Of a DNA stretch of 64,000 nt, positions 1-64,000 are shown piece by piece. The stretch is from the NCBI GenBank assembly GCA_024998625.1, contig JACOEL010000017.1:1-64000 (forward strand). The letters run 5' to 3'. A program made the position numbers and the translations under genes. This stretch comes from Nitrospira sp. Lineage in GTDB: Bacteria > Nitrospirota > Nitrospiria > Nitrospirales > Nitrospiraceae. The notes below the pieces were generated by a model. It worked only from the letters and a program-made list of their open reading frames with translations, did not search any database and was not told the DNA's origin. Numbering within the stretch: position 1 is the stretch's first letter; each line of letters opens with the position of its first letter.

Positions 1-154
1 GTTTCTGCCGAACCTGCAGCACAAACGATATTTTCTCGCCGACGAGAACCGCTGGGTCTCGCTGTCGGTCTCGGCGCGGGGGATGAAGATCATCGACAAG
101 CGAGGTTTGGCCAGGGTGGTGGCGGACTTGCGGGCGACTGGAGAGAAACTCTAA
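1..154 (+). CDS. rpmB: 50S ribosomal protein L28, C-terminal part
   Basis: The first codon phase in the window is position 2; the frame runs to a TAA at 152-154 and gives about 50 residues. The visible part begins [11 protein letters not shown] and ends LRATGEKL, with the [17 protein letters not shown] stretch typical of the bacterial L28 C-terminus. L28 is a small protein of the large ribosomal subunit. The gene is cut by the window edge, so its start is not visible. It is followed 18 bases later by rpmG, the usual ribosomal pairing, which supports both calls. Confidence 0.85.
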
Positions 155-172
155 CCGAGAAAGGGCGAGGTC

Positions 173-331
173 ATGCGCGAAATCGTGGCGATGGCTTGTA
201 CCGGCTGTGAGACGCCGGGCATGTCGGTCTATTGGACGATGAAGAATAAGAAGAACGATCCGGATCGGATCGAGTTGAAAAAGTACTGTGCCCGATGCCG
301 GAAACATGCCGTGCATAAGGAGAAACGATAA
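173..331 (+). CDS. rpmG: 50S ribosomal protein L33
   Basis: 52 residues, the normal length for L33. Two Cys pairs (CTGC near residue 9 and CARC near residue 39) form the zinc-ribbon version of L33, and the C-terminus is basic (HAVHKEKR). The ATG at 173 is preceded by GGGCGAGG-like purine-rich sequence. It sits directly behind rpmB, consistent with a ribosomal protein operon. The four-cysteine form suggests a zinc-bound, C+ type L33; this is family knowledge rather than something measured here. Confidence 0.9.
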   Translation: MREIVAMACTGCETPGMSVYWTMKNKKNDPDRIELKKYCARCRKHAVHKEKR

Positions 332-336
332 TTCCG

Positions 337-657
337 ATGCCTGTGTACGAATATCAGGCGAGCGATTGCCGGGGGTCGGCTGATTGCCCGCGGCGGTTCG
401 CGTACCGTCAAGCGATGGGTGATCCACCGGTTGTCGCGTGCTCCATCTGTGGCGTGGCCTTGGAGCGTGTGCTGTCCTCATTTTCCGCCGGGGTCGATCT
501 GGCCACTCACAGTCGGGCGGACTCCGGTCCACCGATCGGATCCGTGGCCCCTGCACCGACGGTCAAGAATATTTTCGGGGGCGGGCTCGGCATCCAAGGG
601 TGTGGCCATGGCCCACTCCCTACCCACACAACTTCCTCGGGTACGGAGTCGTCATGA
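337..657 (+). CDS. FmdB-family zinc-ribbon protein
   Basis: 106 residues beginning MPVYEYQASDC, the typical opening of the FmdB/CxxC_CxxC_SSSS family of putative regulatory proteins. Four cysteines (residues about 11, 17, 35 and 38) could bind zinc, although the first pair is spaced CX5C instead of CxxC. The C-terminal half is low-complexity and Gly/Ser/Pro rich. An AAGGAG inside the end of rpmG serves as a ribosome-binding site, 5 bases after the rpmG stop. The function of the family is poorly known; some members accompany formamidase or amidase genes. Its stop overlaps the next start in an ATGA, implying translational coupling to the small exported protein downstream. Confidence 0.7.
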   Translation: MPVYEYQASDCRGSADCPRRFAYRQAMGDPPVVACSICGVALERVLSSFSAGVDLATHSRADSGPPIGSVAPAPTVKNIFGGGLGIQGCGHGPLPTHTTSSGTESS

Positions 658-962
658 GCCAAGGCAGTGCCAGTGCCCGCGCCCTCATCATGGCCATCTT
701 GGTTGTATATCTCTCGCTGGCGTTACCCTTGCCAACGGTGTTGCTCGATCATGAGTTGGGTCTCCTCATGGGAGACGTTGCTCACACGGTCCTTGATGAC
801 CATGCCTGGCTGGATCATGCCGCCGGATCCGGCCTGTCTGAAGCCGGTCACATCCCTGAAGCCAAGCCTCTGCTGGTCTCCCTGGCCTTCGAGGCTCATC
901 CGAATCCATTGCTATCACTCCACCGCGAGTCATGTCTGAGTCGCGGTCCACCGCTCGTCTGA
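654..962 (+). CDS. small exported His-rich protein, copy A (paralog of 1394-1699)
   Basis: 102 residues. An N-terminal hydrophobic segment (residues about 10-28, ALIMAILVVYLSLALPLP) looks like a signal peptide or membrane anchor. It is followed by a histidine-rich core, LLDHELGLLMGD then HTVLDDHAWLDHAAGSG, and the protein ends RGPPLV. The core is nearly identical to the protein at 1394-1699 and the layout resembles that at 16720-17040. All three lie upstream of a TonB-dependent receptor. The compact shape, His/Cys content and the RGPP/RAPP tail recall DUF2946-type proteins found near metal receptors; that link is inference. The start overlaps the previous stop (ATGA). A role in metal capture or handling in the periplasm is plausible but unproven. 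Confidence 0.6.
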   Translation: MSQGSASARALIMAILVVYLSLALPLPTVLLDHELGLLMGDVAHTVLDDHAWLDHAAGSGLSEAGHIPEAKPLLVSLAFEAHPNPLLSLHRESCLSRGPPLV

Positions 963-1133
963 CCGTTTTCCCTGTTCATCAGCACGTCGGACTTCACACA
1001 CGCAGCATGAGGATACTGCGAAGGTTCGGCCTGTCTCAATTCACCATCGGCTGTTCGGTGACGTATTAACCGGGAAACGATTGCGGTCCGGCGCTGACAT
1101 GCCGTCTAGCTGAGTCGGCGCAAGGAGATGACG

Positions 1134-1394
1134 ATGTCTGAGAACGAGTTTCGATGGTGTGGAAACAATCGACGGAGTCTTATGGAGCGACTATTCATGC
1201 AGCAGCGACAGCGGGCGCAGGAACGGTACGTCGTGAGGCCGGATGGCGAAGGCTTGAGTCCGAGACCGGATATCCGGGTAACCGCGCGCCATCGCTGTCG
1301 GGCTGTCCGACAAGCCATGCGGACGCGGCTGGTGCAGCGGTTGTTGCGACGTCTGGGGTTGCCGATCGGGATGATTCTGGGAACGTGCTTCTGA
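1134..1394 (+). CDS. Arg-rich small protein, unknown function
   Basis: 86 residues from the ATG at 1134, chosen because AAGGAG at 1122-1127 is correctly spaced from it, whereas the in-frame ATG at 1128 overlaps that site. The middle is strongly basic (many Arg), and the C-terminus is short and hydrophobic (GLPIGMILGTCF). No family is recognised. Its TGA overlaps the ATG of the next gene by one base (TGATG), so translation of the downstream exported protein is probably coupled to it. It could be a genuine small cytoplasmic protein or mainly a leader reading frame. Confidence is moderate because there is no recognisable domain. Confidence 0.45.
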   Translation: MSENEFRWCGNNRRSLMERLFMQQRQRAQERYVVRPDGEGLSPRPDIRVTARHRCRAVRQAMRTRLVQRLLRRLGLPIGMILGTCF

Positions 1395-1699
1395 TGACCA
1401 TTCCGGCATTCACGATCCGTCTCTGCTTCGTGCTCGCGTATCTGGTGCTGGCACTGCCGCTTCCGGCGGCTCTGCTTGACCATGAGCTGGGGCTTCTGAG
1501 CGGTGACCCGGCTCACACGGTGCTTGACGACCATGCCTGGCTCGAACATGCTGCCGGGTCAGGCTTCGCATCAGGCGACGCCGGTATCGTCGTGGCTGAC
1601 CTCGCAGTTCCGCTCTCTCTACTCGCCGAATCTTGCGGTGTGCAGGCGCCGGTTGCCTCACCGTCTGTCCGCGGTCCCCCTTCGACTCTGCCGTCCTAA
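1394..1699 (+). CDS. small exported His-rich protein, copy B (paralog of 654-962)
   Basis: 101 residues with an N-terminal hydrophobic segment (LCFVLAYLVLALPLPAALL, residues about 9-27). The core matches copy A: LLDHELGLLSGD followed by HTVLDDHAWLEHAAGSG. A single Cys lies near AESCG, and RGPP appears close to the C-terminus. The A/B pair is a tandem duplication split by the Arg-rich gene. It lies about 130 bases upstream of the TonB-dependent receptor, which suggests it works with that receptor, for example binding a metal in the periplasm or membrane. That function is inference. Start overlaps the previous stop (TGATG). Confidence 0.6.
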   Translation: MTIPAFTIRLCFVLAYLVLALPLPAALLDHELGLLSGDPAHTVLDDHAWLEHAAGSGFASGDAGIVVADLAVPLSLLAESCGVQAPVASPSVRGPPSTLPS

Positions 1700-1831
1700 A
1701 CAAGACACACAGCAGCTCGTGCCCATCGGATCGTGGCGGCCCGTCCGCCTCCGTTCCGGTCGCGGCTTAGCAGGGAAAGAATTGTCATGACGTGTGCGGA
1801 CGTCCGTGAGTCCGCATCAAGGAGGAATACC

Positions 1832-4081
1832 GTGAGTCAGTCTCGTGAAATGATTGTGGGTGTGTTGGCCGCCGGGGCCGTGATCGGGAGTGCCGTCTTG
1901 TGGCCAGGGTCCATTCGCGCTGCGGAAGAACGTCAGGACGCCCCACAGGCAGTCGGTTCTCTCACTGAAGTCGAACTGCCTCAGCTGGAGGTGCGTGATC
2001 AGCGAATTCTTCCGGAGGGAACCGGGTCGTTGCATCTGGAGGAGAAGAGCGCCTCGGCGAGCCGGTTGGGGATCTCGATTCGCGAGATCCCGGCCAGCGT
2101 CGAGGTAGTCGATCAAACGCTTATGCAGGAGCGCGGCTTGCGGACGATTTCAGAAGCGGTGCAGGGGGCCACCGGGCTTTCGGTGGGCGACTCGCCAGGC
2201 AATCCTGTCAATTTCTCCATGCGCGGTTTCACGAACAATCAACTGAGGTTGCTGTATGACGGCCTGCTACTAGGGCCGGCGCAAATGACATCCCGGCCGC
2301 GGGATACATGGAATCTCGACCGGATCGAAATTCTCAAGGGACCTGCATCGGTGTTGTATGGAGAAGGCGCGCTAGGCGGGGCCATCAACTTCGTCACCAA
2401 ACGTCCGATACGAGAGGATCATGTCACCGCCGATGCGCTGCTGTCCATCGGGTCGTACAACACTCTGCGGACGGCGGTGGGGAGCGGTGGACCGCTTGGC
2501 TCAGACAAGCTCCACTACCGCGTGGATCTCAGTTATCAGAACTCCGACAACTATGCCGGAGTACAACGCGCGCCCTATACCTACTGGAATTGGACGAGCG
2601 CGCTGCTCTATGACGCCGCTCCGAATCTCAATTTCGAGTTCTCGTTCGATGTGACTCACGATCGCAGCGTGCCCTATTGGGGGACGCCCCTGGTGCCCGG
2701 CGGCTTTGCCGGCTCAGCGGCGGTCGGCGGCGTCGTCACGACGAACGACGGGCGAACGATCGACGGGCGTATCCTGCGGCAGAACTTCAACGTCGTAGAC
2801 GCCGACATGAGCGCCACGACCTATTGGACCAAGTTCAAGACGAACTGGCAGCCGACGAGCATGATCGAGATCCGCAATCAGGCCTACTACTATTGGGCGG
2901 AGCGGAACTGGCAGAATGCCGAGACCTACCAGTTCAACATCGGGACCCAGCTGATCGATCGAGATCGATTCTTCGTCCAGCATGACCAGTATGTGGCGGG
3001 CGACCGGCTGGAAGCCCAGATCAACGAGCGGCTCTTCGAGCGCAAGAACCGGTTTGTGATCGGAGTGGATATCAGCCATCTCCATCTGAACCGGCCCAGC
3101 TTTTTCAGCGGGGGCGACAGCATCAACCCTCTGGCGATTCCGAGCGGCTCGTTCGGCTCGATCACCTCGGCCGAGCAGCGGACGACAATCACCACGGCCG
3201 CGCTGTTCGTCGAAGAGCAATTCAATCTAACGGATAGCCTCAAGCTGGTCGGCGGTTTGCGGCATGATTATGTCGATCTGGATCGGAAACTCTTCAATGC
3301 CGCCGGTGCGCTCAATACGACCGCCAGCTTTGAGCGGGACTTCAATCCCACGACCTGGCGGGCAGGACTAGTCTATGACCTGCTGTCGAATCTGACTCTG
3401 TATGGCCAGTATGCGACAGCGGCCGATCCGGTCGGGACGAACGTCTTCATTGTCCAGGCCGGGGAGAATTTCGATCTGGCGACCGGGGCGCAGTGGGAAG
3501 TCGGACTCAAACAGGGGTTGTGGAATAACCGGGCCGAATGGACGCTGGCGTACTTCGACATCTTCCGGAAGAACATCCTGACTCAGACTTCGCTGACGAC
3601 GGCTCAGAACGTGGGACGCCAGACCTCTAAAGGGGTGGAACTCAGCGGCGCCATCCGTCCGACCGACGCCTGGCGAGTGCAGGCCAATCTGACCTTTCTG
3701 TCTGCACGGTTTGCCGACTTCTCGGAAACCGACGGAGGCAATGTTGTCTCGCGTGGCGGCAATCGCCCGCCGAACGTCCCCGAGACAATGGCCAACATTT
3801 GGAGCGTGTATCGGGTGCCGTTCGTCGTGCCGTTCGATCTGGGCGCGGCCTTCCGCTATGTCGGTCATCGCTATGCCGACAACGCGAACGCCGTGCGGCT
3901 CAATGCCTACATGACGACGGATGCCTGGGTCTCGGTCCCGTACAAGAACATGACCTTCATGCTGCGCGGCCGCAATCTGCTCGATAAGACCTATGCGATG
4001 TGGGCGGATCCGTTCTATCCCAGTCAGGTCCTGATCGGGGCGCCGCGAACGGTGGAGTTGATGATGATGGCGCGGTTTTAG
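1832..4081 (+). CDS. TonB-dependent siderophore-type receptor
   Basis: 749 residues from a GTG at 1832, chosen because AAGGAGG lies six bases before it; a longer frame with starts further upstream exists but lacks such a site. A signal peptide runs to about residue 30 (ending IRAAEE). A TonB-box-like VELPQLEVRD follows, then the plug domain (IPASVEVVDQTLMQERG, MRGFTNNQLRLLYDG, RIEILKGPASVLYGEGALGG), then a beta-barrel rich in aromatic strands ending in the expected C-terminal Phe (MMMARF). It imports a ferric siderophore or similar complex across the outer membrane using TonB energy. The next genes are a PepSY membrane protein and a damaged tonB, the usual partners. Substrate cannot be read from the sequence. 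Confidence 0.9.
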   Translation: MSQSREMIVGVLAAGAVIGSAVLWPGSIRAAEERQDAPQAVGSLTEVELPQLEVRDQRILPEGTGSLHLEEKSASASRLGISIREIPASVEVVDQTLMQERGLRTISEAVQGATGLSVGDSPGNPVNFSMRGFTNNQLRLLYDGLLLGPAQMTSRPRDTWNLDRIEILKGPASVLYGEGALGGAINFVTKRPIREDHVTADALLSIGSYNTLRTAVGSGGPLGSDKLHYRVDLSYQNSDNYAGVQRAPYTYWNWTSALLYDAAPNLNFEFSFDVTHDRSVPYWGTPLVPGGFAGSAAVGGVVTTNDGRTIDGRILRQNFNVVDADMSATTYWTKFKTNWQPTSMIEIRNQAYYYWAERNWQNAETYQFNIGTQLIDRDRFFVQHDQYVAGDRLEAQINERLFERKNRFVIGVDISHLHLNRPSFFSGGDSINPLAIPSGSFGSITSAEQRTTITTAALFVEEQFNLTDSLKLVGGLRHDYVDLDRKLFNAAGALNTTASFERDFNPTTWRAGLVYDLLSNLTLYGQYATAADPVGTNVFIVQAGENFDLATGAQWEVGLKQGLWNNRAEWTLAYFDIFRKNILTQTSLTTAQNVGRQTSKGVELSGAIRPTDAWRVQANLTFLSARFADFSETDGGNVVSRGGNRPPNVPETMANIWSVYRVPFVVPFDLGAAFRYVGHRYADNANAVRLNAYMTTDAWVSVPYKNMTFMLRGRNLLDKTYAMWADPFYPSQVLIGAPRTVELMMMARF

Positions 4082-4084
4082 CCA

Positions 4085-5545
4085 ATGGGGATGGGTGGCT
4101 CCGTCCTCGGATGGCATCGCTGGATCGCGCTCGGCGTCGGGCCGGCGGTGTTGCTGTGGTGTCTTTCCGGTCTGGTCATGCTGTGGGTACCCTATCCGAA
4201 CGTGACGGAAGCGGAGTGGTTTGCCTTGGCCGGAGCGATCGATCCGGCCCTCTGCTGTGCCAACCTTGAGGGGGTGATGCGGGAGTTCGACCGTCCGGAA
4301 GGGATTGCGTACTTGCGGGTGATTGCCGTCGGGGGCGTCCCTGTCGTGTCGGCGCACTATCTCGACGGCTCGCTGCGAGCGCGGCAGCTGACGGCAGAGC
4401 CTGTGCACGGACCGCTCCTCAACGGTGAAATGCAGCGTGTGGCCGAAAGCCTGGGGTTGAGAGGCTCGATCATATCGATCGACACGATTGAGCACGATGT
4501 CTGGACCGTGCATCAGCGATTCGATCAGCACCGGCCGCTGCGGAAAGCGGAGATGGCGGGACCGTCGGCGCCGGTGATCTATCTCTCCGGCACGACCGGT
4601 GAGGTCGTGCAGGAGACCACGGCGGCGGAGCGGCGCTGGAATTTCGCCGGAGCGGTGATCCATTGGTGGTATCTGCCCTGGCTCCGGCGGCAGTGGGCGC
4701 TTTGGGACCAGACGCTCTGGTGGGTCGGGGCCCTGTCAACGGCTCTGGCGCTGGCCGGCGCCTGGGTAGGTCTCAGGCACCTGATGCGCGATGGATGGAG
4801 CCGGTTGTCCGGAGAACCTCGGGCCCTGCATCGCATGCTCGGCGCGATCGGCGGTGTGGCAGTCGTCTGTTGGATAGCCAGCGGGTGGCTCTCGATGGAT
4901 CATGGGCGATGGTTCTCAGACGGGAAGGTGTCGGCCCTGGAGCGTGAACGGGCGATAGGCGGGCGGATGACGGCGCGCGAGCTTGCCGGATCGTCAGACG
5001 TGCTGTCGCAGATGGCGGCGGGGGGGACGGTGAAGGAACTGCGGCTGACGAAGGTAGCGGGGGCTCTGTATGCGGTGGCCCGTGAATCGCCACGGCACCA
5101 GTCCGTCCTGGCGTTGACCCATCCCGATGGTCCGGCGCGGGAAGAGTTCTCGGACGAGGCCGTGCTGGCGTCTGTCAGGGCAATGGTCGGAGAGGAATTC
5201 CCGCTCGTCGTTCGGCGGAGCATCGAGGCGGATCGTCGGGGCGGATCGGCGCTCGCACGAGAAGACCTGACTGCCGTCCTGCGCGTAGAGCGCCAGGACC
5301 CCTCGCCGCTCTGGGTCGACATCAATGCGCGGACAGGGGAACTGCTGGAGCTGCTCGATCCTTCCCGCCGGATCTATCACCGCCTTTTCGATCTGTTGCA
5401 TCGATGGGATGCGCCCTGGTTCGACGGACATGACGATGGTCGACGGATCGGGATGGCGGTCTGGTGCGGACTCGGCGCAGGGCTTGCGGTGTCAGGATTC
5501 TGGATCTGGGCCAGACGCAGGTCGGCTTCGAAGGTGATGCAATGA
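4085..5545 (+). CDS. PepSY-associated inner-membrane protein
   Basis: 486 residues, three bases after the receptor stop. Four membrane segments are visible: near residues 9-35 (WIALGVGPAVLLWCLSGLVML), 215-240, 255-275 and close to the C-terminus (GMAVWCGLGAGLAVSGFWIW). Large periplasmic loops lie between them and contain PepSY-like stretches (the VVQETT and WVDINARTGELLELLD regions). This arrangement matches the PepSY_TM (PiuB-like) proteins encoded next to TonB-dependent siderophore receptors, which are thought to act in reduction or processing of imported iron chelates. The start could be the ATG at 4085 or at 4091. Its stop overlaps the start of the tonB-like gene. Confidence 0.82.
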   Translation: MGMGGSVLGWHRWIALGVGPAVLLWCLSGLVMLWVPYPNVTEAEWFALAGAIDPALCCANLEGVMREFDRPEGIAYLRVIAVGGVPVVSAHYLDGSLRARQLTAEPVHGPLLNGEMQRVAESLGLRGSIISIDTIEHDVWTVHQRFDQHRPLRKAEMAGPSAPVIYLSGTTGEVVQETTAAERRWNFAGAVIHWWYLPWLRRQWALWDQTLWWVGALSTALALAGAWVGLRHLMRDGWSRLSGEPRALHRMLGAIGGVAVVCWIASGWLSMDHGRWFSDGKVSALERERAIGGRMTARELAGSSDVLSQMAAGGTVKELRLTKVAGALYAVARESPRHQSVLALTHPDGPAREEFSDEAVLASVRAMVGEEFPLVVRRSIEADRRGGSALAREDLTAVLRVERQDPSPLWVDINARTGELLELLDPSRRIYHRLFDLLHRWDAPWFDGHDDGRRIGMAVWCGLGAGLAVSGFWIWARRRSASKVMQ

Positions 5546-6405
5546 ACCGCGGCAATGGGCTCATATCGATTCGTCTCACCCTCAGGCGCTGGGGGTGCTC
5601 GCTCTTGCTCCACGCGATGTGGTGGGGTGTCGCAGGGTGGGTCTGGTCGCAGGAATCCGCGCCACCGCAGCGCGATGTCTTTCAGTGGGACGTGGCACTG
5701 GTCCCGAACCTTCCCCTTCAAGCGGAGAGGTCCGTCTCAGCGCAGGCGCTGCGGGTTGCGCGGCACGTGTCAAGGCCCGTGCCCTCGCCTGCGGAAGACT
5801 CGGCCGCCGCAGCCGCTCACGAGAGTACGGCGGAGGAAAGTCATGCGAGAGCCGATCCGGTCGAAGCCATGCCCGCCATCGAAGCTCACCCGTCGGCGGC
5901 GTCGGGCGAGTCGCAGACGTTGCCGCCAGATCGAGCGATCGAACCAGAACCAATCCCATCAGCCGCCGCAGATGCGTTGCATCAGGACGCGAATGACAGG
6001 CTGTCTCCGCTAGCGGAATCGGCTGTAGCTGTCTCGTCGGTGAGCACTGCTCCAGTCCCTCCTACGGACGAGGCGCCCGCTCGGCTTGCCGAGGAGGCCT
6101 CACTGGAGACGGGACCGTCCTCGCCGGTCTTCCGCGAGGACGCCGCAGCAACAGTACCCGGGCCGGTATCGGATCAGGTCAAACCGGATTTCGGATGGCT
6201 CATGCAGACGCTCTGGAGTCGAGTGTTGGGGTTGGAGCGATGTCCTTATGAAGCATCGCCAGTCACCCCCATCCATGAAACCTTCCGGCAGGCCAACGCA
6301 CTCCGTCGTTTTAGGGTATCGAGAACGTCACCTCCGCTGAATGCTCACGCCGGTCATCCACAAGAGGGATCGTTTGGTCGGCCTGCTGAATACCATCGAC
6401 CGTGA
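5542..6405 (+). pseudogene. tonB: TonB energy transducer lacking its C-terminal domain
   Basis: Reads as 287 residues. It has an N-terminal membrane anchor (residues about 15-36, WGCSLLLHAMWWGVAGWVW), then a long Pro/Ala/Glu-rich spacer, then the start of a TonB C-terminal domain: PDFGWLMQTLWSRVLGLERCPYEA, which corresponds to the family's DYGWL..ALW.R...L..YP.EA. Immediately after this the family sequence stops. The remaining roughly 60 residues (ALRRFRVSRTSPPL onward) are unrelated and read across the end of the convergent ndvB-type gene, overlapping it by 95 bases. The missing receptor-binding domain implies an inactive or altered transducer. It overlaps the PepSY gene by 4 bases, so it was probably the third gene of the uptake operon. 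Confidence 0.6.
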
Positions 6406-9400
6406 CCGACATCGCCTGGTGGTCCGTGCCTGATTGCCGCACCGTGATGTGATACATGGTCTCCCTGAATCGGTAGTGGACCTTGAAGGTCTTCCAATCC
6501 AGAGGAAGGCAGGGAAGGAATCGTAGCCGGTTGTGTTCCAGTCTCAGTCCAAGCAGTGACTCGACAATCAGCCGATACATCCACCCGGCTGAGCCGGTGT
6601 ACCAGGTCCATCCACCGCGACCGATATGGGGTGAGACGGCGTAGACATCCGCCGCCACCACGTACGGTTCGACTTTGTACCGGTTGATGTCCTCCGGTGT
6701 CCGGGCGTGGTTCACCGGGTTGATCATGCGAAACAGTTCCCAGGCGCGTTCGCGGTCGCCCAGTGCGGCGAAGGCCATGGTAGCCCAGAGCGCGCCATGC
6801 GTATATTGTCCGCCGTTTTCTCTGACTCCCGGCACGTAGCCCTTGATGTAGCCGGGATTCAATGCGGACTTGTCGAACGGCGGGTCCAGCAGCTGGACGA
6901 GGGCGTCGTCGCGCCGAACGAGTCTCCGGTAGACCGCCTCCATTCCCAGGCGAGAACGCGTTGTTTCTCCTGCTGCCGACAACACAGACCAGCTTTGTGG
7001 GATGGAGTCGATTTGGCATTCGTCGTTCGCGGCCGACCCGAGCGGCGTGCCATCGTCGAAGTAGGCCCGGCGGTACCACTCTCCGTCCCAGCCCTGCTGT
7101 TCGATCTGTTGCTGCAGCTGGGCCGCTTCTGCCTGACAGCGCTCAGCGAACGGCACGTCACCGGTGGTTTTCGCTACCTCAGCAAACCGCATGAGGACGT
7201 CATAGAGGAAGAATCCCAGCCAGACGCTTTCTCCCTGGCCGCGATCCCCGACCATATTCATCCCGTCGTTCCAATCACCCGAGCCGATGAGCGGCAGACC
7301 GTGTACACCCTTCGTGAGCCCCTTCAGGATGGCCCGCACACAGTGATCATAGAGACTGCCGGATTGCTCCGACCGGCCGGGAAGATCGTAGTAGGAGTCT
7401 TCGTCGGCATTGATCGGGCGGCCTTCGATGAACTGAATGGGGGCATCCAGCACGGCGGTGTCTCCGGTCGTCATCACGTAGCGACTGGTGACATAGGGAA
7501 GCCAGAGAAAGTCATCGGAGCATCGCGTGCGCACCCCCCGGTTTGACGGAGGATGCCACCAATGCTGCACGTCTCCTTCCTTGAACTGACGGCCGGCGCA
7601 CAGCAGCAGCTGTTCCCGTGCGAGATGCGGCTTCGCGTGGATCAAGGCCATCACGTCTTGCAACTGATCGCGGAACCCGAAGGCGCCTCCCGATTGATAG
7701 TAGCCGCTCCGCGCCCAAAGACGGCAGGCTATCGTTTGATACAGCAGCCATCCATTGGCAAGCACATTGAGCGACTGATCGGGCGTCTCCACATGGACCG
7801 CTCCCAACGTATGTGTCCAATGATGCCAGACGGTTTCCAGCGCCGCGCGACGTGCCGTCGCCCCTCTGAAGCGACGAACGAGCTGACGGGCATCCTCAGT
7901 ATCTTTTCCAACTCCCAACCGGAAGGTACAGTCGCGCTCTTGACCAACGGCGAGGTCGAAGGGCATCTGAATCGCGCCACAAGGATCCAGAGCGGCCCCC
8001 ACTTTCCCGGACAGTCGTGTTCGATTCATCGACGCGGGATTGTGCAGCGTGCCGTTGCGTCCGAGAAACTCGGTTCGATCGCCGGTCATGCTTCGAGTGC
8101 CTTCGTCCAGATCAAAGAAGGCAATCCGCCCGGGGAAATCCGTGTTGTAGGGATTCCGTGCGAACAGCGCCCCGGTAGCCGGGTCTATTTCACTGATCAC
8201 ATGCATGACTGATTTCGGCCGCAGATCACCCAGCACCCATTCCACATAGCCGGTCGCCGACAGGCGTCGTGGTCGGCCCGATTCGTTGCGCAGCTTCACC
8301 ACCGTAAATTTTACGGAGGCATCCAGCGCCACATACACCCAGACCTCGGAGCGAATGCCGCCTTCCGTATGCTCAAAGCAGCTGTATCCGAATCCATGCC
8401 GACTGACATAGGGGCTCGTACCCCTGCAGGGCATCGGCGTCGGCGACCAGACGTGGCCGCTCTCTTCATCACGGAGATAAAAAGCTTCTCCGCTGGAATC
8501 GGTCACCGGATCGTTGTGCCAGGGTGTGAGGCGGAACTCATGCGCGTTTTCGCTCCAGGTGTAGGCGAGGCCGTTCTCCGAGACGACGGTGCCGAAGTGC
8601 GGGTTCACCAGCACATTGACCCAGGGGGCGGGCGTTACCTGTTCGGCTGTCGTTGTGATGACGTACTCGCGGCCATCGGAAGAAAACCCGCCGAGACCGT
8701 TATAGAACAGCAGATCCGTTCGGGGCTCGATGGCGGCCGGCGGATCGGGGCGATGGGTGCGCGTCGGTTTGAGGCGGTAGGCAGGGGCCGCAGGGGAGGC
8801 GAGGCGTGTAATCTGGTCCGCCAGCGTTCCCCGTCGATCGGTGAGGATCACGCGGGCCACCGATTGCTGCAGTAGGCGGTCTTCGACCGACATCTGTTCC
8901 GCCGTTCGCACGAAGATACCGCCCGGTCGATCCATCACATTGGCCTCGACTCCAGCCGAGATCAGCCCCATGATTTGATCGTGCAACACTTGGCGATAGC
9001 CGGCGTGATCTTCGTTCCAAATCACGAGGTCCACGGCCAGTCCCTTCAGTCGCCAATAGGCATGGGCCTGGACCATTTGACGGACCAGATCGATGTTGGA
9101 CGGGTCTCCGATCTGGAGCAGCACGATCGGCAGGTCTCCAGAAATCGCATAGCCCCACAGGCCCGATTGTCCGCGTCGGTTTTTGCTCAGCACGGCCGCC
9201 TCTGCCCTGAGTGAGGCATTCGCATAGAGGATCGAGCCGGCCAGCCTGCCATACAATTGCGCATCCGCTTCGGTCGTATTCAGCTGACGCAGCACGACCT
9301 GGCTATGGGTCCAGGCCAGCTCAAACACCCGATCGGCGAGACGCCGGTCCTGATACTTGTCGACCAAACGCAGGCACAGGTCGCGAGTCTCTCCGATGCC

Positions 9401-12400
9401 CGACACCAGATCCACGGTGACCGACTCTTCAGGTTCGAGGACGATCGGACAACGGATGGACACAATGGGGTCCAGCACGGAGCCCTGATTTCCTGAAAGC
9501 GGGCCGGAATGGTCCAGAGCCTGCGGAGCGGCGAGGGTGCGCCCCCGGCCGATGAACTGCAGGCGGTCCGTTTCGTAGGACATCTCCCCGCTGTGGGGGC
9601 CACGTACCGCCATGAGGTGGAATGCCCAGGGGGCCTGCTCATCCTGCGAGCGGCCACGGCGCGTGGAGAGAATGGCCTGACGTTCGCGGATGATTTCCGT
9701 CTGGACGAAGAGGTTGCTGAAGGCCGGATGGAGGGCATCGGCCGCTGGCAGCGCCAGCACGACCTCCGCATAACTGGTGAGGTCGATCGTGCGTGTCGTG
9801 CCGGAACAGTTGGTGAGACGGATCCGCCGTAATTCGATGTCGTCTTCCGGGGACACGACGATTTCGGCATGTGTCTCGATCTCGTGATCGCGGCGACGAA
9901 ACTCGGCGCGCCCTTCGGAAAAGATCACTTCGTAGCTCTTGGCCTGTTTCAGTGTCGGCTGATAGGCCGTGGACCAGAACTCCCTGCTCTCCACGTCGCG
10001 GAGATAGCAGAAGGTTCCCCAGTTGTCGCAGGTGCTGTCTTCACGCCAACGCGTGATGGCCAGGTCCTTCCATCGGCTGGACCCGCCTCCCGCGTTTGTC
10101 ACCATCACGTGGTATCGACCGTTCGACAGGAGGAGCACGTCTGGTACCGGAGTGTTCGCGGTTGTCAGGACGCGCACCGGCGTGTCCACCGTGCCGGACG
10201 TCGTGCGCAAATCCGACAGCTCGGTGCTGTGGGCATAGAAGGCTGTGGCCTTGGGAATCCGCTCTTGGAGCACCAGGGTGCTGGCCTGAAATAGCGGCTC
10301 GGCTTCAAAACGTTTCTGCATCGGGCGGTCGAGGAGCAGATAGGCCAAGGAGAGGAAACTCATCCCCACATGGTGCGCCATGTAGGAGCGAATGATGACA
10401 CGTGCTTGTCCGCGGGGAAGACGCGAGGGGGTGTAATCGATCGCTTCATATAAGCCGAACGGGCCATCGGCTCCTTCGGCCGTGAGTCGCTGGAGATTCA
10501 GACAAGCCTCTTCCGGTGCGACCATGAGGGCGAGGGAGGTGGCGTAGGGTGCAATGACCAATTCCTCGCCCAGGCCACGCTTCAGTCCAAGGCCGGGCAC
10601 ACCGAAGGCCCGATACTGATAGTTCAACTGCACGTCGACCATGTTGTAGCCGGATTCCGAGACGCCCCAGGGAATGTCTCGTTCCCGGCCGTAGTCGATC
10701 TGTCGCTTCACCGCTGCGCGGTAGGTCTGATCCAGCAGCGTCTGCTGGTATGTCGGCATGACGAGCAGCGGCATCAGGTATTCGAACATCGACCCGCTCC
10801 AGGACAGGAGAATCGGCTCTCCTCCAGTCGTCGTGAGCAGACGGCCGAGGGCGAACCAGCTTTCCTGCGGCAGTTGGCCTTGCGCAATCGCCACGAAGCT
10901 GCACAATCGCGCTTCGGAGGCTAGGAGGTCGTAGTAACTCGCGTCCCGTCGTCGTTCCGCGACGTTGTACCCGATGGAGAGGAGGAACCGCGTGTCGTCG
11001 AACAGGAAGTCGTACTCCATCTGGGCAAATTGATTCGCTTGCCGGGCCAAGTGGTCGAGCGAGGCCAGGCGTTGTTCGGCCAGTCGGCTGGCCGCGCTCA
11101 GGTGCTGTCGCAGTTCGATCAACCAGGTCCGCTCCGTGCCAGATGCGTCTGGTCCAAGTCGCGCGTCAATCGCGGGCAGCCATTCGCCTTCCAGTCTGGT
11201 CAGCATCCGGAGCGTCGGTATCTGATCTAATCCTGGAAACAGGCGGAGTATGTCAGCGGTGGCGGGAAGGTCGACCCAGGGCGCGAGAAGCGTCAGCTCG
11301 GCGACCGCGTTACGGCATTGTCGCGCGAAGGCATGGGCCCATCGGCGCGCCTCTGTGCTGGAAGCGGGATCGAGATGGGCGGTGACTTCATCCGCCTGTT
11401 TGCTGAGCATGAGCAAGGTGTGGTGGGTTTGCGTGAGTGTGGTCGGCCTGTTGTCACAGGCCGCAATCAGGTTTCTCTGAAGTGCGTCAACCTGAGACGT
11501 CGGAGTTTCCAGCGCCTCGCTCAGCAGCGCGAGGGTATCGCGGAGTCCCTCAAAGGTGCGCTCAGCGAGGAGCTTGTGTTCCGGCAGGCTAAGGAGCCCC
11601 GCGTGCAGGGTCATGACATGCCCTGCCAGATTTCCGCTGTCTACCGACGAAATGTACATGGGCAGCAGTGGTTTCAGCGTCTGGGTGTCGTACCAATTGT
11701 AGAAATGGCCTCGATATCGTTCCAAGGTTGCCATGCTGTCGAAGGTATGAGCGGTGCGTTCGATCAGCTGTCCCGCCGACAGGTAGCCGAAGTCGTAGGC
11801 GGAGAGATTGGCCAACAGTGCTAATCCCATATTCGTCGGTGACGTTCGATGCGCCACCTTTGGAGCGGGCTCTTCCTGATAGTTATCGGGCGGGAGCCAA
11901 TGATCCTCCGGGCTGACATAGGTCTCGAAAAAGGCCCAGGTCTTGCGGGTCATCTTCCGGAGAAACATCGTCTGATCGGCCGTGAGTCTGGCCTCGCGTC
12001 GAGTCAGCGGTCTGCTGATCCACCAGGTGAACAGGGGAGACAGCGCCCATAGGCTGAGAACCGGCGCCGCAATCAGGAGCGCCTCCGCGCGCGTCCGCAT
12101 CAGAATGATCGTGATGATCAGGGCCATGGCCGGACCAATCCACATCGACCGATAGGAACCGAGCAGGTCCGTCCTGCTTCTGTCCGCCGCGCCTGACGGG
12201 TTCCATTCCAATAAGCCAGGGCGATTGAACCATACACGTCCGGCGGTCCGTACGATCGCGTCCAGACTGTAGAAGCTTTCGTAGGGCAGGCACATGAGCG
12301 TGAGCAGCGCCTGAGTCAGCTGTTGTGTCATGGCCCGCGCGATTGTGGTGAGGTGCTGGCTCATCCGCATATCCTCGGGCTTGCGGCATAGATCGACGAC

Positions 12401-15010
12401 GGCGCCCAGTAACGGCGCGATCAGGAACAGGCCGAGCGTGGCGAGGGTCCAGAGCCAGAGAGGAGACAGCAGAGCCCATCCCACTATGAACAAGGATGTC
12501 AGCGCAGCGGGGACGAGGCTGCGCCGCAGGTTGTCGAAAATTTTCCAACGCGACAGGATGGACAGCGGATTGTTACGGGTACGTCCGTTCGGTCCCGGCA
12601 CGCGGGGGAAGGCCCAGCGCGCAATCTGCCAATCTCCGCGGATCCAGCGATAACGCCGGGCCACATCCGCGCTGTAGCGGGCAGGATATTCTTCGTAGAG
12701 CTGGACATCGCTCAGGAGTCCGGCGCGGGCATAGGAGCCTTCAAGCAGGTCGTGGCTGAGGATGCGATTCTCCGGGAGGCGATCGCTGAGGGCCTGCTCG
12801 AAGGCATCGACTTCATAGATCCCCTTGCCGATGAAGGACCCTTCTCCGAACAGGTCCTGATAGACGTCCGACACGGCGCGTGTGTAGGGATCGATGCCGG
12901 GCTCGCCGGCGTTGAGCCGCGCGTAACGCGAGCGGGTGGTGCCGGGGAGGCTGACGGCCACCCGAGGTTGCAGAATTCCGTATCCCGCAGTCACGCGCTG
13001 TGCCGCAGGATCGTACTGCGGACGATTGAGCGGATGGGCCATGGCCGCCACGAATTGTCGCGCGGTATCGCGGGGTAACTGGGTATCCGTATCGAGCGTG
13101 ATGACATATTTCACCGTGGAGAGAATGTCCGGTTGTCCGACGATCGCTGAAAACCGATCCGTCGACCCGCCACGCAGGAGCCCGTTCAATTCCGCCAGTT
13201 TGCCTCGCTTACGCTCGTATCCCATCCAGAGCCGTTCATGGGCATTCCAGCGACGCGGGCGATGGAAGAGAAAAAACGTGTCGCCATGTTCGCCTGCATA
13301 CTTGGCATTCAGCGCATCGATACCTGCTCCGGCCGCCAGCACCACCTGATCGTCACCTGCCACCGTCTCTTGGTCGGCATCCTGGAAATCCGTGAGCAGG
13401 GCAAAGTGTAGATGACTGCCCCGGTTGGCGAGGAATCGGATTTCGAGGGCCTCAAGGAGGTCGTCGATACCACGGGCATCGTGGAGGAGTGTGGGAATCA
13501 CAACCAGCGTTCGTAACGCCGGGGGAAGGCCATCGGAAAAGTCCATTCGCGGGAGGGGATGTGGGGTCACCAGCGCCGTGGCGATCCAGTTCACGAGGGT
13601 CACCGCCAGCTGACTGGCCGCCAAGGCCGACAGGAATCCCAGCAGGGCAAGCAGCCATCCATTCCAACCTGCTGCAATGGCGAGGACCAGGAAGCATTCA
13701 GTGAATGTGGCCGTGAGGAAAAGGATGGAGCCGAGATAGATTGGTACGCTGCCGGATCCGGTCCATCTCCGGAGCCTGTCGAAGGCAGAACGACGGGGGC
13801 TCACTGCCTGCTCCAATTGCGTCTGTCCGTTGTCGATGAGATAGAAGCCGACGTGGGCGGCGCGGTGGTCCGGCCCCTCTGCAGCAGCCCCTGTCTGGGC
13901 GAGCAGGATCGCCTGACGTGTGACGTCACCTTCCGACAGGGGGCTACTCTTTGCGAGTTTCTCCACGGCATGGCGATACCGGTCACGAGTGGCAAAATCC
14001 ATCTGCCCGTACACGCCGGCCGGATCTTCATGGAGCGTCTGTTCCACCAGGCTCTGCGCTTCGACAAACTCGCGCCAGTCCATCGCCGCCAGGAACCGGA
14101 GACTGCCGATGCTGTTGCTCATGGAGACTTGATCGATCGCCTGTTGTTGTGTCTCCGACTGCACCAGTTGCTCAATCGTGAGGCCGGACTCTGACAAGCG
14201 CTGTTCGATCCAGGTCAGCGGCAAGGCTAATGCCGCGCTCTGTCCTTGCAGACGGCGGGCGAGCTCCGCCACGAAGGCGCTCACCATGGGCGGGTTGGAT
14301 CGTGCCATGTCCGCGATCACCAGAATGAGACTTTTGGGGTCCTTTTCAGCGGTCTCAATCATTTGGCCGGCCCATTCGTGGGCACGATTGCGGTCCACTC
14401 TGTCGCTTGCGATCCGGGCGCCGGCACGTCGCAGGTTTTCGATCAATGCGAGGCGAATCATGATGGGGATCGCCCATAACTCGCCGAGCGTCAGGGCCGT
14501 GACCGTCTGATAGGCCGCAACGAAACCGTTCAGACTTTCCGGGTCCACCCGTCCGTCGCCATGCGAAATGATTTCAAGCGCGATGTCGTAGACCCTGGGC
14601 AAGCCGGCCGATGGACCGTTGCCAAGCCGGGGCAGTTCCCGGCTGTAGCCTTTGGGGAGGTGCCGCTTGGCCATCCGAATGTGCTCTTCGATCAGGTAGA
14701 AGTTATTGAGCAACCATTCCCCGGCCGGCGTGATGCGCCGGCTGCCCTTTACCGCCTCGGCCACCAGATTCCGCACGTCCAGCAGGACGACTTCGTTCTC
14801 GGCGAGTCGGGCGAGCAGCGGGTCGGGCTCGTGCTCGGCACTGACGGCATGTAGTCCCGCGAGAATCTTGCCATGCTGTTGCATCTGTTCGGCGCTGAAC
14901 AGTTCCGATCGCAACGGCGGCTCATCACCCGCATAGGGCATTGTCGCCGGTTGTCCGCTCAGGTGTCCGGTCCATTGACGCCAGCTTGCAAGAATATCTG
15001 TGCGGCTCAT
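6311..15010 (-). CDS. ndvB: cyclic beta-1,2-glucan synthase (NdvB/ChvB type)
   Basis: 2,899 residues from the ATG at 15010 (a TTG six bases upstream is also in frame but has no better ribosome site). Order: helical N-terminus; membrane segments at about 420-480; a GT84 glycosyltransferase domain with the Asp motif LDTDTQLP near 638 and the RRYRWIRGDWQ version of Q/RxxRW near 785; more membrane segments at about 830-880 and 960-1005; a glucoamylase-like domain around 1370-1590 (WGVSESGYN near 1449); then beta-sandwich and (alpha/alpha)6 GH94 phosphorylase modules with GDWNDGMN near 2578. Length and domain order fit the NdvB family, which makes cyclic osmoregulated periplasmic glucan from UDP-glucose at the inner membrane. 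The 3' end overlaps the truncated tonB. Confidence 0.9.
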   Translation of the reverse strand: MSRTDILASWRQWTGHLSGQPATMPYAGDEPPLRSELFSAEQMQQHGKILAGLHAVSAEHEPDPLLARLAENEVVLLDVRNLVAEAVKGSRRITPAGEWLLNNFYLIEEHIRMAKRHLPKGYSRELPRLGNGPSAGLPRVYDIALEIISHGDGRVDPESLNGFVAAYQTVTALTLGELWAIPIMIRLALIENLRRAGARIASDRVDRNRAHEWAGQMIETAEKDPKSLILVIADMARSNPPMVSAFVAELARRLQGQSAALALPLTWIEQRLSESGLTIEQLVQSETQQQAIDQVSMSNSIGSLRFLAAMDWREFVEAQSLVEQTLHEDPAGVYGQMDFATRDRYRHAVEKLAKSSPLSEGDVTRQAILLAQTGAAAEGPDHRAAHVGFYLIDNGQTQLEQAVSPRRSAFDRLRRWTGSGSVPIYLGSILFLTATFTECFLVLAIAAGWNGWLLALLGFLSALAASQLAVTLVNWIATALVTPHPLPRMDFSDGLPPALRTLVVIPTLLHDARGIDDLLEALEIRFLANRGSHLHFALLTDFQDADQETVAGDDQVVLAAGAGIDALNAKYAGEHGDTFFLFHRPRRWNAHERLWMGYERKRGKLAELNGLLRGGSTDRFSAIVGQPDILSTVKYVITLDTDTQLPRDTARQFVAAMAHPLNRPQYDPAAQRVTAGYGILQPRVAVSLPGTTRSRYARLNAGEPGIDPYTRAVSDVYQDLFGEGSFIGKGIYEVDAFEQALSDRLPENRILSHDLLEGSYARAGLLSDVQLYEEYPARYSADVARRYRWIRGDWQIARWAFPRVPGPNGRTRNNPLSILSRWKIFDNLRRSLVPAALTSLFIVGWALLSPLWLWTLATLGLFLIAPLLGAVVDLCRKPEDMRMSQHLTTIARAMTQQLTQALLTLMCLPYESFYSLDAIVRTAGRVWFNRPGLLEWNPSGAADRSRTDLLGSYRSMWIGPAMALIITIILMRTRAEALLIAAPVLSLWALSPLFTWWISRPLTRREARLTADQTMFLRKMTRKTWAFFETYVSPEDHWLPPDNYQEEPAPKVAHRTSPTNMGLALLANLSAYDFGYLSAGQLIERTAHTFDSMATLERYRGHFYNWYDTQTLKPLLPMYISSVDSGNLAGHVMTLHAGLLSLPEHKLLAERTFEGLRDTLALLSEALETPTSQVDALQRNLIAACDNRPTTLTQTHHTLLMLSKQADEVTAHLDPASSTEARRWAHAFARQCRNAVAELTLLAPWVDLPATADILRLFPGLDQIPTLRMLTRLEGEWLPAIDARLGPDASGTERTWLIELRQHLSAASRLAEQRLASLDHLARQANQFAQMEYDFLFDDTRFLLSIGYNVAERRRDASYYDLLASEARLCSFVAIAQGQLPQESWFALGRLLTTTGGEPILLSWSGSMFEYLMPLLVMPTYQQTLLDQTYRAAVKRQIDYGRERDIPWGVSESGYNMVDVQLNYQYRAFGVPGLGLKRGLGEELVIAPYATSLALMVAPEEACLNLQRLTAEGADGPFGLYEAIDYTPSRLPRGQARVIIRSYMAHHVGMSFLSLAYLLLDRPMQKRFEAEPLFQASTLVLQERIPKATAFYAHSTELSDLRTTSGTVDTPVRVLTTANTPVPDVLLLSNGRYHVMVTNAGGGSSRWKDLAITRWREDSTCDNWGTFCYLRDVESREFWSTAYQPTLKQAKSYEVIFSEGRAEFRRRDHEIETHAEIVVSPEDDIELRRIRLTNCSGTTRTIDLTSYAEVVLALPAADALHPAFSNLFVQTEIIRERQAILSTRRGRSQDEQAPWAFHLMAVRGPHSGEMSYETDRLQFIGRGRTLAAPQALDHSGPLSGNQGSVLDPIVSIRCPIVLEPEESVTVDLVSGIGETRDLCLRLVDKYQDRRLADRVFELAWTHSQVVLRQLNTTEADAQLYGRLAGSILYANASLRAEAAVLSKNRRGQSGLWGYAISGDLPIVLLQIGDPSNIDLVRQMVQAHAYWRLKGLAVDLVIWNEDHAGYRQVLHDQIMGLISAGVEANVMDRPGGIFVRTAEQMSVEDRLLQQSVARVILTDRRGTLADQITRLASPAAPAYRLKPTRTHRPDPPAAIEPRTDLLFYNGLGGFSSDGREYVITTTAEQVTPAPWVNVLVNPHFGTVVSENGLAYTWSENAHEFRLTPWHNDPVTDSSGEAFYLRDEESGHVWSPTPMPCRGTSPYVSRHGFGYSCFEHTEGGIRSEVWVYVALDASVKFTVVKLRNESGRPRRLSATGYVEWVLGDLRPKSVMHVISEIDPATGALFARNPYNTDFPGRIAFFDLDEGTRSMTGDRTEFLGRNGTLHNPASMNRTRLSGKVGAALDPCGAIQMPFDLAVGQERDCTFRLGVGKDTEDARQLVRRFRGATARRAALETVWHHWTHTLGAVHVETPDQSLNVLANGWLLYQTIACRLWARSGYYQSGGAFGFRDQLQDVMALIHAKPHLAREQLLLCAGRQFKEGDVQHWWHPPSNRGVRTRCSDDFLWLPYVTSRYVMTTGDTAVLDAPIQFIEGRPINADEDSYYDLPGRSEQSGSLYDHCVRAILKGLTKGVHGLPLIGSGDWNDGMNMVGDRGQGESVWLGFFLYDVLMRFAEVAKTTGDVPFAERCQAEAAQLQQQIEQQGWDGEWYRRAYFDDGTPLGSAANDECQIDSIPQSWSVLSAAGETTRSRLGMEAVYRRLVRRDDALVQLLDPPFDKSALNPGYIKGYVPGVRENGGQYTHGALWATMAFAALGDRERAWELFRMINPVNHARTPEDINRYKVEPYVVAADVYAVSPHIGRGGWTWYTGSAGWMYRLIVESLLGLRLEHNRLRFLPCLPLDWKTFKVHYRFRETMYHITVRQSGTDHQAMSVTVDGIQQADQTIPLVDDRREHSAEVTFSIP

Positions 15011-15486
15011 CTTCAAATTCGAGATTCCCTTCGATCAAGGTCGCGGAGGTGGTCTGGGGGTTCCGGAAAAGGATCGGCCTGAGCCGGATGGTCCCGCGCG
15101 GGGTCATGGAAACGGGCTCAGCATGGCCGTAGCGCCTACCCCGCATACGCAATGCAGGCTGAGGAGTCAGCGACGAAACGACGATCCGGCGATCGACATT
15201 TAGGACACTTCGATGCGAGCTGTGAGCCGGATTGAACGCAGCGATGGGAGGCGTGAGGGATACCTTGTTACTGTAGCCCCTTTCGGCAGGGAAAAGACAG
15301 ATAATTATCCGGAACGTGTTCGGGCTGGAGGGTCGAAGGGATGCCGTTGGATGGTGGAGGTCAATGACAAGAACGGAAGTAGGCTGCGCGTGGGCGTTCA
15401 CGTAAGGTTCATTGGTCGTAGATGTAACGAGGTGGAACTTCGGCAACCGACGATCGAGGCGTCGAAACGATTGTGCTGGTCAACAG
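15011..15486. other. 476-bp gap upstream of the glucan synthase, no gene seen
   Basis: This stretch lies between two minus-strand genes. Open frames in it on either strand have no recognisable protein pattern and no good ribosome-binding sites. It probably carries the glucan-synthase promoter and leader. I could not identify a convincing promoter, riboswitch or terminator in it. Confidence 0.4.
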
Positions 15487-16545
15487 TTAGACAGGTCGTG
15501 TCGCGAGTGACTCTGCCATGCCATAGAGCAACGCTTCGGTGTCGTTCCAAGCCAGGCAGGAATCGGTGATGGACATGCCGTAGGTCAGGGCCTTGTTGGG
15601 ATCCCAGCTTTGCCGCCCGCCTTGCAGGTGACTTTCCAACATGAGACCCATGATAGAACGGCGGCCCTGCTGGAATTGCTTGAGGACTTCGCCGGCGACT
15701 TCCACCTGGCGCTGGTGGTTCTTGCCGGAGTTGTCGTGCGAACAGTCCACCATCACGCCCCGGGCCAGGCCTTCGCTGGCTACGGCAGTTTCCGCGCGGG
15801 CGATGTCCTCGACACTGTAATTCGTGCGTCCGCCGCCGCCGCGCAGCACGATGTGGTGATCGGGGTTGCCGGTGGTCTTGATGATAGAGGTGATGCCGTC
15901 GGCATTCACGCCGACAAAATGGTGCGGGCTCCGGCTGGTGATCATGGCGTTGATGGCGACTTGCAGGCTGCCTTCCGTCCCGTTTTTGAACCCGACGGGC
16001 ATCGAAAGGCCGCTGGCCATTTCGCGATGGATCTGGCTCTCAGTCGTGCGCGCCCCGATCGCGGTCCAGCTCAACAGATCGGCGATGTATTGGGGGGTGA
16101 CCGGGTCGAGTAGTTCCGTCGCGCAAGGGAGGCCTTTGCCGTTGATGTTCAACAGGATTGTCCGAGCCAGCTGAATGCCCTGGGCAATGTCGCAGGTGCC
16201 GTCCAGATGGGGATCGTTGATCAGACCCTTCCAGCCCACCGTGGTGCGAGGCTTCTCGAAATAGGTGCGCATCACGATGAGGAGTTTGTCGCGGACGGTG
16301 TCGGCGACCGGCTTGAGGCGGTCGGCATACTCATAGGCGGCATCGGGATCATGAATCGAGCAGGGGCCAACGATCACGATGAGCCGGTCCATGTCACGGC
16401 CGTGCAAGATGTTCCGGATCGCCTGTCGCGTCTGGAACACCAGCTCGGACACCTCGTCGCTGATAGGCAGCTGCGTTTTGACATCGCGGGGCGAGGGGAG
16501 CGGTTTAATCTCTATGACATGTTGATTATCGATCGGCCTGTTCAT
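15487..16545 (-). CDS. aroG: 3-deoxy-7-phosphoheptulonate (DAHP) synthase, AroF/G/H class
   Basis: 352 residues from the ATG at 16545, preceded by AAAGGGA; the frame extends 39 codons further upstream but that part does not look like protein. It carries the class I signature blocks VGPCSIHD (near residue 60), KPRTTVGWKGLINDP, RGGGGRTNYS and MVDCSHDNSGK, and its length matches the E. coli AroF/G/H enzymes (about 350). It condenses phosphoenolpyruvate and erythrose-4-phosphate as the first step of the shikimate pathway in the cytoplasm. The choice of paralog letter is arbitrary. It stands alone and is divergent from the exported-protein gene at 16720. Confidence 0.92.
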   Translation of the reverse strand: MNRPIDNQHVIEIKPLPSPRDVKTQLPISDEVSELVFQTRQAIRNILHGRDMDRLIVIVGPCSIHDPDAAYEYADRLKPVADTVRDKLLIVMRTYFEKPRTTVGWKGLINDPHLDGTCDIAQGIQLARTILLNINGKGLPCATELLDPVTPQYIADLLSWTAIGARTTESQIHREMASGLSMPVGFKNGTEGSLQVAINAMITSRSPHHFVGVNADGITSIIKTTGNPDHHIVLRGGGGRTNYSVEDIARAETAVASEGLARGVMVDCSHDNSGKNHQRQVEVAGEVLKQFQQGRRSIMGLMLESHLQGGRQSWDPNKALTYGMSITDSCLAWNDTEALLYGMAESLATRPV

Positions 16546-16630
16546 ACTTATCCCTTTGAAAGGTCTGTCTAGTTCACGCGTCGATTCAAGATTGCCAAAC
16601 AAGATATCGAATTCTCTAGGATAAAGTCCA

Positions 16631-16697
16631 GTGAGGCGGGTTGTAGGAGGATCGGCTTGCATTCGAGGGGGGCCCTTTGTTACAACTCACGCCTCAC
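16631..16697. promoter_or_regulatory. inverted repeat in a divergent promoter region
   Basis: The left arm GTGAGGCGGGTTGTA (16631-16645) is mirrored by TACAACTCACGCCTCAC at 16681-16697, with a few unpaired bases. It lies in the gap between the divergent DAHP synthase and the exported-protein/receptor unit, ending 22 bases before the start at 16720. It could form a leader hairpin or an operator; no known family is recognised. Confidence 0.35.
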
Positions 16698-16719
16698 GAA
16701 TCTGTCGGCTCGGACGGTC

Positions 16720-17040
16720 ATGTTTCGTCATTTCGCCCAGAAACAATCCAGCTCGGTCGTCGCACTTCTCCTCGCGTGTATGCTGCTCGCGATGGCGCCG
16801 TTTGCCGCGGCGTTGGAGATTCATCACGAGCTGGCGGCGGCGGACCAGGACGGGCATGAGCATTCCGATACCGACCTCTGCCAGTGGGTGCAATATCACA
16901 CGGGCCATTCCCTCGTCGGCGACGTGCCGGCCCCCTGTGCGTTTCTAGCCGATGCGCCGCCGCAGTTGGTGCGCGCCCCGATTCTCATCTCTCAATCGCT
17001 CCCTGCGTCCCGCGCCTCCCGGGCGCCGCCTCTGACCTAA
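16720..17040 (+). CDS. small exported His-rich protein, copy C, upstream of a TonB receptor
   Basis: 106 residues. A clear signal peptide (VVALLLACMLLAMAPFAAA, residues about 13-31) is followed by a histidine-rich stretch LEIHHELAAADQDGHEHSD. Then comes CQWVQYHTGHSL, where the Trp, Gly and Leu align with those of WLDHAAGSGL in copies A and B, a second Cys in PAPC, and a tail ending RAPPLT. The architecture matches the proteins at 654-962 and 1394-1699 and resembles DUF2946-type proteins; the relationship is inferred from motifs. It lies about 100 bases upstream of the receptor at 17143. A periplasmic metal-binding role tied to that receptor is plausible. Confidence 0.6.
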   Translation: MFRHFAQKQSSSVVALLLACMLLAMAPFAAALEIHHELAAADQDGHEHSDTDLCQWVQYHTGHSLVGDVPAPCAFLADAPPQLVRAPILISQSLPASRASRAPPLT

Positions 17041-17142
17041 CCTCAACGCCATCGTTACGTTCATTTTGGCATTCACCGCTTTGTCTCAGCCACGGCTTTG
17101 CGCCGGGCTCTGACGTGTGCGGGATTATTTGGGGAGGTTCGT

Positions 17143-19581
17143 ATGCTGTCGTCGGTCAGAAGTGCGTCTCATCTGTGTCTTGGATGGTTGTTGATGGCCC
17201 TCGCGCTCGGTGTGTCGCCGGTGTTCGCGCAGGAGCCGGCGATCGCCAAAGGTCGGACGATTACCGGGATGGTGCAAAACCAGGATCTTCGGCGGGTGCC
17301 CCAGGCCTCGGTGGAGGTGAAGGACCAGGAAGGAACGGTCGTGGGTACGGCGGTTGCGAACGACGCCGGGGAATTCTCCGTCGAACTGCCGTCCGAAGGA
17401 ACCTATTCGGTGAGTGCGGTCCAGGATACCTATCGCAGTGAATATGCCATCATGAAGGTCGGGGCCGAGCCTGCTGCTCCGGTGACCCTGACTCTCTCGA
17501 AGACCAAAGAGATCGCGCTCGAAGTAGTGTCTCCCTTAGCGCCCATCCAATACAAAGCCTCCAGCGAAACCTATGCGCTCAGCCGTAAGGAGATCGAGGC
17601 CCTGCCCCGCGGGAACAACAATGAACTCCACGATGTGTTGCTCACCATTCCGAGCGCGGTCTACGGCTCGCTCAAACAAGTGCACATCCGCCAGGACCAT
17701 GCCAATCTGCAATTGCGGATCGACGGCGTGCCGATTCCGGATACCGTCTCCTCGACCTTCTCCGATGTGATCAGCCCAAGGGCCTGGGAGCGGGCGGACA
17801 TTATCCTGGGCGGCATGGAAGCGCAATACGGGAACAAGGCGGCGGCGGTGCTGGACATCACGACGAAGAGCGGCACGAAGCCGTCCTTCGGGTCGGTGCA
17901 GATGATGGGCGGCTCGAACAAGACCATCAATCCGTCCTTCGAATACGGCGGCACGATCGGCGAAAAGTTCCGGTTCTATATTTTGAACAGCCACACCGCG
18001 ACGAACCGGGGCATCGAGCCGCCCACCTTGGGCCGATCCGTCTATCACGGACAGAGCGAGCGCAATCAAACTTTCATCCGCGGCGATTATCAATACGACA
18101 ACAGAAACAACTTTACCTGGTTGTTCCTGAATTCGGTGGCCAAGTATCAGATCCCCACGGCGCCGGGCGGCGAACTGGATCCGAGCGGGCAGCTGTTGCC
18201 GCTGTTGCAAGGGAGTCGGCCGGGGTTCTCACCCGTGGCCTCGCAGGCGATCGACGAATTCCAAAAGGAAAACAACCAATACGGCCACATGGTCTGGCGG
18301 CATGACGTCAACGCCAACAATTTCTTCAGCCTGTCGGGCTACATGCGACATACGCGCGCGACGTTCAAGACCGATCCGCTGAACCTGTTGGCCTACACAG
18401 CCGATCCGGCCGAGCCGTTCTCAGCCTCCGATCAGGACCGCAATGCCTATTCCACCGGTGTGCGCTTCGACTATACCTATGTGCACAGTAAGCAACATCT
18501 CATCAAAGCCGGCTTCCAACTCGACCGGACGCAATCGGTGAACAAGACTCGGCTGTTTACGTTTGCCGACGACGGGGCGGGCAATCCGACCGGCGACCTG
18601 CTGAGTCTCAATGCGGACAATCGCCAGATCGGTTATCGGCAGGAGTTCTGGATTCAGGATCAGTGGAGCCCCAACGATCAGTGGACGTTCAACCTTGGGC
18701 TCCGCGGCGACATCGTGCAGTATCAACGCAACGAGGGCCAGGTCAGCCCGCGCATCGGCGTGAGCTACAAGTACAATCCGTCGAACGTGTTCCACGTGTT
18801 TTACGGCCGCATGTTCACGCCGCCCAATCTGGAGGCTATCTCCTTTGCCAAGCTCAATACGCTCGGGACCAGGGCGCAACCGGAAGATGTGACCAACAAC
18901 AGTGTGCGCGCCGAGCGGGCGCACTACTTCGAGGTCGGCAGTTACCACGCGTTGACCCGGTATGCCACGCTGCAATTTACCGGTTGGTACAAGCTCAGCA
19001 ATTTCCTGTCCGATGCGGGACAGTTCGGCACCACGCCGCTGCTGAACTATTTTGCCTTCGAGCGTGGCTGGCAACGTGGCATCGACGGGGCCTTGAAACT
19101 GCAACTCACCGAGAATCTCACGGCGCGCGGCAACGTGGCCTGGGGCCAGTGCAAAGGGTATGGATTGCAGTCCGGACATTTCCTGTTGGAGGCCAAGGAG
19201 ATTGCGGACATCAATTCGCAAGGCGGGGTGTTCTGCGATCACATGCAGACCCTCACGAGTTCCGCAATCGTGAGTTACCGATTGCTGGAGCGCACGACGT
19301 TCACGGGGCAGATGTTGTTTGCCTCAGGACTGCGCACGTCGGAGAACGAGGACGCCAAGACGAACTCCAGCCATAGCCCGTCCTACACGATCTACAATCT
19401 CTCGATCGCGCATGTCTTCCCGTTGCCGTGGGAAGGGCAGAAATTCCTGCTCGGCTTCGACATCGTCAACCTGTTGGACCAGCGGTATTTCATCAATCAA
19501 GGCGAGGGGAGCATCGGGCTGGGAGTGTCGCATGCGGGGATGCCGAGGTCGTTCTTCTTCCGCGGCCAGTGGTTCTTTTAG
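17143..19581 (+). CDS. TonB-dependent receptor with N-terminal carboxypeptidase-regulatory-like domain
   Basis: 812 residues from the ATG at 17143, preceded by GGGGAGG. A signal peptide ends at VFAQEP (about residue 28). Next is a CarboxypepD_reg-like beta-sandwich (GRTITGMVQNQDLRRVPQAS to VTLTLSKT, about 35-110), a plug domain (PRGNNNELHDVLLTIPSAV, RIDGVPIPDT, ILGGMEAQYGNKAAAVLDI), and a long barrel ending in Phe (RGQWFF). Receptors with this extra domain import varied substrates, including metal chelates and nickel or cobalamin complexes; the substrate is not readable here. The upstream His-rich exported protein hints at a metal. The stop is followed at once by a long hairpin repeat. Confidence 0.87.
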   Translation: MLSSVRSASHLCLGWLLMALALGVSPVFAQEPAIAKGRTITGMVQNQDLRRVPQASVEVKDQEGTVVGTAVANDAGEFSVELPSEGTYSVSAVQDTYRSEYAIMKVGAEPAAPVTLTLSKTKEIALEVVSPLAPIQYKASSETYALSRKEIEALPRGNNNELHDVLLTIPSAVYGSLKQVHIRQDHANLQLRIDGVPIPDTVSSTFSDVISPRAWERADIILGGMEAQYGNKAAAVLDITTKSGTKPSFGSVQMMGGSNKTINPSFEYGGTIGEKFRFYILNSHTATNRGIEPPTLGRSVYHGQSERNQTFIRGDYQYDNRNNFTWLFLNSVAKYQIPTAPGGELDPSGQLLPLLQGSRPGFSPVASQAIDEFQKENNQYGHMVWRHDVNANNFFSLSGYMRHTRATFKTDPLNLLAYTADPAEPFSASDQDRNAYSTGVRFDYTYVHSKQHLIKAGFQLDRTQSVNKTRLFTFADDGAGNPTGDLLSLNADNRQIGYRQEFWIQDQWSPNDQWTFNLGLRGDIVQYQRNEGQVSPRIGVSYKYNPSNVFHVFYGRMFTPPNLEAISFAKLNTLGTRAQPEDVTNNSVRAERAHYFEVGSYHALTRYATLQFTGWYKLSNFLSDAGQFGTTPLLNYFAFERGWQRGIDGALKLQLTENLTARGNVAWGQCKGYGLQSGHFLLEAKEIADINSQGGVFCDHMQTLTSSAIVSYRLLERTTFTGQMLFASGLRTSENEDAKTNSSHSPSYTIYNLSIAHVFPLPWEGQKFLLGFDIVNLLDQRYFINQGEGSIGLGVSHAGMPRSFFFRGQWFF

Positions 19582-19583
19582 GT

Positions 19584-19706
19584 CAGATGCCGAACAAGGT
19601 CGCCAGCGGCGTTCTCGGTCACTCGCCTCCCTGCGACGTACCGCAAGGGTACGCCTCAGTCGCCGAGCTCCCTGCGGCCTTGCTGGACGACCTTGTTGGG
19701 CATCTG
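19584..19706. repeat. long imperfect hairpin repeat after the receptor gene
   Basis: CAGATGCCGAACAAGGTCG (19584-19602) is mirrored by CGACCTTGTTGGGCATCTG (19688-19706), with partly matching inner arms around 19640, so about 120 bases can fold into one hairpin. The right-hand portion, TGCGGCCTTGCTGGACGACC from 19673, recurs at 36185. It starts three bases after the receptor stop and could act as a terminator or mRNA-end structure, but there is no U-tract. More likely it is a dispersed intergenic repeat. Confidence 0.65.
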
Positions 19707-19814
19707 CTTCTGAGTGGGGAAAAATGCCGCCTTGTTGGATGGCCTGTTATTTCAACTTGCTCAGATGATCTATGAAGTACCGGACGGTATAAGCGCGAAT
19801 CAGAAGCTGCTACA

Positions 19815-19846
19815 CTGCGGCCTTGCTGGATGGCCCGTTTGAGCAT
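19815..19846. repeat. intergenic repeat unit, GCGGCCTTGCTGGATGG type
   Basis: The unit TGCGGCCTTGCTGGATGG continues CCCGTTTGAGCATC. The same unit with one or two changes occurs at 36109-36141, and related ones at 19673, 19729, 36185 and 36237. Each cluster lies directly upstream of one copy of the TonB_C-type gene (19876 and 36448). Confidence 0.6.
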
Positions 19847-19875
19847 CATCACCTTGTAATAATTTGGACGAGGAT

Positions 19876-20337
19876 ATGACGAACATCATCGATGCAATAC
19901 GACAGCTGACAGGGTCTATGGTAGCGAGCGGTATGTTGTGCCTATCGCCGGTTGCGGCGTTGGCCGTGACTGGTGATGAGGCGACGCATGAGGCGGACCA
20001 TGCGTTGGATGCGGACATCATCGAACTGCCGGAAGTTCACGTGCACGGGCTGCCGCTGAACAAGGATCAGCAAGTGGGGCCGGTGCCGAAGTCCACGCCC
20101 TGGCCCGCGATTCCCGCCTCATTGGACGGCAAACCCATCGACGACTGGATGAAGGCGCGCCTGCTTGTCTCCAAGGAAGCGCAAGTGACGGTGGTGGTGT
20201 TGGAACCGGCGAAACACCGTGAACTGACGATCGCCGGCATCATCGCCCTCAACAAATGGACCTTCGCCCCGCAACTCAAAGGCGATGATCCCGTCGACGG
20301 CGAACTCACCGTGCGGATTCACTTCAGATCTCAGTAA
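19876..20337 (+). CDS. secreted protein with TonB C-terminal-like domain
   Basis: 153 residues from the ATG at 19876 (a TTG 12 bases earlier is also in frame). The N-terminal hydrophobic segment GSMVASGMLCLSPVAALAV looks like a signal peptide. It is followed by IIELPEVHVHG, which resembles a TonB-box, then a linker. The C-terminus, HRELTIAGIIALNKWTFAPQ through DGELTVRIHF, matches the end of TonB_C domains (one conserved W, the basic/aromatic pattern and the closing strand). Normal TonB proteins have a cytoplasmic anchor and a long Pro-rich spacer; neither is clear here, so this is a short periplasmic TonB-like protein of unclear role. A truncated, roughly 87 percent identical copy is at 36492-36710. 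Confidence 0.6.
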   Translation: MTNIIDAIRQLTGSMVASGMLCLSPVAALAVTGDEATHEADHALDADIIELPEVHVHGLPLNKDQQVGPVPKSTPWPAIPASLDGKPIDDWMKARLLVSKEAQVTVVVLEPAKHRELTIAGIIALNKWTFAPQLKGDDPVDGELTVRIHFRSQ

Positions 20338-20441
20338 CCACGATCGTGCCGCTGTTGGTGGCTGCCTGCGACGAGGCATTCGGTGAACTCGTCGCCCTTG
20401 GCTTGATTTCAGGAAACCCGCCTACGGCGTATGCGCGATGG

Positions 20442-22070
20442 TCACCGAACGGCGGGCTTGCTGAGATCGTTGTTCGCCCAATTAGTCTCCGCATTCACAT
20501 CGATGCCGCCCGCGGGTACGGGTTTATCAAGATTGGTGTATTGGAATGTTCCGAACGGTTGAATCTGTTCGTCGGTCGGCAGTTGCTGGCGGTTCCACCC
20601 TCCGCCGAGCGAACGGATGAGCGCCACCGAAGCGCGGAGCAGTTCGGCCTTGATCTGCACCGACTCGATGCGCGCGGTCAGCATGGCGACTTGCGCGTAA
20701 ATCAACTCTAGGCTGGAGGCCAACCCTCCTTGATACAGCTCCACGGTCAGGTCTTGCGTTTTGAGCGTCGCCCCGACGGCCGCGTCCTGCCGGTTGGCCG
20801 CAAGGGTCAACCGATTGGTCAGGCTCAAATTATTCTCGACCTCGCGAAACGCATTGAGCACCGTGGACCGGTATCGATCCTCCGTTTCGCGATAGGCAGA
20901 CCAGGACTGCTGCAATTGCGCCCGGCGATAACCGCCCTGGAAGAGAGGCAGTGATACGCCGGACCCGTAGGACCAGAAACTATTGGCAAGGGAGAACAGA
21001 TTGAAGGCCTCATCTTCGAACCCGCCACCGAGACGAAACGAGACATTGGGATAAAACGCGGCCCGCGCAATACCGATGGTGCGATTGGCCTGCGCCATCC
21101 GACGTTCCATCGCGGCGATATCCGGCCGACGTTCCAGTAACGTAGACGGAAGGGTTTGAGGGATCGTGAATGTCGCCACCTTGAGGTCGTCGACCGGCGC
21201 GATCTTGAACGCTGCGGGCGCCATATTGAGGAGGATGGCGATGGCTTGTTCCAGCACTTGGCGTTGGCCCTGTATCTGGGCCCGTCTCGTCTCGGTGCTG
21301 AACAAGAGGGATTCGACGCGCGCGACGTCGAGAGCCGACGTGATCTGGCCGATGAACTGCGCATTGACGAGTTCCAACGATTGCGTGTAGAGGGCGATCG
21401 ATTGGGTGTAAATCGCATCCTGCGCATCGAGGCCCCGTAACGCAAAGTAGTTTGCCGCCACCTCCGCCTGTAGGCTCAGGCGTGCGAGTCCGAAGTCGGC
21501 GGCGCGTTCTTCGGCGCGGTACAGCTCCACGCGCGTCGCGTTGCGGAGCGCCGACCAGAAGTCGGGTTCCCATGATGCGATTCCACTGCTGGCGACGCTC
21601 GATTCTTCCAGTGGACTGTCGGGGGGGCGAAACAGGCGATGGAGGGACTGCCGATTATCGGTCGCGTCGAATCCTAAGCCGACGCGGGGGAAATATTGCG
21701 ACCGAGCTTTCATCATCACATCACGCGCTTGCACAAATCGTTCGGCGGCGGCCTGTAGGTCAGGATTAGCCGCCAACGCTTGCGCTTCCAACTTGTCCAG
21801 GACCGGATCTTTGAATAGCTTCCACCAGTCCTGACGCAATTCGCCATCGGAGGGCTTCGCTTCGACGAACGGGCTTGACCCATGCCATGAGGCCGGCACA
21901 ACGAATTGAGCCGGCTCATAGGGTGGCGAGAGATCGACGGCCGGAAACGTATTGCAGGCCGGCAGGATGAGCGCCAGCAGCAGGCTGGTGCCTGCGAGGA
22001 CTGTGACTCGGCGTGTCCGGGCCTGTCCAACTGGTACGCACCGTTTTCGTCTGCGTCGGGAAAACGTCAT
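20442..22070 (-). CDS. RND efflux outer-membrane lipoprotein, NodT/OprM family
   Basis: 542 residues. A basic N-terminus and hydrophobic segment lead to a lipobox LILPAC with the acylated Cys at residue 39. The rest has two repeated OEP domains with long helices and short beta segments, for example LLERRPDIAAMERRMAQAN and FYPNVSFRLGGGF, typical of trimeric TolC/OprM channels. It forms the outer-membrane exit duct of the efflux pump encoded upstream. Its ATG overlaps the stop of the adaptor gene (ATGA), so it is the last gene of the operon 26446 to 20442. Confidence 0.9.
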   Translation of the reverse strand: MTFSRRRRKRCVPVGQARTRRVTVLAGTSLLLALILPACNTFPAVDLSPPYEPAQFVVPASWHGSSPFVEAKPSDGELRQDWWKLFKDPVLDKLEAQALAANPDLQAAAERFVQARDVMMKARSQYFPRVGLGFDATDNRQSLHRLFRPPDSPLEESSVASSGIASWEPDFWSALRNATRVELYRAEERAADFGLARLSLQAEVAANYFALRGLDAQDAIYTQSIALYTQSLELVNAQFIGQITSALDVARVESLLFSTETRRAQIQGQRQVLEQAIAILLNMAPAAFKIAPVDDLKVATFTIPQTLPSTLLERRPDIAAMERRMAQANRTIGIARAAFYPNVSFRLGGGFEDEAFNLFSLANSFWSYGSGVSLPLFQGGYRRAQLQQSWSAYRETEDRYRSTVLNAFREVENNLSLTNRLTLAANRQDAAVGATLKTQDLTVELYQGGLASSLELIYAQVAMLTARIESVQIKAELLRASVALIRSLGGGWNRQQLPTDEQIQPFGTFQYTNLDKPVPAGGIDVNAETNWANNDLSKPAVR

Positions 22071-23269
22071 TTCGGCGATGGTTCCCTCGTGGCAGCCGTC
22101 GCTGTGCCTACGAGGTCATAGCCAGGCGCCGCTGTGACGACGCGGACCGTGTCACCCTCCAGCAATGCGGCGCTCGGGTTGTTTACGATGCGGTCCTGGC
22201 TGGATATCCCTCCTGCCACTTCGACGGCATTGTCCATGAGTTTGCTCACAGTGATGGGTTTCAGATGCACGCGGTCATCCTCCGTCACCACGGCCACTTG
22301 CGTCCCGTGCTCCTGGAAGACCAGCGCGGTGGAGGGAATGGTGAGCACATTCCGGTCGACCGGCGCGGTGAGATGGACCTGGGCATAGGACCCCGGCCAC
22401 AGGGCCCGGTCTTCATTGTCGATCGTGAACACGGTGACCGCGGTGCGCGTGTTGACATCGAATCCTCGGGCGACCGTGAGGAATTTGGCGGTAAAATAAC
22501 GATCGGGCAATTGCGGCACGGTCACGTCGGCCGTCAATCCCGGTTTGAGAAAGGCTCCGAATGCCGCGGGTACGGACACAAAAAGCCTGAGCATACTGAC
22601 ATCGGCCACGGTAAAGAGATTGGTGATGGCACTCCGATTACTGATGTACCCTTCCTTGTTGATGTAGTCGCCGACATTGATGTTCCGGACGGTAACCACA
22701 CCGTCATAAGGCGCGACAATGGTTTTGAACTGAATCAGCGCCTCAAAATTCTTCACATTCTGTTCCGCCGCCTTGACCCTTGCCGCTTCGGCCTTCGCAT
22801 TGGCTTCCTGCACGGAGATCGATTGTTCGGAGACCGCATGGTTTTTGCGCAGCGCGACCCAGCGCTTCGCCGTCAAGTCGGCGAGGGCATACTTGGCCTG
22901 TTCTGCCGCCAGATCAGCCTTGGCTTGGGCATACTGAGCATCCAAGGCCGGCGCGTTGATTTCAGCGAGGATGTCGCCCTTTCGCACCAGGGCGCCGTAG
23001 TCCTTGTACCACATCTTGACGTAGCCGGAGACCTGCGCGTAGATCGGCGCTTCGAACCAAGCCTGAATATTACCGGGTAGGGTGATCGTTTCGGTCTGCG
23101 GCACAGGCTTTGGATAGGTCACGGCCACAGTGGGGATGGTGTCCTCCAGCGTTTGCTTACGCAGTGTCGTGGCGTCGACAGTGCTCTCATAGATTCGATA
23201 GCAGAGATAGAGCAGGAGCAAAAGGATCCCTGAGAGTAGTCCCGGCCGCCGAGGGAGACACTTCAGCAT
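22067..23269 (-). CDS. RND efflux periplasmic adaptor (membrane fusion protein)
   Basis: 400 residues from the ATG at 23269; a GTG immediately upstream is an alternative. An N-terminal membrane anchor (LLSGILLLLLYLCYRIY, residues about 11-28) is followed by a lipoyl-type half motif (EAPIYAQVSGYVKMWYKDYG), a long alpha-helical hairpin (about 110-170), the second lipoyl half (TIVAPYDGVVTVRNINVGDYI) and beta-barrel domains. This is the standard HlyD/AcrA layout. It bridges the inner-membrane permease and the outer-membrane channel. The start overlaps the permease stop (TGATG), and AAAGGAG lies eight bases before it. Confidence 0.9.
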   Translation of the reverse strand: MLKCLPRRPGLLSGILLLLLYLCYRIYESTVDATTLRKQTLEDTIPTVAVTYPKPVPQTETITLPGNIQAWFEAPIYAQVSGYVKMWYKDYGALVRKGDILAEINAPALDAQYAQAKADLAAEQAKYALADLTAKRWVALRKNHAVSEQSISVQEANAKAEAARVKAAEQNVKNFEALIQFKTIVAPYDGVVTVRNINVGDYINKEGYISNRSAITNLFTVADVSMLRLFVSVPAAFGAFLKPGLTADVTVPQLPDRYFTAKFLTVARGFDVNTRTAVTVFTIDNEDRALWPGSYAQVHLTAPVDRNVLTIPSTALVFQEHGTQVAVVTEDDRVHLKPITVSKLMDNAVEVAGGISSQDRIVNNPSAALLEGDTVRVVTAAPGYDLVGTATAATREPSPK

Positions 23270-24963
23270 CACAGGTGCTCCTTTGCATGAACGCTGTGCC
23301 GGTCATAGAACATGGCATACACGCAGGGAACGAAAAATAAGGTGAAGACGGTGGCCACGAGCAGGCCGCCGATGACGGCGCGGCCGAGCGGCGCATTCTG
23401 AGAATAGCCCGTCGCCATGGGTACCATGCCGAAGATCATGGCCGATGCGGTCATGAGTACCGGACGGAAGCGGGTCGTCCCTGCTTCTATCGCTGCTCTC
23501 AGAGCTTCACCGTGCTCTTCGAGCCGTTCGCGAGCGTAGGAGACGACGAGGATCGAATTGGCCGTCGCCGTACCCATGGTCATGATGGCACCCGTCAGCG
23601 CGGGCTCCGACAGACGCGTATGAGTCAGGAACAAGGCCCAGGCGATACCGGCCAATGCGCCAGGCAAGGCGGTGATAATGATGAAGGGGTCGAGCCAGGA
23701 TTGAAAGTTGACGACGATCAGCAGATAGACCAGCACGACTGCGGCGAGCAATCCGAAGATCAACTCGAAATAGGCATCGTGCATGAGTGAGGCCTGGCCA
23801 TGGATTTCGATGGCGGCACTGCGGGGCAGTTCGTGCGCCATGCTCTTGGCGACCGTTTCGACCTCCGCCAGCACGCCGCCGAGATCACGCCCTTCGGTGC
23901 CGACATAGATGTCGAAGAGCGGCATAATGTTCGCGTGGGTGATCACGCCGGGCGTTCCCTCCGCCGAGAGGTCGGCGAGGTTGCCGAGCAACTGCACATC
24001 ATGATTGTCTGACGCATTGCTCGAGGATTCGACGGGGATCGTCTTCAGGCTATTGACGCTATTGACCTGAGCTTGCGGCGTATACACGTTGATTAGATAA
24101 GACATGCCGGTTTTGGAATCGAGCCAGTACACCTGGTCGATCTGTTGGCTCCCGGCGGTCGTCATCAGCAGGTTGGACGCCATCTCTTTTTGAGTCCTGT
24201 TGACGGCGAGCCCGAATGTGCGGTTGCTCTCGACCATGAGCGTCGGCGTACGCATGGTTTGCTGGATGACCACGTCGGTGGCGCCGGGGATCTGCCGTAA
24301 CTTGCCGGCCAATTTTCGGGTGAACTCGTAATTGGGGTGCATATTCGGGCCCTTGATCTGTACGTCAATCGGTGCCGGCGCACCGAAGTTGAGAATTTTG
24401 GCCGTCAGATCGGACGGCTGGAACGTGAATTCGGTGCCCGGATAACGTTCTGCCAGGCCCCGGCGAAGAATGCGGCGGTAATCCCACACCGGTGACTTTT
24501 CATTCTTCAACAGAATCGTCAGGTCGCAATCCTGTGAGCCGATCGTCGGCGTTGGAATAAACGCGAGGTTATGCGCTCCGACCGGCAGGCCGCAATTACT
24601 GACGATATTCTCGACCTCACCGGCCAGCAACTCTTCCACGCTGTTGGAGACAAGAGTAGCAATACGTCCCGACACTTCGATGCGCGTCCCGAGCGGTGCC
24701 CGCATATGCATCTGAATGACACCGGATCTGATCTCGGGGAAATAATCGCGTCCGAGAAAAAAGAACAGAGACAGCGAGGCGACGGCGAGAATCAGGGAGA
24801 CGGTGACGAATGCCCTGCGACGGGCGATGGCCTGTTCGAGCAGCAGCCCGTAATGCTCGCGGAACCGATTGAAACCACGTTCAAACGCTTGCTGAAAACG
24901 GACGAACAGGCTTCGGGATGGTCCTGGACCGGGTTGGCCCGGAGGTTCAAACCACGTCGGCAT
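23269..24963 (-). CDS. RND efflux permease, C-terminal half
   Basis: 564 residues matching the second half of an AcrB-type permease: a cytoplasmic linker helix (FQQAFERGFNRFREHYG), TM7 (FVTVSLILAVASLSLFFFLG), the second periplasmic porter and docking region, then TM8-TM12 ending near VATVFTLFFVPCVYAMFYD. TM10 reads MGTATANSILVVSYARERL, so the Lys of the AcrB proton relay is absent, as in a large related subfamily. The ATG at 24963 has GAAGGGA four bases upstream and overlaps the end of the N-terminal half by 17 bases. Either the permease is naturally made as two polypeptides, or a one-base frameshift split one gene of about 1,060 codons. Confidence 0.85.
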   Translation of the reverse strand: MPTWFEPPGQPGPGPSRSLFVRFQQAFERGFNRFREHYGLLLEQAIARRRAFVTVSLILAVASLSLFFFLGRDYFPEIRSGVIQMHMRAPLGTRIEVSGRIATLVSNSVEELLAGEVENIVSNCGLPVGAHNLAFIPTPTIGSQDCDLTILLKNEKSPVWDYRRILRRGLAERYPGTEFTFQPSDLTAKILNFGAPAPIDVQIKGPNMHPNYEFTRKLAGKLRQIPGATDVVIQQTMRTPTLMVESNRTFGLAVNRTQKEMASNLLMTTAGSQQIDQVYWLDSKTGMSYLINVYTPQAQVNSVNSLKTIPVESSSNASDNHDVQLLGNLADLSAEGTPGVITHANIMPLFDIYVGTEGRDLGGVLAEVETVAKSMAHELPRSAAIEIHGQASLMHDAYFELIFGLLAAVVLVYLLIVVNFQSWLDPFIIITALPGALAGIAWALFLTHTRLSEPALTGAIMTMGTATANSILVVSYARERLEEHGEALRAAIEAGTTRFRPVLMTASAMIFGMVPMATGYSQNAPLGRAVIGGLLVATVFTLFFVPCVYAMFYDRHSVHAKEHL

Positions 24964-26446
24964 GGTGTCCCTTCAGCATATAGTTCGCCATGGTCGGCAC
25001 CAACGTGCGCGACAGGATGAAAGAAGCCAGCATCGCAATGATGATCGCTTCCGCCATGGGTTTGAACAAATAGCCGGCGACGCCGCCGAGTTCGAAGAGG
25101 GGAATCCAGACAATCGCGATACAGAGGGTCGCGACGAATGTCGGCACCACGATCTGATTGGCGGCATCGACGATGGCCTGTTCGAGCGGCTTGCCCATTT
25201 CGAGATGCCGGTCGATATTCTCGATCATCACGGTCGCATCATCGACGAGGATGCCGACGGCCAGCGCCAACCCGCCCAAGGTCATGACATTGATCGTCTC
25301 ATTGAGCCAATGCAGGCCGATGAGCGCGGTCAGGATGGATAACGGAATCGAGGTCCAGACGATGACCGTGGCGCGCCATGATCCGAGGAGCAACAGCACA
25401 ATGAGGCCGACGAGGGCGCCGGCGGTCGCCATTTCATGAAGCACATCGGAAATCGAATCCTTCACGAAAGTCGAGGCGTCGTCGAGCAATTTGATTTCCA
25501 CACCCTCCGGAGAGATTTGCTCAGCGCGCGGGATCATGTTTTTGATTCCGTTGACCACGTCGAGGGTCGAGGCCTCCGTGCTCTTCATCGCGACGATGAT
25601 GACGGTCTGTTTGCCTTTCACCAGCACGGCATTCTGCTGCACCCGGCCCATGAGGCGCACCGTGGCGACATCACGCAGATAGATGAAGGCGTTGTCTTCC
25701 CGTTTGACCGGGATATCGCTGAAATGCTCGATCTGCATCGGTGAGGCATTCGTCTGGACGATCCAATCGGTCTGCTTGATTTTAATGTCGCCGGACGGCA
25801 GCACCAAATACTGCTGCATCAGGGCATTGTGAATGTCCGCGGGAGTCAGATTGCGGGCGAGCAGCTTTTGCTGATCGAGATTAACCATGACCTGCATATC
25901 CTGGCCTCCGTAGGGGTGCGGCAGGACGATCCCAGGTACCGTCACGAGCAGGGGCCGGATTCGCATGTAGGCAAGATTGTAGAGCTCTGCCGGGGTCAGC
26001 CGGTCTGAACTGATTTGGAGCATCGCGACGGGTATGGAGGATGGCGCGAGACGCATGACCATGGGCGGCGAAATATCCGGCGGCAGCGCCTTGACGACGG
26101 TCTGCGCAATGGCGGTGATATCCGCCTCTGCCCTCCCCACATCCACTCCGTCCTGGAGAAAAATATTGGTGATGCTGCTGCCGTAGTAGGAATGACTGTG
26201 GATGTATTTGATGCCTTCGACGGTCGACGTGAGAAAGCGCTCGAACAAATAGGTGATGCGTCCTTCCACTTGCTGCGGCAGCAGGCCGGCATAAGCCCAG
26301 ACCACCGAGGTGACGGGTATGGTGATATTCGGAAAGACGTCCGTCGGCATGTGCAACACCGTGATGGTGCCAAGCAGCACAATAAGAATGGACATCACGA
26401 CAAAGGTGTAGGGTCTGCGCAGGGCGATGAGGACGATTTCGTTCAT
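24947..26446 (-). CDS. RND efflux permease, N-terminal half
   Basis: 499 residues corresponding to the first half of an AcrB-type inner-membrane pump: TM1 (YTFVVMSILIVLLGTITVL), the first periplasmic region with the PTDVFPNITIPVTSVVW start, then TM2-TM6. TM4 keeps the paired acidic residues of the proton relay (GILVDDATVMIENI, Asp near residue 400). It ends KGHHADVV, just after TM6, exactly where whole permeases continue into a cytoplasmic linker; that linker is found in the next frame. It is first in the operon (N-half, C-half, adaptor, outer-membrane channel). Substrate is unknown. Confidence 0.85.
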   Translation of the reverse strand: MNEIVLIALRRPYTFVVMSILIVLLGTITVLHMPTDVFPNITIPVTSVVWAYAGLLPQQVEGRITYLFERFLTSTVEGIKYIHSHSYYGSSITNIFLQDGVDVGRAEADITAIAQTVVKALPPDISPPMVMRLAPSSIPVAMLQISSDRLTPAELYNLAYMRIRPLLVTVPGIVLPHPYGGQDMQVMVNLDQQKLLARNLTPADIHNALMQQYLVLPSGDIKIKQTDWIVQTNASPMQIEHFSDIPVKREDNAFIYLRDVATVRLMGRVQQNAVLVKGKQTVIIVAMKSTEASTLDVVNGIKNMIPRAEQISPEGVEIKLLDDASTFVKDSISDVLHEMATAGALVGLIVLLLLGSWRATVIVWTSIPLSILTALIGLHWLNETINVMTLGGLALAVGILVDDATVMIENIDRHLEMGKPLEQAIVDAANQIVVPTFVATLCIAIVWIPLFELGGVAGYLFKPMAEAIIIAMLASFILSRTLVPTMANYMLKGHHADVV

Positions 26447-26675
26447 GCAGGAAGTCCTCGTACAGCTGCCTGATAGGGATGCAGGGACCTCATCACTCGG
26501 TGAACGGGTGCCTGCGGCTCATGGTGGAGGGACAGAGCAAGGTTCTTGCCGTCCTGCGTTTTTTCTGACAAGGATAGGCAATGGCCGTTTATTCGCACAG
26601 TTGGGGAGAAGCATCACCAATTGGATTGCGTCGAGTTCATCCAAGGGGAGCTCGAAAGCTCGAAGGGGCATAATC

Positions 26676-26693
26676 GCACTGTGCGCACAGTGC
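26676..26693. promoter_or_regulatory. 18-bp perfect palindrome, candidate operator
   Basis: GCACTGTGCGCACAGTGC is a perfect palindrome in the 468-bp gap between the divergent RND efflux operon (start 26446) and the ModA-like gene (start 26915). Such a site could bind a dimeric repressor controlling either unit. No regulator gene is adjacent. The rest of the gap shows no convincing gene. Confidence 0.5.
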
Positions 26694-26914
26694 AAAGTTA
26701 CACAGTTTTGCTGGAGGAGAAATCCGGGCGGTATGCAGCAATCACAGTCCTGCCATCAGAACCGTAGCAATCGCCGAGGTTCAGCGGTCCGTTGCCTGAA
26801 CCATTGTGTTGGTACCAATCTTGCGGCCATCCGGTTACGAAAGCTGGATCAAAACTGTCATGGGAGTGCCTGCAGAGATCCATGCGTGGCAAGAAAACCG
26901 GGGAGGTCTGCGCA

Positions 26915-27754
26915 ATGGGGGGAATCCGGAGAGTGAGTATGGCTCTGGCGATTGCCGTCGGGCTCGCGGGAGGTCTGAGAATAGGCGAGCCTGTGCAGGC
27001 AGAAACTATGACGATCGGCGCGGCCTATAGTCTCAAGCCGGCCTTTCAGGAAGTTGTGCCCATGTTCGAAAGTGAATTCGGCGCAACGGTCAAAGTCGTT
27101 TACGGTTCATCGCAAACCCTCCGGCGGGAAGTTGAAAGCGCAGCACCCATCGATGTGTTGCTTTCCGCGGTGGATGAGCTGGAGAAATTGCAGAAGGAGG
27201 GGTTGACTCTCATTGGCGGACCGAAGGTCTACGCGCAGACGTCCCTGGTGTTCGTCATGTCAGCGGCTTCTCAGGTGATGCCGATTTCCTTTCACGAGAT
27301 GTCGTCGGAGCGAAGAACCCGGGTGGCGATCGGAGCCTTTGAAAGCTCCGCCGCCGGACCCATCACGGCGCGGGCGCTTCGGGCCGTCGATCCCTCGTAT
27401 AAAGACCGGTTCCGCCTGATCTCTGCCACACATCATGACGAAGTCATCAATATGATTCGTAAAGGAGAGGCAGAGGTAGGCCTCGTGTACCGCGTGGATG
27501 CGATCTACCATAGCGGGCAGGTGCGCATCATTGATGAGACGCCGGGTGGAATCTATACGCCGGTCCGGTTCGGGGAAGCGGTGGTCTGGACCTGCAGGAA
27601 TGAATCACGCGCCGCCGCTGAGCAGTTTTCGAATTTCTTCATGAGCCCCCGTATCCAAAAGCTCTTGCTAAAATACGGATTTGAACCGGTGACACAAATT
27701 GACGGAGGGGATGGAGGTGACGTCTCACCCAAAAACGACGGCAACGTAAAATGA
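26915..27754 (+). CDS. modA: ModA-like molybdate/oxyanion ABC transporter substrate-binding protein
   Basis: 279 residues from the ATG at 26915, chosen because GGGGAGG lies about eight bases before it; upstream in-frame starts would add 41 residues that do not look like protein. A signal peptide (VSMALAIAVGLAGGLRIG) precedes the mature start. The mature protein opens MTIGAAYSLKPAFQEVVPMF and continues to FGATVKVVYGSSQTLRREVES and APIDVLLSAVDELEKLQKEG, the classic ModA opening, and later has the GEAEVGLVYRVDA hinge block. It should bind molybdate, tungstate or a similar anion in the periplasm. No modB or modC follows; the gene is succeeded by an IS remnant, so the permease is elsewhere or lost. 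Confidence 0.8.
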   Translation: MGGIRRVSMALAIAVGLAGGLRIGEPVQAETMTIGAAYSLKPAFQEVVPMFESEFGATVKVVYGSSQTLRREVESAAPIDVLLSAVDELEKLQKEGLTLIGGPKVYAQTSLVFVMSAASQVMPISFHEMSSERRTRVAIGAFESSAAGPITARALRAVDPSYKDRFRLISATHHDEVINMIRKGEAEVGLVYRVDAIYHSGQVRIIDETPGGIYTPVRFGEAVVWTCRNESRAAAEQFSNFFMSPRIQKLLLKYGFEPVTQIDGGDGGDVSPKNDGNVK

Positions 27755-27800
27755 GAGTAGAATGGCCGTTTCGGCGGTCCTCGACGAAGGAAGTGGACCC

Positions 27801-28147
27801 ATGAAGTAGTCACAGTTTAGCGAAGAGCAGATCGCGTATGCCCTCCGTCAAGCCGAGCCCGGCATCCCAGTGGCGATGTCTGCCATCAGCTCGGGATTGC
27901 TGAGCAAACGGTTTGTGCTGGGAAAAAGAAGTCCGACCATCTCGGCGGGAGTGAACTCCGCCGATTGCGGCAGGTGGAAGAGGAGAATGTCAGGCTCAAA
28001 CGCCTAGGAGCCGATCTCTTGCTCGACAAGCACCTGCTGTCGGAGGCTCTGCAAAAAAGTCTAAGGCCCGCTTGCCGCCGAGAACTGGCGCAATGGTTTC
28101 ATGACGCCTTCGCATTGAGTTGTGCGCGGGCCTGTCGATTGGCCTAA
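27801..28147 (+). pseudogene. decayed IS3-family transposase (orfA and start of orfB)
   Basis: The DNA reads ATGAAG, then an immediate stop, then SQFSEEQIAYALRQAEPG, the start of an IS3-type OrfA. It then shifts frame through LGKKKSDHLGGSELRRLRQ to VEEENVRLKRLGADLLLDKHLL, the OrfA leucine-zipper end, and continues to RRELAQWFHDAFALSCARACRLA, which resembles the start of OrfB, before a stop. Several frameshifts and nonsense codons show it is dead. The OrfB catalytic DDE core is absent. No clear terminal inverted repeats are visible. The following 230 bp to the tsaC gene contain nothing I can identify. Confidence 0.75.
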
Positions 28148-28377
28148 TTCGGGCGCGCATCCTGGTAGTCGAGCGAAGGATTAGTCAGCCGTCTTGCATC
28201 AGCGAACAGTCCTCCGTGCCCTTGGCTCAGGGGGACCATGGGTTCCTCTAAGCGCAAGTACGTTGTCATGTCCTCAAGAGCCCTTCAGTTCTTGCCGTGT
28301 CAGCCCAAAGGTTAAACGATCACCTGCTCATCGGTGGATTTCTTGTCTCGTTGTTGTGCCGTGACGGTGCCACAGCC

Positions 28378-29367
28378 TCAGGTGAGCGGCGTCGAGCAGC
28401 GTCTGAGCCGATCCATGATCGCCAGCCCAAGGCCTTGTTCGTCGCATGGCTCGGCGTAGAGGCGATCGAATCCCTGCGCATCCAGCCGCCGCAGCGCGGC
28501 AAATAAATTTTTCGCCGCCTCGCGGAGATCGCCGGAAGGCGAGAGCACCTCGATCGTGCAATATCCATTGTCCCTGTGGCGCGGCGGCGTCATGGCCAGC
28601 AATCCTGCCCGTTCGCCGAGAGGCACGACGGATCGCACTTTGTGCGCCGCCAAGATGGTGAGAGGTGTCCGTGTCGCATAATGACGAACGAGCTGGCCCG
28701 GCGCGGCCGTGGTCAGGCCGACACCAGCTCGCACGACAGAGCCGACGACCTCTCTAATCTCCTCGAGCGTGATGCTGCCCGGTCGAAGGAGTTCGGGCCA
28801 GCTCCCGACCATCGACGCGATGGTGGATTCCACGCCAAGCGGACAGGGGCCCCCATCGAGGACCAGATCCACGCGCGCGCCGAGCCCGTCTACCACATGT
28901 TGTGCGCATGTCGGACTTACATAGCCGAAAGGGTTGGCACTCGGCGCGGCGATCGGAACGGCTGCTTCCCGGATCAACCTTTGCGCCACGGGATGAGCCG
29001 GCATCCGGACGGCGACGGTGGGAAGCCCAGCCGTGACGAGATCGGGGACTCGCGCTCGCTTTGCTAGGACCAGAGTCAACGGACCGGGCCAAAATCGCTC
29101 CATCAATCTCTGATCGCTGAGGCTGATCGTCTGTGCCAGGCCATCGAGAGCCGTCTTCTCCGCGATATGCACGATGAGAGGATCAAACGAGGGCCGTTGC
29201 TTGGCCTCGAAAACGCGCGCCACCGCCTCGGGATTCAGTGCATCACAGCCGAGCCCATACACCGTTTCGGTCGGGAAGGCGACCAGGCCACCCTTCCGGA
29301 TCACCTCTGCAGCCAGCGTTATTGACTCCTTCCTTGCCGCCGGGATTATGCTCCCTGTCCGAATCAT
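28378..29367 (-). CDS. tsaC: L-threonylcarbamoyladenylate synthase (Sua5/TsaC)
   Basis: 329 residues, the length of two-domain Sua5 proteins (YrdC domain plus C-terminal Sua5 domain). The YrdC part contains GGLVAFPTETVYGLGCDA (near residue 25), KQRPSFDPLIVHI and the FWPGPLTLVL block; the Sua5 extension starts around residue 215. It makes threonylcarbamoyl-AMP from threonine, bicarbonate and ATP for the t6A37 modification of ANN-reading tRNAs. It is probably an isolated transcription unit; the exported-protein genes upstream are separated by 235 bp with no visible gene. Confidence 0.92.
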   Translation of the reverse strand: MIRTGSIIPAARKESITLAAEVIRKGGLVAFPTETVYGLGCDALNPEAVARVFEAKQRPSFDPLIVHIAEKTALDGLAQTISLSDQRLMERFWPGPLTLVLAKRARVPDLVTAGLPTVAVRMPAHPVAQRLIREAAVPIAAPSANPFGYVSPTCAQHVVDGLGARVDLVLDGGPCPLGVESTIASMVGSWPELLRPGSITLEEIREVVGSVVRAGVGLTTAAPGQLVRHYATRTPLTILAAHKVRSVVPLGERAGLLAMTPPRHRDNGYCTIEVLSPSGDLREAAKNLFAALRRLDAQGFDRLYAEPCDEQGLGLAIMDRLRRCSTPLT

Positions 29368-29602
29368 CGTCGTCTTGGTATGGACGTTCGTTTCAAAGGT
29401 TAGGGCCGGGGGCCCGCCGGTGTCATTTCAGCTCCACGAAGCACCCGGCATCATTCGCAACCCGGATGGTTCACCCACAACCTCAATGCTTTGCCTGGGA
29501 ATCAGCGGTAACCAGAGTGCGGATGGTCCTGGACAGTCAACAGACCCAAGAGGTTTCGAACCCGTTTGCTGACTCGCGCACTGGCTTGCGTCTCTTTTTC
29601 CC

Positions 29603-31303
29603 TCAATCAGGCCTATTGTACTTCCAATAGTCCTTGTCCGGCAGACCCTTGGCCTCGATGGTGAACGGCCCGGCTTCAACGCTCAACCATTGTGTTTGAG
29701 TACAGCAGGTGTCGTTCGGGAGGATGTCCCAGGAACCGCGCCGGATGACAAGCGGTCCGGTGGCGAGGTTGTCAAAAAACTCGCCCCGCTTTCCGACCCC
29801 ATAGAGATTGCGATGGGGTACCCGTACCACGATCTCGGTGTCTCCCCAAGATTCTACCAGCGCCGCGATGCCGTTGAACAACACTTCCGTGCGCGACACA
29901 TTCGATACCACGGCATCGGCTTCCGCTTCATTGAGGGACACTTCTCCGCGTTTATAGACTTTTTGATTGATCCCCAAATGCGTGTGTTCCGCGGTCTTTA
30001 GAAAGGAACCGAAGCCCCGGCCTTTGATCGTGACCACATCATCCAAGCCAGCGGACGCCGGTGCATACGACTCGATCATCGGCGTCACAAGCGTAAACTC
30101 CCCCGCCTCGGTCGCCACGCTACCCCGCTCAAGGCAACAGGACCCGTCGGGATTCGGCTTGTTCGCGCTTCGATACACCACAACTCTTCCGCTCCTCGCG
30201 CTGAAGGGGACCCAGGCATCGATCCGGTCATCGTGCCAGCGGTAGATTACGGCCGGCACGCCCCCGATCTCGACCCGGTTCTCGCCTGTATTGAAGTCCA
30301 TGAAGTTGTACGGAGTCGCGCCGCTTTCGGAGTAGGACCCGAAATGCTCTCCGCTGATGCGAAGCAACGTCCCGATCGGTGCGCTGGCCGGGGTGATCGT
30401 CGCGACTTTGGAAGCATGGACGGTGAAGCTGGCCACGGTCCGTTCTCGTCCTTGGCTCCTGACCACCACAGGGCCCGACTGCGCGTCGAGGGGCACATGG
30501 AGGACAATCACATCATCCTTCCATTGGGCAGTCGTGGCAGGCTGGCCTGCGATGAGTACTGCATCCTTCGCCCCCTTGCCGGACCCGAACCCCTGTCCAA
30601 ATAGCACGACCTTCGTCCCGACCGGCCCGCTCATCGGATCGACACGGACCGTCTGAATCAACGAGAGGGAAACCGCATTGCTGAAGACGTATTCCGCAGG
30701 CCTGCAGCAAGAGCCATCCGGGAGCGGATCGGAAGAGGCTAAACGAACGACCACATCGCCCGAGACCGCGTTCGCTGGGATCTCGACTTCAATTCGGTTG
30801 TCCTCCCAGAGGTGCGGGCGCACCACGCCGCCGCCGATCACCACATCATTGACGCCAAACATGGTATTGGGATCCCGCCCCCCCGCCGTGGCGCCGAAAT
30901 GTTCACCGGTAATCGTGACCATGGTGCCCCGTTCCGCCTCGGTCGGGGTGATCGAGGAGATATGCGGCGTGACTACGGTGAACGTGCCGGCGGAGAGTTT
31001 CTTCTTCCCGACCAGTATTTCCACGGGACCAGTCACCGCCTTGAAGGGGACCTTCACCTCGACCAGGTCGGATTCCCATCGCTGAATCAGCGCCGGCACC
31101 CCGGCGAAGGTAACTTTATTGAACGTCGCGGTCTTGAATGGGCCCAAACCCTTGCCTCGCAAGACGACCGTCGCGCCGGGGGCTGCATGATCGGGTTTGG
31201 GGATGATCGGTTGGGCCAACACATCAACGTCCTGAAGAAAGCCGGCAAATCCAAGCGCGATGCACAAAGCCATAATGCCCCGAGGTCTGCGGGATCGACT
31301 CAT
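29603..31303 (-). CDS. exported protein with multiple IPT/TIG repeats
   Basis: 566 residues from the ATG at 31303, preceded by GAGGAG with correct spacing; 20 further upstream codons are open but lack such a site. A signal peptide ([23 protein letters not shown]) is followed by about five IPT/TIG immunoglobulin-like repeats, each with the P..G..V.I.G..FG pattern (for example [71 protein letters not shown]). Three repeats carry a DGSCC or NDTCC Cys pair, probably disulfides or metal sites. Likely periplasmic or surface-located binding or structural protein; the ligand is unknown. Confidence 0.75.
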
Positions 31304-31539
31304 AGAGACTCCTCGATAGTGCTGCGTGTTGTAGCTCATTTTTCCCCCATTTGTAGCCGGCACACGTTGTTAGCTCGTCGGTCAAACTATCCGCAAACGA
31401 ACGGCCCTGGCTCTCCGTCATCGCGATACTGCGAAGGTCGTGCGGGCGAACCTGAATGCGATGGCAACGAGGACATCCGTGCGCGCCATCCCTCGCGATG
31501 CCGCGTCCAAGAGGAGAGGGTTGATTGTGTGGGGATCCA

Positions 31540-31960
31540 GGGTGTCCAGGGGATTCACGCCCGCTCGGGTGTGTCCTGTGCCGGTTGTCATATGCCCTAC
31601 AAACGGGAAAGCGCGATGAAGATCAGCGGCGATCATGTGCGCAGCCCGCTCCTTAACACCAACCGCTCCTGCCAACGTGCCACAAATAGCCGGAGGCCGA
31701 ACTCATAACGCGCTTCAAGACCATCCAGCCCCTGACATTCGAGCTGAGAAATCGAACCATTGGCGCAGTGGTGGCCTCGATCAGCGACCTTAAGAGAGCG
31801 CGTGAACGCGGAGAGAACGGCGCCGGCGTTTCAACCGCCCACCGGTTTCAGCCCCAAACCCAACCCTTGTCGAGAAATTTCGACGGCATCACGGCGCTCT
31901 TGGCCTCCAGGGTGCGAAGATTGCGCGAAGACGTTCTCGTCACACATCAGCCTCAATAAG
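31540..31960 (+). pseudogene. nrfA: nrfA (ammonia-forming cytochrome c nitrite reductase) remnant
   Basis: One frame gives [20 protein letters not shown], with the haem motif CAGCH coded at 31577-31591, then [19 protein letters not shown]. These are the conserved blocks of NrfA/cytochrome c552. A second frame from 31711 gives IQPLTFELRNRTIGAVVASI and SDLKRARERGE, matching the NrfA C-terminal helical region. The frames are offset, the haem-binding motif expected after NRSCQ is destroyed, and the N-terminal two thirds are absent. It is therefore a decayed 3' remnant of a multihaem nitrite reductase, lying on the plus strand between two minus-strand exported-protein genes. Confidence 0.7.
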
Positions 31961-34331
31961 CTGCGTGGCCTGAGAGCGGTCGATTCGAGACCAGATCCAG
32001 CACATGTAGGCTGTCGAACTTTGCCGTGGTCCGTCCGACTGTGACCAGTCCGATTAACCCGCCTTCCGGAAGCAGTGTGTCGTCGACGGCAGTGACTTGC
32101 GCGCCGTCGACAAACACGCCGAGCCGCCCGCGATCAAGATGAATGAAGTTGATCCGCTGGACGCGTAAGCTGTGCCAAGGCCGCTGAGACAGCTTGACCG
32201 TGGTTTCCCCCAGAACCGTCGTGCGCCCCTCGAACACGCGCCTGGTGGTCAACCGGCCCGTCGAGGCATTGAGGGTGACGGCATAAAAGTTTTTGTTGTC
32301 GCGCGCGGCCAGCGCGATCCCGGCCTCGCCGCCGCCATCCGCCGAGAGATCCTGAATTTGCACGACGATGTCCGGGTAGGTGGTACGGACGCGGTCAGCC
32401 AGAAGGAGGTGCGCGCACTCACCTGTCGCGCAAGGGCGATCCTGGACGACGAGTTGGCCGAGCGTCGGGGTTTGCCCATCGGGAAGCACTCGCCAACCGG
32501 GGGAATCCGCTCCCGGAGTACTCAACGCCACGAATCCCCTGGGCAGCGCATCGGCAAGATCCTGGTCGAAGTTCCACTGCCAGACGATGTCTTGCCGTGG
32601 CGGTTCGGCATGGATCTCCACATTACTCACGTCCGATGCCCGATCCGTCCGGGGCAACAAGACCTGTGCGCCTTCCGGAACCAAGGCCTTCACGATGTCG
32701 TTCCCGATGAGATACGGCCAAACGCCTGCGGCTCCGGAGATGCGATCATGCCAGGTCTTCACGATTTGGAACCGTTCCTCTAACTGCGCGGGTTCGCGAG
32801 GCACCCGCAGGGCTTCCACCAGAACCAGTGCATAGGCGGCTATGAGCTTGTCGACCGGGTCCTTCACCTCCTGCACGGCCTGTTCCGCTTCCTGGCGGGC
32901 CTGTTCCAGCCACGGATGGCCATATCGTCGTTCCCAGGATAGCCACTGAATCCGGTCCCAGGCGAGATCGGATAAGACCCGGCCGTGCAGAGAGTTTGCC
33001 GAGGTGGTGTCTTTCAGGAGCGCTTCATGCACTGCCAGCGCGGCGGTTGCATCGTTGTTCCATCGATAGAGGACGCCGAGCTGCCGCCGCTCTTCAGGAG
33101 CCATCTGTCCGCCTGCCGTCACACGTTCAAATGATTCAATGGCTTGATAAAAGGCCTCCGCTGCTGCTGAGTGACCCATCGCGACTTCAGTGAGTTCCTG
33201 CCGCCAAGTCTGTGCTTGAAGGTTCCAGTACAGTTCGGCCAGCCCCGCCGTCACCGCCTCACCCGATCCCGAAATTCCGCTCTTGGTCAGGCCTTCCCGC
33301 AGAAACGTCTGGAGCCGATCGTGAGCAATAACGGTATGCAGTGCCTGATCGGCATGGTCGATCAGTGTGAGCCGGGTCAGGAGCCTCGTCCGTTCCGGAG
33401 AATGCGGCATCTGTTGTGCGCGGACCAGCCCGGCGGCAAAGGCTTGGTGTGCGTCCTTTCTGTCCCACCAGCGAGCGGAACCTAGGACAAGCCCGCCCGC
33501 ACCCAAGCGATTCTTCAGCGCTTCATTATGTTGCCCCCCGGGATCGGTTGTCTGCGGAAGACGCCCATAGTGAATGCCGACCTGAACCGGCGCACCGGGA
33601 AGGGCCTCGTTGACGACGGCCTGATCGACCGGATAGCCCAGCCTTCGCAATCCTGAAACCACCACGAAACGGACCGCGAGTTCCCGGACAGGTCCGTACC
33701 GGCGCAGGGTGCTGCTGGCCCACCAGACCTCTCCAGGGCGAAGCGCGAGAGGAGCCGTCAGAGGATCCAAGTAGGAGACTCGAACCTCGACGGTATGGCC
33801 CGAAACCCTTACTGGCTCCAGGCCGGTGAGATTTCGGAGGGCAAATTGCCTGACTGGCGAGACCTTAAGGATCTCGAGCGCGGGACCCGGTCCCCCGTCT
33901 TTGCCGATTGCCGCAGGGGAGACGAGCACCGCCGGCATATAGTCCTTCCAGTAATCTGCATGACGGTGCGTTTCGGACAGCAAGCCGAAACCGACGCCGC
34001 GCCCCACCGCCTCGAATATTCCGGTTTCTGGCTGATCCTGGACCAGTTCACGATGGACCTTCAGCGTGTCGTCCCAGCAGGCTCTATCGGTCTGCTCAGA
34101 TACGCCTCGTTCTCGCCTGAGCGTCAAGCAACCCAGGTCGAGGGCAGCCCACTCCGCTACTCGGTCACCGGCCAGTGCCGCACCATATTGCAACACAATG
34201 CGAGTCGCGCTATGTTGACCGGCCGTAGCCGATTTGACCACGGCGGCAGCCGATCCGTCGTGAGCCAGTGTTGGCCCGACCATGGCCAGCATTACGAACA
34301 TTCCCTTTGTGAGACGACTGTACGTGCCCAT
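31953..34331 (-). CDS. large exported protein of unknown function with C-terminal jelly-roll-like domain
   Basis: 792 residues from the ATG at 34331 (AGAGAGG upstream; another ATG at 34355 is possible). Signal peptide GMFVMLAMVGPTLAHDG. The middle (about residues 300-560) is largely helical with Trp, Leu and Ala patterns suggesting TPR-like or helical-bundle structure. The C-terminal part (about 600-780) is beta-rich: IVVQIQDLSADGGGEAGIAL, NFYAVTLNASTGRLTTRRVF, HSLRVQRINFIHL, GRLGVFVDGAQVTAVDD and GLIGLVTVGRTTAKFDSLHV. This is the pattern of concanavalin/LamG-like glycan-binding folds (DUF1080-like). No enzyme motif is recognised. It follows two other exported-protein genes on the same strand with gaps of 4 and 20 bases, so the three probably form one operon. 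Confidence 0.65.
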   Translation of the reverse strand: MGTYSRLTKGMFVMLAMVGPTLAHDGSAAAVVKSATAGQHSATRIVLQYGAALAGDRVAEWAALDLGCLTLRRERGVSEQTDRACWDDTLKVHRELVQDQPETGIFEAVGRGVGFGLLSETHRHADYWKDYMPAVLVSPAAIGKDGGPGPALEILKVSPVRQFALRNLTGLEPVRVSGHTVEVRVSYLDPLTAPLALRPGEVWWASSTLRRYGPVRELAVRFVVVSGLRRLGYPVDQAVVNEALPGAPVQVGIHYGRLPQTTDPGGQHNEALKNRLGAGGLVLGSARWWDRKDAHQAFAAGLVRAQQMPHSPERTRLLTRLTLIDHADQALHTVIAHDRLQTFLREGLTKSGISGSGEAVTAGLAELYWNLQAQTWRQELTEVAMGHSAAAEAFYQAIESFERVTAGGQMAPEERRQLGVLYRWNNDATAALAVHEALLKDTTSANSLHGRVLSDLAWDRIQWLSWERRYGHPWLEQARQEAEQAVQEVKDPVDKLIAAYALVLVEALRVPREPAQLEERFQIVKTWHDRISGAAGVWPYLIGNDIVKALVPEGAQVLLPRTDRASDVSNVEIHAEPPRQDIVWQWNFDQDLADALPRGFVALSTPGADSPGWRVLPDGQTPTLGQLVVQDRPCATGECAHLLLADRVRTTYPDIVVQIQDLSADGGGEAGIALAARDNKNFYAVTLNASTGRLTTRRVFEGRTTVLGETTVKLSQRPWHSLRVQRINFIHLDRGRLGVFVDGAQVTAVDDTLLPEGGLIGLVTVGRTTAKFDSLHVLDLVSNRPLSGHAAY

Positions 34332-34351
34332 AGTGCCTCTCTGTTCCTTCT

Positions 34352-34813
34352 TCATGGAGCAAGGGGATAGTCCGGTTCTCCCCCATGCGGATAGGTCCGT
34401 TTGCATCTGATGACTAAGGTTCGTGTGCCTCGTCCTTCCACGCATTGATTGAGCGACCGTGCATACTCCACCGTTCCCTCCGGCGTGATCTCAAATGGAA
34501 AATCGAACGTGAAGCTGACAAATTTGTAATTCCCCGGCTTTAAGTGAATATCGCGAGGTTCAGACGTCCGATAGGCATCGGACGTCTCCGGATCGTAGGT
34601 CCAAATTGAGGGCGTCACGCCCGGTACCTGCCACCAGCTCTGCGACACCAACGACGTGGCATCAATGGTGATGGAATAGACCTTCGCCGACGTCTCGCGC
34701 GACTCTGCAATGGCAACAGACCCTGGCCACGGAGTCCATGCGACACAGCCGCAAACGAGGATCGCGCACCAGCTCTGCGAAGTGACACGCGGCCTGCACT
34801 GGGAAAAGAACAT
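34352..34813 (-). CDS. small exported protein, unknown function
   Basis: 153 residues. N-terminal hydrophobic segment WCAILVCGCVAWTPWPGSVA acts as a signal peptide or lipoprotein-like leader. The remainder is a compact beta-rich domain with YSITIDATSLVSQSWWQVPG, a HLKPGNYKFVSFTFDFPFEI stretch typical of small beta-sandwich proteins, and two Cys (CVEG and RCKR) that may pair. No known family recognised. It lies 4 bases after the phosphatase-fold gene and 20 bases before the 792-residue exported protein, suggesting a shared transcript. Confidence 0.6.
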   Translation of the reverse strand: MFFSQCRPRVTSQSWCAILVCGCVAWTPWPGSVAIAESRETSAKVYSITIDATSLVSQSWWQVPGVTPSIWTYDPETSDAYRTSEPRDIHLKPGNYKFVSFTFDFPFEITPEGTVEYARSLNQCVEGRGTRTLVIRCKRTYPHGGEPDYPLAP

Positions 34814-34817
34814 GGGT

Positions 34818-35807
34818 TCACCGTCCCTTCGTCGGAATCGCCGAGATGGAGCTGGTGTCGCGAAAGATCTCTTCTACTGCGCGACTGTCCCACTCGGTAT
34901 GCGTCTCAAGTCGAAACGCTCGCAGTACCGTTGCACCGGTATCTACAATGGAAACCGGTTGATGGATCATGTGGCCTGCTTTGATCCCAACCCCGGAGGC
35001 AATCCACGGGACGAGCGAGGAGGCTGCCGTGGAATGTCCCTGTGCCGTGCCGGCACCACTTAAGGACGTGACAAAGACCGTCGTGCGCTTCAGGAGTCCA
35101 TACTCTCGATAAATATCCAGCACGGCCCCTATGGCATGGTCCACCGACCGCAGCGCCGTGCGATAGTTTTTCGACCCCCAACCTTGGACGGCTGCGGCGC
35201 GCTCTCCATCCGGCAAGTGCACGATCAGGAAATGCGGCAATGAGAGGATGGCATGGCCGTATCCATGGCCGCTTGATGCCTTGTGAACGTATTGCCGGAT
35301 ATAGGACACCAGCCGCTCAGGACTGCACTCTGGCCTCAGATGTCCGCATAGCTGATAATCCGTATAGGGTTCAGGTTTCGCCAGCTGATACAGCGATTCG
35401 TCCATGAAGAAGATGGCGCTGTCCCGCCCGCCGCTGAGGTCGAGATAATCGAAGACAGTCGGAGGCCGGGGATACCCTCGGCTGAATTCAAACGTGTCCC
35501 ATGTAATGCCATGCTTCTCAACCGGCAGTCCGGTGAGGAGAGATGCCATCGCCGGCAGCCGGAGAGGAGGCGTGACGGCTGTGGCCGACCAGGTTACCGA
35601 TCCAGTCTTCACAAGGCGATCCAGCACGGGCATAGGCCCTGCCTCAAGCGCCTGTCGATCCATCCCTTCCAACACAAATAGAATCACATGCTCAGGAACT
35701 GTCTGTTCCGACGATGTTGAGCTTGTCACGGGGACGGCGTGAGCCATTGTCGACGAGACGGACAAGCCTGTCAGAAGCAGCACCATGACCAAGGACGCAA
35801 TTTTCAT
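34818..35807 (-). CDS. exported alkaline-phosphatase/sulfatase-fold protein, probably catalytically inactive
   Basis: 329 residues with a signal peptide (residues about 1-22). The fold is recognisable by VILFVLEGMDRQ (usual SIDGLRPD), LPAMASLLTGLPVEKHGI (usual T-x-P..ASLLTG...HGI), DHAIGAVLDIYREYGLLKRT then VFVTSLSGAGT (usual VTSDHG) and VSIVDTGATVLRAF. In each catalytic place the expected residue is missing: the metal-binding Asp of DG is Glu, the nucleophile before LPAMAS is not Thr/Ser/Cys, and the metal-binding DH of SDHG is replaced by LS. It is therefore likely a non-enzymatic relative or a changed enzyme. First of three exported-protein genes. Confidence 0.7.
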   Translation of the reverse strand: MKIASLVMVLLLTGLSVSSTMAHAVPVTSSTSSEQTVPEHVILFVLEGMDRQALEAGPMPVLDRLVKTGSVTWSATAVTPPLRLPAMASLLTGLPVEKHGITWDTFEFSRGYPRPPTVFDYLDLSGGRDSAIFFMDESLYQLAKPEPYTDYQLCGHLRPECSPERLVSYIRQYVHKASSGHGYGHAILSLPHFLIVHLPDGERAAAVQGWGSKNYRTALRSVDHAIGAVLDIYREYGLLKRTTVFVTSLSGAGTAQGHSTAASSLVPWIASGVGIKAGHMIHQPVSIVDTGATVLRAFRLETHTEWDSRAVEEIFRDTSSISAIPTKGR

Positions 35808-36108
35808 GGGTCACACAGCCTCTCTAGTGTTTACTGAAGCCACTGCAAATCGAGTTCCACGGCTCCGGGTTAGAGCTCTCAATGCGGAGAACGGTGTAAC
35901 TCAGCACAGCGACTCACAAATCCGCAGCGGGCCGCTTATCCACAGAATACAGCGAGAGGATCCATCTCGTTTGTCACCGGTGGTCCCCGTGTGTACCCGC
36001 ACAGAGTGCACGCCGATCGTGCAAGCCCGCACTACATAGCGTTTCTCTGGCGTCTGACTGGTTGGGTTAATCGGTTGTTTGATTTGTCTCGTGTAGGTCA
36101 GGGTTGCC

Positions 36109-36265
36109 TGCGGCCTTGCTGGATGGCTCGTTTGAGCATCCGTTTTCGACAGGGAAGGATGGCTCCTTCTGTTCTTATGTTCCGTGCGGCCTTGCTGGAC
36201 GACCTTGTTGGGCATCTGTTTCGGAGTGGGGAAATGCTGGCTTGTTGGATGGCCGGTTTGAGCCT
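36109..36265. repeat. cluster of intergenic repeat units
   Basis: Contains TGCGGCCTTGCTGGATGGCT at 36109, TGCGGCCTTGCTGGACGACC at 36185 (continuing CTTGTTGGGCATCTG) and CTTGTTGGATGGCCGGTTTG at 36240. These match the units at 19673-19847. The 640-bp region 35808-36447 around it has no convincing gene. The cluster sits upstream of the truncated copy of the TonB_C-type gene, as the first cluster sits upstream of the intact copy. Confidence 0.6.
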
Positions 36266-36447
36266 TGGGGCGGGGAGAGAAATCAACGGCAGCTTGAGGT
36301 GCTCGTCTCGCCTACGCCGGCGCGATGAAGCGTGAACGGCCTGGAATGGCGCGGGATCATTTGTGGAGCGGGGTGTAAACTGAGCATTCAATCTTCCGGA
36401 TGCACCGGTTTGAGCATCCGTGATCGATAGAGGAGGATGTGAACGAA

Positions 36448-36798
36448 ATGCGCGGGAGATCGATTGTAGCGGCACTTACGATCTCGGACTTGCCGGTTGC
36501 GGTGTGGGCTGTGACGGGTGACGAGGCGACGCATGAGGCGGACCATGCGTTGGATGCGGACATCATCGAATTGCCGGAAGTCCACGTGCACGGACTGCCG
36601 CTGAATAAGGATCAGCAGGTAGGACCGGTGCCGAAGTCCACTCCCTGGCCGGCCATTCCTTCTTCGTTGGACGGTAAGCCGCTGGATGATTGGATGAAGG
36701 CGCGCCTGCTCGGCACAAGTTATCAGCCTGAGGTCAGATGGCCGGGGCGGGGAAGCGGTACAGGCAGAAAAGCGCTCGACACTGGGGTGAAATCTTAG
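36448..36798 (+). pseudogene. truncated duplicate of the secreted TonB_C-domain gene
   Basis: Reads as 116 residues from the ATG at 36448 (AGGAGG eleven bases upstream; a GTG at 36439 is an alternative). From about residue 14 it copies the protein at 19876: VTGDEATHEADHALDADIIE and LPEVHVHGLPLNKDQQVGPV through DDWMKARLL. At that point similarity ends and an unrelated tail (GTSYQPEVRWPGRG onward) replaces the whole TonB C-terminal domain. The DNA match is ungapped between 36492-36710 and 19947-20165, roughly 87 percent by eye. Probably non-functional for energy coupling. Confidence 0.65.
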
Positions 36799-36914
36799 AA
36801 AATTCCGCACCTGTGAGAAGTATGTGTTTCGTGGGCCCGGTTCCGGCACTGGATGGCATCCGGAAATCCGCCCCAATCTGGTAACGGAGTATCGGTCATC
36901 AAGGACGGAAACCA

Positions 36915-37208
36915 CTAGCATGTGTCCTCTCGGCCTTGCGTCGAAGGAATGATACTGATTCCGCGGGCATCCACATACACTTTCTTCCCCAGCTGCTGCT
37001 TGATAGCCGGGAGGATGTGCTCCCTCATCAGGCCTTGCAGCGCGACGAGCGTGGTGTCGTCAAAATAGTTCCTGGAGAATTCCAGTTCGGTTTGACACCG
37101 GCCATCGCTAAACAGAAAGCGTTTGGGGACGACTCTCAGTCTGATCCCTTGATAGCCGGCTGACTCCAGTGCCTCAATGATGGCCTGGTTCTTCGTCAGA
37201 TCTGGCAT
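36915..37208 (-). CDS. hypothetical protein, 97 residues
   Basis: 97 residues with a normal soluble composition and an upstream GAGAGG. It looks like an alpha/beta domain: an N-terminal helix (DLTKNQAIIEALESAGYQGI), beta segments (IRLRVVPKRFLFSDGR, CQTELEFSRNYF), a helix (TLVALQGLMREHILPAIKQQ) and a final strand (KKVYVDARGISIIP). No family is recognised. It is monocistronic and lies 116 bp from the truncated TonB_C gene in a convergent arrangement. Confidence 0.5.
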   Translation of the reverse strand: MPDLTKNQAIIEALESAGYQGIRLRVVPKRFLFSDGRCQTELEFSRNYFDDTTLVALQGLMREHILPAIKQQLGKKVYVDARGISIIPSTQGREDTC

Positions 37209-37323
37209 CGGGCCATTCCTCTCTCTCGGCCTATCTATGATTTTAATAAGAGTTGATTTGCTGAGGTTTGGATCGTCGAACGATTGGGAGCGGGTTTGGA
37301 CTGAATCGTGGGGGCGTCGTCGC

Positions 37324-37806
37324 TCACATGTGATAAATGGAGTGAGAGGAGGCCCATACAGAAGACCGGGAATCAGGTATCTGGACAGCGACCATGGTGC
37401 GAGTCGCGGCCTTCAGCTTATCGAATTCCGCGAACAGCGTGTCTTCCTCTCGACGTATGCGTGTTTGTAACAGAAAGAGGATGTTCCCAATGTCTTGTGT
37501 CGTGTGATGGTGCGTACCACCGATGTGGAACTGCTCAAAAAAGCTCATCACCTCTTTCGCGACGCCTGCCATGTCTTTCTCGAGAAATTGCAGCGTGTAC
37601 TTCAACTCCGCATTCTTTTCGGCGGCTTCGAATAAGACGGGATACAAGAGCGTATCTTCTAATTTGAAGTGCGCCAAGAGGTGTATTTTCGCCGCTCTCA
37701 GTTTCCTTTGCGCGTCCAGTTGTTCAACGCCAATCCACTGCGCGGCTTCCAACAAGTTCGAGATGAACAAATGTTGCAATTTCAGTGTGGATGTTAAATT
37801 TGTCAT
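37324..37806 (-). CDS. hemerythrin-like (HHE) domain protein
   Basis: 160 residues from the ATG at 37806, preceded by AAGGAG; 23 more upstream codons are open but unlikely. It is a four-helix bundle with the HHE ligand pattern: LKLQHLFISNLLE (His near 12), LLAHFKLEDTLLYPVL (H..xxE), and TRIRREEDTLFAEFDKL near the end, where a His is replaced by Arg/Glu. A diiron or related oxygen, NO or ROS-responsive role is typical for the family. The altered last helix may change metal binding. It is close to the sigma-54 activator at 38522 but divergent from it. Confidence 0.75.
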   Translation of the reverse strand: MTNLTSTLKLQHLFISNLLEAAQWIGVEQLDAQRKLRAAKIHLLAHFKLEDTLLYPVLFEAAEKNAELKYTLQFLEKDMAGVAKEVMSFFEQFHIGGTHHHTTQDIGNILFLLQTRIRREEDTLFAEFDKLKAATRTMVAVQIPDSRSSVWASSHSIYHM

Positions 37807-37898
37807 GAGACTTTCTACTCCTTCGGTTTGTCTATGGCTCAGCTGACATAGGATCCAGCGGGAATCAGTAACCACTGGCTGCTGTAGACATTGCGGTT

Positions 37899-38102
37899 CT
37901 AACCGTCATCCACAGACCTCACGGCTCGCGGCAGGTTCACGGTCATGCCGGAGGCTGCGGGCGCCGATTCACCTGAAGAGCGTGTCATTGTGAATGGATC
38001 TAGGATCAGATCTGAATAGGAAATGCCGGCCAAGTAACTGGCGATGAGGACCAGGCCAGCGATTCCGACAGACCTGCGGAATTTGAAGTCGAGCGTGATC
38101 AC
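37899..38102 (-). CDS. small single-pass membrane protein, unknown
   Basis: 67 residues starting with GTG at 38102. One hydrophobic segment near the N-terminus (VGIAGLVLIASYLAGISY, residues about 12-29) preceded by basic residues suggests an inner-membrane protein with a short polar tail facing the periplasm. No family recognised. The ribosome-binding site (AAAAGG) is weak and very close to the start, so this could be a chance frame. Confidence 0.35.
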   Translation of the reverse strand: MITLDFKFRRSVGIAGLVLIASYLAGISYSDLILDPFTMTRSSGESAPAASGMTVNLPRAVRSVDDG

Positions 38103-38388
38103 CTTTTAAGCGTAGCAGTCATTTATTTAATGTCTGTAGGCGGGAATCGGATAGAGACCTAGGGAAATCCTAGGGGGCGCAGGTTTTGAGCTGTCAGCTT
38201 TCTTCCTACGAGATTTATTCGGAGGGCCTGAATGCCTGGAGAAGGTTGTTTGATCGCCCGATCCGCCCGGTAGTACCACGGACGGTGTCACATCGGCACC
38301 GACCAGTCAAACAGGAGCGGACGCATCCGTGGCGAACACGGGTCCTGCCTCCCTGCGAACTCCTCGCGGCGGCGGGCCGTACCTAAAC

Positions 38389-38432
38389 CGGACATTTCTA
38401 CTGTGGGAGGACGCGGACATTTCTCAAGTGGG
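38389..38432. repeat. two tandem copies of CGGACATTTCTNNNGTGGG, IS-end-like
   Basis: CGGACATTTCT at 38389-38399 and 38414-38424, each followed three bases later by GTGGG, give a 25-bp period. Closely spaced short direct repeats of this kind are typical of IS21-type element ends. TTGACA follows at 38433. No transposase is present. The remainder of the 419-bp gap 38103-38521 contains two CCTAGG sites (38158 and 38169) and no gene I can support. Confidence 0.35.
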
Positions 38433-38521
38433 TTGACACCCTTCTCCCTACTCATTGACAATCCGTTATCAGGCACTTATCGTCCTCCACGCAGTGCCAT
38501 GCCCGGCTCGGAGATCCCACA

Positions 38522-40096
38522 ATGGATGATTCCCCTTCCCCTCCTTCTTCCCATTCTCACAGCGTACTGGATCGCATCGCCCTGCAGATGGCGTCGAGTT
38601 TGGATCTCCACATCGTCCTCACGACGATCACCCAAGGTCTCGTGGATGACCTGGACGCGGCCTTTTCCCGTATCTGGCTCTGCGGTCCTGGCGATCTCTG
38701 TACTGGCTGTTACAAGGCCTCTGACTGCAGAGACCACACCCAGTGTTTACATCTCAGGGCGAGCGCGGGACTCTATTCAAACCTCGATGGGGAATACCGC
38801 CGTATCCCGCTGGGGTCGCTGAAGATCGGCAAGATCGCCCAAGGGTTCGGGCCGATGCAGACCAACGACGTGCTCGGCGACGATCGACTCCCGAACAAGC
38901 CATGGATGAAAGACAACGGGCTCCAGTCCTTTGCCGGGTACCCCCTCGTCTTTCGCGGGGACGTGCTTGGCGTCATCGCGATGTTTGGACGACGCCCCTT
39001 GGCGGATGAGGAATGGGAACGGCTCGCCACTTTTGCCCATCAAGCAGCCACCGCAATCAAGAACGCCCAGCTGTTTACGGAAGTCGAGCAACTCACCAAC
39101 CGGCTTCAGGCCGAAAATATGTATCTCCGGGAAGAGATCAAACTCGATCATCATTTTAATGAAATCATCGGTGAGAGCCAAGCCATGAAGACCGTGCTGA
39201 GGAAGGTCGAACAAGTGGCTCCGACTGATTCAACGGTCTTGCTCTTGGGCGAAACCGGGACCGGCAAGGAGCTCATTGCTCGGGCCGTGCACGACCTCAG
39301 CCCCCGCAGCGCGAGACCGCTCGTTCGCGTCAATTGCGGCGCGATCCCCGCCAATCTGGTGGAGAGCGAATTGTTCGGCCACGAAAAGGGCTCTTTTACG
39401 GGAGCACTGGCCAAACGAATCGGCCGCTTTGAGTTGGCGGAGGGAGGGACCATCTTTCTCGATGAGGTTGGTGAATTGCCGTTGGACGCACAAGTGAAGC
39501 TCTTGCGTGTCCTCCAAGAACGTGAGTTCGAGCGGGTCGGCAGCGGTCGTTCTACAAAGGTGAACATTCGAGTGATCGCGGCAACGAATCGAGACCTCCC
39601 TGCTGCTGCGAAGGCTGGCTCATTCCGCTCCGATCTCCTCTACCGGCTCAACGTGTTCCCGATTGAACTGCCACCCTTGCGAAACCGCTCGTCAGACATT
39701 CCGCTCTTCGTCCACTCGTTTGCCGGACGATTGTCCAAGAAGTTTGGGAAACGGCTCGATCAGATCTCCCAACAGACCATGGATCGTCTCATACACTATG
39801 CCTGGCCCGGTAATGTCCGAGAACTGGAGAATGTCATCGAACGGGCCGCCATCCTCTCACCAGGACCTGTCCTGCAGGTTGAGGAGGTGCTCCTCCAATC
39901 GGATCGAGCTGGAGCCTCGGACACTTCAAGCACGCTAGAAGAAGTTGAGCGGACCCATATCACCCGTGTCCTCCAGGAAGTCGATTGGGTCGTCGAAGGG
40001 AAGCAGGGCGCTTCGACGAGACTTGCCCTTCATCCCAATACATTGCGATCTCGCATGCAGAAGCTTGGGATCAAGAAACCACGCCCCTCTTCCTAA
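38522..40096 (+). CDS. sigma-54-dependent activator: GAF, AAA+, Fis-type HTH
   Basis: 524 residues. A GAF domain (about 15-185) contains a cysteine cluster at residues 54, 60, 63, 69 and 75 ([16 protein letters not shown]...C). Next comes the sigma-54 AAA+ domain with Walker A GETGTGKE near 243, the sigma-54 contact loop GSFTGA near 290 and Walker [11 protein letters not shown], and then a Fis-type helix-turn-helix at the C-terminus (about 470-515). This is an NtrC/NorR-class enhancer-binding protein. The Cys cluster suggests a metal or Fe-S sensor for redox, oxygen or NO; this is inference. A -24/-12 promoter lies 157 bp downstream ahead of the DsrE-like gene. Confidence 0.9.
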
Positions 40097-40136
40097 CCGC
40101 ATATCCGACAGACCATGTCCTCCCATATTTCGTAGC

Positions 40137-40154
40137 TCCACGATATGTCGTGGA
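40137..40154. promoter_or_regulatory. candidate enhancer (UAS) for the sigma-54 activator
   Basis: TCCACGATATGTCGTGGA is an inverted repeat with perfect 7-bp arms and a 4-bp centre. It lies about 100 bp upstream of the -24/-12 promoter at 40253, the usual distance for an enhancer-binding-protein site, and directly after the activator gene. Confidence 0.55.
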
Positions 40155-40252
40155 AGTCTTCGTCCGTCTCGCGGCCGTTTTTCGAACCGTCCTTTGATCT
40201 AACCCTCGATCTGTTCAACAGTTTCTCAGTTTCTGCCGACGGCGACCCGCCT

Positions 40253-40267
40253 TGGCATCAGCCTTGC
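40253..40267 (+). promoter_or_regulatory. sigma-54 (-24/-12) promoter of the DsrE-like operon
   Basis: TGGCATCAGCCTTGC matches the sigma-54 consensus TGGCACN5TTGC, with GG (40254-40255) and GC (40266-40267) ten bases apart. Transcription would start near 40278, about 75 bases before the DsrE-like start codon at 40354. The adjacent upstream gene encodes a sigma-54 activator. Confidence 0.75.
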
Positions 40268-40353
40268 CATATCAGATAGGCACGATGGCAATGCCCGAGG
40301 AGCCGCCCATCGCAAACCGTTTGTCACGACCGTTCAACCATCAAGGAGGATCC

Positions 40354-40728
40354 ATGAAGACAGCGATTATTGTGATGTCAGATCCGAAGAATGGCTCGGA
40401 GGAAGCATTGGGGCGCGTCTTTAATGCACTGGCCTTGGCAGCAGAGTGCAAACAGGAGGGCGATGAAGTCGCCGTCGTGTTCAACGGAACGGGCACCCGT
40501 TGGCCGGCTGAGCTGACCAAGCTCTCGCATCCAGCCAATGGTCTCTACAATGCGGTGCGAGATGTCGTGCAAGGCGCCTCCTGCGGCTGCGCGGATGTGT
40601 TTGGCGCAAAGGAGAGCGTCGAATCGTGCGGAGTCCCACTCAAGAAGGACCATGCGGTGAGTGGAACATCCGGCCTCTTGAGCCTGCGCCGGTATGTGAG
40701 TGAAGGCTGGAACACGGTCGTATTCTGA
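40354..40728 (+). CDS. DsrE/DsrF-like sulfur-relay family protein
   Basis: 124 residues from the ATG at 40354, preceded by AAGGAGG. Starts further upstream would lie inside the promoter. The fold pattern MKTAIIVMSDPKNGSEEALG, then ALALAAECKQEGDEVAVVFNG and a C-terminal RRYVSEGWNTVVF matches DsrE/YchN-type alpha/beta proteins. Cysteines at GASCGCADVF and VESCGV could be reactive or bind metal. Family members move persulfide sulfur or act in redox processes. It is first in a likely sigma-54-controlled operon. Confidence 0.75.
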   Translation: MKTAIIVMSDPKNGSEEALGRVFNALALAAECKQEGDEVAVVFNGTGTRWPAELTKLSHPANGLYNAVRDVVQGASCGCADVFGAKESVESCGVPLKKDHAVSGTSGLLSLRRYVSEGWNTVVF

Positions 40729-40800
40729 CAGCACGAATAGGGAAGAGATCGGCCTGCAACGGTCACCGGCTGACAGGTCGCTTCGATGGAGGACAGACCG

Positions 40801-41400
40801 ATGGCGATGAAATATCTCGAGACGATGATGACCGAGTCGGTCCTGCGTGCCCAGCACCAGTACTACGGACATGCGGCGAACATCACGGGTGCTCCTGAGC
40901 GCGATCTCCTCGGCGAAGGGGAAGCTGAGTTTCTCGCAGCCAGAGATAGTTTCTACCTGAGCACGGTGAGCGAAACCGGCTGGCCCTACGTCCAGCATCG
41001 CGGAGGGCCAAAGGGATGTCTGCGTCTCCTGAATCCCTCGACGGTGGCCTTCGCAGACTATCAAGGCAACCGGCAATTGTTGAGCACGGGGAATCTGTCC
41101 ATGGACGATCGCGTGTCCCTCTTTCTGATGGACTACCCGAATCGGGCCAGGCTGAAGATTCTCGGCCATGCCAGAGTCGAGGATGCCCGATTGCATCCGG
41201 ATCTCGCGACACAACTTGCCAACCCCGGCATGAACGCACGAATGGAACGAATCGTCTTCATCGACGTGGTGTCGTTCGACTGGAATTGCCCGAAGTACAT
41301 CACGCCACGGTATTCGCTGGAAGAGGTCGAGGAGCTCGTTGGCCCCTTGAAGGCGAAAATTGTCGAACTCGAGGCCCAACTGTCGATGATGAAAGCGTGA
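40801..41400 (+). CDS. pyridoxamine-5'-phosphate-oxidase-like flavin-binding protein
   Basis: 199 residues from the ATG at 40801, chosen because GGAGG lies 8 bases before it (the ATG at 40786 overlaps that site). It has the split-barrel pattern FLAARDSFYLSTVSETGWPY then VQHRGGPKGCLRLLNPSTVAFADYQGN, LSMDDRVSLFLMDYPNRARL and a helical C-terminal tail. This matches general PNPOx-family FMN proteins (COG3576 type), not the vitamin B6 enzyme itself. Probably binds FMN or F420. In operon order it follows the DsrE-like gene by 72 bases. Confidence 0.8.
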   Translation: MAMKYLETMMTESVLRAQHQYYGHAANITGAPERDLLGEGEAEFLAARDSFYLSTVSETGWPYVQHRGGPKGCLRLLNPSTVAFADYQGNRQLLSTGNLSMDDRVSLFLMDYPNRARLKILGHARVEDARLHPDLATQLANPGMNARMERIVFIDVVSFDWNCPKYITPRYSLEEVEELVGPLKAKIVELEAQLSMMKA

Positions 41401-41448
41401 GGGTCTCCGTCGTGAGGCGGCTGCCCATTTGTCGGAGGAGCTCAGATC

Positions 41449-42117
41449 ATGAGGGTCGCAGAGATATGGCGATATCCGGTCAAGTCAATGGCCGGTGAAC
41501 GGCTAGAGCATGTACGCATCGGACCACTCGGCATCGAGGGAGACCGCGTCGTGCATGTGGAGAATGAGGACGGTCATGTCATCACGTCCAGGACGCACCA
41601 TCGGCTGCTCGGTCACCACGCCAGGCTCAATGAGTCCGGCGAGCCGGTGGTCGATGGCCGGCTGTGGAGCGATCCCAATGTCCGCATGGATGTTGAGGAC
41701 ATCGTTGGGCCTGGTGCCAAGCTGGTACGCGACGATTCCAGCGATCGCTTTGACGTGCTCCCGTTACTGGTGGCAACGGATGGGGCAATCACGGCATTCG
41801 GACACGATGGCCGACGGCTGAGACCCAATCTCGTCATCGGCGGGGTCGAAGGTCTGGCAGAGCGCTCCTGGCCAGGGCAGTGCTTGCGCATCGGAGACGT
41901 CGTCATCGGAATACAGGACCTCCGTGGGCGTTGCATTATGACGACCTTTGATCCGGACAATCTGAAACAAGACCGTCAGATACTCACAGACATCGTGCGA
42001 AAGTTTGAAGGCGCGCTTGCCTTGAATTGTTTTGTGATCCGTGGCGGTGAGATTCGAGTCGGCGACCACGTGGAGCTGGCTCGACACCAGGAATGCGAGA
42101 CCGTTCGCGCGTCGTGA
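41449..42117 (+). CDS. MOSC domain protein
   Basis: 222 residues with GGAGGAGCTC before the ATG. The MOSC pattern is present: MRVAEIWRYPVKSMAGERLE, then GIEGDRVVHVENEDG near the N-terminus, and LRGRCIMTTFDPD, whose Cys is the conserved MOSC cysteine (near residue 164). MOSC proteins (MoCo sulfurase C-terminal type) bind sulfur or molybdenum-cofactor-linked substrates and include reductases of N-hydroxylated compounds. It overlaps no neighbour and sits third in the sigma-54-controlled set. Confidence 0.8.
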   Translation: MRVAEIWRYPVKSMAGERLEHVRIGPLGIEGDRVVHVENEDGHVITSRTHHRLLGHHARLNESGEPVVDGRLWSDPNVRMDVEDIVGPGAKLVRDDSSDRFDVLPLLVATDGAITAFGHDGRRLRPNLVIGGVEGLAERSWPGQCLRIGDVVIGIQDLRGRCIMTTFDPDNLKQDRQILTDIVRKFEGALALNCFVIRGGEIRVGDHVELARHQECETVRAS

Positions 42118-42241
42118 GGCTACCGCGGAGCGAACCGCCGAGTCACGGGGAGAGCCCGCCGGCCAAAGGCCCGTCGCAGCAGTGAATCGGCGATTGCAGC
42201 AGAAGTGCTTATCAATAATTGCAGGCCAGGCGGGAGATAGC

Positions 42242-42397
42242 ATGAATGGCTCAGTCATCGACAACGCGGCTCAGTCCACAATGGATTCAACGGGTCTGGC
42301 GCAAGGGACAGCAGAAGGTGGCGGCATCCTGATTGTTCACCCATCACCTGTGTGGGAATTCCTGGTTGCCATACATATGAAACGCCGCGAGGCATAG
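42242..42397 (+). CDS. possible small protein, 51 residues
   Basis: ATG at 42242 with GGGAG five bases upstream; 51 residues, with one moderately hydrophobic stretch (GILIVHPSPVWEFLVAI). No family. It lies in the 294-bp gap between the MOSC and NTF2-like genes, where the same DNA also carries the next ribosome-binding site. It may be a chance frame. Confidence 0.25.
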   Translation: MNGSVIDNAAQSTMDSTGLAQGTAEGGGILIVHPSPVWEFLVAIHMKRREA

Positions 42398-42411
42398 AAG
42401 GAGGAAGCATC

Positions 42412-42771
42412 ATGAGCAAGTCAGTGAAGGACACGTTGGATGAAATGTTGGGCATCCTGAAGGAGGGGCAGATGACCGAAGGTCAGAAGCGCTACTTTGC
42501 CGACAGCGTCGTGACACAGGAAGGCAACCAACCACCGGTCGTGGGCAAACAGGCCTCCATTGAGCGACTGGATAAATTTAGAGACACGATCGGTGTGGCG
42601 GCCTTTGTCAGCTACACCATCGGTGCCGTGGCTATTTCTGGAAGTACCAGCTTCTACGACTCGGTGCTGACCGTGAAATTGAAGAACGGGCAAACCATCA
42701 GCCTCGAACAAGTCGTCAAAACGGACTGGCAGGACGGCAAGATCGTCAAAGAGCGTTACTACCATAGCTGA
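42412..42771 (+). CDS. NTF2/SnoaL-like small protein
   Basis: 119 residues with AAGGAGG upstream of the ATG at 42412. Helix-then-sheet pattern: SVKDTLDEMLGILKEGQMTEG, then VVGKQASIERLDKFRDTIGV, then strands SYTIGAVAISGSTSFYD, TVKLKNGQTISLEQVVK and DGKIVKERYYHS. This resembles a SnoaL/NTF2 cone fold. Function unknown; many such proteins bind small ligands or isomerise them. It is followed by a strong hairpin and the DUF1348 gene, also NTF2-like. Confidence 0.6.
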   Translation: MSKSVKDTLDEMLGILKEGQMTEGQKRYFADSVVTQEGNQPPVVGKQASIERLDKFRDTIGVAAFVSYTIGAVAISGSTSFYDSVLTVKLKNGQTISLEQVVKTDWQDGKIVKERYYHS

Positions 42772-42787
42772 TCACGGGTGATGTCGC

Positions 42788-42821
42788 GTGGGAGCGGATG
42801 GCCGCGGCCATTCGCTCCCAC
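42788..42821 (+). terminator. strong hairpin between two operon genes, no U-tract
   Basis: GTGGGAGCGGATGGCC pairs with GGCCATTCGCTCCCAC, giving a 16-bp stem with one G-U pair and a tiny loop. No run of T follows, so it is more likely an mRNA-stabilising or attenuating structure, or a bidirectional protein-blocking site, than a classic intrinsic terminator. Confidence 0.45.
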
Positions 42822-42857
42822 CTGCATATATGAAAACCACGTAAGGAGGTCATGATC

Positions 42858-43343
42858 ATGAATGCTCTCGAACAGCCTAGGCGTCCATTTCCTCCATTCG
42901 ATGCCGAGTCCGCGGCCCAGAAAGTACGCATGGCAGAGGATGCTTGGAATACGCGCAACCCCGAAACGGTGTCGTTGGCCTACAGTGCCAATAGTCAGTG
43001 GCGAAATCGTTCAGAGTTCCTAACAGGACGGGAAGCGATTGTGAACTTTCTACGCCGCAAATGGGAGAACGAGCGGGACTACCGCCTGATCAAGGAACTG
43101 TGGGCATTTCATGGGGCGCGCATCGCAGTGCGCTTCGCGTATGAGTGGCACGATGACTCAGGGAGTTGGTTCCGATCATATGGCAACGAGAACTGGGAAT
43201 TCGATGAGAATGGCCTCATGCGTCGGCGCATCGCCAGTATTAACGACCTTCCCATCACCGCATCTGAGCGGAAGTACCACTGGGCTCTGGGGAGGCGTCC
43301 TGATGGTCACCCTTCCCTCTCAGACCTTGGTCTTGAACTTTGA
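42858..43343 (+). CDS. DUF1348 (nuclear transport factor 2-like) protein
   Basis: 161 residues from the ATG at 42858, chosen because AAGGAGG at 42843 is 8 bases upstream (the ATG at 42852 is too close). It has the very conserved DUF1348 text: [60 protein letters not shown] and [17 protein letters not shown]. This is an NTF2-fold family of unknown biochemical function, widespread in bacteria and fungi. It is the last gene of the run started by the sigma-54 promoter; the next gene is convergent. Confidence 0.85.
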
Positions 43344-43441
43344 TGAACCGGCGATTCTGAAGGGGTTCACCGAGAGGAGCGCCTATGGCCGATAGGACCG
43401 TGATGTCTAGTTTGTCCTCGAAGAGTCTTCTTGTCTACAGA

Positions 43442-45151
43442 TCAGCCGCCAGACGATTGGATGGAATCGAACTGCAGCCCGCTTGAGCCTTCGCCCCGGC
43501 CCGGGTTCTTGCGCCGGCCGATCCAGAGGTGCGTGGTGCCGTCGATCCAGCGCGCATACTGATAGGTCCTGGTGACGCGTGCCCCTTCCCGCGGCACTTC
43601 TTCCTCAAAGAGCAGCAGCTCGCGGTTCGGTTCGAGCAAGCGTCCCTTCGGCAATTGCAGGCCTTGAATGCCGCCTTCGCCGAATGCCGGCAGGACGCCA
43701 CGTTTGAGCCGCAGGGTGGTGCCGTCTTTCACCGGGAGTAGCGGAATCCAATAGTCCGGCACCGTGGTGCCGAGCCGGTATATCAATGGTGCGCCGTCAG
43801 CGGCAGGGGATGGCGACTGCTCCGCCAGCGTTTCTTGATAGGCTTCATGACGATCCAATGGACGACCGGCAGCGCTTTCGACGACCCGCTCGACGGCCCA
43901 GGCCACGTTGGCCATTTCATCTCTCAACAACGACAGGTCCTCCACCGGCCGGCTTTCCAGCATCGGTCCCAGCACGGGCGGTAAGAAGAACAACTTCTGT
44001 GTATCGTTCGTGAGGCTGAACATGCGCCAGGGCGTGGTGGGCCCATCCACGTCGGTCGTGTGGGAAATGAGGAACCGTTCGCCGAACGTGTTGGTCACGA
44101 CGAGCGCGCGGATCTGCGAGAGTGTCCCGACGGGAAGTTCGAGCGGCAGGAGGAACCAATCGTTGCTGTATTCCAGTGCGAACTTCACGAGCAGCAGGCG
44201 CGCCAGGTCCTGCGGTGCGGCCTGGATGCTTGCAAAATTGACGGCGCCGTCTTCGAATTCCCACAAGCGCGCGGAGGGCATGCCGCGAAACGAGACCGGC
44301 GCGGGGAGAAAGGCCTCCGTGACAGAGGTTCGGCTTTCGGTGGCGCCCAGGCCGGTTCCCGAACTCGTCGTGAACGAAAACCAGTCCAATCGACCGTCCA
44401 GATATTCCGGTGCGGTCAGCACCACTTCGCTCGACGTCGTCTTGGCGGAGACACTGAGGGCATACTCCATCCGCTCCGGAATCCAGGCCGAGGGAGCCGT
44501 GCCCTGTTGAAAGAGACCGTCCAGCCAGGTCAGCCAGGCGGTGACTTGGCTAAGTACCTTCGGGCGCTCCACTTCACTCACTTGATCGAACGGCGCTTCT
44601 CGAAACAACTCCGCCAACGTGTTGCCGGCCTGCAGCGCTCTCAGGCGCGCGGCAAACCGCAGTCCATCGATGCTGCGCCCGCTCAGCACGCGGATGAAGG
44701 ACAAACTCGCGGCATCGATCTGCTTGGCCTGCTCCGCTGTGGGGGCAGTCAGGACGTACGTACTCGCCAACCACTGTGCGCGGGTGGGCCCGAGCCTGGC
44801 CGTTTCCAGCAGGCGAAGCAGATGCCGTCCCGATTCGGCCGCGAGGCGCCAGTGAGGGCGTGAGTCGTCCGTCACCGGTTCCGCTTCCACGAGCGTTTCC
44901 AACGCCAGGCCGGCGACTGCGTAGGGGCTGGCCGGATGCGGGCCGGAGCGTGGGCCGGGTTGATAGCGGGTAACGGCGGCTGTGTCCACGATCACCTGCG
45001 CGGCGGCAGGCGAACCGGCATCGGCCCCGTTGAATTCGCCGAACTGCCATTGACGGCCCAGCATCCAGAGCGGATCGTGGATGCGCGCTTGCAACCCGTC
45101 TTGTAGGTCGGGGTTGTGGGTGCTGAGGTCGAGTCTGATTCGAGAGGGCAT
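43442..45151 (-). CDS. large-cluster protein, 569 residues, unknown function
   Basis: 569 residues from the ATG at 45151 (AGGAG upstream); 96 further open codons upstream overlap the previous gene in another frame and are rejected. N-terminus MPSRIRLDLSTHNPDLQDGL, followed by HDPLWMLGRQWQFGEFNGAD, a distinctive block I do not connect to any characterised protein. The middle is helical and Arg/Leu-rich; the C-terminal part contains many short beta segments (VPDYWIPLLPVKDGTTLRLK, ELLLFEEEVPREGARVTRTY) and ends in Gly/Ser-rich sequence. No signal peptide or membrane segment. It lies two bases after the 1,774-residue gene; last gene of the cluster. Confidence 0.7.
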   Translation of the reverse strand: MPSRIRLDLSTHNPDLQDGLQARIHDPLWMLGRQWQFGEFNGADAGSPAAAQVIVDTAAVTRYQPGPRSGPHPASPYAVAGLALETLVEAEPVTDDSRPHWRLAAESGRHLLRLLETARLGPTRAQWLASTYVLTAPTAEQAKQIDAASLSFIRVLSGRSIDGLRFAARLRALQAGNTLAELFREAPFDQVSEVERPKVLSQVTAWLTWLDGLFQQGTAPSAWIPERMEYALSVSAKTTSSEVVLTAPEYLDGRLDWFSFTTSSGTGLGATESRTSVTEAFLPAPVSFRGMPSARLWEFEDGAVNFASIQAAPQDLARLLLVKFALEYSNDWFLLPLELPVGTLSQIRALVVTNTFGERFLISHTTDVDGPTTPWRMFSLTNDTQKLFFLPPVLGPMLESRPVEDLSLLRDEMANVAWAVERVVESAAGRPLDRHEAYQETLAEQSPSPAADGAPLIYRLGTTVPDYWIPLLPVKDGTTLRLKRGVLPAFGEGGIQGLQLPKGRLLEPNRELLLFEEEVPREGARVTRTYQYARWIDGTTHLWIGRRKNPGRGEGSSGLQFDSIQSSGG

Positions 45152-45153
45152 GC

Positions 45154-48100
45154 CTAGGCTCCTATCGCTGGATCGATGACGCCGGTGAAGTCGAGGGTGC
45201 CGCCGGTGAAGAACAGTGCCGGTGCCGACGGGTCCTGCTCTCCGGAACCGACCGGCTGTAACGCGCGTTTGCCGGAACGATCCCACGTGGCCATGCCGTC
45301 GAACAGGGTGAAGGCCATGCCGTTCACGATCCGTCCTTCGAGCCCCACGGCTGCGGCCGGCACTTCGAGCCGAACCCACCGGCCCGGCGGCGGCAGGGGC
45401 CCCATGTACTGGCGGCTGACGGTATTGTCGGTGCCCCACGGAATGAGGTTCTCACCCCAATAGGCGCGATGCTCCCAGCTGCCGTCATGCCACTGCAACA
45501 TGACTTGTCGGGGCAGACGCGCAGGGTCGAGGTAAATGTGCGCGAATAGCCGGTCTCCTACACTGACGAACATCGCGGCCTTGGTGCCTTGGAAAAAGTG
45601 TTGGTGGATGCCGGCGGCGACCGCCGATTGGTGGGCGCGTCTACCGGAGAGCGGTTCCGGTTTCATGCGCACCCAGTTCCAGCCTTCGCCGTCGCCGAGT
45701 GGAGAAGCGCCTTCCGGCAGTTGATCCTCCACCCAGATCAATTCCTCGCCGCTGTCGGGCGCCACGGCGCGGAGCCTGGCCAAGTCCATCGTCTCGTGCA
45801 GGACGGCTTCCAGGCTGTTGAGGTCCCACGTCGTCCGCCGGTCTGTAGGCACGGCGAGCAGCAGCGCCTGTGGCGGCGCGTTGTTCGGTTGATCGTAATG
45901 AAAGGCCAGGCCGGTCGTTTCGACGGGGCTCGGCACCGTCTCCACCCACTCGTCGATCAGGAGTCCGCAGAAGGGTTGTTCGAAGCGGAGCGGTTGTGCC
46001 GACGCCAGCTGCGCCACCAGCGAGAGGCGCCCGCGCGGGAAGGGCTGGTCCGGCGCCTGCGGCAGGGCCACCCAGCGATCCTGCGCCTGAAAGGGGAGTT
46101 GTCCGACGTGGAACCGGAGTGCGGAGCTGCCCACGGTTTCGCCATACAACATCGCTTCGTTCAGACGCGTCGCACCAGGTCTCACATAGGCGGCACGCTG
46201 GAACCAGGTGACGGCGGCCATTGGGTCTTGGCCTTGGAGCGAGAGCCCGGCGGCGAACGTCTCGTTCAGCTGCGCAGCGTTGGCTGCCGTCACGCGGGGC
46301 AGCGCCAGGAAGTCCTGGCCGAAGATGATGCGCAATCGAGCCAGGTCGTGATCGCGCCGTTCTTCCGGCGTGGCAATTGCGCGCACAAAGTCTTGGTCGG
46401 ACTCGGCGATGCGATCCAGCCGACGTTGCGCTTCGAGGAGGACCGACCGCGCCTGTGTCAGGAGCAACGCTCGCGCTTCCGGTCCCGCGCCGCCGATGTC
46501 CATCGGGACGGCACTCGGTATACCGAAGTTCGCCAAACTGAACAGAGCCTGGCGTACCTCGTCGAGGTTGGCAGTCAGGTCATCTGAGGAGGGCGGCGGC
46601 AGGAGGCCGTTGAGCTTACCGCGCGCGTCGGTCAGGGCTTGCAGCGCGCGGGTTGCGCGACCGGCAAATTCGTCATGGTCCAGTCCGGAATCGGCGGGTG
46701 ATTCTGGTAACGACAGGTCGCGTCCGTCGAGCGAGCGGGCGTTGCTGAGCAGGCGCCGCACCGTGGTCGCAACCTCGCACCATTCGCTCACGCTGACGAT
46801 CTCCGCGCTCCAGCCGTTGTCCCGGCCGAATTGTAACCGAATGAGCGCATCCGGCGGGACGGTCGCGGGACGAGTCTGCTGCAACACGAACCGCCAACGT
46901 TGCTCCAGCTCGGCTTGCTGTGCCCGAGTGGTGCTTTCGGCGAGGTAGACCGCATCCAGCGGCGCCAGTCCGAGCGAGGTCAGCGAGCTCTCCACCGTTT
47001 GATAGACCTGTCCGTCCTGCTGATTGACGTAGTCCGCCTTACAACGAACCTGAGCCGGGTTGGGTAGCAACGTCGCCGTCCAGGCGTTGAGGATCGGTTC
47101 GGCTTGAGCGCGTGCCGATGGGGCGGTCATCATCGGCCAGCCGGCCGGTGCCGTCCCGTCGGTTGCCGGGAACAGGGTGCAGAGGCGATGCGTGAGCCCG
47201 ATGCCGCTCCTCGGCGTGCGGATCACGTCCAATTCCGGCGGCGGAACTTCACCCGCTGCAATGGCCTCCAACGTGGCGCCTGAACGGAGCGGATTGCCTT
47301 GCACGAGCTGATACACGCTTTCGGCCACGACACTGTCCCCGACGGAGTCGACCAGATCGTCGAGTGCCTTGAGCGCCTCCACCAGCGCCGTGAAGTCCGG
47401 GCTGCCTGGCGGTGGAAATCCCAAGGTCGCGTTGCCGAACGGTATGGTGGTGACATCCCAGGGAGATTGCGGCGCCTGCCGTTGTTGGCTTGCGGTCCAT
47501 CGCCGGTGCAGGGCCAACCCGTCGACCACGGCGGCAGCCGGCAGCGACTTCAGCGCCTCATTCCATTGCGCGGCGAGGCGCGTGGTGAGTGCCGCCCTTG
47601 CGGCCATGAGGTCGGCCATGGCCTTGCCGCGTTGCCCGCCTTCCTTGGCGAGGATCTGGCGGTCGAGTTCTGCGGCGCGCGTCTCTTGCCCTACCGCCAT
47701 CTGCTGCGCGGCGGGAATGGAATCCGGATCGGCGGCGTTGAGCAGTTTGGCCTGGGCCCGTTCCGCGAGCAGGCGTGAGCCGTCGCGGGCGCTGACGGCC
47801 TGCTGTGCGGCGGCGGCCTGGGCCAGGGTTGTGGCATGGGCCTGGGTCAGCTGTTCCACGCGGTTGTCCCACTCATCCAAATCCCGCGCTTCCAATAACT
47901 GGACGGCATACCGCCGCACGGTGGGTTGGATCACCTTGCCCTGCGGTTTCGCTGCCTGCTGTTGCGCCAGCACCTGGGCCGCCTGCGTCACCTGTGCCTG
48001 CGCGGCCTGCGCCTGTTGCGCGAGCGTGGCGATCGTCCCCAGTTCGGCGCGATAGGTCTCTGCACGGCGCTCTCGTTCGGCCTTCAATCCCCGGGCATCT

Positions 48101-50478
48101 TCAGCCCGGCGCAGAGCCTGGTCGCGTTGGGCCGTGAATAGCGTCACCTCCTGCGCCAGCCGTTCAGCCCGCGTGAGGGTCGCGCGGATGTCGGCGAAGC
48201 GGTCGGTGCCGGTGAAGCTCGTGAGGGCGCGGAAGCGTTGGATGTAGCGGTCCAACCCGCGTTCGTGGAGACGGCGTTCGAATCGATACCCGAGCAGGGC
48301 GGTCAGAGACTGACCTTGGCGCACTCCGTCGAGCAGCCACTTGGCGCGATGGACCCGTTCTGATGAAAGGTCGACAGCAAAGGGCGAAGTGCCGGGTGCG
48401 CGATTCGATTCTTGCGACAGGTAGCCGCTTCGCAGCACCGCGGCGGCCGCCGCATGCCCAAGCGAAGGGGCGTGGACGAAGCCTTTGTTCTGTTCCGAGC
48501 GCGAGAGTGGTGCAGGGACACCGGCCGGAAGTGCCGGGACCGGTTGCAGCGGGGCCGCACGCCGGACCTGTTCCACCCAGCCGTAGGCGCCGAGCCTGAT
48601 GCCGGTGGGCGTGGCCTTCCGCATGACGGCCAGCCGCCTGGTGGCAAGGGATGTGCCCCAGGCATCGAGGCGATAGGTGAGCAGATCCATCACTTCCGCG
48701 AGCAGTTGCTGCCGAACCGGTTCAGGCAGGGTCGTCACTTCGTCCCAGGCCGGCTCGTGCGGAGTGGAGAGTGCGCGAGTCAGCAGCAGCGTCCGGAAGG
48801 CCTCGGTCAGCAGCCGTCGCGGAACGGGCGGCTGTTGAGTGGAGATCTCGGGAAATTCCCGCAAGATGTAACGGAAGGCGTTCGCTTCCTGCGCCAAGAG
48901 CACGACGGGGTTGGATTCCACGGTGGTCTGGAGGGCTTGTGCCGCCTGGCGGCGGCGCGTCAATCGTTGGGCGCGCCACCAGGTGGCCAGAGCCCTGTCC
49001 TGGTCCTGATCGGTCGTCGAGATCCAGCGGTCGAGCGCCGCCACCGGCAGCAGGCCGTAGGGTTGGCTGTCGACACGCAAGACCGGCAGTGGCCCGCGAG
49101 CACGGACGTACTTCGTGAAATGGTCGCGAAGCACGTCCGCGCCGGCTGCGCCGAGCAGTTGCCGCAAGAGCGGACTGTCGCAGAACGCGAGCAGGGCCGC
49201 CTGCATGAGGGAAGACCGGCGCTGTTCCGATCCGTCGGCCCCGCGGATATGCGCGAAGACGGAACTCGGCATGCCCAAGGCCTGCGCCAGCAGCTCGCCG
49301 TCGGACCCGGAGCGGATGAGCGAGGAACCCAGTTCGACGCCCATGCTGTCGTCGGCATCGCGCCCGGTTGAGCGATACCCGGCGGAGGCTTCCGTCGTGT
49401 TGTTTGTCGGCACCTGTTGCTCGACGAGGGCGAGGCTGCCGGTGTAATGGTGGGCATCGAACAATCGGACCAATCGGTCGGCCGTGGCCGGGGCGTCCCA
49501 TGAGGCCTTGAGGCCCAACACGACGATCCGATCGAATCCCGCCTTGGCGTCTTCCTCCGTGACGGGAATACGTAGCCCCATCCCGATGGATTCAGCCGTA
49601 TCAAAATCGGTGATCCACCGCATGCCTTCATCGACAGGCGGGAGGCCATTGCTGCCGACCGGGCCTGTGCTGCGCGGGTCCGGCCCGACCGCCACGGTTT
49701 CCGGGATTGCCTTGCCCCAGGCGGTGACACGTGCGGTATCGCCGCGATAACCGATGGCGACCCAGCGATCCGGGAGGACCTGCGTGTGGGGCGCGCGGGT
49801 CCAGCTGTCGTTGCGGCGAGTGACCGTTCCGGCTTGGGCAGGATCCAGCACATGGGCGATCCAGGCAGCGCGGGTCGTGCCGAATTGTTCGGTGAGTCGT
49901 TGCCAACCCTGCCTGATGTGCTCCTGCCGGTCCGTGCCTGCCGGGGTTACGGCGGAGACATGGGCCCAGAATTCCTTGCCGCGGCGTTCCTCTTCCTCCG
50001 TGAGGGCCGGTTCGTGGGTGTCGAGATGAATGTCGTCGGGATACACGCGGAGCAGGAGGTCGGTGCCCGGTCCCGTGCGTCTCGCCGCAAACCTGGTTTC
50101 CACCCGGACGGGAAACAGCAGCAGCGGATGCGTCGTGGCGACCGTGCCGCTGAGGCGATCCGTGCCAAGCAGTCGGGCCGTCGCGGCATCACGAGCGGTT
50201 CGATGTTCGTCGACCTGCGCCGACAGCGCGGCGACTTCGGCTTTCTTCCGCGTCACCGTTTCCTGCGTGGCTGTGATTTGTGCGTTCACCCGAGCCAACT
50301 CCGCCTGATACAGCGCCCGTTGCCTGATGAGCAGGGCAGCCCGCCGTTGCGCCGCCTGGGCCCTCGCGACGGCCCGATCGTGCGCCGCCTGCAATTGCCG
50401 GAGTTTGGTTGCCCATGCCCGGAGCAATGCCGGGGGCACCCGTTCGGGAATATCTGGTCCTTCAGAGATCGGTCTCAC
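45154..50478 (-). CDS. giant cluster protein, 1,774 residues, coiled coils and C-terminal beta domain
   Basis: 1,774 residues from a GTG at 50478, preceded by AAGGAAAGG; more upstream codons are open but lie on the coding sequence of the previous gene. An N-terminal coiled coil (about 15-110, Ala/Gln/Arg-rich) is followed by VETRFAARRTGPGTDLLLRV and YPDDIHLDTHEPALTEEEE (about 130-165) and a mixed domain. A second long coiled coil (about 700-880) and a helical region follow. The C-terminal beta-sandwich contains PGRWVRLEVPAAAVGLEGRI and NGMAFTLFDGMATWDRSGK, a jelly-roll-like binding domain. No signal peptide. Probably a structural or scaffold component; no characterised homolog is known to me. 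Confidence 0.72.
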   Translation of the reverse strand: MRPISEGPDIPERVPPALLRAWATKLRQLQAAHDRAVARAQAAQRRAALLIRQRALYQAELARVNAQITATQETVTRKKAEVAALSAQVDEHRTARDAATARLLGTDRLSGTVATTHPLLLFPVRVETRFAARRTGPGTDLLLRVYPDDIHLDTHEPALTEEEERRGKEFWAHVSAVTPAGTDRQEHIRQGWQRLTEQFGTTRAAWIAHVLDPAQAGTVTRRNDSWTRAPHTQVLPDRWVAIGYRGDTARVTAWGKAIPETVAVGPDPRSTGPVGSNGLPPVDEGMRWITDFDTAESIGMGLRIPVTEEDAKAGFDRIVVLGLKASWDAPATADRLVRLFDAHHYTGSLALVEQQVPTNNTTEASAGYRSTGRDADDSMGVELGSSLIRSGSDGELLAQALGMPSSVFAHIRGADGSEQRRSSLMQAALLAFCDSPLLRQLLGAAGADVLRDHFTKYVRARGPLPVLRVDSQPYGLLPVAALDRWISTTDQDQDRALATWWRAQRLTRRRQAAQALQTTVESNPVVLLAQEANAFRYILREFPEISTQQPPVPRRLLTEAFRTLLLTRALSTPHEPAWDEVTTLPEPVRQQLLAEVMDLLTYRLDAWGTSLATRRLAVMRKATPTGIRLGAYGWVEQVRRAAPLQPVPALPAGVPAPLSRSEQNKGFVHAPSLGHAAAAAVLRSGYLSQESNRAPGTSPFAVDLSSERVHRAKWLLDGVRQGQSLTALLGYRFERRLHERGLDRYIQRFRALTSFTGTDRFADIRATLTRAERLAQEVTLFTAQRDQALRRAEDARGLKAERERRAETYRAELGTIATLAQQAQAAQAQVTQAAQVLAQQQAAKPQGKVIQPTVRRYAVQLLEARDLDEWDNRVEQLTQAHATTLAQAAAAQQAVSARDGSRLLAERAQAKLLNAADPDSIPAAQQMAVGQETRAAELDRQILAKEGGQRGKAMADLMAARAALTTRLAAQWNEALKSLPAAAVVDGLALHRRWTASQQRQAPQSPWDVTTIPFGNATLGFPPPGSPDFTALVEALKALDDLVDSVGDSVVAESVYQLVQGNPLRSGATLEAIAAGEVPPPELDVIRTPRSGIGLTHRLCTLFPATDGTAPAGWPMMTAPSARAQAEPILNAWTATLLPNPAQVRCKADYVNQQDGQVYQTVESSLTSLGLAPLDAVYLAESTTRAQQAELEQRWRFVLQQTRPATVPPDALIRLQFGRDNGWSAEIVSVSEWCEVATTVRRLLSNARSLDGRDLSLPESPADSGLDHDEFAGRATRALQALTDARGKLNGLLPPPSSDDLTANLDEVRQALFSLANFGIPSAVPMDIGGAGPEARALLLTQARSVLLEAQRRLDRIAESDQDFVRAIATPEERRDHDLARLRIIFGQDFLALPRVTAANAAQLNETFAAGLSLQGQDPMAAVTWFQRAAYVRPGATRLNEAMLYGETVGSSALRFHVGQLPFQAQDRWVALPQAPDQPFPRGRLSLVAQLASAQPLRFEQPFCGLLIDEWVETVPSPVETTGLAFHYDQPNNAPPQALLLAVPTDRRTTWDLNSLEAVLHETMDLARLRAVAPDSGEELIWVEDQLPEGASPLGDGEGWNWVRMKPEPLSGRRAHQSAVAAGIHQHFFQGTKAAMFVSVGDRLFAHIYLDPARLPRQVMLQWHDGSWEHRAYWGENLIPWGTDNTVSRQYMGPLPPPGRWVRLEVPAAAVGLEGRIVNGMAFTLFDGMATWDRSGKRALQPVGSGEQDPSAPALFFTGGTLDFTGVIDPAIGA

Positions 50479-50504
50479 GCGGCTGATCCTTTCCTTAATG
50501 AAAC

Positions 50505-51314
50505 CTACGGCCCATCCTGTAAATGCGTGCCGACCTCGGCTTCGGCAGCCGCCAGCGCCTGCTGGGTCGCTGCCTGTTGCGCCTCCGCCTCCGGGATTTG
50601 TCTGGCGAGGTCGGCGAGCAGCGTCGCCAATTCGTTGCGTCTGGTGATCGCGCTTGCGAGGAGCGTCTCGGCGTCCTCCAGCTCGAATCGCGTCGTCAGA
50701 AGGGAATCTTCCAACGTCGCCGTGCGGGCCGACAGGTCTGCCGCCACCCGTTGCAGGGCGTCTCTCGCCAGCGGGTCGCGCGTGACCTCTGCATTCATGC
50801 GCTCGATCTCGGCCAGCGTCGCCTGCAGTTCCTGCCGGCGGGGTTGAAGGGCGGCGATCGCGGCCTGGGTGGCCTGCACCGCAGCGGTGGCCGCCGAAAC
50901 TTGAACATCTGCGGCCCGTACTTGCGCCTGGGCTTGCGCCACGCCCTGCTGTGCGACAGTCACCTTTGCGTGGGCCGCGGTTGCGGCGGTCTGAGCCTGG
51001 GTCAGTTGTTTTCGCAGTGCGGCGAGGCGTGCCCTCCAGGTGGCGGGGGGGATGCCTTGCGGTGGTTCGGACGCATCGAGCAGAGTCTGTTGCACCTCCG
51101 CAACCTGTGCGTCCGCGGCGGCGGCGGCTGCCTGCAGCGGAGGAATGCGCGCTTGGGCCTGCGTCACGCCGTTCTGTGCGGTGGTGCGCTGCGCCTGAGC
51201 CGCTGTCACCGCCTGCTGCTGGGTGGTGAGTTGGGTCGTCAACGTTGTCTGTTGCGCGGCCAAGGCCTGCAGGGCCGTCTGGAGTCGCGCAGTCTCTTGT
51301 TCCAAATAGGGCAT
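50505..51314 (-). CDS. Ala/Gln-rich coiled-coil protein
   Basis: 269 residues from the ATG at 51314; the longer frame extends into the 870-residue gene and is rejected. Nearly the whole length is heptad-like: LQTALQALAAQQTTLTTQLT then TQQQAVTAAQAQRTTAQNGV, with a short non-helical break (ASEPPQGIPPATWRARLAAL). It resembles a rigid rod or fibre protein, perhaps a tail-fibre-like or scaffold component. No signal peptide, no catalytic motif. It lies 20 bases after the 870-residue gene and 26 bases before the 1,774-residue gene, whose own start is also a coiled coil. Confidence 0.65.
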   Translation of the reverse strand: MPYLEQETARLQTALQALAAQQTTLTTQLTTQQQAVTAAQAQRTTAQNGVTQAQARIPPLQAAAAAADAQVAEVQQTLLDASEPPQGIPPATWRARLAALRKQLTQAQTAATAAHAKVTVAQQGVAQAQAQVRAADVQVSAATAAVQATQAAIAALQPRRQELQATLAEIERMNAEVTRDPLARDALQRVAADLSARTATLEDSLLTTRFELEDAETLLASAITRRNELATLLADLARQIPEAEAQQAATQQALAAAEAEVGTHLQDGP

Positions 51315-51334
51315 GATCTCGTCTCTTTCCGCCG

Positions 51335-53947
51335 CTACTGCCGGCCCGGCAGCCAGGTTCTCGCATGGACCGCCACGCGGAATGGCGGTTGTCTGGTGAT
51401 GGTGGCCATATGCGCTGAGTTTCTCCCCCAGGGAATCTGATCGACGACCGCATTGTTCAACAGGCCGTCGATCGGCACATACACGATCTGTTTCAGCGCG
51501 GCTTCGTCCTGCGCCAGGTGTCCCCACGTCAGGTCGCGCCAGTGGGCGGGGGTGCCGCCATAGGTCGTGGCGACGTCCATGCCGAATCGCGGTTCCGTCG
51601 GTTGCTCCTGCAGCACGAAGAACCAGCCCGGGTGTCCTCCGGCTTTGTTGTCGGCTCCGCGAACGTCCGCCTCGGTCAGCGGAAATCCGAGCATGGTGAT
51701 GTCCGGTGATTGCGTCGCGCGGAAAATCGGATACCGTTCCGTCGTGCCCAGCTCACGCCTGGTGCCGTCCGCAGACCAGACGCTCTCCAGGGCATAGACC
51801 ATGGCGCGTGGGTAACGCCGCAGGAGGTCGCCGCGAATGAGGAGCACCATCTGGCCGACCGCCGAGCCCCGCGCACTGTGAGAGCCGAGGCGGCTGTCCG
51901 CCGCCCAGGAGGTGATCCGCGTGATGTCGAAACGAGCCTCGCGCTCTGCATCGGTGGCGGGCAGTTCGTCGCCGCCGGCATCCCAGAATTGCCGGAAATA
52001 GGTGCCGCGCTGATCGGTCGGAAACCCGCGCCAGAGGAGTTCGCGGCTCATCTCGTGGTTCAGTCCGACCATGTAGGCCTCGATCAACTCCGGATTAGTC
52101 TTGAGGAGCGCAATCGTGTTCGAGGGCACCTGGTCCATGCCGGGCAGCAACAGGTCCGGTGCGTAGTCGCGCAATGGTTCGTACATCGGCTGAGGGAAAC
52201 TCGGCGCGAAGGTCGTCAGTTCCGTATGCTCGACGGTGGGTATCGTCTTTTTCACCGCGGCCAACACCGCCTCCTTCGGGGCCAGGCGTCGCAGCACCTC
52301 CACCTTGAGCTCAGACCATTCGCGCAGCGCCGGCGCCTGCCGCTGCTTGGTCGCGACGGAAAATTGCATGAGCGGGCGAAACGCCTGGCCGGCCGCCGAG
52401 GCGGGCGACGTGGCAGGGAGCCGGAGCGCGTCGAGTTTGGCGGCATGCGACGCGATTGGACCATGGGCGCGGGTCAGCCGGCGAAAAGCGCCGGTCACGG
52501 CCGGATGGCCGGACAACAGGTTGTTGGCGGCAGTCTGCGGCGTCGTCGGGGACGTGGCGATGCCCGTCAACCCTCGCAGCGCGGGCCCCGTGAGTTGCAG
52601 CAGTCCGGCCGGGTCGAGCGCGGCGAAGTGTTTCTTCGAGAGACTGTCGCCGACGGCCTCCGCCAGCTGCGCGCGCTTGAGCCGCTGTCGATCTCGCCGT
52701 TCCTGTTCGAATTGATCCCAGGCCGAGGCCATCAACGGCTCCTGCTCGTGTTGGATCACCGTCGTGCCGATACCGGCGGCGATGCGGTGGCGCGGATCCA
52801 GATTCAGATCGCGGAACCAGTGCGGCGGTTGATCTGCGGGCGGCAGGCTGTCACGGTCTACGTACCATTGCCCATAGAGCGGCGGGCCGAGGAGGGCGGG
52901 GGCTCCGGTCGTGCCGGCCATCGCTGCCGGCGCGTTGAGGATAGCGCCGAGGGCCAGTTGGAACGTCTTGCGCGGTTGGTCCGGCCAGGTACGCGGTTGA
53001 GTCTCGGGAGTCAGAAGGGCTCCACCCAAATCCAACAGGCTGCCCGGCGCGCCAGGCGGCAACGTCGGCATGCCCCAGCCGGGAGTTCGGATGTCCACCG
53101 GCCGCAAGCCCACCGTGGACGGCAGGGGCTGGGCCTTCAATCGGCGTGCGAGCGATTCGAAGTCTCCCGCGAGGCCGGTTCGAAACTCCCACTGGAAAAA
53201 AACCGGCAGCGTGACCGGTCCAGCCGCGGCGTTCTTCACCCAAGCCGGTTTTAAGGCCTGTTCATCCTCCGGCGTGATCGGCTCGCCCAGCCCCGCTTTC
53301 CTCCCCACGTCGTAGGTCGGCACGAGGCAGGCGTAGTAGGCGGTATTGGGATCGAGGCGGCGCGGGGCCAGCAGCCGGGAGAGCGTCCGTTCGGGATGGT
53401 CGTGAAGAAGTTTCTGCAGCGTCGCGCGTGGTGAGGGATCGGGCGTCGAGCGTTGTCCCGCCACGATCTGGGCATGCGCCCAGGCCCAAGACTGGTCGAG
53501 GTCGGGCAGGTCTTCAATGGCGCAGGTGATCGCCGGCAAGGGCCGCTGCGGATTGGTCTTGAGCGTGGCCCGTTCCTTCGGGACGACGATCAAGCAGATC
53601 CATGGCCGGAGTCGTCGCGCGCTGTCGGCCGCCGCCGGGGTGAACAGCCAGGGGAAGTCGGGGCGATCGAATTCGATGGCCGGAAAATAATTCGGCTCGA
53701 AGTCGGTCATGTGGGCATGGGGCTCCGTGCGAATGATCTCGCGCGCGTCCAGGCCGGTAATGTCGCCGGGGCCATAGAGTTGCACGTTGACGTCGATGGG
53801 CGCCCGGTCGTTCACTCGGAGACGGACGGGGGCGGCAAGGCGTCCCGCCGTGGCCGGACTGGAAGCGCCGGGTCCGGAGAGGCCCGCGACGAGTCCTTGG
53901 CGAAGCCAGGAGTAGAATCGATAGGTGGCTGCGGTCGGTTCAGGCAT
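51335..53947 (-). CDS. large cluster protein, 870 residues, unknown function
   Basis: 870 residues with no signal peptide or membrane segment. Opens AATYRFYSWLRQGLVAGLSG, then a beta-rich region with PVRLRVNDRAPIDVNVQLYG and the block EPHAHMTDFEPNYFPAIEFD then RPDFPWLFTPAAADSARRLR. A helical middle and a C-terminal part follow, with GFPLTEADVRGADNKAGGHP and PGWFFVLQEQPTEPRFGMDV. No enzymatic motif recognised. It ends RTWLPGRQ. It follows the first DUF6603 gene (gap 20 bases) and precedes the coiled-coil gene (gap 20 bases). Confidence 0.7.
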   Translation of the reverse strand: MPEPTAATYRFYSWLRQGLVAGLSGPGASSPATAGRLAAPVRLRVNDRAPIDVNVQLYGPGDITGLDAREIIRTEPHAHMTDFEPNYFPAIEFDRPDFPWLFTPAAADSARRLRPWICLIVVPKERATLKTNPQRPLPAITCAIEDLPDLDQSWAWAHAQIVAGQRSTPDPSPRATLQKLLHDHPERTLSRLLAPRRLDPNTAYYACLVPTYDVGRKAGLGEPITPEDEQALKPAWVKNAAAGPVTLPVFFQWEFRTGLAGDFESLARRLKAQPLPSTVGLRPVDIRTPGWGMPTLPPGAPGSLLDLGGALLTPETQPRTWPDQPRKTFQLALGAILNAPAAMAGTTGAPALLGPPLYGQWYVDRDSLPPADQPPHWFRDLNLDPRHRIAAGIGTTVIQHEQEPLMASAWDQFEQERRDRQRLKRAQLAEAVGDSLSKKHFAALDPAGLLQLTGPALRGLTGIATSPTTPQTAANNLLSGHPAVTGAFRRLTRAHGPIASHAAKLDALRLPATSPASAAGQAFRPLMQFSVATKQRQAPALREWSELKVEVLRRLAPKEAVLAAVKKTIPTVEHTELTTFAPSFPQPMYEPLRDYAPDLLLPGMDQVPSNTIALLKTNPELIEAYMVGLNHEMSRELLWRGFPTDQRGTYFRQFWDAGGDELPATDAEREARFDITRITSWAADSRLGSHSARGSAVGQMVLLIRGDLLRRYPRAMVYALESVWSADGTRRELGTTERYPIFRATQSPDITMLGFPLTEADVRGADNKAGGHPGWFFVLQEQPTEPRFGMDVATTYGGTPAHWRDLTWGHLAQDEAALKQIVYVPIDGLLNNAVVDQIPWGRNSAHMATITRQPPFRVAVHARTWLPGRQ

Positions 53948-53967
53948 GGTGTGTTATCCCATTTGAA

Positions 53968-56900
53968 TTACGTCGTGACTGCTGCGTTCCCCCGTCGCCG
54001 TCTGCGCGCCGGGGCCTGGCCGGCGGCGCCGAAGGGGGCCACCCGGGCCAGCACCGCCGCCGAGAGCACATAGCCCGGCTTGGGCCGCTCCGGCGGCCGT
54101 GTCGGATCAATCAAGAGCGTCTCATAGGCAATCGGCGCCGCGAGGCCTGTCTCGTCGTCCACCGCGAGATCGTCGGCCGCCACCGTGAGGCCGCCGTCGA
54201 GCGGGACAAACGCCGGTTGTGCCAACTGCTCATCCTCCCGCAGGTCTTCAAACTGCGCCAGGGCAAAGGGCTCTTGGACCGGCGTCGTCCGCCAGGGCTG
54301 CGCACCGGTCCGATCCGTCACTGAGACCCGGACCGTCGTGGGCCCGCCGACCAGCGGCGCGGTGCCCAGCTTCGTGATCTGTCTGTTGAGCGGCGCGATC
54401 CGTTCGCGCAGTGTCAGTTCCGCCCAGGGATGCACGCGCAGGCCGTTAGTCGGCTGGGCGGTCTCTCTGATGGTCACGACCGGGCTGCTGCTCCGTGGGA
54501 CGGCCCCAGTCCAATTGCGCCGGTCGGCCAGAGCCGCCGCGATCAGCCCCACCACATCGACCGCCGCCGGCAGCGGTGGCGCCGTCCTGCTCCCGAACGT
54601 CCGCGAGAAGGACACTGACACCGAGAAGAACAGGATCTTGATCGAGGCCTTGCCCTCCACCTGCCAGGGCGTGGGACCGGCCAAGCGTCCCTTGAAGGAG
54701 ACGCCCACCAGCAGCCGTCCACGATAGCGCAGTGCCAAGGCCGCACCCACGTCGACCTCAAAGGCTAACGGCGCCAACTGAATAATGGCATCGAAGCCGA
54801 GCATCCCATCGAAGCTGAAGCCACCCCCCGCCGCATGCAGATCCACCCGGGCGCCGAACTGGACCGTATTGGAGGTGACTGCCAGATAGGCCTGGCAGCG
54901 TAACTGGAGCGAGTCCCCATCGGCCAGCTGCAGCGCCAGCCGTTGTAACGCCGGAAGCCCTGGTGGTGGCGCAAACCGCGGGTGGAACCCGCCGATCGCC
55001 AAGATGAATTGTGGCTGACGCCCCCAGCCCGCACGGAGCGCCATATCGCCGGTCAGGGTGAACTGGAGAATGCGCGAATCATAGAGCGTCGCATCCAACG
55101 AGACCGTCTCGGCACTCACATCCAACACACCCAAGGCGTCCATGCGAATCTGCACGAGCGGATGGCTCTGGTTCGGTAACAGGACTTGCAGGCGGCCCAA
55201 GACGACCACGCGAACCGGCGAGGGCAATTCAACGAGCAGGGCCAGGTCGAGGGTGAGCAAGGTCGGCGTGCCCCAGCGTAATTGCACCATCGGCCCGAGC
55301 ACATGGCGGCCCGCGGTCGGGGGGAAGACGCGGCGCAGGTCGCTGAAGATTTGCGGGGCATTCCGCAAGGGATCGGGCGGAAATAACACCGAGTTCAAGG
55401 TGCCGGTCTTGAGGCCCTCGCGCAACACGTCGGTGCGGACGGTCCGGTGCAGCGCCACGAGGCCACCGATGCCAGTGAGGGTGAAGCCCAAGCCGAGCGG
55501 GATCGGCGCAAAGCCTTCGGCGGTCAGGATCACGATCAAGGAATAGCCCTTGCTACCGTCCGGCAGCTTGGTGGTGAGCAGCCCCAGCGCCTTAATGGCG
55601 AGGGTCTCGGCCAGCTCCAGTTGCAGCATGCCGCTGTATTCGGCCCGCTGGGGCTCGAAGCCCAAATACCCGCCGCCGGTCACGCCCGCCGTCGCAATCG
55701 CCAGGCCGATGCCGGTCGGAGGTTTGAAGCCGATGGCGAGGTCGAGTGGACCCAGGTTCCCGCCGCCTGGGGGGAGCTGGAGGGTCCCAGAGAATCCCAC
55801 CTGCTCGATGGTCGCCGTGACCGGGCCAAGTTTGATGGCGGCGTTGGTGGCAGCCACGATGTCGATGCCTTGGCCGTTGCCGCTGGCGGTCCGGACTGCG
55901 AGTCGCAGCAACTCGATCGAAATCGCATTGAACAGGGTGACGTGCAGGGGTAGGGTCGCTTCGAATCCCACCCCGCCCTGCAGCGAGAGCCCACGGCGGA
56001 ACGACCATTCACCGGCGAGATCGAAGGGAACGGCAAGACCATCCTTGGGGAACACCTGCGCGAGAAACCCATCACCTTTGGAGAAATCAATCACCACCTC
56101 GCCGTGCTCGACGGCGAAGGCAATCGCCGGGTCCACTGTGGCGCGAGCCGGTGCGGCCGGGTCGACATGCAGGTCCAGTTTCACGGAAGCCCGGAGGCGC
56201 TGCATGGCCAAGCGAGAGCCTCCCGCCGAGCCGATCACGACAAAAGGTTCGGCGTCGCCTGTGCGGACGAACCGAGCCCCCACGGTGACGTCCATCGCGC
56301 TTCCTGCCGGCAACTGGAAGTCGAGATCCAAGGGCGGACGGATGGAAGCGGTCAGATCGCTGCTGACGCGGACGACCGTATCGAAGGTCACTTGCCACGC
56401 GCTCTCGGGGATGGTGTCGCTGCGATTGATCGAGGTCGGCGCGCGCAACGTGACGTCGAGGCCGGGAGGGGAGAACGTCGGGTTGACCTCGGCGTTGAAT
56501 CCGAAGGCTTCCAGCAGCGCCGGCTCACCGGCCGGGTGCAGGATCTCGGCAGGGATGCCGAATTTCTCGTTCAATAGCCTCTGCAACATCCTGAACAACG
56601 TCATGCCGTCGAACGAAGGCGCGCCCCAGCCATAGACTTCGCGCAACAATCCCATCGGGTCGGTGAAGAGCTGCAGCAGGCGATTGAGATGCAGGGTTTT
56701 CCGGACATAGGGACCTTGTAGCGATCCCTCCGGCAGGCCTGGCTCGTCGACGACCTCGATCGCGCCGGTGCCGAGCAGCAGCAGGGCCACCTGAGGGAAG
56801 CGGACTTCGAGGTAGTCGGCCACCAACCGGTGCAGGAGCCGTTCCGGGAACAGGAGAGCAAAGGCGGCGAGTTCAGTCTTCTGTTGAGGCGAGAGGGCTG

Positions 56901-57249
56901 CGTCGTTGCCGAGTGTTTGCAGGGCCCGCACCACTCCCTCAATGCCTTGGAGCGTGGCGCGTAGTTGTTGCAACAAGGCGGCGACCGTGGTGGCGATGGC
57001 TGCCCGATCGTCCTGCGTCACGGCTTGGGCCAAGTCGTTGATGAGTAGGTCGAGTTCTGTGGCAGCCATGGCCGTGGCGGTGAGCGCATCGGTCAGCGCG
57101 GTCGTGTCCGGCTCCATCTCGAAGACGCGCAGGCCCAACCAAGGCAGTACTTCGTCCAGCGTACCGGTTTCGGCGCGCTGCACCAGCGGTTCGAAGACCC
57201 GCGCAAATTCACCGGCCAATTGTTCGAGCGATCCGACGGCTGTACTCAT
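53968..57249 (-). CDS. DUF6603-type protein A, 1,093 residues
   Basis: 1,093 residues. The N-terminal about 100 residues are helical (GSLEQLAGEFARVFEPLVQR). From about residue 110 on it is a very long series of amphipathic beta segments (for example YSLIVILTAEGFAPIPLGLG, LTLDLALLVELPSPVRVVVL, LRYRGRLLVGVSFKGRL), with no transmembrane helix and no signal peptide. This is the hallmark I associate with the DUF6603 family; the family assignment is from memory. Residues about 508-1088 are encoded by DNA almost identical to that of the second copy (59689-63012). Its ATG overlaps the protease stop (ATGA). Role unknown; an extended beta-groove or barrel that holds lipid or forms a surface layer is a guess. 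Confidence 0.75.
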   Translation of the reverse strand: MSTAVGSLEQLAGEFARVFEPLVQRAETGTLDEVLPWLGLRVFEMEPDTTALTDALTATAMAATELDLLINDLAQAVTQDDRAAIATTVAALLQQLRATLQGIEGVVRALQTLGNDAALSPQQKTELAAFALLFPERLLHRLVADYLEVRFPQVALLLLGTGAIEVVDEPGLPEGSLQGPYVRKTLHLNRLLQLFTDPMGLLREVYGWGAPSFDGMTLFRMLQRLLNEKFGIPAEILHPAGEPALLEAFGFNAEVNPTFSPPGLDVTLRAPTSINRSDTIPESAWQVTFDTVVRVSSDLTASIRPPLDLDFQLPAGSAMDVTVGARFVRTGDAEPFVVIGSAGGSRLAMQRLRASVKLDLHVDPAAPARATVDPAIAFAVEHGEVVIDFSKGDGFLAQVFPKDGLAVPFDLAGEWSFRRGLSLQGGVGFEATLPLHVTLFNAISIELLRLAVRTASGNGQGIDIVAATNAAIKLGPVTATIEQVGFSGTLQLPPGGGNLGPLDLAIGFKPPTGIGLAIATAGVTGGGYLGFEPQRAEYSGMLQLELAETLAIKALGLLTTKLPDGSKGYSLIVILTAEGFAPIPLGLGFTLTGIGGLVALHRTVRTDVLREGLKTGTLNSVLFPPDPLRNAPQIFSDLRRVFPPTAGRHVLGPMVQLRWGTPTLLTLDLALLVELPSPVRVVVLGRLQVLLPNQSHPLVQIRMDALGVLDVSAETVSLDATLYDSRILQFTLTGDMALRAGWGRQPQFILAIGGFHPRFAPPPGLPALQRLALQLADGDSLQLRCQAYLAVTSNTVQFGARVDLHAAGGGFSFDGMLGFDAIIQLAPLAFEVDVGAALALRYRGRLLVGVSFKGRLAGPTPWQVEGKASIKILFFSVSVSFSRTFGSRTAPPLPAAVDVVGLIAAALADRRNWTGAVPRSSSPVVTIRETAQPTNGLRVHPWAELTLRERIAPLNRQITKLGTAPLVGGPTTVRVSVTDRTGAQPWRTTPVQEPFALAQFEDLREDEQLAQPAFVPLDGGLTVAADDLAVDDETGLAAPIAYETLLIDPTRPPERPKPGYVLSAAVLARVAPFGAAGQAPARRRRRGNAAVTT
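53984..55730. repeat. 1,747-bp near-identical direct repeat, copy 1
   Basis: Matches 59711-61457 at a constant offset of 5,727 bases. I found one mismatch, T at 54001 against C at 59728; the boundaries are sharp (TTGAAGC then divergence at the inner end). It encodes the C-terminal about 580 residues of DUF6603 protein A. Confidence 0.92.
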
Positions 57250-59675
57250 GGTTGCGACATGGTCCGTGTTTCAATCGGGGATGTGAAACTCTCCGTCAGC
57301 AGCATGGACACAAAGAAGTGGTACTGGTCGAGGCTCTGCCGCAATCTTGGACTACCCTGTCTGGCCAGCAGGTCCAGGCAACGGGCGAGGTATCGTGAGG
57401 CCGATTCTTTGTCGATCGGCAGGGGACCGTCGGTGGCTCTCGTGCCGTGGATGAGGCGCCGCAGGAGCGCCGGTCCCGCCGCGCGATGCCACATGGTTGC
57501 GATGCGCCGGTTGCTGTTGATCAGACGCCGGGCTTCGCTGAAGTGTCGGCTGATGGCAGCGGCGACGTGTTCTCCTTCCGGATAGTCCTTGAGCCGCTCA
57601 CGGAGCGTACGGAGCCAGGAGGTGAGCGGTGCAGCGTTCCCGGTGAAGGTCGACGCCCTCTGCTCGCGCTGGAACGACTCATCCAAGCCGGACGGCGGAT
57701 AGATCCGAGGTATGCCACCGCCTCCACCTCCACCGCCGCCACCCCCGGCTGCTGCCGCGCGCACGGCATTGATGGCAGTTTGGATGTTGAGCTTTCCCGC
57801 GCCCCAGGTTGCGTCCCATCCGCCGGCCGGCCGGTCTCGCGCCGTCGCCTGCAGGTGGCGGACGATGTCGGCTCTGGTGAGTCGCGGATTTTCCTCCAGG
57901 AGCAGCGCGATGGCCCCAGCCACATGCGGAGCAGCCATGCTGGTGCCGGTCATGTCCTCATACAGACAGCAACAGGCATCGGGGCAACAATCGCAACAGC
58001 GTCCGCGCAGGTTGGCGACATCGGCTTTGGCGGATGTGATTTCTAGTCCCGGCGCCGCGATGTCCGGTTTCTGGTTGGTCGCGGCACCCCTCGCGACGGG
58101 GCCCCGGCTGGAGGAAGACACGATCCCGGTCGAAGGCCAGCAATCGCAGCGGCTCGTGCGTGAGGCGTGGTTCGCGACTGTGATGACTTGGGATGCGGTG
58201 CCGGGAATGCTCAGTGTCGCATCGAGACTCGCCCGCACCTTTCCGTCGTCCGGAGTTTTCGGCGGCAGAAACCAAGGCGTGTTTGTGCCGCGTTCGATCC
58301 AGCAGTGAAAATCGACGGGCGTGGCATTCGGGTTGGCGAGAGTCAGTTTCCAAGGGCCGTGGATGATGTTTCCACGCCGGGAGCGCGCGATGGTGATGCG
58401 AAAGTTATTATTGCGGTCGTGCTCGCCGTTGATGGTCCCATCGATCGAGACGCGAGTTTGCCGGTTGGCGGCAGCCGCGGGATTGGCGATAAACGGCGGG
58501 GCGGCGGCGTTGGGCGGAAGGTCGGTGCCATGGTTGACAACGGCACTGACGGCGCCGGTTGGAGCGGTCACGGTCAGGTTGAGGGTGCTGGCCCGGTCGT
58601 ACCAGAGGTCCAGTAGCGCGTCGGACCTCCGTCCCTTCGGCATCTCGAATTCAACTTCCAGATTGCCGTTCCCCGGCACGCGGCCTTGCACGTGTCGCAA
58701 CATGCCGCCTTCGTTGCCGGCCGATTTGACGACGATCTGGGGATGGTGCAGGAAGTCGCCGGTTTCGACATGGGCATCGATCGCCAGCTCGACGGCGCTC
58801 GTGCCGTCATGAGGCCCCAGGTTGTCGCCTTGGCTGATGTTGATGACCTTCGGTTTATCGATACTGCCGAGAAAACTGAAAATAAAGTCGATGGCTTCGA
58901 TGAGGCGTTGGTTTTCGCCGATCTCCTCGTCGTCGGTATAGTCGTACCGAACGACGAGGAGTTCGGCCTCCGGTGCCACGCCCACATAGGTTTGGCTGAC
59001 GTGGCAGCAGGTCGGAGGTCTGCCGTTGCCTGCGGCAATGCCCGCGACATGGGTGCCGTGGCCCTCCCGGTTGTTGCTTGCATCGACATCCTTGGTGCGT
59101 ACCCTGGCTCGGCCCTTCAGCGCTTGGGTGATTTGGTCTTGGTCGTAGACGACGCCGATATTGTTGGGTCCCCTCGTGTCGCCCGCCTGGAAGGGCAACA
59201 TGTGATCCCAGATCGCGAGAATCCTCGATTTCCCGTTCGCATCGACGAACGAGCCGTGCCGCCAGTCGATGCCGCTGTCGATGATCCCGACGACGACGCC
59301 CTTTCCTGTGCGCGAGAGGGGGCCGGTGTGTACGGCGGTGGCGCGGATTTCTTTCAAACTGAAGTTGAGTTCGCGATGCATGCGGTGCGGCCCCTCCACG
59401 GTCGTGACGTGGGGGATGGCTGCGAGATCGTCGAGGCGGTCGAAAGCGATGGTGCCGGTGGCGACGCTGTAGCTCTTGCGAGGATGACGGACGAGCGTGC
59501 GCTGCACGAAGCCGACGGCGGTCAGATCAGCTACATTGCCGGTGAAGGCGACGATGACGCCCACCTGCTCACTCTTTGCGCGGGAGCGTGTTTTCGGCAC
59601 GGCTGCGGCTGCCGCACCGGCGGCCTGCTTGGTACGAAGTTTCGAGCGCAGTCCAGGATCGAGTTTTTTGTTCAT
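57246..59675 (-). CDS. S8 (subtilisin-like) serine protease with Cys-rich loop and helical C-terminal domain
   Basis: 809 residues. The N-terminal about 110 residues look like a propeptide-type domain (EQVGVIVAFTGNVADLTAVG). The catalytic triad is intact: Asp133 (VGIIDSGIDWRH), His206 (EGHGTHVAGIAAG) and Ser579 (GTSMAAPHVAGA), with the oxyanion Asn in KSAGNEGG near 321. A beta-rich insert separates His and Ser regions. Just before the Ser sits a Cys-rich loop, CCDCCPDACCC at 560-570 (seven Cys in eleven residues); other Cys pairs are TCCH near 223 and CDCW near 510. A tract of eleven Gly (57715-57747 in DNA) leads to a helical C-terminal domain of about 140 residues. No signal peptide. It is 13 bases after DUF6603 B. 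Confidence 0.88.
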   Translation of the reverse strand: MNKKLDPGLRSKLRTKQAAGAAAAAVPKTRSRAKSEQVGVIVAFTGNVADLTAVGFVQRTLVRHPRKSYSVATGTIAFDRLDDLAAIPHVTTVEGPHRMHRELNFSLKEIRATAVHTGPLSRTGKGVVVGIIDSGIDWRHGSFVDANGKSRILAIWDHMLPFQAGDTRGPNNIGVVYDQDQITQALKGRARVRTKDVDASNNREGHGTHVAGIAAGNGRPPTCCHVSQTYVGVAPEAELLVVRYDYTDDEEIGENQRLIEAIDFIFSFLGSIDKPKVINISQGDNLGPHDGTSAVELAIDAHVETGDFLHHPQIVVKSAGNEGGMLRHVQGRVPGNGNLEVEFEMPKGRRSDALLDLWYDRASTLNLTVTAPTGAVSAVVNHGTDLPPNAAAPPFIANPAAAANRQTRVSIDGTINGEHDRNNNFRITIARSRRGNIIHGPWKLTLANPNATPVDFHCWIERGTNTPWFLPPKTPDDGKVRASLDATLSIPGTASQVITVANHASRTSRCDCWPSTGIVSSSSRGPVARGAATNQKPDIAAPGLEITSAKADVANLRGRCCDCCPDACCCLYEDMTGTSMAAPHVAGAIALLLEENPRLTRADIVRHLQATARDRPAGGWDATWGAGKLNIQTAINAVRAAAAGGGGGGGGGGGIPRIYPPSGLDESFQREQRASTFTGNAAPLTSWLRTLRERLKDYPEGEHVAAAISRHFSEARRLINSNRRIATMWHRAAGPALLRRLIHGTRATDGPLPIDKESASRYLARCLDLLARQGSPRLRQSLDQYHFFVSMLLTESFTSPIETRTMSQP

Positions 59676-59688
59676 CGAGCCATCCTCG

Positions 59689-62600
59689 TCACCGTTCTAC
59701 CAACGCGACCGCGTTCCCCCGTCGCCGCCTGCGCGCCGGGGCCTGGCCGGCGGCGCCGAAGGGGGCCACCCGGGCCAGCACCGCCGCCGAGAGCACATAG
59801 CCCGGCTTGGGCCGCTCCGGCGGCCGTGTCGGATCAATCAAGAGCGTCTCATAGGCAATCGGCGCCGCGAGGCCTGTCTCGTCGTCCACCGCGAGATCGT
59901 CGGCCGCCACCGTGAGGCCGCCGTCGAGCGGGACAAACGCCGGTTGTGCCAACTGCTCATCCTCCCGCAGGTCTTCAAACTGCGCCAGGGCAAAGGGCTC
60001 TTGGACCGGCGTCGTCCGCCAGGGCTGCGCACCGGTCCGATCCGTCACTGAGACCCGGACCGTCGTGGGCCCGCCGACCAGCGGCGCGGTGCCCAGCTTC
60101 GTGATCTGTCTGTTGAGCGGCGCGATCCGTTCGCGCAGTGTCAGTTCCGCCCAGGGATGCACGCGCAGGCCGTTAGTCGGCTGGGCGGTCTCTCTGATGG
60201 TCACGACCGGGCTGCTGCTCCGTGGGACGGCCCCAGTCCAATTGCGCCGGTCGGCCAGAGCCGCCGCGATCAGCCCCACCACATCGACCGCCGCCGGCAG
60301 CGGTGGCGCCGTCCTGCTCCCGAACGTCCGCGAGAAGGACACTGACACCGAGAAGAACAGGATCTTGATCGAGGCCTTGCCCTCCACCTGCCAGGGCGTG
60401 GGACCGGCCAAGCGTCCCTTGAAGGAGACGCCCACCAGCAGCCGTCCACGATAGCGCAGTGCCAAGGCCGCACCCACGTCGACCTCAAAGGCTAACGGCG
60501 CCAACTGAATAATGGCATCGAAGCCGAGCATCCCATCGAAGCTGAAGCCACCCCCCGCCGCATGCAGATCCACCCGGGCGCCGAACTGGACCGTATTGGA
60601 GGTGACTGCCAGATAGGCCTGGCAGCGTAACTGGAGCGAGTCCCCATCGGCCAGCTGCAGCGCCAGCCGTTGTAACGCCGGAAGCCCTGGTGGTGGCGCA
60701 AACCGCGGGTGGAACCCGCCGATCGCCAAGATGAATTGTGGCTGACGCCCCCAGCCCGCACGGAGCGCCATATCGCCGGTCAGGGTGAACTGGAGAATGC
60801 GCGAATCATAGAGCGTCGCATCCAACGAGACCGTCTCGGCACTCACATCCAACACACCCAAGGCGTCCATGCGAATCTGCACGAGCGGATGGCTCTGGTT
60901 CGGTAACAGGACTTGCAGGCGGCCCAAGACGACCACGCGAACCGGCGAGGGCAATTCAACGAGCAGGGCCAGGTCGAGGGTGAGCAAGGTCGGCGTGCCC
61001 CAGCGTAATTGCACCATCGGCCCGAGCACATGGCGGCCCGCGGTCGGGGGGAAGACGCGGCGCAGGTCGCTGAAGATTTGCGGGGCATTCCGCAAGGGAT
61101 CGGGCGGAAATAACACCGAGTTCAAGGTGCCGGTCTTGAGGCCCTCGCGCAACACGTCGGTGCGGACGGTCCGGTGCAGCGCCACGAGGCCACCGATGCC
61201 AGTGAGGGTGAAGCCCAAGCCGAGCGGGATCGGCGCAAAGCCTTCGGCGGTCAGGATCACGATCAAGGAATAGCCCTTGCTACCGTCCGGCAGCTTGGTG
61301 GTGAGCAGCCCCAGCGCCTTAATGGCGAGGGTCTCGGCCAGCTCCAGTTGCAGCATGCCGCTGTATTCGGCCCGCTGGGGCTCGAAGCCCAAATACCCGC
61401 CGCCGGTCACGCCCGCCGTCGCAATCGCCAGGCCGATGCCGGTCGGAGGTTTGAAGCGCGGCGACAGGCCGAAGAGGCCAAGGTTGCCTTCCTTGAAAGA
61501 CAGATCGACGGTGACGCCGATCCGTTCGACGATCGCCGTGACTGGGCCAAGCACTATGCGGGCGTTCACACTGGTTTCCGTGTCGATGCCCTCTTCGCCC
61601 ACGTCGATGCCGATGTGGGCCGCATCCAGCTTCACGGGGCCGACGGCCTGCGGCAAGGGCAATGCGACGTGGAGTCCGCCGCTGCCGGAGAACGACAGTC
61701 CTTCTCTGCTGCTCCAGCGCAATGTGAGATCGAACGGGGCCTGGACAGACTCGCGCCCGACCGTGCCTTGGATGAAGTTGTCTGCCTCTGCGAGCGAGAG
61801 GTCGAAGCGGAGCCCCAGCAGCGCCAATTCCACGAATGTGTCCATGCTGGTGGCCGAGGAGGCATCGAGACCACCCACGACGAAAAATTGCTGATACCGC
61901 AGGGCCGAGCCTCCCGGTAGGCGGACCAACGGCTTGAGTTCGCCGGTCGGTTGGCCATGCCGCAGGCCCAGCGTGAAGCGACCGTTGAGAGCATCGGCGA
62001 GCCCGGCTCCCTTGCGCAGGGTGAGGTCCTGGTCCGGCCTGAGGATGACGGCCAATCGCTTCAACACCTCCACGTTGCCGGACCATTCGATGCGGGTGTC
62101 TTCCAAACGGGGAAAGGGGACCGTGCCCTCCGCGCGTCCTTGAATGATGGGGGCGAGGCCGAGTCCGGCATCACTCGCGCCCGCCGATGTGGCAGCGGCG
62201 CCGAAGAGCGAGAGGCCCAACCGCACCCCGAATGCGGAGCCGCGTTCCTCGTGCAGGAAGGTGATGAGTTGCGGCGGTAGGTTGGAGTTTGTTTCGGCTT
62301 GTCCCAGCCAGCCCTCTTGCGCCTGCGGACTCAGGGGTTGGATACGACTCCGTAGCCCCAGCGTTTGCAGCAGCTGGCTCAGTCTGGTGAGGAAAGTCAT
62401 CGATTGGAAGTCGGGTGTGTGCCAGCCGTAGGCTTCTGTAAAGAGCTGGTCCGGGCTCGTGACCGCCACCTTGAAGAGGTGATAGTTCACCGTGGCGCGT
62501 ACATGTTCCACCTGAAATTTCGTCGGGTCGGCGGCGTAGTAAGGATAGTCGATGATGTTCAGCAGGTGCAGGACGGCGTAACTGAGCGGCGAGGCCTGCG

Positions 62601-63012
62601 CCAAGAAATTCGCGGCGAGAAAATCGAACAGCCGTCTTGGGAGTTCCTTATGGATCTGCGTGCGATCGACGTAGTCGCCGAAGGACGCCAGTCTGGCGGG
62701 CAGGGTCTGTGCCAAGTCGTGAATCTGTCGCGTGAGGGTTTCGATCGCGAGCGCGAGATCGGCGATGCGGCCTGCCATGGCCAGGTCGTCGTTCCATTCG
62801 GCATCGGACGCCCCGATGACCGCGTCGAGCTTGGTCAGGAAATTGCCGAGGTTGAGTGCGGCTAGACCGATGTCGTCGAGGCCGGGCGGCAGATCCCAGC
62901 CCAGCAGTTTCAGAAACGCGCGGGCCTCCTCCACATCGCCCTGCACGATATCGAGGTACGACAGGAGCCGCCCGATCCCGGCGGTGGCGTTCTGAACTAG
63001 ATGATCGGCCAC
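59689..63012 (-). CDS. DUF6603-type protein B, 1,107 residues
   Basis: 1,107 residues from a GTG at 63012 with AAGGA upstream; it overlaps the end of the PLD-like gene by 16 bases. The N-terminal helical part (DIVQGDVEEARAFLKLLGWD) and about 500 residues of beta-rich sequence are only distantly like protein A. Both share the landmark pattern YGW..P.F..MT....L..LL (FTEAYGWHTPDFQSMTFLTR here, REVYGWGAPSFDGMTLFRML in A). From about residue 520 to the end the DNA is virtually identical to A. The last residues differ (GNAVALVER against GNAAVTT). No signal peptide or transmembrane helix. Function unknown. Confidence 0.75.
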   Translation of the reverse strand: MADHLVQNATAGIGRLLSYLDIVQGDVEEARAFLKLLGWDLPPGLDDIGLAALNLGNFLTKLDAVIGASDAEWNDDLAMAGRIADLALAIETLTRQIHDLAQTLPARLASFGDYVDRTQIHKELPRRLFDFLAANFLAQASPLSYAVLHLLNIIDYPYYAADPTKFQVEHVRATVNYHLFKVAVTSPDQLFTEAYGWHTPDFQSMTFLTRLSQLLQTLGLRSRIQPLSPQAQEGWLGQAETNSNLPPQLITFLHEERGSAFGVRLGLSLFGAAATSAGASDAGLGLAPIIQGRAEGTVPFPRLEDTRIEWSGNVEVLKRLAVILRPDQDLTLRKGAGLADALNGRFTLGLRHGQPTGELKPLVRLPGGSALRYQQFFVVGGLDASSATSMDTFVELALLGLRFDLSLAEADNFIQGTVGRESVQAPFDLTLRWSSREGLSFSGSGGLHVALPLPQAVGPVKLDAAHIGIDVGEEGIDTETSVNARIVLGPVTAIVERIGVTVDLSFKEGNLGLFGLSPRFKPPTGIGLAIATAGVTGGGYLGFEPQRAEYSGMLQLELAETLAIKALGLLTTKLPDGSKGYSLIVILTAEGFAPIPLGLGFTLTGIGGLVALHRTVRTDVLREGLKTGTLNSVLFPPDPLRNAPQIFSDLRRVFPPTAGRHVLGPMVQLRWGTPTLLTLDLALLVELPSPVRVVVLGRLQVLLPNQSHPLVQIRMDALGVLDVSAETVSLDATLYDSRILQFTLTGDMALRAGWGRQPQFILAIGGFHPRFAPPPGLPALQRLALQLADGDSLQLRCQAYLAVTSNTVQFGARVDLHAAGGGFSFDGMLGFDAIIQLAPLAFEVDVGAALALRYRGRLLVGVSFKGRLAGPTPWQVEGKASIKILFFSVSVSFSRTFGSRTAPPLPAAVDVVGLIAAALADRRNWTGAVPRSSSPVVTIRETAQPTNGLRVHPWAELTLRERIAPLNRQITKLGTAPLVGGPTTVRVSVTDRTGAQPWRTTPVQEPFALAQFEDLREDEQLAQPAFVPLDGGLTVAADDLAVDDETGLAAPIAYETLLIDPTRPPERPKPGYVLSAAVLARVAPFGAAGQAPARRRRRGNAVALVER
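59711..61457. repeat. 1,747-bp near-identical direct repeat, copy 2
   Basis: Partner of 53984-55730, same orientation, offset 5,727 bases, one mismatch noted. It encodes the C-terminal about 580 residues of DUF6603 protein B. Recombination between the copies would delete the protease gene and fuse the N-terminus of B to the C-terminus of A. Confidence 0.92.
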
Positions 63013-64000
63013 GGGAGCAGGTCCTTCTTGTCGTCAACCTTGCAGGTTTTGAAATCGAACTTCTGCGCCTTGTTGCGCAGGGTGGAAGTGCGGATCTTGA
63101 GCGCGGTCAGATAGTCCTTCGCGTTGGTCTCCGGCACCCAGGGCAGCAGGTGCGGCGCATGGTCGGCGGACGGCGCCTGTTCGTTCTTGATCGCCTCCAC
63201 ATGCTGTGTGGCGGCGGCGTCCCACTCGGCGACCCACCTCATGGAAGTCGGGTCGGTCGGTAAGGTCTTCAGGTGATCCGGCAGCGAGGCAAGACCTAGG
63301 TGTTCCTGCCACAGTTCATGGCGCAGGGCCCGGACGACGCCGTTCTCCGGCAGGCCGGCGATACCGCTGTACATCACCAGGTTCAGTTCCACGCTGCGCG
63401 AGGGCTGGCGTGAGCGGCTGGGGAGAGCGTGCCGGGCGGTGCGCGTGTAAATGTCTTTCACCAGTTGGGGAATGTCGGCCACGTCGCCCAACGTTTCCCG
63501 GATGGTCTCCAGCGTTTCCTTGAAGTCGAAGATCAGTTTGTAGGCGACGAAGAGCAGGATGAGGAGCGTCTTGAGGTCGAACAGGATCTGCTTGAAGACG
63601 AAGAAAAAGAGATACCAGAACAGCTCCCAAAGAAATTTGCCCGGATCGTTGGTGAGCTTTGCCTTTTCGATCGCGCGGTCGAGGATGGAGCCGGTGATGA
63701 TCAGGCCGATCTCGTGGTAGTTCATCGAAGTGCCGTCGAGGTTTGCGCTGCCGGCTGTGGCCCACACGTCGTCGATGATGGCGACTTTGCTGTGCACGTA
63801 CACCGGCATCACGTCGTAGCGCCGCGGATTCCCCGCGCCGCCGCTGCCTGCTTTCTCCGATCGGCTCCAGAGGGTGTAGACGCCCAGATGATGTCCACCT
63901 GCTTTGGCGGCGCTGCGGAGTTGGTTGACGTTGTCGATCTGGCGATCCGGGTAGCCCGGCAGGTCGGGGCGCAGGTTCAGGACCAGGATGATGTGCAGGC
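62997..64000 (-). CDS. phospholipase D-like protein with membrane hairpin, partial
   Basis: Reads off the window edge; about 334 C-terminal residues are visible. An HKD motif, VHSKVAIIDDVWATAGSANL (coded near 63790), with NLDGTSMNYHEIGL following, marks the PLD/cardiolipin-synthase superfamily; an upstream half motif would lie outside the window. After it comes a hydrophobic region with two likely membrane spans (FLWELFWYLFFFVFKQILFD and LKTLLILLFVAYKLIFDFK), then a soluble C-terminal domain with Trp and His (VAEWDAAATQHVEAIKN, HAPHLLPWVPETNAKD) ending WPII. PLD enzymes cleave phosphodiesters in lipids or nucleic acids. First visible gene of the cluster; its stop overlaps the next start. Confidence 0.8.
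   Translation of the reverse strand, partial: LHIILVLNLRPDLPGYPDRQIDNVNQLRSAAKAGGHHLGVYTLWSRSEKAGSGGAGNPRRYDVMPVYVHSKVAIIDDVWATAGSANLDGTSMNYHEIGLIITGSILDRAIEKAKLTNDPGKFLWELFWYLFFFVFKQILFDLKTLLILLFVAYKLIFDFKETLETIRETLGDVADIPQLVKDIYTRTARHALPSRSRQPSRSVELNLVMYSGIAGLPENGVVRALRHELWQEHLGLASLPDHLKTLPTDPTSMRWVAEWDAAATQHVEAIKNEQAPSADHAPHLLPWVPETNAKDYLTALKIRTSTLRNKAQKFDFKTCKVDDKKDLLPWPII

Follow-up and report, generated by a model that had tools for sequence, protein, structure and literature searches.

Polymorphic toxins of the Rhs and CDI type consist of a constant and a variable half, with recombination taking place in or near the constant half and the variable toxin residing at the C-terminal end. 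For T6SS adaptors of Vibrio cholerae (Tap-1 and the aux-2 adaptors), each effector type has been found to possess a specific putative adaptor, and a functional link to the cargo effector has been described for the 3' end of Tap-1. Homologous recombination swaps effector modules, and tap-1 has once been predicted to be a hotspot (PMC5361080). Gene conversion between paralogues is reported for repeats and PE_PGRS pairs of M. tuberculosis (PMC12046097, PMC1762029).

The window analyzed here, a stretch of 64,000 nucleotides from a Nitrospira genome available as a 37-contig draft, carries two genes for DUF6603 proteins. Their membership in Pfam family PF20248 is well above the curated cut-off in Pfam profile searches (435 and 434 bits for genes 1 and 2, respectively, vs. 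a cut-off of 27). In the following, the shared C-terminal half of a DUF6603 gene is termed tail and the N-terminal half is termed head. All features are encoded on the minus strand, where the genes follow each other in the order PLD enzyme, DUF6603 gene 1, S8 subtilase, DUF6603 gene 2, U870, 269-aa protein, U2099 and U665, with the two enzyme genes each running a few bases into the DUF6603 gene that follows:

62997..64000, extending to about 65255 outside the window, minus strand: enzyme 1, phospholipase D-like (PLD), 752 aa, PLDc_2 with HKD motif (E 5.3e-13, scored on the fuller sequence beyond the window)
59689..63012, minus strand: DUF6603 gene 1, 1107 aa, GTG start, PF20248 E 3.5e-130
61458..63012, minus strand: head 1, type N1, about 518 aa, N1 clade, occurs with PLD enzyme
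59711..61457, minus strand: tail copy 1, constant C-module of DUF6603 gene 1, identical to 53984-55730 bar one silent base
57246..59675, minus strand: enzyme 2, S8 subtilase, 809 aa, PF00082 E 2.8e-43, D/H/S motifs present
53968..57249, minus strand: DUF6603 gene 2, 1093 aa, PF20248 E 7.8e-130
55731..57249, minus strand: head 2, type N2, about 506 aa, N2 clade, occurs with S8 protease
53984..55730, minus strand: tail copy 2, constant C-module of DUF6603 gene 2, the other partner of the repeat match
51335..53947, minus strand: core protein U870, next after the last tail, 64-97% identical in relatives
50505..51314, minus strand: core coiled-coil-like protein, 269 aa, homologues 66-91% identical in relatives
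45154..50478, minus strand: core protein U2099, about 1774 aa, homologous in relatives, start set by comparison with these (the mechanically called 2099-aa reading frame begins too early)
43442..45154, minus strand: core protein U665, about 570 aa, homologous in related loci

An earlier note on this DNA had claimed that the C-terminal halves of the two DUF6603 genes match at a fixed offset with a single mismatch while the N-terminal halves have diverged. Both statements proved accurate: the match extends over 1,747 bp at an offset of 5,727 with exactly one mismatch (T at position 54001, C at position 59728), and heads 1 and 2 share only about 26% of their residues. As the mismatch is silent (AGA/AGG, Arg), a C-module of about 580 aa is identical in both proteins. 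The left edge of the repeat is located about 65 aa inside the Pfam DUF6603 match and the right edge a few codons short of the stop. Both edges are sharp, and identity drops to background within a few bases outside of them. The repeat is present in two copies only in the whole genome. A 1.7-kb match at more than 99.9% identity cannot be due to chance, and the existence of the two near-identical copies is beyond question. The claim that the repeats flank the protease gene is correct for the S8 gene and has to be extended, as the second head is flanked as well.

The two-cassette layout, i.e., two successive sets of enzyme gene, head and tail, was found across Nitrospira, complete genomes included, and occurs in 12 Nitrospira genomes. 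In relatives assembled as a single contig, the two repeat copies of the genome match each other at 100% over 1735 bp (G004), 97% (G007) and 99.6% (G023, Ca. N. defluvii FP929003.1), and at 99.6% in G029 from a neighbouring (sister) genus, in which the cassettes are spaced further apart. In short-read drafts of other species, contigs carrying heads break off 16 to 120 residues past the head/tail border, whereas contigs carrying the core start within the last part of the tail, the kind of break that true near-identical repeats produce in assemblies. Within the 12 genomes, the two tails share 86.4-100% DNA identity; dS between them amounts to 0.008-0.11 in nine genomes and to 0.31-0.55 in the other three. 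In the window genome, tail dS is 0.010. Between genomes, median tail dS is 0.66 with a minimum of 0.33, and same-slot comparisons (0.659) equal cross-slot comparisons (0.664), so that tails keep no memory of their slot. In the tail tree, copies pair by genome in most species, the exceptions being G019 and the unresolved G015/G026. In 10 of 13 pairs, the left edge of identity lies within 0-3 nt of the F codon of the sequence FKPPTG; it is found 36 bases upstream of it in two pairs and 297 bases upstream in one. The right edge is positioned just before the stop. Several genomes show lower similarity over the initial tens of bases of the tail than in its middle, a pattern to be expected from conversion tracts that terminate within the homologous block.

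Tails within a genome are thus homogenised by concerted evolution, a conclusion about which we have virtually no doubt, and the data demonstrate that homologous gene conversion between two direct repeats makes the tails of one genome identical, repeatedly. This substantiates the gene conversion suggested earlier (dS 0.008-0.55 within genomes vs. 0.66 between them), and the finding that was to refute it, relatives with C-halves as diverged as their N-halves, was looked for and is absent, with within-genome tails being 86-100% identical. An assembly artefact by which the repeat was copied or collapsed could be suspected for a window from a 37-contig draft, and many other drafts break right at the tail edges, but both copies are in place in the single-contig genomes G004, G007, G023 and G029, which led us to reject this very improbable explanation; moreover, the two copies in the window follow different heads and precede different downstream genes. 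The low tail dS in the window genome taken alone would also be accounted for by a single recent conversion or duplication in this strain without wider meaning, a reading that hardly deserves credence and was dismissed, given that the same within-genome homogenisation is seen in 12 species, each sequenced separately and differing in their heads, and that tails have diverged between species. Purifying selection on the protein instead of recombination would agree with the conservation of tails between species (82-94% protein identity). It cannot explain, however, why synonymous sites are near-identical within most genomes and diverged between them, and selection acting alone was rejected on these grounds as next to impossible.

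The head tree of the Nitrospira two-cassette genomes comprises six clades that do not follow genomes and are reshuffled among species. Clade N1 is partnered by PLD, N2 by S8, N2' by another S8 protease (S8'), N3 by a PhoD-like phosphatase, N4 by an M64 peptidase and N5 by an unknown 970-aa protein (U970). With six head clades swapped between species and tails homogenised, the likeness to variable-head/constant-tail arrangements drawn in the earlier note was well founded. The complete two-cassette combinations are PLD+S8, PhoD+S8, PLD+M64, U970+M64 and PLD+S8'. Slot 1 harbors PLD, PhoD or U970, never a protease, and slot 2 always a protease; this restriction of enzyme types by slot counts against the model of interchangeable cassettes presented below. 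Catalytic motifs are present in the partner enzymes where checked, and most identified partners are hydrolases. A simple hydropathy test revealed no obvious classical signal peptide in the Nitrospira enzymes and an internal hydrophobic stretch in those of slot 1, which is compatible with unconventional delivery or display and equally with an intracellular role.

The association of heads with enzymes was assessed in Nitrospirota, haloarchaea, Streptomyces and Paraburkholderia, using 51 DUF6603 genes whose upstream partner is known. Nitrospirota dominate this set, and the enzyme family label rests on sequence similarity of the upstream gene. In 42 of 45 testable cases, the gene with the nearest head was partnered by an enzyme of the same family; after redundancy removal, this held for 16/19 and 12/15, an agreement equalled in none of 5000 shuffles. 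For the nearest tail, the corresponding values were 9/45, 1/19 and 1/15 and thus at chance level. When the proteins were split into segments, the two halves of the head tracked the enzyme in 17/19 and 15/19 cases and the two tail parts in 2/19 each. The M64 and N4 pairs of G001 and G019 share 72% identity in the enzyme, 65% in the head and 45% in the tail; for the M64 cassettes of SF_Bin53 and G019, the values are 35%, 54% and 90%, respectively. Pairs of PhoD-type heads and enzymes recur in haloarchaea and Streptomyces; in Nitrospira, Salinigranum and Streptomyces longwoodensis, heads of the PhoD type are closer to each other than to other Nitrospira heads. G001 and G014 carry Nitrospira-type pairs on foreign tails. 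Some heads have their closest counterpart among heads paired with a different enzyme, which counts against the carrier model presented below; the Amidase_2 head of G029 is most similar (42%) to the PhoD head of that genome. In our view, enzyme and head very likely form one inherited unit, and the tail is established as the place where such units are cut and joined.

Loci with a single cassette joined straight to the same core are found with PLD (G132), PhoD (G275) and M64 (G292); G132 represents another genus and its tail is 93% identical to that in the window. These loci exhibit the structure that a crossover between tails leaves behind, but their flanks differ and they are not proven deletion products. 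They indicate that one cassette suffices and do not prove switching. The earlier recommendation to look for deletion or chimeric versions in relatives thereby met with one-cassette as well as reshuffled loci.

Taken together, we consider it probable that two interchangeable cassettes precede an invariant core and that DUF6603 is the likely carrier. Core constancy among the loci is a result of the comparison, while docking of the tail to the core is inferred. According to this model, two cassettes of enzyme gene, head and tail would be placed ahead of a core operon for U870, the coiled-coil protein, U2099 and U665; the DUF6603 protein would serve as carrier with a head fitting the enzyme encoded just upstream, and the tail would be alike for every enzyme because it must fit the same core. 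The tail may double as homology block for exchange, loss or gain of cassettes. A 5.7-kb circle containing enzyme 2, head 2 and one tail would be the natural product and also the substrate of a tail crossover, and could, in the model though not by observation, enter any sufficiently similar tail. That the head is an enzyme-specific docking part is slightly favored by us; docking is an inference, and no physical interaction has been shown. A loaded complex might act in delivery, display or degradation.

Enzyme and head are adjacent, and linkage alone would co-move them if crossovers fall in the tail. Heads would then lack an enzyme-specific function and travel with the enzyme because the tail is the sole long homology. 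The overlap of the two genes by a few bases is in line with this, as is the fact that homologous recombination needs shared sequence, which is offered only by tails and outer flanks. On the other hand, the pairing holds at tail identities of only 35-45%, at which recombination by homology is hardly possible: PhoD-type heads are alike in Nitrospira, Salinigranum and Streptomyces longwoodensis, and Nitrospira-type pairs sit on foreign tails in G001 and G014. Illegitimate joining at random would, in addition, have separated enzymes from their heads, which is hardly seen. Linkage as the only cause therefore appears rather unlikely, but it remains a serious contender. Still less plausible is a phase-variable switch, in which a single strain would gain and lose expression of enzyme 2 as the 5.7-kb circle loops out and re-enters. 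It finds some support in the identical 1.7-kb direct repeats that flank enzyme 2 plus head 2 and in the one-cassette loci elsewhere. The latter, however, have different flanks or belong to different genera. No inverted repeats of at least 40 bp are present at positions 44000-64000, and family profile searches of the cassette and core genes detected no recombinase; on these two findings, invertible or shufflon-type phase variation was rejected as well. Since both DUF6603 genes are intact in an operon-like run and no switching intermediate was seen, the loop-out switch envisaged earlier is only weakly supported. The carrier model remains the preferred reading.

An AlphaFold2 model of the gene 2 protein computed with 16 relatives was weak (mean pLDDT 45.6). 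It features N-terminal helices (residues 5-165, pLDDT about 75) followed by a beta meander leading into the tail, which is unresolved, probably because the tail alignment has little diversity. The model of U870 was useless (mean pLDDT 30.7). With models this weak, no docking surface can be named, an observation that weighs against the carrier. Structure comparison by Foldseek and VIA-align listed transmembrane beta barrels (BamA, VDAC, LptD and others), but with Foldseek E values above 0.01 and rmsd values mostly above 8, and an outer-membrane barrel also fits poorly with occurrence in haloarchaea; this assignment was discarded. Sequence searches against solved structures returned nothing usable, and searches of phage records gave no match. 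U870 had no match in Pfam, NCBIfam, PHROG or PADLOC, and U665 none in family searches. Of the proteins compared with defence models, only the subtilase gave a match (generic subtilase/IetS), but neither DUF6603 nor the core proteins did, and the locus was not counted among the listed anti-phage defence systems. The Pfam entry PF20248 gives no function. Our literature search retrieved no paper mentioning DUF6603 or this gene combination, and head/tail modularity with a link to enzymes was found in none of the papers searched.

A nameless family of bacteria and haloarchaea thereby becomes a testable system, in which the head sequence predicts the enzyme partner and the border between head and tail is known to the codon. 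It also provides an unusually clean natural case in which one half of a protein is held in common by gene conversion and the other half is kept diverse, repeated in a dozen species of globally important nitrite oxidisers. What emerges looks like an undescribed modular carrier for exchangeable enzymes. Only tentatively, and with somewhat more doubt than belief, do we extend this to a general enzyme-loading platform of bacteria and archaea with a hydrolase-docking head, a universal tail and a dedicated core of unknown fold. Such a platform would have one head per hydrolase (PLD, PhoD, S8, M64, amidase, trypsin-like and others), new enzymes might be fitted by swapping enzyme plus head, and gene conversion would ensure that every tail in a cell fits the single core present there.

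With regard to described systems, the arrangement of T6SS adaptors may serve as the closest working likeness, as it combines a cargo-matched adaptor with modules exchanged by recombination. DUF6603 proteins differ in that their variable part is N-terminal, that the family reaches haloarchaea and Streptomyces, and that no immunity genes were identified at the locus, small ORFs being outside the assay; the 13-base gap between tail 1 and enzyme 2 leaves no room for one. The adaptor domain DUF4123 is absent, PF20248 being the only match for both proteins in the Pfam scan, and the T6SS sheath protein VipB (PF05943) had no match in the genome of the window, so that membership in T6SS was rejected. 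For a contractile sheath, a weak match below the cut-off is located on another contig of this genome. Sheath matches are frequent in Nitrospira and absent from the DUF6603-bearing G029 and G050, which does not agree with a role as cargo of extracellular contractile injection. Like Rhs and CDI proteins, DUF6603 proteins possess one constant and one variable half and share with them exchange through recombination in or near the constant part. The orientation is reversed, however, with the constant half at the C-terminal end, and the head contains no recognised toxin domain and pairs with a separate enzyme gene. As family profile scans detected neither Rhs/YD repeats nor CdiA-type domains in either DUF6603 protein and the variable part is N-terminal, they were not assigned to these toxins. 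As in concerted evolution of other bacterial paralogues, homologous tracts are kept alike within a genome. Unlike cases of the M. tuberculosis type, homogenisation in DUF6603 genes stops at one conserved mid-gene codon in many species, and the other half of the gene is kept different and linked to an enzyme.

In the window as well as in its relatives, the enzyme of slot 2, the second cassette of two-cassette loci, is in every case a protease. Transmembrane-like stretches are marginal at most in the slot-2 S8 proteases of the window (57246-59675, minus strand) and of relatives, and no internal one was found in the slot-2 M64 proteases among the enzyme genes of relatives. An internal transmembrane-like stretch is common to the slot-1 enzymes PLD (62997-64000 in the window, minus strand), PhoD and U970, a 970-aa protein of relatives, across the window and its relatives. 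Enzyme 1 is preceded, outside the window, by the gene for a predicted lipoprotein of ~160 aa (about 65405-65896, G000:C13) that occupies the same position in most two-cassette Nitrospira loci.

The locus of the single-contig genome G009 lies in two pieces, ~1 Mb apart:

G009:C1:1374000-1392000, locus piece L054
G009:C1:2362000-2380000, locus piece L105

One piece comprises the PhoD enzyme, head N3 and the tail's initial 100 aa, the other U870 without its first 53 aa together with U2099, both core operon proteins. A sister genus (G029) contains two separate arrays, Amidase_2 plus DUF6603 and PhoD plus DUF6603 (L049, G029:C1:1204000-1223900), which share 99.6% identity over 2.56 kb, extending into the start of U870.

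Elsewhere in the window's genome, a weak phage-sheath-like match within a 676-aa frame (L113, G000:C9:345840-346058) possibly represents a contractile tail-like system; it has no link to the window's DUF6603 locus.

A second, more distant operon type containing DUF6603 occurs in G027, G026 and G081 (L055, L048 and L070) and features a gene for 987-1449 aa followed by the shared genes c10 and c19. Plasmids from haloarchaea, Streptomyces, Rhizobium and other organisms carry DUF6603 genes with large genes after them that resemble those for U870, U2099 and U665 (L083-L092), one Streptomyces copy being adjoined by tyrosine recombinases.
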